64,000 bases of DNA. Origin: Crossaster papposus (taxonomy: Eukaryota > Echinodermata > Asteroidea > Velatida > Solasteridae). The DNA lies in NCBI GenBank assembly GCA_037893245.1, contig JBAIAA010000658.1, positions 682,001 to 746,000 of the forward strand, in the 5' to 3' direction. Below the pieces are notes generated by a model that saw only the letters and a program-made list of their open reading frames with translations, was not told the origin of the DNA and made no database searches. Positions within the stretch are counted from its first letter, which is position 1, and each line of letters begins with the position of its first letter. A program made the position numbers and the translations under genes. Below are positions 1 through 64,000 of this stretch, piece after piece.

Positions 1-852
1 AATGCGATTTTCAAATATGCGTCTTTAATAGAGATGCACTTTTGAAAATGTTTGCAAATAATGCATGCAAGTGTTTGAACGACGCACAGTGCACGCGTTG
101 GAGCTACTTTTGGTTTGTTCAGTACGTGACATGCGAGTGACATGCGAGTAGCTGCAATAAAAACACTAAAATCTAAAGATGGTCTAAGGGAGTTTGGTGA
201 AGCAGTCAATGATGCAGTATTACTATACTCATACATATTTATGATCGAGAGCCAAATTCGCACTGGTCCATTCAACATCACGTGACAGCCACTACTTTTG
301 CTGCTTGCCAAATGCGCACGCAAGTATTCACGCACAGCGTACATATGCATGCGTAGTATAGTAGCACGGGTTACCTGTGTGCTACTACGCATGCGCTTTA
401 CGATGCAATTGTGAAACTAGCACACAGGCGTTGTACGCGCGTGCGAACATCGCCCAAGCTAGTCATGAAATGATGGCAGCACATAGTCGATATTAGCTTC
501 CCTCGGTATTGGAAGTTGACAAACTGGTTCCCTCGACTTCGCCTCGGAAACTAGCTTGTTTGTCAATCAACTACCCACCCTAAAAAAATGTAGTATTTGT
601 ATACTGTTGTTGCCATAGGCTTGGGTACTAATTTTAAGTCCATCAACGTCAACCAAATTCAGTGGTGGTTCCATTAGACATTGTATAAAAAGAAAATTAA
701 CTGATGGATTTTGAAGGATTTGGTCCAGTACCTTGCAGAGGCACTAGTGAGTTAGGGTTAATCTATTGAAAATCTTGAGATGTATTTTCATGCCCATATA
801 TATTTGTCTATTACCACTCCGATAAGTTGTTCATGGTAGCATTACTCATTAC
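1..852. other. NUP188 intron 17 (partial)
   Basis: AT-rich sequence with no ORF above background. It holds a degenerate palindromic repeat at 484-585 and ACATATGCATGCG-like words near 340-360. The next NUP188 exon was searched for on the minus strand and not recognised here. Confidence 0.5.
484..585. repeat. Degenerate palindromic repeat, copy 1
   Basis: It starts TAGTCGATATTAGCTTCCCT and contains GGAAGTTGACAAACTGG followed by a weaker inverted copy. A related copy lies at 13386-13484 in opposite orientation. The ends are uncertain. It is probably a foldback MITE fragment. Confidence 0.5.
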
Positions 853-966
853 CTGTTTGCTGCCCTCACTTGCAAGTGGGGTCAGAAGTTCCAGCAGTGG
901 ATTAAAGTCCAGTGGGAAGCTGTTCGTTGAAGAGTGAAGGAGGGGGAATATACCGCCTTCTATATC
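853..966 (-). CDS. NUP188: NUP188 exon 17, last exon in the window
   Basis: The exon is 114 bp, phase 0, and 38 codons, starting DIEGGIFPLLHS and containing FPLDFNPLLELLTPLAS. The acceptor is TAATTTAG and the donor GTAATG. It matches the MFPHLLSPLLQLLRALVS segment. The next exon should lie left of position 1 or be a short exon missed in 1-852. Confidence 0.88.
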
Positions 967-3900
967 CTAAATTACAAAACAAGAAGATGAAAAATTTGTC
1001 TTGAAATAAGTCTCAACTCACAAGTTTCATAACATCTCGGGTGAAACATGCGTATAAACTATATGTAAAGGGTCTGACTCTTAAAGTAGAGTGGTTGTGA
1101 ACTCCTTTGGTTTCCACTTCTGGTTATCTCAGGCCAAGGTTTTCATAAAGAGTTAGGATAGTACCACCCAACTGTTGAAGATACAGACCAACCAATCAAA
1201 GTTTCAAACTGGGCAGTTCTACGCAAATGTTGACATGGATAAAAATGTGGATTGAAGATAGTCACTTTGGCACTTTTTTCACACATTATTGCGATTTTTG
1301 TTGTTAGGTCAGACAGAAAGTTTATTTGTTATGCCAAATAAAATTAAAAAATTAGAAACAGTTTCTCATATGTTAACTCATAGCAAAGGTGGGCAGACAA
1401 ACCTTATTGTGAGTTACATGTACCTTAAAGGAAAATTTCAGGCTCATTAATATTTTACCTAGTCTAAAAAAATATACGGTAACATACTGACTCTGCAGAG
1501 AATTTGTTTTGATTTGTTATCGAGAACGACACACGCGCCTACATGTATTATATTCAGGATTTCTTGCCATTCAGGAGTACAAGGGCACAGCCATATTGTT
1601 CAAATTTCCCGCCTCGCCCGGGAAATTATGACGTAGTGTCTGCACCTCAATGCACATCGCTTTATTGCCTGTTATTCACACTGGTATCCCACCTTGACGC
1701 GGCCAGCTACATTATGCAGACGTATGTTGTACGGCGCCCGACTATTGCGGGTACATGTATTGCATTTCTGTGCAGAATATCGACTTGGCGCGCCACAAAC
1801 TATCGTTTATTTGTAAATTTTCTTAGAAGAATAGAAAATCTGTGAGCTAGTAATTATGGCATCAGGTCCTTCTCCGTATGATTTTGAGCCCACTTTCACA
1901 TGTACAGTACACATTATGTATACACTATGCGGTACACAAAAAGGTTCACTTGCATTCCTTGCGCGTGCAGGGACGCTATCGATCGGGCTTCGCGTACTGA
2001 TGGTGCAGACACTACGTCACAATATCTCGGATGTACTGATAAACCAGAACAAAATGGCGGCTCGCATGAGGGGAAGCGCAGTGCGAGAAAATCTGTTTTA
2101 TATGATTACCGAAACAGATAAAAATGAAATAAAAAAATCAAGTCACAATGGCAATTGACACTCTTTAACATTATGCAATTATAAACTATGGGTGAAGTTT
2201 CCCTTTAGCCGTGTTCCCATTGGACTTTTTCTTCCGCGGCCACGCGGAAACTTACCGCGGCATTCCTTAGCGTGAATCTACCGCCCGTTCCCACCTGGAC
2301 TTATATTCCGCGACGGAACGGTTCATTCGCTGTTCGAGACTGGCAGAATGTCACATTGCGGGCGCTGTGCACAGTCACCTTTGACCTATGCGGGATATGA
2401 CGTGCCTGTGACGTATTTTTCGCGCGCTAGACTCGTTGAAAAAAGCGCTGACCGTATTGCATTCTACACACGATAATTCCTACACACGCTGCGTACGGTA
2501 CATACCACACCGCCATCAATGCAAACGAGACAGAGAACCATACTACCATTTTCGCGCGAGTTCTGTGTATAGTTGTGACATAAACAGGAAGTGTTGTTGT
2601 TTGCATAGCGTTTTACAGCGTGGTCGCGGTAGTTTTACAGCGCGGAGCGTTCCCATTGGACTTGTTAGCGGCCCTGATAATTTACCGTGGCTGCGCGGAA
2701 GTCTCCCGCGACCTCTAATTTCGGCCTGTTTTTTTTACATAACGGTCGCGGTAAATAGACAGGGAGGTGTGTTTACCGTGCGTCCCCATTGGATTTAATT
2801 TTGTCGTTCTAAAGAAAAGTCGCGGTACTCTAACAAAATTAAGTCCAATGGGAACATGCCTTTTAACTCTTTCCTTACAACATTGTTTATTGGCCTGGTT
2901 CTCCCAGTAGCACATTGTTTGCTCAGTCATGTAGAAATCATCAGAGGCCAATTTCTTGGCGCTGCTAAGCACACAATGTTCTGCTAACAGTGCCTTCTTC
3001 TATTCATGAAGACTGTAAGCAGTAAGCACAGCAAAAATCACGCTTAACCTAGCAGGAATATGCTTAAATATGTGACGTAACAATAAAAATCTCAATGCGT
3101 GCGCAAAGGTTATCAAAAAAACGCCGTGAAATAGGTGGTTAAGGTTTGCAGATTTTGTTGATATAGTTAGTACCAACTTTTCTGCTAACTCTATAAACAG
3201 TGCCGTGAAATTGGACCCCGAGCATGAAAAATGGACCGCAAGTACCGTACATATAAAACAATTTTCAACCCAGATTGTCACTGCCAAGAAGTGATTAATA
3301 GCAGTGTACATGTACACCATTTGCTTTTGATGTATGTTTTGTGTTCATACATGTAGATGGTTGAAAAACCAAAAACATTAATGCTGTTATTGAAGTCTGG
3401 ATCGTGACTTCCTTAGAATGAAACAGAGCAATTTACAGACGTCAGGGAATAATCAGGTACCAGACTAGTTGGCTGGCATTTTGAAATATTTAAGTAGTTT
3501 TGTTTTTTGATGTTTGTAAAGGGTGTATACTACTTTTAAAATCAATGTGTGGAAAATTTGTTTCTTGAACTTTTTAAAATGATACATGTACATCAAGGGC
3601 AATGCAAAAACAAGTGATACGTGGCTTGCGAGTGTTGCCTTTCCCGTGGTCAATAACTGTGTGTTGTGCTCTTTAAAAAGTCAAATTTTGTGCGTAATGA
3701 CAACCTCAAATGACACCTAGATGACCTTTGAGCTATATTGAAAGAGTTGCAATGAATCCCCACCAAATTACATTAAAATCCATCAAATTCTGACCTAATT
3801 AATGGTTGACCTCATTAATCTGAAGAAGAATTGTGTCTTTTCACCCAAGGTTCATTACATCCAAGTTTCATCAAAATAAATAAAAGCATCACTGTGAACA

Positions 3901-6900
3901 AGTACTGGTAACAACGGATTTTCATTGATAGTACAATGTACATTTTTTTCTTGTGTGAGATGTTCATAGTACATTTTTTCTCTCAAAAACTTAACATGAA
4001 TTTTTAACATACATTCGCTCATTATACGGGCATATGGTCACACAGAATTTAGGACTGGTAAATGTCTTCAACAACTTTGTTCAAGGTGGCACAATAAGAA
4101 AGTTACACGTATGCCTATTTGTTGATCTGGTCCCAGTTATCAAACTGCCAGCGATTTCTCCATATGAACAAAATGGCACTCCATACATGTACATGTACCT
4201 CTGATTGTGCGTGGATACTTCCGAAGCAGTTTTCTTTATTATTTATTTAATTAAAACTAGGACTAAAACTAAATGATGATAATGATACGAAAGCACTTTT
4301 TTCAGCTAAATATAAACATACATGTAGCTTTCTTAAAAGCAGTGAATGAAACCGAGTTGGAGGTCTTTTTTGTGGTTTCCTGATCGATTAAAGTCATAGG
4401 GCCATTCTGTGTCAGATCACCAAATGGATTAATCTGCTCAAATAAGGTGTACAGGGTAACCGAGGCTGAAAATGCTGACATTTTAAGTTTTAGCCACATC
4501 AGACCACTCGAAATGCCCTTTTTTTTGGTGAATTTGGCCAAAATAGGCGTGCCTGCCCATTTTAAAATGACCATATCTCTGTAACTATTTGGCCAAATAT
4601 GTTGATATACATGTAAACGTCTTTGGAAAGATTGTTGCATCCAAAGCATCCAAGCAATCCAAATTTGTCATTTTTTTTTTATGTTTATTTATTTTAACTT
4701 TTAATTTGACATTGTGGATCATTTGACCTTGAGGTGAACTTGGGTGAAAATGATAACTATACTTATTTTTTATATTTCAAACAAATTATAGTGTATAATG
4801 TACTTTTTGGTTCTAGCTATTCTTAAAGTTTGCAGACTTGATGCAAAAGTGTGATATTTCTATGTAACGTACTATAAATATATACCTTTCATGGCCTATT
4901 TTGATTAATTTTCATTTACACAAAATTTACATTCTCATAAATTCTTTACATGTGCAGATTTTTATCAAATTTGGGGCAATTGGGTCCACTTACACTTTCC
5001 CAGAACTCCTGGCATAGTTGAGGTTGCTTGAGAAGCCGGCAGGCTAAACGTACCAAGTCCTACAGAAAGAAGTCAAGTCAAATGGTTACCCAAACAGTTT
5101 ATACACTCAACCGTTTCTCTATTGATTGAAGAAAATTTAAACCTTACTCAAAAAGGCTTTAAAATGTACTGTACAAAACTCCATGTTAGGAAAATTCACT
5201 TGCAGATGGGTTAAAATAAATTTCATTTCCACCCTTTTATTTAATGCGGCGTTGTCATTACTACAGTCTTCTTGTTGTGCACAATATTATCTCATCCTCC
5301 ACTTGTGTAAAAACATATAGAGGTGAAGGGCAAATCCCAATATGAAAATTGTTCACCACCATTTGTGATCTGACCAAGCAAGATGAGTCTTAAGTCGACT
5401 CTATTCACTCATGTGAATTGTTTTAATTGAAATTGATGAATTCAGCACTGTTAGGGTAAAGCTTCAATTTCGTGAAACCCCATGTTGATACAAGTTTTGG
5501 TTCAAAAGTTACATGTTGAGTAACAACACATTAAAAAGAAGAAAAGAGAGAAAATCGGGTTTAAAGTTATAGTATTTAATTGAGTAATTGAAAACAGTCC
5601 TTCATTTTCAGGAAGCGCTACCGCGCTCGCGCTCCCTAATATTTTCCAAGGAGAGCAAAACACAGCGCTGTAATTTCTTCAGTTTGATTTGTAACGCAAA
5701 CCAGAACGGCAAAACCTATACTACAGTACTAAGGTACTGTTTTGTTATGTACGCTTGCGGTATACTCACGCAGTATGTGTGCTGTGCCGCGCCGGCCATG
5801 TGTGCCAATGCACCCGCTAGCTACAGCTAGCCGGCCATGAACATCGCGAATAAACACTTAACTGTATGTACAGGAATGACACGATCCTATCTTTGCAATG
5901 CACATGCGCGTACATAGTCTCGAAGACCGAGCTGTTCATCTGTTCCGGAGCGCGCCGTCCGTCTATCCGGATTTAATTATGGCCAGATCAATTATCGGCA
6001 GATCGATCTGGTGATAATTAAGGGCGCCCTCAATAAGGCGCGCTCCGGCGGATGAACAGCTCGGTCTTGGAGCAAGACTAGTGCGTGTGCATGTACGTAC
6101 TGCTACGGTACAAGTGCGTGTTTGTACAATATACCTGTAAACAACCCCAGTACAGAACACTGTAGCTGGGCACGTGTATACTTACTAAATGTACATGGTG
6201 TTCCATACCGTGCGGAAATACCAGGTGTGATTTTCAGTGCGCCAGAGTGCCTGACGCGTGCAATACGTTTTGTGGCAAGATAAAAGTGGTGCATTGTTCT
6301 ATATGGCACTGACAGTAAACAAAGAAGTACTGCGTGCGCGCGCACGCACTGTAAACAAATGTGTAGCTAGCGCGTGCATTAGCAAACTTCGACTCGGTGG
6401 ATAATAACGCCCGTTTTCTATTAGTGAGTGTAAATAAACCAGTGCTACAATTACATGTAGTGGCAATTTACATGTGTTACCTTTATAGTGTTGTTTTTTT
6501 TAGCTGTTTCGGACATACACATGTAGGCCGAAACAACCTTTTGTATTCGTTATTTTCTTTTCTTTGTATTTAAGGAGAGCGAATAGCTCTCTTTAAATCA
6601 ACATCAGGATTTAAGGAGAGCGATTTTAAGCTCTCCAGGTGTTTATTAAAATGAAGGACTGTGAAAAGCACTTTTGTTAAATGGTAGAACAAAGTCTTTA
6701 GCAACACTAACTTTAGTGCAAGGTGTGGCAATGAAACTTAGCATGTTAATATAACAAAACAGAGAAAAACATTGGAATCATATTCGGACATTTGCAATTT
6801 TGGATGATGCTCAAACTTAGGGTTGACAATTTTTTTTTTTTTTTCTGGTTCCTTCTGAATTTCAGTCTTTTTTCTTTCTTTACTGTTTAAAATATAAAGT

Positions 6901-9900
6901 GTCCCGTTACCTTTGTCCAGCACAAATTTTGGCCCATATCTAGAAAAACAGAATTCCTGAATTCCGAGTCATTTTGCTTGATCACATCACATTTGTGGTT
7001 GAATATTTATTTTGATACTTACATCACGCGCACCAAGTGTGTCCTCACGAAACAGGGTCAATACTAACGTCAGCAGGGTGTATACAATGACATGACACAC
7101 CAGACTAATGATCTGAATAATAATAATACCAATAAAATTACATTTGCAAAGCACCGGTATTCGCCTATAAGATGCTCATGGCGCTTGAGGGGAAATTTGT
7201 GTATTATGAAAGTAAGCTTGTTTGTACAGGTGAGATTTCATGTTTGTCCTAAATGTTGTGATGGATGTGAGATAATTTGATAGCCAGAGGGAGTTGGTTC
7301 TACACTCGGGCTGCTGCTGCTGCGGCGAAGGATCGGTCACCCCAAAGAGTGGAGGTCCTAGGCTCATGAATCATCCCGAGCTGACTGGAACTGAAATAGA
7401 TTATTGCAGCGTTATTAGGTATTTCTGCTTCAAATATGTGACCTGTCACCACAATATGTGACCTGCTCTGTGAAAATGAGTCAGATGTCGAAAATTTGAA
7501 AGAGTTATGTATACCACTAGAAAGAGTGCACTGTCCTTTTTTATTTGTGGGGGGTCTGTAGCATGTTGCATTCTTGTGATATACTGATTTGAATTTTGAC
7601 GATTTTGCGAAAATCTAAAAAACCCATTCATGAGAAATCATGCATTAAACAAATTATTTCCTTTTAGGAGATGTGTGCAATAGAAACCCTAAGCAACCGA
7701 GCCCTTCCCACTGTGTGTTTTAATGTAGAAATTGAAAATATAGATCCTAACCAAGGTGAAAATCATAAAATAGAAATACCAAATATTCTTAAGAAAACCC
7801 CCTCTCCGCGTTCAACCACCCAAATCTCGTAAGCGCGCTGTGCGACATCCGACTCATTTTCACAGAGCGGGTCACATACAAGTATGAGAGTAAAGTCGCA
7901 AAATGTGATTCGGAAATATATGGCCATCCAAAATCAAAATATGAAGAGATGGGCAATTTGGAAATTTTGCATAATTTTGAGAGCCTAAAAGTTCTCCTCT
8001 ACATATTCCCATAATTTGGGTGCGATCAGATGATCGAAAACCTCTTAAATTACGCGATTTCGCGTAGTGTTTGCAAAGTTAGTGTTTGGATAAAAGTTCA
8101 TTAGTGGTCTAGTTAACACGGTAATTCAATATGCAAATTAGGACCTCCTAACTATCCCACGTTTTCAAAATGTTGATATTTTGTTGTTTATACAATAGTT
8201 TGTATGTGTAGAAAGATTCAAGAAGAAATAATGATTAGAACATAGCCGTTGTTATGCTCAACCGAACCTAATTACTTGTCCTGTTTGGCAATTTTTTGCG
8301 AGTTTTGTTTACGATGTTTATTAAAGGAATCGTATACGTTTGGTAATTACTTCAAATATTAATGGCAATAAAAACTTACTTGGTAAAAAGTACAGCAGCT
8401 TTGGATAGTATAGTGCATTTTTAAAAACTTTTCACCTCGAAGTACAGCGGTTATGGAAAAAGATATCACTTTTTATCCCCCAAAAATTTGAATCTGAGCA
8501 GGGTTACTGCAGTGACGTTTCTCAGATTGTGTATTCCAATTCAGATTGTTCTTCCTGCGTGGACATAACCACTCCAGATTTTCGGCAATATCTCAAAATC
8601 GCTACCACCTTTTGAAATGAAATTTGTACAGGTTAGTTTCATAGTATATATCTATAACTACCGGTATATAGGATTGAAACAAACAGTGGGTTCCAATACC
8701 AAACGTATACGATCCCTTTAAGTAAGTTTTCTCACAAACACGTTTTGTAAAACCCATGACTTTCTGAAGCGCTGTAAAATGTATTTATCGCAAAACTTCC
8801 AAGTGTTATATACCATTGGAAAGCTCTCTTTCTAAAGAATTTGAAAATATCAATATGCATTTTCCCGACTTTACTCTCTCATTGTGGTGACAGGTCACAT
8901 ATTAGAGTTTTTACATATTAGGTTTTTTTAATTTAGGACCCCTGTGGTGATGATGTTGTATACTATGGTGATCTTGTTTTATTGTCTGTAAGCTAGAGTC
9001 GGGCTAGGTTCTCAGCCAAGTGAAAGGCTGCGATGCCACCAGTAAGGCGAGAGAGTGGGCAGTCATTATTCATATGGCACATCGTTTGGGGTTCGCAAAA
9101 GGCACGAAGTGGAGATGAGATGTAGCCCCACTTAAATAGGCTGCTGCCGCATGGTCCGTGTCAGTTTCGAACTGCAAGGAAGATCAATTCCCCGCAGTTG
9201 AATGTTGGGTTGTTGACTAGGAACTTGTTTGAGACGTCAGAGTGGTCTCACCATTGATATACGCTATAGGTCTTCTGCAGTCACTGTGCTATCTGGGACA
9301 TGAGATGATAACTTTTGAAACATGTCCTAAACGATTCCTTTAGAAGCGGGAAATGGTTGAAAAGAAGATTTAAATCTATCAGCTCCCAGTTGATATTTAA
9401 ACCTCTTGGGCAAGGTCAAACACAGCTACATGTATAATTTGTCTACAATTTCATATCTGTCACCACACAGTCTTTCTGTAAAGGCTAGTTAATAAACTTA
9501 CTGATTTCTTTTCCTTGGAGAGGGTGCTCAATTGGCTAGAGATGTAGCAGAACACCTGTAGCTGTACAGCCTGCTGGCCAAGCCTACGGACTCCAGTCAT
9601 GTCTACCTCAGGCCACAGGGTGCCATGTAACACTAGCCAGGCAAGCAGAACTGGCCCATGGGATGGTTGAGACCCTAGATTCTGAATGATTGATGACAGT
9701 TCCTGTAACAAGAATAGAAAATAACGAGACGAGTGGGCTCAATTTCATGGAGACATTTTCAAGGTAAGTCAGCGTGGCACTGTAGTTTCTTCCTTGCCTT
9801 CCTCCTTAATGACCGACAGGTGAATTCGAGATTTCAGTCCCTGCCTGCTTCAGTTTCTGCCTGCTTCAGTCCCTGCCTGCTTCAGTCCCTGCCTGCTTCA

Positions 9901-12900
9901 GTCCCTGCCTGCTTCAGTCCCTGCCTGCTTCAGTCCCTGCCTGCTTCAGTCCCTGCCTGCTTCAGTCCCTGCCTGCTTCAGTCCCTGCCTGCTTCAGTCC
10001 CTGCCTGCTTCAGTCCCTGCCTGCTTCAGTCCCTGCCTGCTTCAGTCCCTGCCTGCTTTATTGGGTTTCCATGGAATACTACTTTGCATCGTTTTCCTCC
10101 CCCCCTCTTGAAGTGTACATTAGTTTCCCCAATTTTTATCTCTCTATGTTTCTTTAGGCATTCTGACTACATCACCTGTTTATTTTGAGAAACTCTTATT
10201 GGTACCAGAAAGAATTAAAATAAAACTATGTTGCTACATGTATAACAAAATCACAATTGCCGGTTAAATGGGTGTGCGTTGCTTGGCTTATACTTGTCCT
10301 ATCCATGGATGACTGTTTTATTTCTTTTTAAAATACTAAGGAAAAGCAAAGCTCTGTGGGTTGCTTCCTGTCATTTGTCGATAACAGTAAACATTTCATG
10401 GATACTAGAGGCCATGGAACAATTTGTTGTTTTTGTCACTTATTATATAAAGTGAAATCTCACTACACTGTTAGGGTTTTTTGTGCAGTTCTTTGCAAAT
10501 TTGTGCAAATCTGTGTTGGGCTTATGGCTCTAGTTCAAGGCATGCAAAGGCAGCCCACATCATTAATGACATCTAACTGAGTGTACGTACCTCTACTGAC
10601 TTTTCATCTGCTGCAAAACTGTGACCTGGTCTGAAAGAGAGAAAATGAGAATAAACATAAAGGCCCATTACATCACAAACATTGATCCCCCCCCCCCCCC
10701 CCCAAAAAAAATGACGATGTATGTATCTGCCAATTTTTTTCAAAGATTTAAAACGGATGTCGAATAAACATTTCACGAGCAAGGCCCGAAGAATTTTTTT
10801 ACTATCCATGGATGACGCGTTAACCCATCAGGCACAGCAGTTTAATTCCGCGGAGGACGTGTACATGTATATACACTGCAAAAGTTTCCTTGGTTGCTGC
10901 GGTTGACGTGTATTTACACCAAAAGTTAGCAGCTAGCACTGCGGAGGACAAGTATTCCTAGACTGACATGTTTGGCATACACAGCGGTAGACTTAAATAT
11001 ACGTTATATCGTGGTATCACGCTTCATTGATTAGGTTTATTCAACACCCTAGTTCCATTGTCTCAAATAATTTCATACAGCCGAGGATTATCAGCTGCGT
11101 CCAGTAATTTCTTGACATTCAAATTTCTCAACTATTGTTCCTTTTTAATCTCCTTTGAAATTCTGGAAAGGGTTCTTTTCAGCTGGGCTTGCAAATATTT
11201 GTAAATATTACCGCGTACAATTGTACCTATCCCTGTGTGTAGTTCCACGGATGACGTCAGATTTTATGGCGGGTAGCGGTTGACGTAATATCACGCCCCG
11301 ACTGCAGAAGGAAAAAATGCCCTAGACGACATAATGTTGGCAAAAACATGTAAATAACAGTGCTAATAAACTAAGTGTTGGCATATTGTAGTAGTTGCAT
11401 TATCAAAACAGAAATATTTTACTGAAAATAATATTGTTTTAATAATGAATGGGGTTGGAATGGGTAACTAGTCCACAGCAAGGCATTAATATTGCCTTTA
11501 CCCATATTATGTGTAGAAGTGTCATAGCCCAGGCCAGGTTCGAACACCCAACCTGCAGAACTACCCACAGACCACAAATTTAATGCTCGAGACAACTAGG
11601 CCACGACACTTCCACAAATGATGTTTGCATCTTTTAGATTCTCTTGGTTTGAAATTGGAAGCCAGCAGGTCTGGAGAACAGCGTGGACCTATGCAGCCAG
11701 GATATATCCACCCTTCTTAAGAACATGTACCTCTGGGGGATGCTATCAATACCAGGAGCCTTGAAACCCCCTTGAAATCATTGAGAAGGATGACACAGAT
11801 GATGTGAGGCCTATGCATGAAACAGACTTCGCAGTTTAGAACTCTCTTCTCCCTTGCATTCAACAACCTGTTGCAATCTTCCCTCGCCTCATGTCTTTGC
11901 AAATGTGTCTCAGCACCAGTCACATCACCTGAATCTCCGTCTATACACCTACCCTGACTTCTACCCCAGAATCTAAATACCACCACCACTTCTTTCTCCA
12001 GCTTAGTGAGTTGTTGCACAGTATCCGTGTGTCATCCTTATCGGTGAATTCAAGTGGGTTTCAAGGCTCCTGGCATTGATAGCATCCCCCCAGAGGTACT
12101 TAAGGGTGGATATATCCTGGCTGCAGAGCTCCACACTGTTCTCCAGACCTGCTGGCATTACAATTTTTAACCAGAGAATCTAAAAGATGCAAACACCATA
12201 ACCCTAGCTACAAAAACAAAGGTAGCCAACAAGACTGGAAAGGTCTTTGCCGAGTGCTATTACCACGGCTACAGGTCATCCCCAACAGAATCCTGCCCAA
12301 ACGTCAGTCTGGCTTTCGCCCATTCCAATACACCATTGACACGGTGTTCTTCTTGTGAAAACTTCAGGAGAATTGTGTTAAACAGTGGCAACTTCTGTAC
12401 ATACACGTTTGGGTTACCCAGATAGGCTATTGTCAGTTAGATTTGAAGTTTGCTGGTGCGTCAAAGAGGGGTATGTGCTAGCCCTTACCCTGCTACACTG
12501 TGTGCTTCACACTCACAGCTCTGTGAATTTCTTCGACCTGTCTTGTCTCTGTGCCAGGATGAAGGTTAGGCATGTTCTCATCCGGGAGTTCCTGTAGACT
12601 GTTTTATCTGTCATTGTTTCCCACTCTGCAGATGAGCTTTAAGATCTCTGCAACTTATTTGCCAGTGTTTGCTCGGAGTTTGGCATGATCACCAATCAGT
12701 CTTGGCAAGACAGTGCTACTATCACAGGGCCCAGATCCCCTGCCAATGATCACCATCAATGACACAGCTTTGAGCATGGTCAACAAATTTCAGTATATGG
12801 GTTCCATAGTTACAAGCACCAACTCCCTGGATGCCGAACGTAACTCCAGAATAAGTAGGGCTGCAACAACCTTTGGCCAACTCCGTGCCCGCATTTGGGA

Positions 12901-15900
12901 CAACCAGGCTCTCTCCATAAAGCTGAAGATCCACATCTATGTGTCCTATGTACCGAGTGTGCTACTCTATCTACTGTAGTGAGTCATGGCTGACCTACCG
13001 CTGCCAAAAACATCGCCATTTCCGCTGCCTGTGTTCAATTTTCTAAATCTCCTGGCAACACCGAGTTTCAAACCCTGCCATTCTTTAGCTCACAAGAGTC
13101 AACAACATGTTCACAATGTTGTCAGATCACTGCCTTTGTTGGTCTGGTCATGTCGACAGGAGGATACTCGAATGCCAAAGGACATCTTCTTCTGGGAGCT
13201 GCTTATGCTTTTCGCCCCCGTGATCATCCAAAGCTCAGCTACAAGGATGCCCTGAAGCGTGATCTGCAAACTTTTCAAATCCCAAAACTCATTGGCGATC
13301 TGCTGTCCATCTGGTCTAATCTGCTTCGCATATATTGCCGATTGTGAAAATCGTTGTGCGGCTTTATATGGTTTATTTTAGGTGGGTAGTCGATATTAGC
13401 TCTCCCAGATAATTATTTGGATGTTAAAAACTAGTTTACTTGGCTTCAACTAGTTTGTCAACTTCTAATACCTTGAGGAGCTACTAAGGATGTGAATCTA
13501 CGTTTAATTTTGTAAACGTTTAGCAAACTTTTCCCGTAACGTTTAAACGTTTAAACGTTTATTGAAAACTGTAAAAGGCTGCCGCCTGTCCCGGTCTATT
13601 TGCGTAACTGCGGTCGCGTTTGTTTGTATACATTGTGTACACTTAACACCATTTTTTCTATGTTCTTTGAAGGCTAAACATTTCAAGAAGCATCACCTGC
13701 AAGTGCTGTAAAATCAAGTGTCATTTCAAGGAATGTCCAGACCAGCCTTAGGGAGATCGTTTATTTATTTATTTTTTAGCTACGATTAAAAATAAAAAAT
13801 AAAAGATAAAAAACGTTACCCTCACGAATTTCGCGATAGCTGCAGCATTCCAGCGAGTACTGCTGGTATACATTTATCTATGAACGCCAGTCCTCAAAGT
13901 TCGGTCACCTTGTAAATAGGTTTGTATAAACAAGAGATATAATGTATCAATTTGGACAATGGGGCTGTCAATCATTCTCTGGAGCCTGGAGAAATATTCT
14001 TTTGGGGGCCGAGATTTTTTTAAGACTGGGGAACCCTTAAACTGTATCGGAAAAATAAGAGAAACATATTTTCCAGCAGATGATAGAAACATTTTAACAA
14101 TTTTCTTAAATAAGTATACAATTCTTTTCGAACCACAATATTGTTTACGGGGGAGATGTCGCAGAATCGTCAATGGTGATTAAATAGTCGACATCAATTT
14201 GGATAGAAATAAATACAGGGTTTGGACTTGGAAACTATAACTTTGTGTTTATTACTTGCAACAACAAAACACCCAGATAAATGGCGAAAACTCTACATAA
14301 GCTTGGGCGATACCGTGATATTATCGAAAATCGCGATACCAGTTCTTAAACGATTTACGATATGTATATACAAAATGTATTAAGATGTACAAATAAAAAG
14401 GTGTTAAAAAACCTGAGCCTGTTTATTTACGAAACCCTAGTCCTACAAACAAATAATTCCTAAGGCTAATTATGTAATTTGCCTTGTTTTTATATAAAAC
14501 AAGAGATAGGGTACTTAAAGACTTGTTTGAATAAACTCCAAAAAAATTTCAAACAGTTTTCAGGGGTAAATAATAATACGATTATATTCCAAGTAGGGGC
14601 AAGAAATCCAGACAATGATTGACAGCTGACCTACAAATTGTATAACATTGTAGCAAGCGGACCAACATGCGGCCTGCCATCACTTTGGAATTTCAATAGG
14701 CTTGGGATGGGAGCCTAAAAGGTGAAAAAAAACATGCCGACCACTGAAAAATGCTGGCGGGCTAGTCAAAAGTCAACATTACTGATCTGGCCGGCTAGTG
14801 GAAAGAAAAAGGAGAAACCCGTTAACAGTGACGGCCGGGCTGATGAACTCAGTGAAGAATAGACAACGGGGAGCTCTTGGAAGTTCGCCGACTTCGTCAT
14901 CAGTGTCTTTATTAATGTAGTCTTCCTGAAGCGGACAACGAATCTTATTGGTGGTTCGGGCTCGGGTTGTTCCTGTGGTTGAACAAACTGCCGTTCATAG
15001 ACCAATCAAAAAACAATTCTGCAGTTTTACTTCAGTCGGCATAATCCTTTGTGATGTGGTTAATAGTAGGCCAGAGCGGCAGGTTCTCTCCACAGCTCCC
15101 GATCCTGCGGTTGGTAGCCGTTATGTTTCTTGTAAAAAAATGCGACGCACTTTGTGAGACTATTTCTGTGGTTGTTGGCGCTGAAGTGTTGATTTTTTAT
15201 TGACGTCACAAATTAATCGCGATATCATCGAATATCGCGATATATTTTTGACGATATATCGTGGATAAAAAAAAAGCGGTATCGCCCAAGGCAAGCTTAA
15301 CTCTACATTTATATCACTCTTCAAAAACTAATTTTAAAGTTTACACATCCCCATTCCACAAGTATTCTGATATGTCACTCCCAGCGGTACCCGTTCTACG
15401 ATCTAAAGAATATTTTATCCATCGAATTGTTTTTTGTAAGGGAACAGTGGTGTTTGCACTTGCAGCCCAAGCCGATCTTAATAAGCGACACAGATACATT
15501 GTTTTAAATAACGCATTTGTTTGATTACTGCAAAACACGCCGACTGGTGATTTAAGCAAATTTAAGTTCCAACTTCACAGAAAAATAAAGAAATACGAGA
15601 GACTCAGAATTGTTTGAAAACTTAGTAGTTTAATCTGAATAGCCCTCGGAGAAAGACGCCATCCACGCCTGTTTATTTTTTTCCCAGCAGCGGCGTATTG
15701 AAAACATCAAACACATGTGTACATGTGTTTGATGTTTTCAACACGCCGTTGCTGGGAAAAAAATTAACAAGGCGTGGACATGTATAATCATCATCATGGG
15801 CACAATAGATACCGGCAGCTGCTGGTCATTGAGAAAAGTATCTGATTAATCTTATTGGAACATGACCAAGTACTACAGGCATTACAAATGCTTTCTAAAA

Positions 15901-18900
15901 TAAATAGATGTTTGAAGAAAGTAAATTCTTCGTGAATAAAACTTGAGGGTATGGCGTAAATGGAAGGTCCATTTATTTTTTATACGAGTTCCGTTTAAGC
16001 GTTTGAAAAAAATTCTAAACGGATTTGATTTTGTTGACGTTTACACGTTTAAACGTTTAAAGGTCACATCCTTAGGAGCTACATGTGTGTAACGACACAA
16101 TACTGACTAACTTTCATGATGCAAAAAGATCTTAACTTTCTCATATAATGTTACTATTTCCAATCTTTTGTTTTAATTTTAGATGATACTGTACAAAAAA
16201 CATCATGTACTGTACATAATGTTTAAGAGATAAATGAAAATAAAATTAAGTGTAAATGCGAAATTTTTTGTTTTAAAATCACGTTTACAAGCGCCAAAAT
16301 TGCTCCAAAATGGCGTCCAAAAACATGACACTGATTGAATAAAATTTCAATAAATCAAAGACTTTAATATTCCTTATTTATTTTCATCACGATGTGCATA
16401 TTACTTGAGTAAGTTAATGACGAAGATTACTGGCCCACAAAAAAACAAAAAACGTTGAACCTAAAATGAATGCTACATCTGCGTGTTCATGTTACTGCTA
16501 GTTACACATCGTGTCCACCACATCATACGATATTTAAAAAGCCAAGTATCTTTTTTTATAAACCTCATCCTTGCCAAACTAAGCGATTGTTTTCTAAATT
16601 AGCTGCATAATCATCCTAAAAAATGTCTGTACATCCCGATTAATATAAGGATGAAAAACATCCACAAATCGACCGCTCGTTTATGTTCGTGTCCACTTTG
16701 TAACTAACGTTAAACTAACGTTGAATGGGACATCACAAGAGACTAAAGTAACGACATATATGGTGCATTCGCACAGAAGAGATGTTCAGTTCTGCATAGT
16801 GGGATCATTTTGGCCTAAATTCCTGGTGTATCTTGCCTATAAAAAGCCAATATGTCATTTCCTGAGTCCAAGTGGCGGCCATTTTAAAGAAAATAGCCCG
16901 ACAGGTTGTCTTGAAAAATGTGTCAAGCAACTATTTGAAGAAAAAAAAGAAAAAAAAAAGGATTCCTTTCTTAAAAAAAAAGGGGTCAGTAGGCCTACGC
17001 TAAACAAGTTAATTATTTTTATTTAGCCTTAAAAGCCCTAATTTGTAATCCTAACGTTTAGCGGTCAAGGATTGTGGATGCTAGATTGTTTTGAACATAA
17101 TTTAATAAGCCCTACTCGGGCTAGGCCTAACCATTTTATAAAATTTGTTTATTGCTTTTCCAATATGGAGCTAACCAAACATTTCCTTATTAAAAAATTG
17201 TGGACTAAACCCCTACCCCTCCCCCCTCCCCCCTCCCCCCTCCCCCACCCCCTCCCCCTCCCCCTCCCCCTCCCCCTCCCCCACCCCACCTCCAATAGTC
17301 ACTTTCCTATTTTGGTCTTGTTGCTTAAGTATATTTTATGAAAGTATGTATACCTCTGAGGTGTAACACAATTCTACACATTTGTTTGCTTAATCATTTT
17401 TGAAGTACATTATTTGCAAAATCCATTCTAATTCTTGACCCAAGAGGGCACAGTTGCTGTGGTGTTGCATGTTAGGATATTCAAATATTTGATTCTTAAA
17501 CATGTTAAGAGCAACTTATTATAAATCCACTTTGATCGATTTAATTCAACAAGAACAGTAGAGGACAATTCTTGATTACTCACAAGGGTCCCATGTGCAG
17601 CGCCGTCGTTGAATATCCATTTCTGATGCTATTTGGTGACTGCACAATTAAGTCACAGTATTTTCTGGCATTTTATGGGGACAACCTATTTTTTTTTTTA
17701 GATTCAAACCGATTATTTTATGGTCTGTGGCACTGCGGATTTTAAAACTTATGTGCCTATTCATCCAAACCCCTTCATGCTGATTTTAACATACATGTAC
17801 GTACCAAAAGCATGGCCTTGGAGTAAAACACTGCATCCAGAAAAATCAATGGGTTTAAGGGGAAAGTATATCTTTTGCAACCATTCAAAACATAAACTTG
17901 TTTAAAAGCTTACTTGATGTAAATATGAATTACTCTATACTCCCTGTAAAATTATTCCCTCCGGCATGCTGTCGAAGAAAAATTAAGAAGCCGAAAATGC
18001 ATCTCAGAGTCGCATTTTTATAAATTTCCATTAACCCCCCCCCCATATAACCTGTACCCTTCGAAGTGGTCGGTCAGAGGTTGTCGCAATTGTAGTTGGT
18101 TCAAAATTAAAATCTTAGTATATTATTTTCTTGAAATATAGAGTATTCACATAGATACAACTTTGTCAAGTTTAGTTGTCAAGCACTTTTCTTCAGATTT
18201 TAAGAACATACATGTTGCTTCAATCGATAAAAATGCACAACTGACTAATAGTATAATATACATGTATACATTTAACTAAGCTTGAAAAATGCTGTGAAAA
18301 GAGGTTGGCATTATTAAATACAATATAGGGCCAGGGTGATAAAACTCACTTGTCTGAAACTGCTAGGCCTATTAACGGCGGTAGATTCATGGATTCAACC
18401 AGCAGCATGCTACAAAGGAAGCTGAGAAAAACAAACAATGTAACATGTTAGGAATCTCTGGTTGGAAACTTTTCTTAGAGCATGGTCTAAGTGGTTGTGG
18501 AGTTTGATTCACATAGAGTGAACATTTTGAAGAAACGTGGACTTTCCACATGGTACTCGTACTCTTGGGCAAGACACTTTACTGCAATTGCCTCTCCCCA
18601 CCCAGGAGTAAAAAACGGGTTCATGTGACAGTGCATGTAGAAACCACATGTGCCGATCTCGAGCTGCTACAAAAATGTTCTCGTTTCTGATGAACAAGAC
18701 AATAACTGTAAAGCACTTTGACACCCTATGGTAGGTACCAGTACATGTACCAGTATGTATGTAAAGCGCTACATGTATATAAGCACCAAATATATTATTA
18801 TTATTAATAATAGTAGTTTTACTTTATTTGGGGCATTATTGATTCCATAGAGACTGCAGTAGTTAGAATAACTCTTCTGCTCACCAAGTGAAATTTGTTC

Positions 18901-21900
18901 CTTGTCATTTTGTTGAACTTTGTTTTGTTTGCAAACAACAAAGAGCAATTTTGATTACTACAATATTTCATTTTGCATTAACTATTTAATTTGTTATGGA
19001 CAGTTCAATAACACTTTATTTTAATTGTCTGTAATTTAGTTAATGCTTTAATTGACATTTGCCAACTAGCACTGTGATTTAGCAAAATATAGGTGTCTTG
19101 AGAAGTAGTTTTCTGACCTGATGCGAGCCGTCAGACGGTGAGCAGACTCCTCAGCATCCAATAGATGCATGTAGGGCTGACGCGTCCCAAAGGCTTGTTT
19201 CTGAAACCAAACATGATAGCACAAGGCATAGTAACAAAATCTACTGGTAACAGAACGACAAAACATCACAACAAAATTGGTTGTAAGTGGATTTCACTAA
19301 TCTTTTCAACAGTTTTTCCCAGACTTCGTTTTGTAAACAAAATCATCCCTCCTTAAAAGTTACAATAGGAATAAAACTGAAGAAATACCACTTATTTAAC
19401 CAATATTTGGCTTGATATTGAAGAGATTGGGGTCAATGTTATTAAAATATATAAAAATCTACTTTGTCACAAATACATTTTCTAGAAAAAGAAAAAAAAC
19501 ATTAAAACTGAAGAGACCTCAATTTTAGAATCTATCTGTTCCCATGTTCCCTTAAAATGTACCAAAAATCCGATGGAATCTAGGATGTTACACCCATTTG
19601 ATTTTGAATATACAATGAAGCAGCTTTTAGTGATACTGCACAGTACAGGATTAAAGATACAACATTCGCTTTTGCTGTGATTTTCAGCACTTTTGGAACA
19701 AAATAGAGAACAGACGACAGGAAATTGTCAGGTTGAGGAAACGGGACTAGTTTGCTGGCACACATTCTTAAAGTGTACACATAAATGATTGTAAACAAAA
19801 TTGTGGACCAAATAATTTTGGTAAATTGGGGTAGAATTTGACAAATTTCCCCCCCCCCACAGTAGTGTGAATGGGGTCTACGAGCGAATACTTACCCTGT
19901 AGAGCGAATACTACATTTGCATTGTTCCCTATGCCGGCAATCAAATTGCTAAGAGTTTTACATACAATAGCACCCCCTGGTGTCCTATCCCAGACGCCCT
20001 GTGACATGCGCACTACGTTAGCGTCCTCTTTTTCTCAAGAGTTACTGGCTTAAGCCCTCAAGAATCAAGTATAGTGGGGAAGAAAGGAGGGATGCTCTAT
20101 AGGCTAAGTATTCGCTTGTAGACCCTTACAAAAGGCCCAAGAGGTGGACACTCCCCTGACATCGTGCGCCCGAATAGATCGCTCGGTCGCTGGCCATCCG
20201 CCTGGCACGGAGCGAATGGCTGTCACGATCCAGCGTGCGATTGTATCGCGAGACACCGGTCGATAGGGCGGAGTTTTTGTGAGAAACAATTTTTCATGCC
20301 CCGTACGAAGTGACTTTGTACGGTTGACATATTATTTAAGTGCCCGGACCGGGCACCAAAGTTTGTCATCTATTTCGGTCGAAACGGACTTGATGTCTGG
20401 GACAAAGATGTCTGGGGGCGTAAAATCCTCGGTTTTTTTGCAAGAAAAACAACCGTAGGGACCAGGCGGACACCCCCTGGCTCCCACCGGATGTGTCCTG
20501 CCTCCACCAATAACGAGTGTAGTTCACTACGCCGTCGGGATGTAGCGACCGCCAACAGAAAAACCACTTTGATGGAGAGTTGCAACAAAGTTAAACAATC
20601 CATCGGCTCGCAAGAGGTCCCAGGATGGAACCAGTTTGCGTACTGGGGGGGGGCGAGTCGTTAACATCCCCTTGATCAGTTGGCTGATCGGATGGTTATC
20701 CGAGACGGAAGAACCGTCCGGAAAACCGAGATGAATCGCAGCGACGGCCGACCAACAGTTTTTAACTGTGGCCGTCGCGAGACCGCTGTCAAAAAGGTAT
20801 AGGAGGAAATCCCCCACCTCCCCTACAGAAGTATTGGGGTGACGAAGGGATTGCCGTCTGCACCATTTAAAGAAATGGCGTAGCCGGCTACTGTATATCT
20901 TTCTGATTGAAGCTCTGCGGGATTGGACTGCAATTGTTGCAGCCCATCGCGAAAGGCCTGCTGAGCAGAGGGATCGCGTGACAGTACCCAGCAAGTCAGG
21001 TGAAGATCCCCCGGAGACGGGTGAATCATCCCCGAGCTGGGCTGATAGAGGAGATCTGAACCAGGAGCCTGACAAGTCAGTGGAACCACGGCTGGCGGGG
21101 CCAGAACGGGGCTATGAGGAGGATTCGGCAGTCCTCCTGCTCGACCTTGGTCAGTACTCGAGAAATGAGAGAGATGGGTGGAAAGGCATAGGCCAGTAGG
21201 CCGTCCCATCTCATCGTCAGCGCGTCGATCTGCCATGAATCGGAGTCTGGGACCCTTGTGCAATAAACTGGCAGCTGATTGTTCGCTCAGGAGGCGAACA
21301 AGTCGACATGGGGCCGGTCGATCATCTTGAACAGTGATCGAGCTACTTGTGGGAGCAACAACCACTCCGTCAAGGCAATCCAGCCTCTGGGCGTCGGCTA
21401 TGACATTCTTTTCGCCCGCGATGTAGACTGACGACAGTGTTCTCCTGTGATGTGTGCACCAGAGGGTGAGGTCCCACGCTAGAGCACACAGACGGCCTGA
21501 CCGAGTGCCCCCCTGGTGATTGACGTATGCCACTACTGTGGCGTTGTCGCATCTTACCAGGACTGCTCGTCCCCCGACATCCGTCTGAAAATGCTGTAGC
21601 GCGTTGAAAACTGCCAGCATTTTCAGGACGTGGATGTGGGACGATCGGTGTTTAAGGGCCCCACACGCCCGCAACCTGTCGCGGGTGGAGGGTAGCTCCC
21701 CAGCCGGAACCTGATGCGTCGGTCGTGATTGTCAACGACGGACGGGGTGGGCGGAAAACACGGCCCTGCATAATATGGGCCCTGACTAGCCACCAACGAA
21801 GGTGGGGGACTAGCCAGGGTGTAGTAGGCACCGGATGGTTGATCTGGTGCCAGCGGGGCTTGTAGAAAGAAAGCAGGTGAAGTTAAATTGGTCTTATCCT

Positions 21901-24900
21901 CAGCCTGCAAAAAACCACTAAGTCCACCATACTGGCCTTAAGGCCCAACAGCCTGATGAGCCAGGTTCGAGCCGGAGCCACTACCGCCGGGAGGAAGAGG
22001 GACACGCACTGTTTAAGGTTCAGCAGGCGGTCCTCCGATGGGCGGCCCAGCCCCTCGAGAAGATCTAGGGACGCACCTAGAAAGGTGGGAACCTGCGAGG
22101 GTATTGGGTGGGATTTCTCGGTATTGATGAGAAATCCGAGATCGGAAGCAAGACTAGTCAGTTGGAGTGCCGCTTCTAACTCCTCCCGGGAATGGCCAAC
22201 GACCAGCCAATCGTCGAGGTACATGAAAATCATGACCCCTTGCCTGCGCAGTGTCGCTCCGATCGTCTTTACGATCCGAGTGAACACCCGCGGTGAAGTG
22301 GACACTCCGAATGGGAGCACTGCAAATTCGTACAGGACACCGTTGGAAACGTAGGAATTTGCGGTGCTCTAGCTTGATCAGTACGTGGAAATACGCGTCC
22401 TTCAGGTCTAGACTTGCCGCTCACGCGGGCATTATGATCGATTCGAGGATGGTCTTCAAAGTTTCCATACAAAATCGTTTTGGACGTATGAAACTGTTGA
22501 GGGGTTTCAGGTTTAATATTGGCCGCCACACGCCAGCCTCCTTGGGGACCAAGAAGAAGACTGACATAAATCCCGTCCAAGTCCCTAATTGGGGGACCAA
22601 ATGCACCGCTCTCCTTAGAAGTGGAGCGTTTATCTTCCCCTCTAGGGAGCAGCGTTTCGATGTGTCGGACGGTATGGGCGTCGGCCGAATAATCATGTCC
22701 GACAGGGGGGGGGGGGGAGAGTCCTCGTAAACTCAAGTGGGTAACTGCTGCCGATAGTTTCAAGAACCAATCAGTCGGAAGTGACCTGACCCCAGGACAC
22801 CAGAAGCAATCGGTCGGAAGTGACCTGACCCCAGGACACCAAGAATTTTTTAAGGCGGCCTCCCACGGGTCCGTCGGTGGGAGGCCGCTTGGAGACGAGC
22901 AAGTCACTTGCGCCATGCCCCGGTGTCCCGGGGAGCGGGCGCCCGGAAACGGCGCCCCGACTGGGAATGCTGTGGTCCGGAGAAACGTGGGTCTGCCGGG
23001 TTTATGTCGGCACGCCACGAAAGCTGCCACGGGCCGCCCTAATTGGGGGTGACGCTGGGGAATGACAAACGAAGCTTGTTTCTTTGTCTTATCCGCGGGT
23101 TTAGGGAGGGCGGCTTGCGGCTTTTTAAAGTTTATTTTGTCCGTGGCCTTGAGGCGTTTTGCCTCAGCCTCCATGGATTTCTGGAATGGGGAGTGTCCAG
23201 GCGTTTTTACGTGCTCCCTGTGAAGGGAGGAAAAGCGCGTTGAGCACATTGGCGCGTCGCGTTGATGTTGCTAAGGTCGCCACCTTAGTGAACTGGTCGA
23301 GAATAGAGCATAAGACGTTATCGAGACAGTGGAGAGCCGCCACCATCATGTCGGCTAATACCGCCGAATCTTCTTCACATCCTAACGCCAGTTATTCGGA
23401 TAGGAGAAGAAGAAACGAAGTTTCACACATACCCATGCGCGCCAACGAGTCCATTTTTCGGGGAAAGTTCTCGTTTCCTACGGTTCTTGTCCGTAAAAAA
23501 AAGTTTGGAGGACGTCGCTTCTCTGTCAGCGGCGAGTTGGTCGGTGCCCGAGTCCGGCAAAATCGGGGTGGAAAAATATTTTGCGAAATCCACTGATAGA
23601 AATCGAAAATAAGAGTCCGTGCGCTTAGAATAGGCACTCCATGTCTTTGCGCGCATTACCCCGCCCATGCGGTCGACACACACACGGTCCAACGGCATTG
23701 TGGGGAAAACCTTGGCCGCGTCTGTCGCCTGTCCCGATCGCTTCTTAAACGACTGACGTTCAGGAAGGGGAGGCCCGTTGTCAGCGGGAAGATTCATTAC
23801 TCTGATCATGTCCCGCTGGTCCAGGCGTAGTTCTTTTTCTGACACTGACAAGCACTGCATATTAAGGGATCAACTCGTCCTCTCCGTCTGCGGTATCATC
23901 CGAGCACGGGGGCGAGATGTCACCGGAGAAAGAGAACCATGCCCCGGGGACGAGATAGCGCCGTCACGGTGTCCCTGTACCAATCAACGATCGAACACAC
24001 CGGTGCACGGCTAGGCGGGGACGCCGGTGCACGGCTCTCCGTGTACGGCCGTGCCCGCTGGTCTGATGGGTGAGAGCTGCAATTCTGGGGGGGACTCCGG
24101 TGCACGGCTGACCGTGTACGGTATGTCCCGTCGGCCTGGTGTCATCCAGCCGTGACCCCAATGGCTGGTGGGTGAGTCGGATAGGCCTTGTCCCGGATCC
24201 CACAACGAGGCCACGAGGGAATGAAACGCTGGAAATTGGTTCACCACTCTTGTGACGTTTAGCAAGGTGTGACCATCTCGAGGACCCGCTAGAGCTCGTA
24301 GATGACCGGCGGGAAAGGCGTTTCTTTTTTAACTTCTTCTTTGAAGATTGGTCCCGAATTGTCTCCGAGGATGGCTCGGAAGACAATCGGGCAGCGGGAA
24401 TGCCAGAACAACGGATAAATTCCGATGAATAGGTAGGGCCCTCAGAGCATAACAGCCCGGGGGGAACCCCAGGAGTCTTGCTCCAAACCCGCTGAATAGT
24501 TTGGCCGGCCGACAGCGCTCCAGGGCCCGATAGCGTAGGCGGGCGCTGCACGGTCAAGCTGGCTGTATAAAAGCCCATCCCCAGGCCCCGTGGTAGCCAC
24601 GGGGTTGGAAGGGCCCGGGTGCACCGAGCCGTGGAGGGGTAATCCTTGGGCTTTGTGTGCCCCGTAAACGAATCTAAGACGGGCACGGTGCGCTCCGTAG
24701 CGGAGCCACTCTTGGCCGTACGTCCCTTCTTGGGTACTGCCCCGGCACCAGACGATACCTTTGTCTTGCAGGGGCGTTTTCCCTTCAATTGGGCGGACCC
24801 GTGAATACTGACCGGAGACGATGGGGTTGTACGGCCCCCCGCTCGGTCAACGGATCCGTCAGCTCCGACAGCCGACAGTGGCTGAGGGGGCTGACTAGGG

Positions 24901-27900
24901 GACTGCTGCTGCGGTAACGTACCGTCACTGGTGCAGTCCCCCGAGGACTTGGGCTTGTCTGGTGGGATGTAAGTCCCTCCCTTACCGACACACCCAGTCC
25001 TCCCCAACTTACTAGATTTACTCATTTAAATCTAACTTCACTAAAAATAATTCACTCAAATATCACTCTATAAACTCTACAACACTCACTTTATCTTATA
25101 GTTTTCTCACAGCAATGAGGTATCGGTTAAAAACCTGTGAAAATCAGGAGCTGAAAATTTCACGTCGTACCTCGCCTGCGCTAAGAGAAATGCTAACGTA
25201 GAGGATGCTAACGTAGTGCGCATGTCACAGGGCATCGGGGATAGTACACCAGGGGGCACTATTGTAGGTAAAACTCTTAGCAATTTGCCTGCCGGCATAG
25301 GGAACAATGCAAATGTAGTATTTGCTCTACAGGGTAAGTAGAATGCTGTAGACTCAGTGTTTTCCAACGATGGTCAGCTGACCATCAATGGAAATTAATA
25401 GAAAAATCACACGTTTCCTGAAAATGACGGCACATTTTCACAGAATGCTTGAGGCTATTTTTCACTTAAGTCAAGTAAGGTATTTTATAATAATTGGGTT
25501 TTGTTTATGTTTGAAAATGTATTATGTTTAAGGAATTCCTAAACATTTGAGTGAAAAGCCATAAACGAGTATTTAACTGTTTTTCTCAATGAGATTAAAT
25601 CAGTTTTACTATTAGGAGGAAAACAAAACAAAACAAACACATTTTGAAGGACAATTTGAGATTACCTGGAAAAGTTGAGCCAGATACAGGAGATTTCTAG
25701 AGGGATCTTGTTGATCTCGAACATACAGGAGAATTATTTCCAGAAGCTCACACTGATGAAAAAAAAAAAAACTCATCCAAAAAGGTTCAGCAAAAAAAAA
25801 AAAAAACAAGACAAAAACAAGACAATAAAAAAAAACACTATTAAAACACAAAGTTATCCCATGTGCCAAAACCCAAAAATTATACAATGACAAATGTTCA
25901 GTTTGATTTCGTGAGATGTAAACAAATAAACTGTGTTCAAGCTACTAAATTATGTTAGATTCAGCAGACTTTGCCCTTCATGAAGCTGCTAAAGCACAAC
26001 AAAATGCTTAGCATAAAAATTGTTCATTGGCAAAAACAGGGTTAAAAATCAGGTGGTATTGTTTTTGACTAGTATTCAGCTGGTTTTTGCTTTATAGTAG
26101 CCTGAAAGATAAATGGAGTTTTGGCTGGTAACCTGTTTTTACTGAGCAAGACTTGTTTGTGCTCAGAAAATTTTGTGCTTAACAGTTCCATGAAATTGGC
26201 CCCTGATAAATTAAGCTTTCACCAAGTATGGGTTCGGAAATAATCAGAGTTTATGCAGTCACTGGGAAGCAGGAAGGAGTGGAAGGAGGGGAAAGGAGAG
26301 AAGGAAAGAAAGAAAGGAGGGAAGGAAAAGAGAGTTACATGTACAAATGCAATACATGTACCGGTACTGTAGTTACAAAGTTACAGAGTTATGCAATACT
26401 AAACCTGTTCTGTAAGGGCTTGCAGACACCATCGGATGCTATGCCTCTCACTCTGTATTTAAGGCAAACAGAGACCAGTATTTTTTCATATCTCAGAAAC
26501 ACAATATGCTCCATTCAATTTTGTTTTTGTATTAGGCCAGTTTTATAGGTCATGTACAGTACATTATATGCAAAATGTTGATAAATGTGTGATGTTATCA
26601 TGACGACGTCATCAAAAATAACTAGTTTTTTTCACACATACATGTACATGTATAAGGGAAGGTCCGATCATCTCCCTCAGGCCAGATTTTTTTTATTTAC
26701 TGGATTACAAACCTGTCGACTCTGAATAATGCAATTTCAAAACAAAAATAAAAAGAGAACAATTACATTTTTTTCCCGGCGCAGGATTTTCAATATTTTG
26801 AAAAAAATCAATAAAGGGACTGTATTTTTCCCCTACTGCAGAAATCTCAAAGCTATAGAATCGGACTCAATCACTGCACGCAGGAAAATATTTGCGTGTA
26901 TGTGTAGCCAGCGCGTGGTTGGATCAGGCAATTGTAAAAAATCAGTTTAATATACCCGGTATGTAAACTTTAGCACCCCCCCCTATATATACTGGAAAGT
27001 ATCTGTGAAAGTTATAAGTTGACGTCATGTGCTAAGGGTCTATCCCCCTAAAATATTGGCTCTAGAACCGCTCCTGACCAAAGGCCGATTAACGACCATG
27101 CACTGTCCAAGCAATTAGCACCATTCTTCTAAATAGGTGTTCCATTGGCAAGATTAATCAACTGACATTATAACAAACGCCATTTGATGACTAATACTGC
27201 TCTCTAATGTGTACAGTATGCAAGCTTTTGTTATAAATGGATCACTAACAATGCTTTTTAACGCACAAGGTTATTACCAAAACCTTTCGTTGTAATGGGA
27301 ATTTCCTACAATCAGATTTTGTCATAAGTGAATTTTGTCAATAGAAACGTGCGTAGTTTTGCCTAGACCAAGGATACGTGTTTGTAATAACCGGAATTAT
27401 ATCCGTTTTCGTAATAACGGGAGTCGACTGTAGTTCTGTTTTCTTTGTTTATTTCTAATAAGACAGCATTCCCACTTTTGTTTTATGGTGTCATGAATAC
27501 CCAGGTTGATCTAGATACAACTACAAGGAAGAGACTTGCTCATGTTTTGTAAACATGGTGCAAGTAAGAGTTTCAATGATAACGTGTATGTACTGTTCCT
27601 ACCAGTATGACCAATCAATTGGTAATGTTTTGTCAAATAACTAGAATTAAGACCTGAATAAAGAAGTATAAAAGTACACTGCATTAAAGATGGAACACAA
27701 ACAATTTACGTAGCCTCGTTTGTGCAATTTTGTACCAACCATCAATGAACCCCTCTTATGTCTGGTAGGTACCGGTGTGTTGAAACTGGTCTCATACTGC
27801 TGCAGTAACTTATCATACACCTTGGCCTTCTTGAGATTTAAAACACACTCCAAGTACTGCTCCTGTTCACAAAGAAAAATACTTACATTGAGGTATTTTC

Positions 27901-30900
27901 TCTAGCCAGTTTTGGTAGCCAGTTTTGGTAGCCATAATTTAAAGTTTTGAGGGCACTTTTTGTATTATTTAGATGTACATATTTTAGGTCAAGGAATTGA
28001 ATGGTTCTACTGAGAATTTGATTCATCTGCGGCTATGTTGGATCCCAAGATGTCATTGGTCCCTAAATCATGCTACAACCACTGATACAATACCAATATT
28101 TACGTGAAATTAATACATAATACAAATCATGAGAATTCGGGGATTCACAATTTAGATCGGCACGATCGGCATGCATATGATCGAGCCAGCGAGATCATGC
28201 ACAACCATCCCTTCTCTGCTATATCTACCAATTCCTTTTTTTACTTTCCAGTGCATGGAAGTCCCCGATCGGGCCAGAAACTTCTTTATTTCATCAACAC
28301 GAATTCTCTTGAAATTGAAACTGGCCGCCATATTCAGGTTATTGGAACGTGTCAACTGTGAACTGAGAAATTGGCCTCTCTCTGCTGCCCTCTTGGTGGC
28401 GCTCTGAATTGTAACATAATTTGGCCTACACAGTTACAGGTATGACTGAACTGCATATGTATTAGCTCTGGTTTGTTTATTGCATGCTATTAAATTAATT
28501 TCTACAACACCCGAATAAATCCCCACTGTCTGTTTGGTGGATCGATGATTACGCGTATTAAATTATTCGTCCCAACGCACGCGAGTGGCCGGACCACAAA
28601 AATGGAAGTTCCATTGCACGGTGAATAGAACTTCCATTGCACGGTCACGCCATCGGTCGCACTTTGACCAATCAGGTGACAGATGGAATGTTCCATTCCA
28701 CTTGGCTTCGCCTCGTGGAATGGAACATTCCATCTGCCACTTCATGAAATGTATTAGTACCATTGCACTCATAAACATTCATTATTTGTATACTATTTGC
28801 CCAGATAATTCCAGGAAAGGTAATACTTCCATGCCCTATAAGTAACTGCAGTAGCGGGATTCCCCATCTTCTAGGCTATGCCTATTGTCTCCGGTTACTT
28901 TGTTTGTGTGCTCCCTCCATGTTTCAATCATGTTGAAACAGTTCAAAGTAGTTGATTTTACCAAGCCTGTAACTTCCACGCCAAAGATGCCACTGGACTA
29001 GGAACTTTGTGTTCTGTGCCAAGTTGATATAGGAGAGTCCCTACAGTGTCCTGCTAAAACGAAAAGAACTGATGCAGGTGCTGGATACCAGACACTTGAA
29101 GACAATCTGTCAGCATTCAGGAAACTAGAAAGGCTGCCACAAGATGTGGACTTCCGACGACTGGATGAAGGCCAATGGATTGCTGCCACTTTGGCTGCCC
29201 ACCAAGCCAAGTGGCACAGGTCATGCAGGGTAAAATATAACACTACCAAGCTACATACCGGTATGTACAGCGGGTACAGCAGAGAGGTCATTCTGAGGGA
29301 AGCCCTGTCCCCAGTACAAGCACAGATGAGTACAAGCGAACCAGACTAAGGCAGCTTGTGTAAATAACATACGCGACAATGTGTGTTTCTTCTGCCACCA
29401 ACAGCTTGGTTCTGAGTTTCATCAAGTAGCGACACTTGAACTAGATAAACACATTCGCAAGGCTGCAGAGTTTCTAGAGGATACCACTTTGTTAGCCCAA
29501 CTGAGTGCTGGGGACATGGTGGCAAGCGAGGCCAAGTACCACGAAAAATGTTTAAAATCCAAGTACAACCGCGTGAGGGCAGCAAAAAGGCTTGCTGAGC
29601 AAAGCCAGAGCACAGTACAGTAGATGTCATTTCAGCAGTAGTCCTGGCTGAACTGATAACGTACATAGAGGAAACTGCTAAAAAGGAGGACACTGCTCCT
29701 GTATTCAAGATGGCAGACCTCACCAAGCTTTGCACAACGAGAATGCAACAGTTCAGAGTTGAGCTGGAAACACGAGTCCATACAACTCAATAAAGCATAT
29801 CCTGGCACACTTCCCTGATTTACAGGAGCACAGGAAGGGAAGAGATGTCCTGCTGGTGTTTGAGGAAGACATTGGCAGTGTCCTTGCCAAGGGATGTCAA
29901 CATGACATTGACAGTGATGCTGTGCACCTGGCACGAGCTGCACGGATTATCAGGAAGGATATGTTCCAGTCATCTCAGCCTTTCAATGGTTCCTTCGCAG
30001 ACAAATGTCAAGAAGAGTGTGTGCCACAACTGCTGCTGACATTGGTCTCCAATGATGTTAGAGGGCGCCGGCATCAGAGATCAGGCACGTCAGTCATCGG
30101 CATCGGCGTCTGTGACAATAGCTCAACTTCTCAAATACAACAGTGTGAAGCATGAGGAGAGGTGCAGGCACAGACGTACGACACAGCATCAGTCAAGAGA
30201 CTTCCTTGCCAATATATCTTTGCTTGATGCTTCATGCCCATACGAGAAAGAGGGAACTGGTTGACACAGTATCTGGACTAGGGATCAGCATTTCATAAGA
30301 TAGAGTGCTACAGATCTCTGCTAAGCTGGGAAACGGGGTTTGCCAGCGCTTTCAGTACTAGTACTAGTACTAGTACTAGTACTACCTCGAAATAGTACTA
30401 GCCCGGTGTACAAAGTCTAGCGAAAACTGCTCCGGGCTACCCAGACCCACTTCCTTGGTTGCCCGGTGGGCTAGTGAAAAATTCAGTAACCTACCTGTAA
30501 AGGTTTAGTTCAAAATACATGTTAAAATTGTTATTGTCTTTTTGTGTATTAAATAAATATCGGATCAGTATAAACTGAGTATAAACTGTCTTTTGTTTGT
30601 GTTTTTCGGAATGATTATCGCTAGCCTGGGACTGGGAGCGCTCGATCCACGCGTGCATGCAGTGCACTGCGATCTCATGAACAGAGTAGACTGGAGGGCT
30701 TCAGTGAGATTAGTATAGTATAAACTACGGCGCAGGGTACCGCACATACATGTATGTGCACTATTCTCTTTCACATCGTTAAGCCTTTCTTACCATAACG
30801 GCCCACTGCGTAGCTGTATAGTACATGAGCGTTCTGCCGTGTCACTAGTAGTAGCGTCTGATAAAGAGTCTGTTCAGAACAGCGCCCTCTGTGTACGTGA

Positions 30901-33900
30901 CTACGAATGTACGTACGTGTACGTACCACTGACCTCTAGAGGTCTTTGGTACGTACATGTACGTGCGCGCGGGCGCCAAACGAATAGTTTTGTGCATTGT
31001 GCATACGGGCTAGCAAAAATGTAAACGGGCTAGTAAAATCTGCAGTTTGCTAGCCCGGTGGGCTAACCAGGAAAAAAAAGTTAGCGCAAGGCCTGAGGTG
31101 GTCTGTCTCCCAAAGCTCCGTGATGAGGTGTTCACCACATCAGCTGTGGATAATATAGACCACAATCCCAGCTTCACGACAGCACACGACTCCTTTTACG
31201 GAACTGGTATTTCATTGATACAACATCCAGACTATTACAATCAAGGCACAGACCGAGGTACATGTATTGTCATCATTGGGGGTGTATCCAATGTCAAGAC
31301 TATGGGTGACCTTCCACAGTATTACACAGATGTACAGCCAGTCACTTCACCTGCCAAAAAGCCCCCTGTACCAGCTGGAACCCAGGCGTCACTGCAGAGG
31401 AATCCTGCACAAGCTAAACTGCATAAAGAGAAGAGGTGGCTTTAGGCTGTGAAGGATGCATGTGACAGTGATGACACGCAGAGTCCAGGAAACATTTCTT
31501 GGGCTGCACATCACGCAGAGAGCCAAACAGCCCAGGATGTTACTATCACAGTCACACACACTGCCTTGTTTCCCCTCTTCCATGACCAAGCTCACTCAGT
31601 GGCAATGATCCGCCATGCCATGGATGTCGTGAAAGCAGCGATCAATGAGCTAAACCTGGATATACACCCGTCGTGACACTGGACCAACGACAATATGCGA
31701 TCGCCAAGCAGGTGCAATGGAACTGGCCAGACACACATGGTGAAGATCTATTCGTGATCATGCTGGGTGGTCTACACAGAGAGATGGCAGCTTTGAAGAC
31801 AGCAGGAGACTGGCTGCAGGACAGTGGTTGGACACAGGCATTGGTTCAGGCCGAGATAGCAACAGCTGGCACAGCCGACTTCTTGCATGCAGCTCACGTA
31901 CAAGACGCGCCTACCAGGTAACTGCTGCTGCCCTGCACATACTTCAGCATCATGCATATGACAGATACAACGAAAGAGCGACTGCAAGAGATGAGGAACC
32001 ATTGGAGTTCGAGGCATAGTGTGGCCTGAGAGCAGAGGCATGTCCCCAGTTTCAGTACTGGAGCACTGTACTTCACCTGGAGCTCTGTATACTCCTCTAC
32101 AAACGTTCACTTAGAGAGTCCAACTTCAGGCTCTACATGGACACCCTACCAGAGCTAGCTGCATGGTTTGCCGCATTGGACCACGTCCACTATGCTCGCT
32201 GGTTTCCAGTGCACATCAGGGACATGGTTAGCCTTGCAGAGAAACACCCAGATGTTGCTGCCAAGTTTCAGGCAGGCCACTCCACATCCAAGAAGACCAG
32301 GCATGCTTTTTCCGCCATCGCCTTAGACCAGGCACATGAACAAAACAATGTCACAGTCAAAGGCGATGGCAGAGCAGTGAGCCGCACTGAAAATCCAAGT
32401 GCCCTTCGACGGTGGATGGTGGCTGGCCCCGAAGTTGCTCGGATCATCACATAATTTGAGACCTCACAACAACTGCACCAAAGGAGAGAGCACACCCAAC
32501 ACCATGAGCAAACCGACGGTGTACAGAAGAAGTTCGTCCAAGATGTCCGTGCACTGACAACAGTCATCGAAGAGATGGGCAACCCATTTGAAGAGGAAAG
32601 CACCGACTTGCTGGTTCTGGACACACACGAGATCTTGGGCCCGGCTGCTGTAGAGACTGTGCGTACAGCTGTGCAGATGGGGCAAGATCAGTTCCATTTA
32701 TTTGAGAAGGAACGTCTGGCAGACAGATCCAAACCACTCAATTATGTAATCAAACGCAACAAACTCCCGTTGTTTGCATCCATCAAGGCCAAAGCTGCCC
32801 ACAAGAGCAAGCAACAACTAGCCTCTGCAAAGAGCGATTCAGAGCTCTTTTCCAGACTATACATCGCATGCCAAACCAGAGATGGCGATCTCGAGCACTT
32901 CTTTAACCCTTTGCACGCTATCGGCGACTCCAGTCGCCCAGCGCATTTATTCCCACACTGCTATCGGCGACCACAGTCGCCCGCGACAACGTTCTATTTA
33001 TAAATGAATGAATATGACAAACCATTGACCCCTGACCCTCACCCGGGTACCATTGAATAGATGATTACGAGGCTAACGTTGTTCAATCATAAATTCACAC
33101 TCGTTTCTTACAAAATTCTCTGCTATTTTCGATTGAAAATCTGTCCGTTCCGCTGTTCAAGTGTTCAATAGACGCCGGAGCTGCATTTCAGGAGATTTTC
33201 GGGGACTCAGACTCTGGAAATTCGGAATTTGAAGGCCTTTTTCAGGACGATTATGTCAACGATAGTGTCGACAACGAGTATGCCAGTGTGTACGAGAACG
33301 TGTTGAAGGTTCTATTGATGACGATGGTAGTGATGGGGCACAACGCGACGATGGCCCCGGTGAAGTTCGCCAGCAAGCGGGAGGTGTTGCGGCTTCTAAC
33401 GCGGCTCGGATCGCAGCTCGTAATGATGCATTTCGGAGGGCATACCACCACGACTAGCTGATAATTTTAGCCATCCTCACGGCCACCAATGGATAGGAAA
33501 TTTCATACTGAACAAATAGTTTATGTTGCATTTTCCTATAAAACACACTTATCATTGAGTAAATAGCTTCGGAACATAATAGTGTGCATTACTTAGTGAC
33601 TTTCATAGGAAATCCAGCACCATGGGAATACGTGTGTATATGAATGGTAGCGTGCTAAGGGTTAAACATCCACCAGCACTCTCGCAAAATGGACGACTAC
33701 GCTTTGGTACCAAAGCTGACTTGCTGGAGCCCTTAGAACAGCTTGTCGAAGCAAAGTTGGACCCACCACAAGTCTTTTCTGTGATCCTCGATGGAGCTGC
33801 AATAGTTCAAATGCCGAGTCCAGGCCAGAGCAAAATATTTTTTGGCTATGCCACAGAAGTATTCGTTCCATACATTCTGTCACAGCTCAACACTGATCTC

Positions 33901-36900
33901 GTCTAGATCTAGTGTGAGACCGCTATGCAAAGTCAGGCAGCCTGAAGGCAACTGCAAGGGCCAACAGAGGCAAGGGAATTCGAAGACGTGTCACTGGCTT
34001 TGCTACCGGGGAACTGGAACAGTTTACGCCGTGTCGACGAGAACTAGGAGGAACTCTTCAGCTTTCTGTCTAAGCAGGTAGCGGAGTCCATCGATGTTCC
34101 AGACCAACAGGTGGTTGCTACTGACGGTGAACAGGTAATCTGTATGATATGTATTGCCCTGTACAGATGTACTTACCTACTTTGTTAAATGATGCACCTG
34201 AAATAAATTAATAAAGGTCAATGCCATGCAGATTCATGTCAGATTTGTTTCGTGCCCACCTCCACAAACTCATTCAGAATTCCGCTGCTCGACTGATAAC
34301 TGGAACCAGATTTCGGGAGAGTATTACTCCAGTGCTTCGGGATCTACATTGGTTGCCAGTTGAACAGCGGATTCGATTCAAAATCCTTGCCATTACATAT
34401 AGGATAATTGAGAATGTCAATGCGCCGATCTATCTCACTGACCTGGTTGGTCTCCGCGTTCCGCAGAGATCAACAAGGCAGAGTAGTGAGATTCGGCTGG
34501 AGCCTCCACCTGTGAATTCTACGAGGACTAAGTACTATGGAAATCGTGCTTTCTCAGTTGTTGCTCCCATGGTATGGAATGATCTTCCATCAAACATTCG
34601 TACAGCCCACAGCTATGAATCTTTTAAGTCATTGGTTAAAACTCATTTGTTTCGTTCTTATTATGGTAGTCGTTGTTTACTTTAAGTTTTTTATTCTTCT
34701 TGTTCAACTTTTTAACTTTAACTGTTATTGTCACTATGTACAGTGTGCTGAGATAATTGTATGTGGTGCACTTTAAACAATAATTGATTAGATTAGATTA
34801 GAATTCACATATTACATTACGGTAGTTTTAATGCTTACACCAACATGTCATTGCTGTACCACCCTGTGAAGACACAGCCTCCTTGGCACCGTGCAATCAC
34901 GAGGAAGCAGACACACGTATGATATGGTCCACACAGCAGCTGCTATAAAATCTGGACACCGCAGAGTACTCATCTGCACCGTGGACACAGATGTGGTGGT
35001 TCTCGCTGTGTGGATGGCCCAGGAGCTTCATGAGGTAGTGGACGAACTCTGGCTAGCGTTTGGGACTGGGAAGAATTTCTGCTACATAGCAGCCTACAAG
35101 CTGGCTGCTACCCTGGGGCCGGACAAAGCCAAGGCACTGCCAGTCTTTCATGCAATCACAGGGTGTGATACCGTCTCGAGCTTCGCAGGTCGTGGCAAGA
35201 AAACAGCATGGGCAGTATGGGAGACTTTTCCAGAAGTGAACAATGCATTCCTGGACCTGGCATCTGCACGAATTGAGGTTTTGGAGGATACATTGGCAAC
35301 CCTGGAGAGATACGTAGTGCTCCTGTACGACCGTACATGCACATGTTCTGAGGTGAACCTGGCAAGAAAGAAACTCTTTGCAAAGAAAGTGCGATCACTT
35401 GAAGCAATACCTCCAACACGGGCAGCCCTAGAACAACACGTGAATAGAGGAACTTACCAGGGTGGGCATTGTTGGGGACAGTCTCTTGTCCCACACTGCA
35501 CTCTCTCATCACCATGCGACTGGGGGTGGGTGGACAATGACGGACAGTTCGATCCTCTGTGGACAACACTACCAGAAGCTGCCAAGTCCTGCTATAAACT
35601 GATCTCGTGTGCGTGCAAAAAAGGTTGCAGTGGGAGATGCAAGTGCAAGAAAGCGGCTCTACAATGCACAGCACTATGTGCCTGTGATGGTGACTGCTCA
35701 CAATGAGTACAGAACTGTGTCACTTGGCATGACTTCATGCAACACGCTAGCTAGTCGTCTTGCTGAACGTGTGATGCACAACATACATAATATCTATGTG
35801 GAGTATCAGTTGAATATGAATTAAAACATATTTCAATACAACCATTCAATTCCTTGACCTCAAATGTGTACATCTAGACACCAGAATAAAGTCTACATCT
35901 GACATAGAACCAGATATATCGGTCTGCAGATTTCTGGAAGCTGCCATCTTGAAATCCAATATGGCGGCAGTAAATCAACTTCTAAGTATAACCATTCAAT
36001 TCCTTGACCTCAAGTTTGTACACCTAGACACTAAAATCAAGTCTCTAGCTGGTATAGAACCAAAAATATTTGTAATTAAAGATTTGTATAGCGACAATTT
36101 TGAAATCCAATATGGCGGCCAGAAAATGTTCTCAATATAATATTCTTTCATTCTGCCAAATTTGGTGCTTCCATCACAAAATGCACAATTGGTTTGCTAT
36201 GCCGCTGCACTATATGTACAACGTGATGAAAATAAATAAGGGATATTAAAGTCTTTGATTTAATAAAGTTTTTATGAAATTTTGTTTGATCTGTGTTTCG
36301 TTTTTGACGCCTTTTTAATGCGTGTAAACGTATGTACATGACGTTAACCCTAACTCCCTCACCATTGTTATTGAACAATACAATTCCTTCAAAATCCTCC
36401 AACTTCCTTTGTTGTGTAAGGAGTTAGGGTTAAACATATGTACATGATGTACAATATTATCTAAAATAAAAGAATTATATAAGAAAGTCAAGATAGTTTT
36501 GTGCATAATGAAAGTTACTCAGTATTGTGTTCTTACACATATGCAGGGGGGCCGAGGGTCTATTTTTCACAGTGCATTGTGAAAGACTGTCAACAAATGT
36601 TCGCTAATTTTCTACAATGCTTGCCTAGTCATCCTATGTGGCAGAAACACCACTCATACTACATGTATTATGCACCATTGCTCCTTAGGCTTGCACGCGG
36701 TGCTAAATTTGAGGTGATTTGGACGGTAGTCTACAAGGGGCCGATACTCGCATGCTAATTCCTACTTTTGCCCAAACCCAAAAGTCATACTTCTCTTTGC
36801 CTTTTCCTACTTCATGTAACTCTACATAAACCCTGCCTACTGGGATTTTGTCCTTCAAGCGAGACAATTGCAACTCCCTATCCTAAGCAAAGAGGGTTTA

Positions 36901-39900
36901 ATGGATTGCCCAGACCTTCCGGCTAATAGACGGGATCCGCTGACCCCTTCAGTGTAGCGCGCGTGCGGCCCCAGACATCTAAGGGCATCTCAGACGTGTT
37001 ATTGCTCAATCTCGCATTGCTGAACGCCACTAGTCCCTCTAAGAAGTCGGCGCCTATTTAGCAACTATTTAGCAAGCCAGACACTTGTCCGTTATTGGAA
37101 TTAACCAGATTGTCACAATAAAACCACCTTTTCTTTATATTTAATAGGCAGTGTAAATAATTGTGCATTTTTAAAAACCTGTAGATCTATGTATAAGTGG
37201 GTCAGAGCCCAAACCCATATCAATCCGTGGTTGACAGGCCAAGAGAAATTCCATATACATGTAGTTCTACAACATGTTCCTATAATCTCCACACACACCA
37301 TACACATACATTGTACATGTACCTAGTATCACCAGTGGTCTGGTGATGGAGATATTGTGAATATTCATGAGTGTGGGTTTAAATAGGAAGTTTGAATTAG
37401 TTTGAATTAGTTTGAATTAGTTTGAATGAGTGTTAGAAATGAAATGTAAAGTGATGCAAGGTTGTTGGAATTGTCTCCAAGATTCCTATCTGTGTGGACG
37501 CGCCGGGCACTCTGTTGCTGCAGCAAAACAGTTTTTATACTTTAGGGTATTTCAGACCCTATGATAATAACTCTTGCAAGCAATCTGGCTTGTAAAATCG
37601 ATCCACCAACTAAGAACGGCCATGCACCACCACCCACAGAATCAAGAAAGAGCTGTCAATCCTCACCCTATAAAACATTTAACCGGCGGGATTAAATTGA
37701 ATTAAATATTTTAGCGGTACTGGGATAAATTAACTGCAAGTAACCGGGATCCCGGTTAAATCCAACCGGGATCCCGGTTAAGTCCAACCGGGATCCCGGT
37801 TAAGTCCAACCGGGATCCCGGTTAAGTCCAACCGGGATCCCAGTTAAGTCCAACCGGGATCCCGGTTGGACTTAACCGGAATCCCGGTTGGATTTAACCG
37901 GGATCCCGGTTCAATTAACCGGAATCCCGCTAAAATTTTACCTGGATACCGGTTAAAAAAATCCCGGATAATCCCGCCCAAAAATACCACCAAAAGTTTT
38001 TTGCCTGGAATACCGGTTGATTTCCTATGGGGCACTGTGTCCGGGCCGGTTTTCCTGTGTCAAGTCAAAATTAGCCGCAGGCTCCAACTTCCTTTAAGTT
38101 TTAGCTTTGCAACCATAAAGACTTTGGTTTCCCGCATACTGGCCGCCGCAGTATATGCCCCCCCCCCACAAAAAAATTCTCACACCATTATAAGGAGTGT
38201 TCTGAAACTAGAAACTGCCAAACCAGACATTGTGTTTGGTATCACTGTATAACTTGCCTTGACCAAGGCTTTAAAACTTGTTTCCTGAAGCGGTGAGCAG
38301 CTACTACTGCTGGCTCATTTAGCCTTTTGGGCTCAAGTTTTGATAGCCTTGCACACATAAGCAGTGCATTGGGCGGGTCTCCATTAATAATATGCATAGT
38401 TCATGAACAGTACCATACTATGTACCAGTTATGAAACAACCTGAATCCTCCATATCCTTTTGTTAGCGTTCATGCAAATCCCAAGTAACCTCATCCTCTA
38501 AAATCCTTTTGTGTCACATTGAGCCTTATATTAACCTGGATTTCCCATATTCCAGCAGGGGCGAAAACCCTGAGTAACCTCAATCCTTAAAAATCCTCCA
38601 ATGTTTCAACTTCCAAAGAAACCTCAATTCTTCAATTTCCTGCATTAATTTTGCAAAGAGAATTTTCGAAGGTTAGGGTTAATGTTTATTTTGTTGCTAC
38701 CTGATAGCAAGACTTTCATTCTTTAGGCTTGTCTATAGTGTGAGATAAGATTGTAAGGTTTGTAGAGTACAAGCTTTGAATGCCTTACCTGGAATGGATG
38801 TTCTGCGTCTCTGTAGAAACTCAGCAGGTGTTTGATGCAATGAAGCAGCATCATACGCTCCGTGAAATAATATTCCCATACCTACAAAATCCAATCAGTA
38901 AAATCAATTCAAATAAACAAAAGATAAAACAGCAGTTAGAAATATCGTTGAGAGTTATACAGGTAGGTTCTCATTGGTTGAGACTTGATCACGAGGTGGG
39001 GGGGGGGGGGGGGGGGAGGGTATTAACGTGATATAAAGGCCGGCTTCGAGAACAAGCGAATATGGCTCCTGAACCAGCATTAATCAAGTATCATGTACAT
39101 AAGCCAATGATTGCCTAAATAATAAAACAGTCCTTCGGTAACTTGTAACAATACAGCAGTACACATGCGTGTGCCGTTAATATGAACATAAAGGTCTGTA
39201 AATATTTCTGAATAAAAAGTCACAAAATTTGGAGCTTTTTAACTATTTATTTCATTAATAAAAAATAACAGTGTGAGAACCCGGTCTTCACTTTGTGACA
39301 ATGAACGGGTTGGGAATGGCCGCTGTATGGTCCGAGCCAAAATTTATTGATTGTTGATTGATTGGTTTGCATTACAAAAGTACTGTTATGAGTATATATG
39401 TACATGTATGTTGGTGTCAGTTTGAATGCAGTCACTGCATTTTCAATATGGCTATAGTACTACAGCTAACAGCTTGACAGCAAACATTCATAACCAAACT
39501 CATTTTATAACCAATAGTTTCGCAGAGGTTCAATGTCGCTTCCGACGAGACGGGCTGTGAAGGAGATGTCGACCAGAGCACAGAGGTGCATTCAGGCACG
39601 CGGGAACGGGGGGGTGCTGCCACCCCCTAGGATTTTGGGGTGGGGGTGCTGCAATGTACTAAAGCACCCCCTACTTTTGAGACCTAGTATACGCACATCT
39701 TATCATAAGTACTTGAATACTTACGTGATCAAAAATAAAGATCCTTAAAAATGGAAAACTATAATTATAAAATAGGCCTATACAAACAATATAAAACTTT
39801 AAAATGTTCCATTCCTGTGACGACGTTCTCGAAAGCGCCATTCAAATACACCCCCATGCATCGCGCACTGTGGCCCAAATGCATGAACAACGTCGTCCAT

Positions 39901-40719
39901 GTACATTGTACATGTACAATTCATACACCCTGGCTAACCCATATACGGCCATGGCCGCATAATACGTGTACTTTAATGTACCATGATACCAGCGATTATG
40001 CACGCTCGTGTGTTGGCCATGCGTGTACTGCACGATCCGGGTACCCGGGAACAGCGTCTTGTGCACATGTACATGTACGTCGTGCATCTGCTGCATAACG
40101 TTGGATGGAGTCAGACTATCGGAGTTTCAGAGATACCAGAACTTGAACGAGTTAAATTTCTCCTTGCAGTTTCACCACATTTATGAACTGTTTTGGCATT
40201 TTCTTCCAGTGGTGGATTTAGGGAGAGGTGGGGCGTTAATTAATTATTCCATGTCTCTCGAGTCAACTCGTACAGTCGTTTTCCTAGTGCCGGACATTTC
40301 CTAGTTCCGGATAGCTTAAGATAAAAACCTACCCTTTTTGTTTGAATTGGTCTCCAAAAGCATTTTTCTAACGAGGTGCGTTTTGAAAAGTAAAATGTAA
40401 GCTTCTTGGTGTGCAAATATCATTCAGATTTTTTTTTTAAGAAAACAATTTTTAGCCAGATTTCTGACTCGCACTGTGACTGTCCTTTTAGGACAGCTTG
40501 TTAAAAAATCACGGGAGCAGCGAATTTACGAAAAAGAAATTGGGGCGGTACGTCACTCACAACGTGTGATTTCAAATATTGTTCCCATACTCTACAGTTA
40601 TAAACTCTTGCATCAAATGACTATCAAATAAAACTAACTTTAAGAGTCTCCAGTATTAAAAAATTCGCCAAAGACCGAACGTATATATTTTTGCCTAGTT
40701 CCAGTTTCTTTTTTTCTAT

Positions 40720-40750
<31 letters not shown>

Positions 40751-43700
40751 ATCTCAGGGTCTCACCCAAATCCAGGGTACAGTTAAACTCAACAAAATTG
40801 TGAGATCACTACAGAGTACATTTCAGCTGAAGAGTGCTTTATTGAGACCTTACATAATTTATGACAAAATAGCTCTGGGGTCTTATGAATGTTTTGAACT
40901 TTAATACATTAAAATGCAGCCCGTTTGATGGGAATAACACTTGTACACACCATAAAGGGCACCATAAAATACATAAAATACTCATTACTTAACAGTTGGG
41001 TTGAGTCGTGGATTATAGGTATTCAGCGATATTTTGGAATCCGTCATCTTTTTAAGAAGTTTCAGCATAAAAAATGATTACAAAATTGTTCAAAAGTGTC
41101 CCAAAAATTGAAATTTTGAAATATCTTTTACACTTTACAAATGCAGTAAAAGTGTCAATTAAACGCTCAGATTGCAACACAGAGCATCTAGAAACTCAAA
41201 GCTCCGGGGGGACCCCACGCCGTAATGGCTTTGCGCTTGCACAACATTTTAAAGCGAAACTTAATCTTGATGATGCAGAAGCAGGGATGTTAATACAGTT
41301 GTTGAAACATGTATTCTGTAACATTTTCTTTGTTGTTCCAAATACATGTAGTCAGAACACGCATTGTAAATCGCACTTTGGGACAAAACTGATTTTAGGG
41401 TGGTTTTGTTTACAGGCAAGGATACACCATTGGTAATTGCTTGAATTATAAGAAATGGGTGGATTTGGGGGGTTGTATTTTATATTAAATATCGTTTACC
41501 ATAAAATGTTACGATCAAGGGTGCCAAGAAAAAAGAAAAAACGTTGTTCGTTTTCAACCAGTGTCGGGCAGTTGTTCTTGTAGTTCTTGTTTTTTACGCA
41601 ATCGCCGTTCGGCGATCTTAAATTTTTGTATTATACAATTATTTTTTTCGGAACAATTACAAAATATATAGCGCAATCATTCTGCTGGATGCCTAGAATC
41701 CTTATTTACTTTCAATTTGGTAATAACCTTAAATTGTGATACAATTGTAACAAGAACAGCAATTTAAATAATTTGTTCACTTAAACGTAGTTCAATAATA
41801 AAATGGGCTTCCAATTCATAAGTACATGTAATTTTGGTGCTTCAGAGTTTTTTATATGAAATATACCTTTTTGGTTTGGGGTTCTGCTTTTTTTAGTTGC
41901 TACTGTACAAGTACATGCAAATAACATGAAGGGCTTGGGTGCAGAAGTACAGCAACTACTTATACACGTTATATGTCCTACTGTTACCTGTGTAATCTCG
42001 GAGTTAGCAGGGTTGCAAGCGATCCCTGTTTGCAATCCCTAAACCACTCGCATGGGACAATAAGCGAAGCTTTTGGATATCTTGTCTGTTTACAAAATCA
42101 TTTACATCAATTTATTTACAAATCACAAGTAGTTACAAAACTGAAACTCACTCCTGGTTTCAACCTTATTCGCCTTAAATCTATACGTATACATAGTCAT
42201 ACCGCTCTAGATATGTTTGTTTTTTATGGAAACCAACTATAAAATTACTCTGACTAATAAATAACAATAACAAAACCAAAAGTAAGAACAATAGCCAAAA
42301 CTAAACGTGGCTAACTATACACAATTATATTCCGGAATATATGTAAATTACTGTGGGCCCACTACGGTTTTTCGGACGAATGTCCTGCGCCTACTTGGCT
42401 CTCGTGATCCCTGTTGTCGACGGCTATTGCCCTTGGTGACTGGTGGTAGATGGTCACGCCCTGTTTGCTTCACCGCAATGGCCGTCAATCGCTGTCCACC
42501 ACTGACCTTTGTTGTCTCGTCTGTGCCGGTGTCACTGTTTTGGACTGTATCCCAGCAAATGTTCCATCTACAACAGATAATTATTAACAAAATACAAATA
42601 ATCCCTAGCACAAACTCGTCTCCGATTTCTATGAACACTAACTGCTACTGAACGACTAAATGCTCATTGAGCTTCACATTCCTTGAAAGACAAAACCAGA
42701 AAACGTCACTCCTTATATTACAACGACGACTCATTATCCTAAACAATTTATCTACTTATCCACCATTAAATTTAGCGAATAATAAGTAATAAACAGGCTA
42801 TACCTCAATTAAATCCAGGTAATTAATGAGAATTCACCATAAACTTTAATTCATCAAAACATCGGCATATCACACAAATGATTATACTTACAGTCAAACA
42901 GAGTCCTGTTAGGCTGGATTCCAATGTCTCGCAACCATTCCTGGTCTCAAAACTTTGCTTTACGCATCTCCAAAATTTTGTGTCGCTCGTGATTAACAAT
43001 CTCTGGTTTTAAAATTTTGCGGGAATCTATCTCTCTACATCGCCTGACTTCAGCACAATTTATTCAGCAAACTAGGATCAGTAAATTAGCACAATACAAG
43101 ACGAGAGTTTCCACAGCTTATTCAGATTTATTCATACATATTCATTAACGTGGTCAGCCGACTTCTTCATCACTATGGTGTGATGTGGGCTCTCTCGGTG
43201 TATATTTTCTTTCTCCCAACAGGCATGTCAAGCTTTAACTGCTTTACCTGCGGTATGCCAGGACACTGGGTTAGACACTGCCCCTTCACTGCCGCCAGCG
43301 ATGCAAGCTTCCAACAGAGGTCCCGGTTCAGATCCAACCACTTCCCCGGTGGTCTCGCCAGCAGGAGCGTCCTGCATGGACGAGTCGCGGTGTCCTACCC
43401 TTACCCACTGCCCTCGATTGCCGCTTCGGCATTATAGTTGTTTAAAGAACCTCGAAGCTCAGCCCCAGCCCCATCCTGATTCTGCTACCGAAAAGTTTAG
43501 CGATATCATTCAGGTTTTGGAATTCAGGGGCAAAAACTGATGACGCCTTCGCCCAAAATTGGTCGAGAGCAAATGCTTTACTATAGTCCTCCCATCTCTA
43601 ATTCCCTCTGTGTTGCATCATTTGCAATCTTGTCATGGGTCTCAGCTAGCCAAGAATAACGTTTCTAAAGAACAAATTCTTCAGCATGGTTGCTGGAAAA

Positions 43701-43977
43701 CTACCGGTACCATAGCCAAGAACTGAAATGTTAAGAGATGTGAGCCAACAACTTGAGGTATTCAAAGCCGTATTAACCTGATTAATTATTTTTTTATTTA
43801 AGGGGTGATTTAGTAAGATTTGTCTGCCAACATAAGTCGAATTGTCAAATACTGAATTTAATCTAATAAATGTTTAATTGCTATCATGTTTGTATCAAGG
43901 CCAAAAAGGCAGTGTTACTTGGGCAGTTGCCCTTGTGAGCCAGCAAGGCTTATGTGTGTATTGTTAACTTTGTATTC

Positions 43978-44021
<44 letters not shown>

Positions 44022-47000
44022 CCAGGCGCAGACCTAAAGCGCCGAGATGGCCACGATTTAATAAGGCAGTTGCCTTGTTGTATTAACCAGTTCGCGCCGG
44101 ATGACGTATATAAACGCAAAAATTTCCCCAAATTCAAAACGGATGACGAATAAATACGCCAAGTTCAAGTTCGGAAATGTATGTCAGCAGCGCGCAAGGC
44201 CGGAAATGCGTGGGTGTGCTACCCAGCACTATCGGCCTGAATACGCTTCGGATCGAGTTTCGTTAAAAATAATCCCGCCCGTCGGCTCGGCGATGTAAAA
44301 ATAATCCCGGCGCGAACTGGTTAAGCCCTTCTGTATTGTAATTTTTGTGAAGTTTCATACTTCATTAATGGATATATGCATTCGGCATCATTGTGCATGC
44401 AGGCCGGCCACAATCCCATATAAATATCGCAATGAATTTCTTTTGCATATGTATGTTTTATTAAAGCTGTGTCGGTGTTTGAAAACCAAACTGTTTTTCA
44501 TGCGCATGAGCGCAGCGAAGTACCAGTAGCATGAAAATATAACAGCTGGGAGTCCTTGTGGATGGAGACTTGTGGTATGGCTGTTCCGAAATACGGTACC
44601 CTCTGGAGACATGAACACAATGTGTACAATGGAGACAAAACGTCTCCGAAGGGTAAATTTCTATAGATGAATAGGTCTCCATTGGGAATTTCACGAATTA
44701 GATTTTTGGATTTTACTTAAATTACTCAAAAACTAGGATTAGGATGTGGGTTAGGGTTAGTGTTTGGGTATGGGTATAATATATAGGGTATATTGGGTAT
44801 ATTTTGTACACGAGAACAAAGCCATGTCTCCACAGTGATACAAAAATGCGAATATGTGGAAATAATGATGTATGCATATGCCACAACATGTCTACCGCAT
44901 CAGATTTGTGCAGATAGAGGGTCTTTTCATCTCATCTGATAACAGTGCGACATTAGGTAGGCGCATTAACTTTTAACCAGATCTTTGTGAAACAAACGTA
45001 AGTAATCTAAAAACACAATTTTGTTTATTTCAGGACGGTGTGCCGCCTCGAAACTTTACTTAGTTACAATGTACATGTACCTTTTGCAGCAAGGCTTGAA
45101 CACTCCGCTCATCCTTCAGAATTGACTACAAGAAAACCAACATAAAATTAATTTTTACACTTGCTACATAGGCCAAGAGTTTTAGTTATAACCTGAAAAT
45201 ACATGAAGCTCATAACAAGCCGAATTTTTCAGGATAATTCAGAAGTGTGTGTAGATTAAAAGGGATCGTACATGTATACGTTTGGTAATTGGAACCCACT
45301 GTTTGTTTCAATCTACTGTATAACACTGTAGTTATAGATATATACCATAAAACTAACCTGTTCAAATTTCATTTCAAAAGGTGGAAGCGATTTTGAGATA
45401 TTGCCAAAAATCTAGAGCGGTTATGTCCACGCAGAAAGAATAATCTGCATTGGAATACACAATCTGAGAAACGTCACTGCAGCAACACTTGGCTTCTCAG
45501 ATTCAATTTTTTGGGAATAAAAAGTGATATCTTTTTCCATAACTGCAGTACTTCGAAGTGAAAAGTTTCTAAAAATGCATTATACTATCCAAAGCTGCTG
45601 TACTTCTTACCAAGTAAGTTTTTATTGCCCTTAATTTTTGGAGTAATTACCAAACGTATACGATCATTTTTAAAGTCCCCGGAAATCCCACTGGAACTCT
45701 TTCCAAAATTTAGGATGGCGTTCAAAATGGCCGCCATTTTCAATTTTTATCATAACTTTGCCACCAAACATATTAGAAATATACAAATTAAGTGTCTAAA
45801 TATACATACATGTTTTAAGGCACAAGAAATTTAATAAAATCATTATTTTAAGTATCCGAAACTAAAATGGCGTTCAAGATGGCATCCAAAATGGCTGCCA
45901 TTTTTAATGTTTATCCTAACTTTGCAACCAGGCAAGTTAGAAATACATATTAAAGGTAGGATACACCAAATTGGTAATTGTTTGAGTTATCATGATTGGG
46001 TGGATTTGGGAGGTTGTATTTTATAGTAAACATCAATATAAACTGACCTGTCCAAAGTTTTACAATCATGGATGCTGAGAAAAGCAAGAAAAACAATGTT
46101 CTTTTTTAACCGGCGTCGGGCAGTGGTTCTTTTGTTGCTCTGCTTTTTTGGCGATCGCCATCCGGCGATCGTGATTTCTTTTCTCTTAAATTCAATTTTT
46201 CGGAATAATTATTGGATATCTAGCGCAATCATTTCGTTGGATGCCTACAATCATTATTTACTTTTAAAAAAGTAATATATTTTCTAATAAATCGGTAGTG
46301 ACATCCGCAAAGGGTGTATCCTACCTTTAAGTGTCTAAACATAATAGGTACATGTGGCCAGAACCAAGATGGTTTAAAAATTGTGTACCCTAATATGCTA
46401 TCATAATAAAATGGTCTCTTATCTTTAATCTTCATTATTTTCATCTTTATTATTTAGTGCAGTATCTTCAACACTGATGTTGGCCCAATTTCATCATCAT
46501 TGACATATTGGTGCAGTGTTGTTGCAAGTTTGACCGCTGCATTTACTGCACATTGAGGTGCAACTACATGTCTTGTTGTTACAACCATCAGATTGTCACC
46601 CACATGATATCATAGAGAGCAAAAGTCGTAACAGGTAACGGAGAATCAGGGCTTGATTCCGGACAGTGAGTTTTAAAAATGGCTACCGGTACCACATCCA
46701 AGGAAGGCAGCAGGCGCGTAAATTACCCACTCCCGACATGGGGAGGTAGTGGTTTTAAAAACAATCGTGGTTTTAAAAACAATCGTGGTTTTAAAAACCA
46801 TCTTGGTTTTTAAAACTATGTATAGGTTTTTAATCTTTTGAATAATGATTTTATTAGATTCCTTGTGCTTTAAAACATATGTTTAGACACTTAGATTTAT
46901 TACTTGTTTAGTTGCAAAAATATGCTACAAATAGAAAATGGCGGCCATTTTGGACACCATTTAGTATTTTGAAAAGAGCTCCAAGTAGATTTTCGGGGAA

Positions 47001-50000
47001 TTTTAGTATGTTATTCTACAAATATTCCAGGACGTATCCTGAAAAATTCAACTTGTTATGAGCTATTTCCAGGTTTTGGCCTATAATTATGATTTACCGG
47101 TAATGCTCTTGTCCTAACAGTCAACATACAGGATAATTTATGTTTTCTTGTATCCTAGGCATCATATTGTATTGAACAAATTTTGAGCATGAGTGGAAAT
47201 CCACAATTAAATTGGTAAATACTTTCTTTACAAAAAAATATTCGGACTAGGGTTTAAATGGTGAGGAAATATATAGGACTGTAATTGTAACCTATGCCTT
47301 AACAGTGTTGCCTCACCTGTAGTTGTGTGCCCGTTCCCCTGAAGGCATTCAAGATGTAGGCTTCAAAGAGATCCTTGCACTGCACTGCATCCAGATCCTA
47401 CGAGACACAACATAAATTGTATCCAATTACAGTCCAATGTATTCCTGGTTGATTCCGAGTTCAAACAACAAAATAAAGTCAAATTAGTTGGCTATAATTT
47501 AAAGAAAATTGCGCTTGATTCGGTTCAGTAATTACGGAGAGATGAGCGATTATGTAACAGTAGTCAAAGAACCTACCATCCAAGTTTGTGTATTACACTG
47601 ATTTTCCTTGGTGCAGGTGGTTACTTACTCTTTCCCTTTTCAATTAGCAAGCACTGTTTAATAATTTGATAAATGCATTTCTTCAAATCATTTGAGTACT
47701 GAGTAATAATGGATCGTGACATTCATAACAACCACAAAACTAAAAATTACAACTCATTGTAAGGAGAGAGATTACGAATTATAAAGTCTCCTGAGAAAGT
47801 GAATAAGATGGTTGAATTGGAGTTGAGGCTGCATCAGGAGGTTAAATAAATACAACAACAGGTAAATAAACCAAACAATAGGCAATTGGTCTATATAAAA
47901 TTATAAAGGTATGCTTTGAGGGAAGATCTAAAATTATTGAGTCGTAAAGAATGTTAAATGAAGTATTGGCACAAAGCACGATGGTTGGTCAGCAATATTC
48001 AGCCCGCGAAAGGGCTTTTAAGGTGTCAAGATATGTTGAAACTTCACACAATCTTGTTCAGGTTAAGCAGGAATTTGGCTTGCGGTTTAACAAAAATTCT
48101 CCTTGCAAGAAAACCATCTTGAACAATGTAATGCTGGTCACAAATCAGAGCGGCAACCGAGCAATTTGTAGCCTGCCTGGGCACCGCTGGAATTAAGGCA
48201 TTGCCCAATGATTTTTTGAGAAGTCGAGCGGGCTGTAACTTTGGTCACAACCCCAAAAATTAGCCTGCTCGGCGGCCGGGCGGCAAGTTGTTTGCCAATT
48301 TTGCCCGGGTACCGAGCGGCGGCCGCCCTGGCACCGCTGGTTTTTAGGGCATCGCTCGGTCGACGACGATCTCCCAACGGCGACCGGGCGGCGACCACTC
48401 GGCAGCGTTTGATCTAGCGGATTTGATTTTTGACCTAAATCGCTCGACGGAGACCGCTCAATTAGGTCAACGAGCGTCTTTTGGGCGGCGGGTGAAAAGT
48501 GGGCAGGCGCCGCCAGAATTTTAACTCCGCGCTAAAACTTCTTCTCTGTGGTGGTGCCAAGATGGTGCTCCTGCCTATAGGGCTAATATTGTCAGGAACA
48601 GACTTCTGCAAGTCTTTCCTAATCGAGTCATCGGTTTAGGACATGCTGTTGAGTGGCCGCCGCGTTTCTACGATTTAACGTCATGCGATTACTGCTTGTG
48701 GGGATATCTCAAGGAGAGGGTTTATGTGACTCCACCAAGAACAGTTCAAGAGCTACAGCAGAGAATTCAGAATAAGGTACATGTAGCAGCCTTGCACAGA
48801 AACAGGATTGTCCATCGTGCTGTTCACCATATGGAAGAAAGAGCAATGGACATCAAGTGGAAGGCAGGTCTGCAGGAGTATGACAACTTTGTACCTTAAA
48901 CTTGTGGCTACAGTCTTCACAGAACTCAAGAAGATGATATTCATTTGTTATTATCTTATCAAGTTCGTTTTGTTTTCATATGAGATAATAATTCAAGCTT
49001 ATCGTGCAAACATGATTTCTAACTTTATCAAGTTTCTAACTTTACCAAGTCTAACTTTTCAAGTTGAAAATGTGAAGAAAAAAAAATTGATAACTTATGG
49101 GCAATATTATGTTGAACTTGATTAAAAACTGACATTAATAAATACCTAGGAGAGTTGACGGCTTCTGATTGGTCAAAACTTGATCACGTGGAGGGCATTA
49201 TCATGTAGTAATGGCTTTCAAGAAGTTCAGCGAATAAATATTCCCTGAACCAGCATTAATCAAGCATCATGTACACTGTAAGCCAATGATTGGCCGAATG
49301 CAACAGTCCTACGGTAACTTGTAACAAGGACGCATCAAATCTTGATACCGCGCACTATGGGCCTTTTCGAATCCCTGGCTTCGTCTTCGTCTTTGGCTTA
49401 AGGCGATTTTTGACTCCCAACTGCAAGATCTCCAGCCACATTCTTACGCCTGTTGTACTTCAGAAACTTTCACTCGATTGATGTGAACCCAAAAGTTAGA
49501 CTATTTCAATTTTCTTCCATTTCTATTTGCTTCTCAGTATTTCGGAATTCGGAGGCGAAGCCAAAGCCAAAGACGAAGCAACGGTTTCGAAAAGGCCCAT
49601 AGTATGCGTAGAACGTTTGTACATGTATATACGCGCGGCATTTTTCAAAGTGCGCGTGTCGTCTGTTCACGCTAGCGCGTTGCTATGCACGGTGGGCATC
49701 AGTAGTCAGCTAGTCTGGTCTTGAAGTACATGTATGGGTTAACACTAACAACAAATGTAAGCGACATTTCTCTACCATACGAGTTATATGGCGCCCTCGC
49801 TCGTTTTGGTCGGGTTTTTTGACATTGGAAAAGTTAGCGTCAGCTAGTAAGTTTCACAAGTTTTTAACCGTCAATCGTCGTCAAACATTGTCATACGATT
49901 ACCATTGGATTATACATTTTGGAACATTAATTAAAGGACTCAAGTTAAAGTTATAACAAGTGTTCATCTGAGTCGTGAGTACCAAGTTATTACCAACAGA

Positions 50001-53000
50001 AAGTGGATACGACTACGAGTTAAAGGAAACATGCAGTCTAACATTTTCATTACGCATTTTTGTTTTAATTTAATAGATTTATGTGTATTAAATGTGAATA
50101 AAAAGCAAAACTGGTTCTAGTGTACGTTTAGTGTGGTAATTTGTCGTCCAAAAATTGACCCCCCCTTTTTAAATTTCGCGGCCACTAAAAATGAGTGACG
50201 TAAACCGAGGCAGGACCCGGACAAATTCTCAATAGTCGGTATGCAACGTCTAGGTACGAGACGGGTTCCCGTGGCAATGTACGCACATTGTTGTGTGTTG
50301 ATACACCCACAGTGTACGAATCGCGTATGCTTTGTGCACGGTAATCGAATTTCACATGGACGATCGTGAAAGTTCTTCCTCGGTTTTTGGTGATTCCGAC
50401 GAAAACAGTACTGATTCGTCCGATTCGAATCACAGTATTTCTTATTCAGAAACGGACTCTAAAGATGGGGTCCCTCAAGGCGCTCTAGGTTGAAGCACGA
50501 CCGCTCAAAATGTTCGCTGCAAAGGGCCGAAAATCACTAGGCACGCCCGGACCATTTCGCTCTGGTAAGCTTTACTTTGGCTGTCCAAATCCTCCGATAT
50601 TTAGGATCAGCCGGAAACAAATGAAGCCTTACTTGTCTCGTGCGTCGTCACATGGCAGCAAAGTGTCATCCAAGACTAATTCAAGTGGTCACACAGATGC
50701 AGAATTCAAAAGAGCCAAACTCAAATGCCACCAAAAGGCACTTGAAAAGAAACAGGAGCTTAAGGAGAAAGAACTAAAGCTACGACAAGAAAAGGGACGT
50801 CTCAACTTAAACACAGAAATATAAATCGAAGAGACAAAACTGGCCATACTTGAGAGAATCGAAGAAAAAAAAAGATCAAGACTCGTGCGTCTCTGGGCCT
50901 TTGTGATAACGACAAGCGGCCAAGCGATGCGGTCATTGGTTGAGGCCTAACCAGTTGTTTCACGATGATGCAATAAAGCCACCAGACCAGAAAAACAACA
51001 AGAGTCGCAAGTATGCCCAGGACAAGATGGAAGAAACCTGAATCAAGGTGTTGCAACGAACACCACAGGTATGCTAAATGTTATGAAGCAACAGGGCGAT
51101 CTAACTAAACTGCTCTTGGAGGCTCAGGTAAAATCCAATTTGCCACGCAGAGCCATACCAGTGAATGGCTGCGACCCCTTGGATTATATTCGACTTGGCT
51201 GACTTTGTTTCAACACGGGATTGAAGAAAAAAACACAAATGACAGAGAAAGGCTCTACTTTCTTGAGCAGTACACTACAGGGGCATCTAAGGCTCTGGTT
51301 CGTACATGTACATGTAGTTGTATGCAACTACCGCTAGACAAGGGTTATCAGCAGGCCAAAGAGCTGTTGAAAAAGAAGTACGGCAACAAGTATCATATAA
51401 ATGAAGAAATGATGCGAAAAGCTAGAAAATGGCCTGAAATAAAAAACAACGACTCGAAAGCATTGGAGAAATTATCCTTGTTTCTCCATGAATGCGCTAA
51501 CACTGTGACTTCACTGGATATCAAAGGCCTGTCAATTTGGCTTCCGTCTGAATCATTCTGCCTCGGATATCCTTGCGTACCCGTCTCACTGTTGGCACTC
51601 AATCTTTAGTCAAATGTCAGAAGCACGTGCTGTTGCAATGGATATCAAGATTCTCCTGTCCAAGTTGAAGATCAACGGCATTGATGGAAAACTACTTAAG
51701 TTGATTTTAACTTACCTCTGCAGGTGCTAAATTTGTGTGGTCATATAGCTTGTCAGACTTCAAGCCTGAAATCCATCAATGCTGGTGTCCCACAAGGAAG
51801 CATTCTCGGACCCACTCTTTTCCTTTTCTACATTAACAACATTACTAATTCTATTTAACACAGTCATATATTCTGTGACTCTGCATCATCAGTTCAAGTA
51901 TGAGGATATGGCGAGTCCTAGAAAATTTTATCGATACCATCCACCTCTGTGCTTTGATGGCCACATTCTTGAAGAAGTTTGTAAACTCAAGCTTCTTGGG
52001 GTCACATTCACATGCTCTTTGAGCTAGAAGTAACACATCCAGTCAGTGGGTAAAGCAGCTTGCCAGAAGTTATTTATTCTTAAAAGAATGACATTTTCCA
52101 TGTCAACACGGGACCAGGTAATGCTGTTCAAGTCATATATGTGTACATGTAGTAAGATGGAGTATGCTCCCCTCTGCTTGAGGCATCGCCTCCTGATTGC
52201 TACCTTGACATCTTTCATCATATCCAAGAGATGTCCGTGGCAATTGTAGGTGTTGTACTAGTCGAGGAGGCTGTAAATGTATATAACCTTCTACCCCTTT
52301 CTCAACGGCGTACAAGTCAGTGCTGTAGCCTGCATCTATAAATTGGATTATATACATGTAGTGCATCTGCACTCAGAATCATGCCAGTCACTTTTGAGAA
52401 GTCTTCTTATAGCACGAGATTTAATTTCTAACAACTGTCGTCAAGCACTTCGTTCCCATGCAGCAGTACGTCTGGGTAGGCACTCACCACGTTAGGGGGA
52501 CAGGCTCTTTTGTTTGGAAAAGACAGACCGAGTAGTGGGGACATTTTCGAGTCCCCATAGCGCGTTGGGTGTTCAGTAAAGGTAGAACAAGGTAAAATCG
52601 GGTTAGGGTATAATGAAAGAAAATGTAGGAGAGGACAAATTAGGGTGATGCTGAAAATTTTAGAATTGTTGAGTGTTCTGAGTTTCAGATTAGAGATATT
52701 TCAGTTTACACACAAACCCTATGGGTTGTCCCCATAACGCTATGTACATGTACCAAAAGAATGAGTGTACTCTCTACAATAATCTCTCCCTCCTGGCGTT
52801 ACAGAGCTCGACAAATCCCGGGCCCGGACAACCACGCCAGGCCTTCGGGCAACCAGAGTTTCCCGTGCTAGAGCCCGCCGGACCACCAACTGTATTGCAC
52901 ATGTTTTTCAGAGAATTAACTTAACAATCATAGACCAGAACACAGTTACACAGATCTGCAGGTACATGGTGTGTACAAGCAAAAATAAAATTAAACATTC

Positions 53001-56000
53001 ACCCACAAATGAAATCATCGCCATTTAGTGACTTCGTCTTGTTCCTCCATAGTATTCCAAAAAAAATGTGTACTCGTTCACGTCGTTCGCAGAGAGCTCG
53101 CTGCCATCTTTATGCTACTGGTACCGCGCGCTGTCCATATACTAGCCGTGCATAGCGCATGCACAGTTGAACGGCACCAGCGCGTACATGTCACTTTTCA
53201 TAGACTGGTTTCCGATCCTTCCGTTATCTTTTGGATTCAAAAATAACGAAAAATTAGCGCTAAATTTTTACTATAGCAGAACATTTCGCGCTTACTATGA
53301 CGGGCCAATTTCGCAGCGATGCTAAGCACACAAAATTGCTAAGCATGAATAGTCTCCCAAGCTAAATACAGAATTACCCTACCAAATTTGCATGTGAAGT
53401 GCATCGCTTGTGGCTGGCAATCAGCTTTTGTTTGTTTAGCATGAACATCCCATGGCCTTTTGGCCGGTAAACCTGTTTTAACTAAGCAAAACTTAGCAGC
53501 TTGTACGCACTACTCACGCTTTACTTTGAATAAGTTAGAAAATGGTGGAGGAACTGGGAACTAGTCTATGATTGACGACGATGTGCTAAACTACATGTAG
53601 TTTCCGCCGCACACTATGAACAAAATAATGCATAATAGAGGCAGAAACCAGTCTGCACACGCACGCACGCACACAGTTATGTTTTGACCGGCAATCGTGG
53701 ACGGGGCATTGTCCGACCGTCTTCCCTCTTTTGTTTATACTCTAACGTTTTCGGATGATCGCCATAGGATTTGTACACGGGAAAAGATCGTGGACGTTGT
53801 GTCAATCGTTGACCCATTGTTTGACTCCCAATTCTTTTGTCCGACGACCACGATTGCCAGTCAATACAAACGCACGCACACACAGGTACGTATAAACGTT
53901 CAGCGGGCATATACATGTATTTATTCGCGCGATATGACGATCTGTGGTATCGACGTTGAAAAGTTTTGATGATTTTTTTTTTATTTTCAGGTTTATGTTT
54001 GGCCGCACGGGACTACCCATTTCAAACATCGGGCTACCATTTTTCTCAGTGTGGTAGTCCGGCAGACTACCAGTTAAAATAAAAATTTGTCGAGCTCTGC
54101 GTTAGGAGAGCCCAGGATTTGCTCGATTATGACAGGAGCTTCCTACCAGTTGTTGTAAACATCTGGAATAGCTTCCCCCAGATATAACGGGCAGCCTTCA
54201 GAGAAGAGGGTTCAGCATTTTAAGGAGGCTGTGCATCATTTTTTGATAGACCATACTTAGACCCCGGCTTTAGGTATTAAAGTTTAGAGTAACCCAAGCA
54301 CATTTTCTCTCTTTTAATTTAATAAAAGCCTAATAATGTTGCTGTACATACATGTACGTGCTCTCAGTAATTTTTTTTTTTTTCACGAGATTATTTGATT
54401 GCTCACCAGCCCACAAGTCATGTTCGACTGTAGCTGGCGGAACTGGGTTGTGTAAAAAAAAAGGAAAAAAGTGTTCATTGTCGAAGAGAAAACTAATATC
54501 TCATCTAGTCTGGGAGCCAGCTCCTGGAATCTGTCGTTTCATTTCATCCCTTATAAAGGTGAAGGGGGAAAGGGGGGGGGGGATATTTGGCTTGTTTTAA
54601 GACCTGGTGTGAGCATCCAAGCTGGCAGCAAGGCGTTAATGTAGAGCTAAACATTGTGTAAGCACCTGTTAATTGTTTCCTTCAATTCCAAATCCTGTTC
54701 TGATAGCCGAGTGGAAGTTAATGTGTGGATTAGTCTGATGGGAAACAACACCATACATGGACTATTGCTTTTCAATAAAAAAACATAAATGGTGTGTAAT
54801 TTGTAAAAATTTTTCTCGGCCTATTTGTTGTTTCTACAAAAAAGACATTTGGAGGATGCGAGTAGCAAGGCGAGGTTATCTTGAGAGAGTGGTGAATTAC
54901 AGTACCTTGCTGCCACCTTGGATGCTTACACCTGATTCATAATCCATTTTTTTTAAATTTGGCTCTTAGGAACATCATTAAGGCAAAAGTTATGGATCAA
55001 GTTTAAACAAGCAGCAGTGGTCTCCATTTAGAAGCTTACCAGGAACTGGCCAAGTTGTTGCAGGAACTGCATCTCTAGTTTGCTCACATTTTTGTCGTCC
55101 TTCAACTTGGTTTCTGCCTCTTTGCTGCCAATAAACAACATTACAAAATCAAACCTTTGTTCTCTGAAACTCTTCATGACCTTTTAAGTACCGGTATAAA
55201 TATTGACTGGTTTGCTAAAACTAGCCTGACAAGGCAATCCTAGCAGCATTCTGAAGTAACACATCAGGAGTTCAAGCAGACAATATTTAGGGATACATGT
55301 ACCTAAATAATAAAACAAAATTGATTATAATGTACTTCTATTTCAACATAAATTAGTTGAATATTTCCAATTTTGTACTTGGGTACCAACAGTACCCGTC
55401 ATATAATTTGAATCGTGAGCCCAAGAAGAAGAGACTGGCCTTGTATTACTGTCCCTGAATATACGGTCTGACCACCCGTTTAAGAAAATGGTTCACACCG
55501 GTACCTTCATTCATAAAAAATGCAAATTAGCCTTAGCAGACAGGTATAAACCCCCAAGAAACCAGTTGTAACGAGTCATTGATTTGTGTGACTCGAGACG
55601 AGTCGAGTTATTTTAAAGAAGCGCGTTGAGTCATTAGGTTAAGAAAGTCGAATAAATTGGAGTCAAACATTTAAACACCAATTAAATACAAGGTGCGAGT
55701 CCACAACAATGTATGTTTGTTGTATCATGGAGAAAGGAAAACGGACGGCAGATGTAGAATGTGTACACAATTATTCGCGAACATAAACATGACATGAGAA
55801 TAAACCAGCACTGGTGAAAAAAAGGTCATTGCAATTATTTAAGTTTTGCTCTTATTTTTGAGACTCGAGTCTTATAGCCTTGGGTTTAGGGTATAATGAA
55901 AGAAAATGGAGAAGAAGACATATAGTATGTGACCTGTCATCACAAAATGAGTGTAAAATCGCACAGAGTGATTTCCCAGTACGGCAAGTCAAAGTCAAAA

Positions 56001-59000
56001 TTTGAAGGGGTGGTCGATTTTGAGATTATATGGGGTTTTTTAAGACTAAATCCCCAACAATCAATTCCCAATTTTTCAGTACGATCAGATAAAAACAAAA
56101 TTAGTTTTTGAGACAATTTTGACTATGCCTTTCTATGCTTTTCACACAATTTCTCGCAAGAAATGTCCGTTTTCTCATAATCTTTTTATTAAGACTCCAC
56201 ACTAAACAATACAAAAAAAATATATTGAGTATCAAACCTCCAATTGCTATATACCATTGGATAGCTCTGTTTCCACAGAATTTGGAAATACCCATATCTT
56301 AATTTTTGATTTTGCCGACTTTACGCTCATTTTGTGATGACAGGTCACATGTCTAAACAAGCTTTAAATGATGAAATCAAAATCTCAATTTTTATTTTTG
56401 CCTCAAAGTGTCTCATTTACTCGTGCTGGGTCACATTTTAGGGCAATGTTGAAAATTTTGTGTGGAAAGGGGTTTTTAGGGTTTGAGTAATGATATATTT
56501 TCCTTACCCTGTGGAATGTCGCCATAACATCATGTGTACGTAGAGAATTAGTGATCTGGTCAAGCGTGCTTGTGACAGGCAAAAACTCAGATACATGTGT
56601 AGGCCTACTAGTACAGTACGTGTCCCCCTGTCCCCTTGAATCAATGCACTGCTTGTGTTGAAGTGCAGCGCATGGCAAGCACACATCGTCGAAGTATGGT
56701 CCGATAGCCAGACTAAAATAGTGCTAGTCATAATGTCTGCACAGCTGCAGTGCCAGTTTATACAACAAACCGTGGAATAAACATGTACATGTGTCATTCC
56801 ATGAACTTGGATAACAAAGTGTGACAATGGAGCTGAAATTTCAAAATCATTTATTTAATAAATCAGGGTTTCCCCTTAGCGGTCGCCCGCTCGCCAAATG
56901 CGACCCAAAACAGCCACGGACGACTCAAAAACTTCCCTCGGTCGTCCGGCCGGCGAGTTAAAATATTAAATACATTACATGTGATTTCCCAGCCGGCGAG
57001 TTAAAATATTAAATACATTACATGTGATTTCCCAGATCAACTGTTTACCAGTACATGTACATAATTATGTACATGTACAGCAGTACCTTTACACAACAGT
57101 GCAGAGATATGATCGTGTCATTCCTGTATATATACAGATTCGCGATGTTTATGGCCGGCTTGCTATAGCTAGCGCATACATTGGCGCACATGGCCTGGGC
57201 GGCACTAGTCTTGGTGCAAGACGTTGTTGTTCATTTTCACGCAACTATCGCGACTATCAAACAATAGAGGGCGCTGTTGGGGAAACCTCCAGATAACCAC
57301 CCACATCGGCTCGGTCTATCTTCTTGACAGATTCGCGGCTTCCAGAATACGCCCTCTATTGGTGGAATAGTCGCGACGCGTATAGTGTTGAGTGCATAGG
57401 TCCTATGGTTTTATGGTTTTACTAACTGAACAAGAACGTCTTGCACCAAGACTAGCGCGGCACACATACATACGTGTACTACCGCAAGCGTACGTAAAAA
57501 CGGTGATGGTGCCAAAAAGCCATGTGCTCGCCCCATGCAATGCATTCATAATGCAGGCGCATTCTAGGATTGGTTTCCGCCGCACGCTTCAATGGACAAA
57601 GTTAAGGACCGAAACCAGTCCATGGCCGACATGCATGTATTTTTCCGTTACGCGAAATGGTCGAATTTGACATCGTAAGATGTAAAAATGCCCGGCAAAC
57701 AAACGTCAATGAAGAAAGTCGTATCCTGCAGGTTAATTATCAGATCATGATCGCCCTTTCCTATTTTTTTATTTTCTGTTAATGTATTTCTTTCGAGGTA
57801 GTAACGCTTGTCCTTCTTGAGCGATGCAGCGTGTTTCTACAAAATGTTCTACCGCGGCATGTTTCCTGCATTCAGTTTACGCTTGTGTGGTGTGTTGGTC
57901 AGCTCGGCGTTCATCGTGTGAAAGATTTAGGCCAACATTCTCCGGTTTTTTCCCCAAAAAGTTTTCAACCTTAAACATTTAATATGCTTTTACAATAACT
58001 CCGCCAGTTTTGTTGTCACAGGTGAGGTTTAGTTTTGATAGCTTTTGTGGCGGATGCAAATTAAATCTTCCCGCAAGATCAGCGATTACAACAAGCAGTG
58101 GGCTGTAAAGTGCCGTGCCGTGCCGCAATTTTCCCGAACGCGCGGCGCGCTTTCGCGGCCCGGAAGGTCGGACAATGCAGTTGGCGTTGCGTAACCTCGG
58201 TGGAAAACACAGATATGGCAAATGCACACGTGGCCACTGAAAATGCTTGCGGGCGACTGAAAACTCTAATTAGGTAGCCCGGCGGGCCACTGAAAAAAAA
58301 AGTTAAGGGAAACCCCTGTAAATGCTTCTCAAATTTGGATAGGCTATTAACCATATTTCACTAAACTAATAATATTTTTCAAATAAGCCTGACATGCGAA
58401 GAAATATACGGCCTCGATTATCATGCATCATGTGGCAGGTTGTGGATGTACTGTACCGGTAACACTGGAAACCATACATCACAATTATTAAGATACGTTT
58501 ATTTTGCTTATATAGGACATTGTGTGATGAGAAATATTCAATGAGATTTTGTTTGTCGTTTTTTCCAGACTTGTAGGACAAATAAAGAATAAAGTAAGAA
58601 AAGTAGGAGCATGTTAAAAAATTAAATAGGAAAAATAGAAAAAATAGGAATAGGAGGAATACATCTACATGTACTTCATATCCAGGGGAATACAGGTTGG
58701 TACACATGCTTTACCTTTGCTGCTTGTAGTACTGCAGGCCATGTAGAAATAGTGACTCGTGGCTTGACAACTCTTCAGCTATAAGGCTCTAGATAGCAAG
58801 ATGAAAACAAAATTATCAAAACTGGAAAGCAGGGTAAAACTACAAATTCAACTTGGTTTTACATTTGTTGATATCGTGGTAAAATTCCCAAGATACATGT
58901 ACAATGTAAGAATTGTATCTTTTAGTGACAACCCTAGAGCCTGTGCAAAGCAGTAATCTAGAAGATCAACTAAATGACACTTTGTGCCAATCAAGAACAT

Positions 59001-61617: not shown

Positions 61618-61785
61618 TTTGTTGCGTGTTTGGCAAACTCGACACCGGCGTGATGTCAAGCATGCAAAGACCAGCGTAGTCTTGGTTCCAAGACCTTCGT
61701 GTTGTTAATTCCGCAATCACTGACACAAACCACCGATGTTATAGAGGGCGCTATCTCACGACGAACCGCCACCCGCTCGAACATT
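61618..61785 (-). promoter_or_regulatory. NUP188 5' flank and probable 5' UTR/promoter
   Basis: This is the stretch between the NUP188 ATG and the nearest upstream transposon. On the minus strand it has a TGACATCAC CRE/ATF-like site and an octamer-like TTTGCATG close together, and no clear TATA box. It also holds the inverted words AGTCTTGG and CCAAGAC. The promoter role is inferred from position only. Confidence 0.4.
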
Positions 61786-62937
61786 AGCCTCTGTCATGAC
61801 CTTTCTAAAAGGTCAACGCGCGGAAAATTGTCAAGATGGCGGCGCTTAACAACAGCAACACGTGTGTCGTCAATGTCAGAACTTAATGGCTTACGGCGAA
61901 GCTCTAAAGGCTGTGGCTATTTTGGAAGAATAAACCGTAGGCATAAGGCTAAATGTCATCCCAAACCGTAAAATTACGAAAGAGAAAGAAACAGCGACTG
62001 AAAAAATGGTCAGTTGGTGAAAGTGTGCTGCGCTATACGTACGTGCGTATTCGCTATAGTCAACTTCGACGTTGTACCGCATTGTTTATAAACAGTTAAT
62101 GTTGGGCCGACTTTCCTCATGCAATGTTGCCAAACTTATTTGTTGACAAACTGCAAATTCATTGTACCTTTACCATGTTAATGTTATTAATGCTTGCTAT
62201 TTACCCTCTGTTAACAATTTAGGTGTAAACTTAATCCGAAAAAACCCCAAAACGGTGGCGTCCAGGAATTTGGCACACAATCGACCGTGTTCCCTAAGTT
62301 GTGGCGCAATGGAATAATTCTTGGAAAATCCAAGTTTAATATTTACGAACTTCTTTTAATATTAAATGTCATTTATGACCCATGTAAGGTTTCAGTCAAT
62401 AAAAGGGTGAAAGATACTAGATTTCACAGGCGTCTACATTTAATGTGACAGTATTTAAAACTGGTTGGTTTTTAAATTAACATTGCAGGATCAGGAATGT
62501 TGAGGTTTAACGTCCATATAGTAATTATGTGAACAAAGTGCTTGTCCGTAAATCCCCAAATTTATATTTGATGTAAAAAAAAAAAAAAATGCAAAAAGAA
62601 TATTGCTTGTATGAATTCGCCCCAAAATTTGTTTACTGTATGGCATTCAAATATATGGCATTCAAATAAAGCTTCAGTTCAGTTTAAATATTGGGCCTAA
62701 CCGGTTTTCTAAGGAGCATAAATACACGGCGGGTCTTTTCAAGTGCAGGAAAGCAAATCTAGTTTTATGATTGGCCATTTTTTATTAAGTATTTCCCCGC
62801 AATTCACTAACTATCTGTTGTCTTTCATCCATGGTATAGCTAATTACGTTAGTCTTACGCGAGAGCTCGGAAGCCATATTGACAAATTTCCGCAAAACGC
62901 CCTCTTCGGTTGATTTTCGTCATTCATGACAGAGGCT
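61786..62937. mobile_element. Non-autonomous TIR element with 5-bp target duplication, just upstream of NUP188
   Basis: The ends are inverted: AGCCTCTGTCATGA at 61786 and its complement ending at 62937. Similarity continues inward for about 70 bp, covering TCAACGCGCGG and the AAGATGGCGGC word on the left. The 5-bp repeat ACATT flanks both sides (61781-61785 and 62938-62942). No transposase is recognisable in the 1152 bp. The superfamily is unclear; a 5-bp duplication fits some hAT lineages. Confidence 0.75.
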
Positions 62938-64000
62938 ACATTTTGTAAACTACTCATGCGTGAGACCAGAACGCAAACGAAGCCGGGTTTTAAAAAAGAG
63001 ACAGCGTTAACGAATCTGCGCGCGCCGGGCGCCGAAATAACACACGGCCGGGTGCACTACCCTAATTGAATGGAGAATTTCGCCGCCAGCTCATTAGCAT
63101 GAAACTCCCCCCACCCCCACATTTTATTTTGAAAAAGGATGCGGTTTGGTAAAGGAAATAGTGGGATTGTGTAAATATAGCATAGCCATAGGATCAACTC
63201 CCTGGTTTTTGAGCTTCAATCTGAGGACAGACTTGACAAAATCACGGTTGAAAAATTGGTCCTAATTGCCCTAGAATGTGGAGGGATGCCATTTGTAAAA
63301 TGGCTGCTTGCAGGCTCGGGAAGTATCAATTTTCGGGAGGTGAGTTTCTTTTGGTGTGAATATTAAAAAGTGTAATTGGCTAACCTACTAAAAATTGAAA
63401 AGAAATGGAAAGATAAAGACCAAGACAATAATCTGATTGTTGTTTGAGAAACCCCAGTGATGTCGGTGTGCATGAAACTTGGTCCTGAACATTGTTGATT
63501 TTCGTTGCACCGAATAAACAGCCCAGCCGAATAAAAGAGGGCACTAGTAGAGCGCCCTCTGTGGTTGGGTGCGACGAGCTGTGACTGAGCGCCCTCTGTT
63601 GTTGGGTGCGACGAGCTGTGACGCCTACAACTTGTTCTGCAAGCCGAGTTTGAACCTGCATGCCGAGTTTGAGACCAAATGATTTCCATAAAATAAGTGA
63701 AAAAAATCCTGTTTTTTTGCACTGATGGACGTATGGCCTACAGCACAGACTGAGTGTACTGTAACGTTTGTGCCGGTTGGCCGATAGAGGGCACTAGAGC
63801 GATTTCATGGTGTAATCCCCTGACGGTACGCCAGGGAAACCCGTTCTGGATAGCGCATACGCCGAACTGGTTTAGACCAGTTCCAGGGCCGCGCGATAGC
63901 GGTAAGCGTCATGTCAGTGTTTGTGACCAGAGAAGGAGTGCATTAAAACGACCTTAGAATCACCGAAACCACAGAATACTTGTGTCAGTTTCCTTCCTGT
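62938..64000. other. Region upstream of NUP188
   Basis: No gene was recognised. It contains a 37-bp tandem duplication at 63550-63623 and repeated AGAGGGCACTAG / GCGCCCTCT words (63535, 63548, 63785). The gene density on the right side is unknown. Confidence 0.45.
63550..63623. repeat. 37-bp tandem duplication
   Basis: The unit GAGCGCCCTCTGTGGTTGGG...GCTGTGACT is present twice with two differences. Confidence 0.92.

Follow-up and report, generated by a model that had tools for sequence, protein, structure and literature searches.

The window, meaning the whole stretch of 64,000 nucleotides analysed, very probably contains a dead DNA transposon that moved by cut-and-paste and belongs to the AcademX type of the Academ superfamily; this assignment draws on the features of the element and on descriptions of the class. 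The window copy is the decayed form of one long gene, whose single predicted protein joins a DDE-type transposase half to a FEN-like nuclease half (Table 1). An intact relative of 1,543 residues encoded by the copy in L016 (P0001) was mapped onto the window as the reference, giving collinear matches from 28876 to 35697 spread over all three forward frames (tblastn; residues 7-130, 163-252, 250-425 with 309-396, 432-495, and 497-680 in the N-terminal part and 682-763, 764-1097, 1105-1262, 1259-1286, and 1286-1541 in the rest). The gene is thus broken, as an earlier note on this DNA had described it, with its pieces falling in three frames and the copy interrupted by insertions. Absent from that first reading were a W-D-x-Y block, the DDE half, three nested insertions, and an intron-like gap.

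Table 1. Features of the decayed element in the window (fractions of 38 refer to the full-length alignment A2).
Feature	Coordinates	Strand	Basis
Decayed transposon copy	27967..36212	+	blastn with L031 element: six main collinear pieces, 90-94% identity
N-terminal C2HC-type module 1	29002..29253	+	tblastn, translation; Cys/Cys/His/Cys in 35-37/38
N-terminal C2HC-type module 2	29363..29629	+	tblastn, translation; Cys/Cys/His/Cys in 37-38/38
Insertion A	30354..31088		~740 bp; edges +/- ~10 bases; gap versus L031 element
DDE/RNase-H-like transposase half	31089..32540	+	tblastn, codons, conservation in relatives, model topology
Insertion B	32907..33661		755 bp; TTAA at both sides; inverted ends CCCTTtGCACGCTA
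FEN/XPG-like PIN-fold nuclease region, interrupted	33670..35500 (end approximate)	+	tblastn, codons, fold matches of relatives
Intron-like gap	34135..34846	+	Common to L031; enlarged in window by insertion C
Insertion C	34269..34799	+	Gap versus L031; frame 34215-34685; inside intron-like gap
C-terminal CXC-like cysteine array	35587..35703	+	Translation; nine Cys positions in 37-38/38 relatives
Surviving 3' terminal inverted repeat	36196..36212	-	17 bases identical to both L031 ends

Mobility was assessed in the 1.02-Gb genome (1,841 contigs) from which the window comes, where the C-terminal frame as query returned at least 142 matches, the window itself included and the copies on C343, C25, and C162 each counting as two; stop-free frames of more than 1,400 codons were present in seven of these. 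Twenty stretches of ten kb and four short ones were retrieved. Some loci are probably duplicate haplotype contigs, as indicated by the near-identity of L018 and L019 (9,977 of 10,000 bases agree); L016 and L017 share 6,026 bases at 99.95% identity, diverge abruptly beyond a sharp edge, and are separate insertions. Both ends were resolved for ten insertions (L016, L017, L020, L022, L024, L025, L026, L027, L028, and L031), with L029 and L030 counted once together with L028 for their common flanks. Left out were L018, L019, and L021, not traced to both ends, and L023 and L032-L035, without a clear end pair. All ten insertions started with TAGTG and ended with CACTA, with six different terminal sequences further inward, and all ten carried an exact 3-bp direct duplication (strand read: CAT, GTA, CTA, CAT, CTC, ATA, GAT, TAT, TAC, and TAG). 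When the left flank of one copy was compared with the right flank of another, 2 of 90 matched. The middle base of the duplication was A or T in every insertion; L017 lies between direct repeats and its duplication is also readable as 6 bp. Element length ranged from 5,577 to 6,814 bp in the six copies with both ends in one locus. The common termini and target duplications that the earlier note had proposed to look for among copies were therefore both found, and its suggestion of a gene carried by a mobile element holds on common ends, differing flanks, and duplications alike. The same observations led to rejection of a multi-copy host gene family without mobility, a reading to which the window copy by itself (without one end) and the cataloguing of some relatives as ordinary predicted proteins would lend themselves and which now has a negligible probability.

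The closest relative of the window copy was the L031 copy (Table 1). The 5'-terminal 394 bp of the L031 element had no counterpart in the window copy by blastn, and because this 5' end is missing a target duplication is not demonstrable for the window copy. At its other end, the 17-base terminal repeat was the sole match in the window at up to three mismatches, with a mean of 0.08 expected. Inverted repeats at 27957-28023 and 35833-36069 were rejected as element termini, being repeated units inside the ends; related units in the L031 copy are likewise internal to its own ends.

Protein searches (E ≤ 0.001) returned 379 matches for the nuclease half and 441 for the DDE half, with 120 of each listed. 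The matches listed included hake, hagfish, limpet, sea spider, sea squirt, eel, and lancelet, as well as carps, crabs, sea anemones, and a coral. Alignment A2 (n = 38) was picked for full length and comprised 34 of the 120 matches listed in one of these searches and four sequences from the window's genome, P0002 entering without module 1.

The four acidic blocks first noticed lie within stop-to-stop frames of the interval 27000-37500, and translation of the window confirmed them in the order LDGAA (D at 33790), HEEAD (34901-34912), VDTD (34984 and 34990), and TGCDT (35167); their spacing, given earlier as about 26 and about 60 residues, is 24 from EAD to DTD and 58 from DTD to GCD in intact P0001. 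Residues D1145, D1188, E1280, D1282, D1306, D1308, and D1366 were identical in 38/38 full-length sequences, so the acidic blocks are not a product of chance, and we take the seven acids to fit the FEN1 metal-binding pattern. The further FEN-type block W-D-x-Y, which holds D1188, was kept in 38/38 relatives and is unrecognisable in the window copy. Following the second acid, K1196, R1200, and R1203 were invariant and presumably equate with FEN1 residues. In structure searches, the nuclease folds of relatives matched the FEN/XPG PIN-like fold over 250-260 residues, which together with the acid pattern supports the FEN/XPG-type PIN-fold nuclease initially suspected. As modelled, the likeness is one of fold and residue pattern: fold and acidic residue order are shared with FEN1, EXO1, and XPG, whereas identity is just 13-14% in the quoted EXO1, FEN1, and XPG rows and the family nuclease sits in a transposon protein, without a sequence-profile match. 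No Pfam match to the nuclease, XPG included, was found with window pieces (E ≤ 1) or four intact proteins (E ≤ 5), the window pieces giving solely weak rows under the cut-off; profile A1 found no chain among PDB sequences at E ≤ 1, and the other PDB sequence search gave a single row (E 0.71). Since Pfam is blind to this half, relatives among the matches listed are catalogued as hypothetical, uncharacterised, or CXC proteins.

In the window copy, the D, D, and E of the DDE half are encoded at 31149, 31682, and 32338, each in a frame of its own, and D517, D690, and E909 were identical in 38/38 aligned sequences. Their equivalents in the model of P0015 (m22c106d732d6) are D155, near the end of strand 149-156, D333, directly after strand 329-332, and E552, in helix 547-559; strands 173-180, 291-294, and 357-360 are ordered as in RNase H, and the ~185 residues leading up to the E helix are all helical. 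Such a strand order is typical of DDE cores, e.g., hAT, Transib, and RAG1. The modelled strand order and the all-helical stretch before the last acid are alike in Transib/RAG1 and hAT, from which the family differs in having its DDE half fused to a FEN-like nuclease; for the DDE half, Foldseek returned insignificant rows only (HzTransib, E 0.68; RAG1, E 2.2). A DDE transposase was absent from the 50 rows of each of two VIA fold searches, in which the nuclease domain fills the rows. The sole sequence match of the DDE half was the Pfam family DUF6589, at E ≤ 0.1 in 28 of 50 members (best 4e-08). The relative P0201, assigned by its name to the sea anemone Actinostola, bears a precomputed PF13359 label, which we take to be a DDE transposase family.

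Segments around D517, D690, and E909 had the highest mean pairwise identities of the 12 compared (0.67, 0.60, and 0.67; CXC 0.58, nuclease 0.51), which argues against the earlier proposal that a PIN-fold nuclease stands in for a DDE transposase, in which case the upstream half would be only structural. The nuclease fold and acid set are real, and the DDE assignment comes from model topology and invariant residues, without a significant fold match, both of which leave that proposal some room. However, replacement of a DDE transposase by the nuclease is not supported, since one protein carries the nuclease together with an invariant D-D-E set in RNase-H-like strand order, with the glutamate in a late helix, and the PIN nuclease as sole transposase was rejected on this ground. 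Short fixed target duplications are moreover consistent with DDE strand transfer, so that a sole PIN nuclease is judged highly improbable.

The two N-terminal C-x2-C...H-x2-C modules described in the earlier note are present, and each of their eight residues in total is conserved in 35-38 of 38 sequences. For the CXC domain claimed with them, the C-terminal cysteine array stood as present and conserved; its identification as a Pfam domain did not, as the tail had no Pfam CXC match (window pieces at E ≤ 1, four intact proteins at E ≤ 5). The array is like the Tesmin/TSO1 CXC domain in cysteine spacing only, and UniRef names two fish relatives, P0021 and P0151, as Tesmin/TSO1 CXC.

Observation covers the common ends and target duplications, the protein architecture, the nuclease fold seen in the model, and conserved residues of active-site type; for the catalytic steps, the following course is proposed as the most likely one. 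The two zinc modules probably recognise the element ends and the CXC tail probably binds DNA; the DDE site would cut the ends and join them at a 3-bp stagger, and trimming of the other strand or of flapped intermediates would fall to the FEN-like nuclease. More tentatively, and with the balance of probability against it, two nuclease active sites in one chain may cooperate, cutting or trimming of the strand left by the DDE site being the task of the FEN-like one, which would thereby fix the 3-bp stagger and free the element from dependence on host flap nucleases.

Kapitonov and Jurka in 2010 and Kojima in 2020 reportedly wrote on the Academ superfamily and the AcademX lineage, the nuclease of which we presume to be of the XPG type. 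The membership features present in the family are terminal inverted repeats (TAGTG), 3-bp duplications, and an encoded nuclease. According to one study, AcademX elements produce duplications of 3 or 4 bp and AcademH elements of 9 or 10, a difference tied to the encoded helicase and nuclease (Kojima, 2023; PMC10045372), and the family accordingly resembles AcademX in both duplication length and nuclease. Academ is listed in another source with the DDD/E-transposase superfamilies (PMC9587614), with which the three invariant acids in RNase-H-like order would be consistent, and the family length of 5.6-6.8 kb is close to the Academ mean of 5,565 bp in a bivalve survey (PMC10294476). As duplications, nuclease, DDE-type half, and length all fit, the family was filed as AcademX on features. 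The AcademX protein is not spelled out in the relevant passages of PMC10045372, PMC9587614, and PMC10294476, and Academ as a whole word was not found in PMC11071193. The comparison being by description, no difference from Academ/AcademX was established; in the subfamily of the window, an intron-like gap of 181 bp interrupts the nuclease region. A separate undescribed superfamily, like AcademX merely in make-up and duplication length, would draw on this likeness being one of description, but is considered unlikely given that nuclease, DDE-type half, 3-bp duplications, and length match the statements on Academ/AcademX and that a family with relatives in many animal groups would hardly have been missed by Repbase. 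The earlier statement that no described class has such a make-up thus gives way to a very probably described class, of which the find is one more dead copy. Full-length open frames occur in the same genome, as do near-identical copies with differing flanks and exact duplications, and the role of the FEN-like half is therefore examinable.

Three insertions (A, B, and C) interrupt the window copy as gaps versus the L031 element. Within insertion A, a palindrome at 30911-30964 of the window has 32-base arms that are 91% complementary. Insertion B is presumably piggyBac-like, its TTAA flanks and CCCTTtGCACGCTA inverted ends being taken as the signature. Insertion C had no Pfam match in the search with window pieces and resembles, in our estimation, the tail of a non-LTR retrotransposon. 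The L031 gap (5963-6143) spans 181 bp with GT...AG ends and is not present at that place in P0001 and P0003; in L031 and the window copy it is probably an intron, which suggests gain or loss of an intron within the transposon family.

Elsewhere in the window, the minus strand at 20527-22368 matched a reverse transcriptase (PF00078, E 1.8e-12) in a G+C-rich block, and the neighbouring frames matched RNase-H-like and, weakly, phage-integrase SAM-like domains; we assume that it resembles a DIRS-type tyrosine-recombinase retrotransposon. A tRNA scan found none. The frame at 51109-51609 had a weak DUF1759 match (E 7.4e-05, under the curated cut-off), presumably a gag-like piece frequent in BEL/Pao elements. 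Units of 16 bp and 22 bp are arrayed in tandem at 9833-10058 and 37742-37957.
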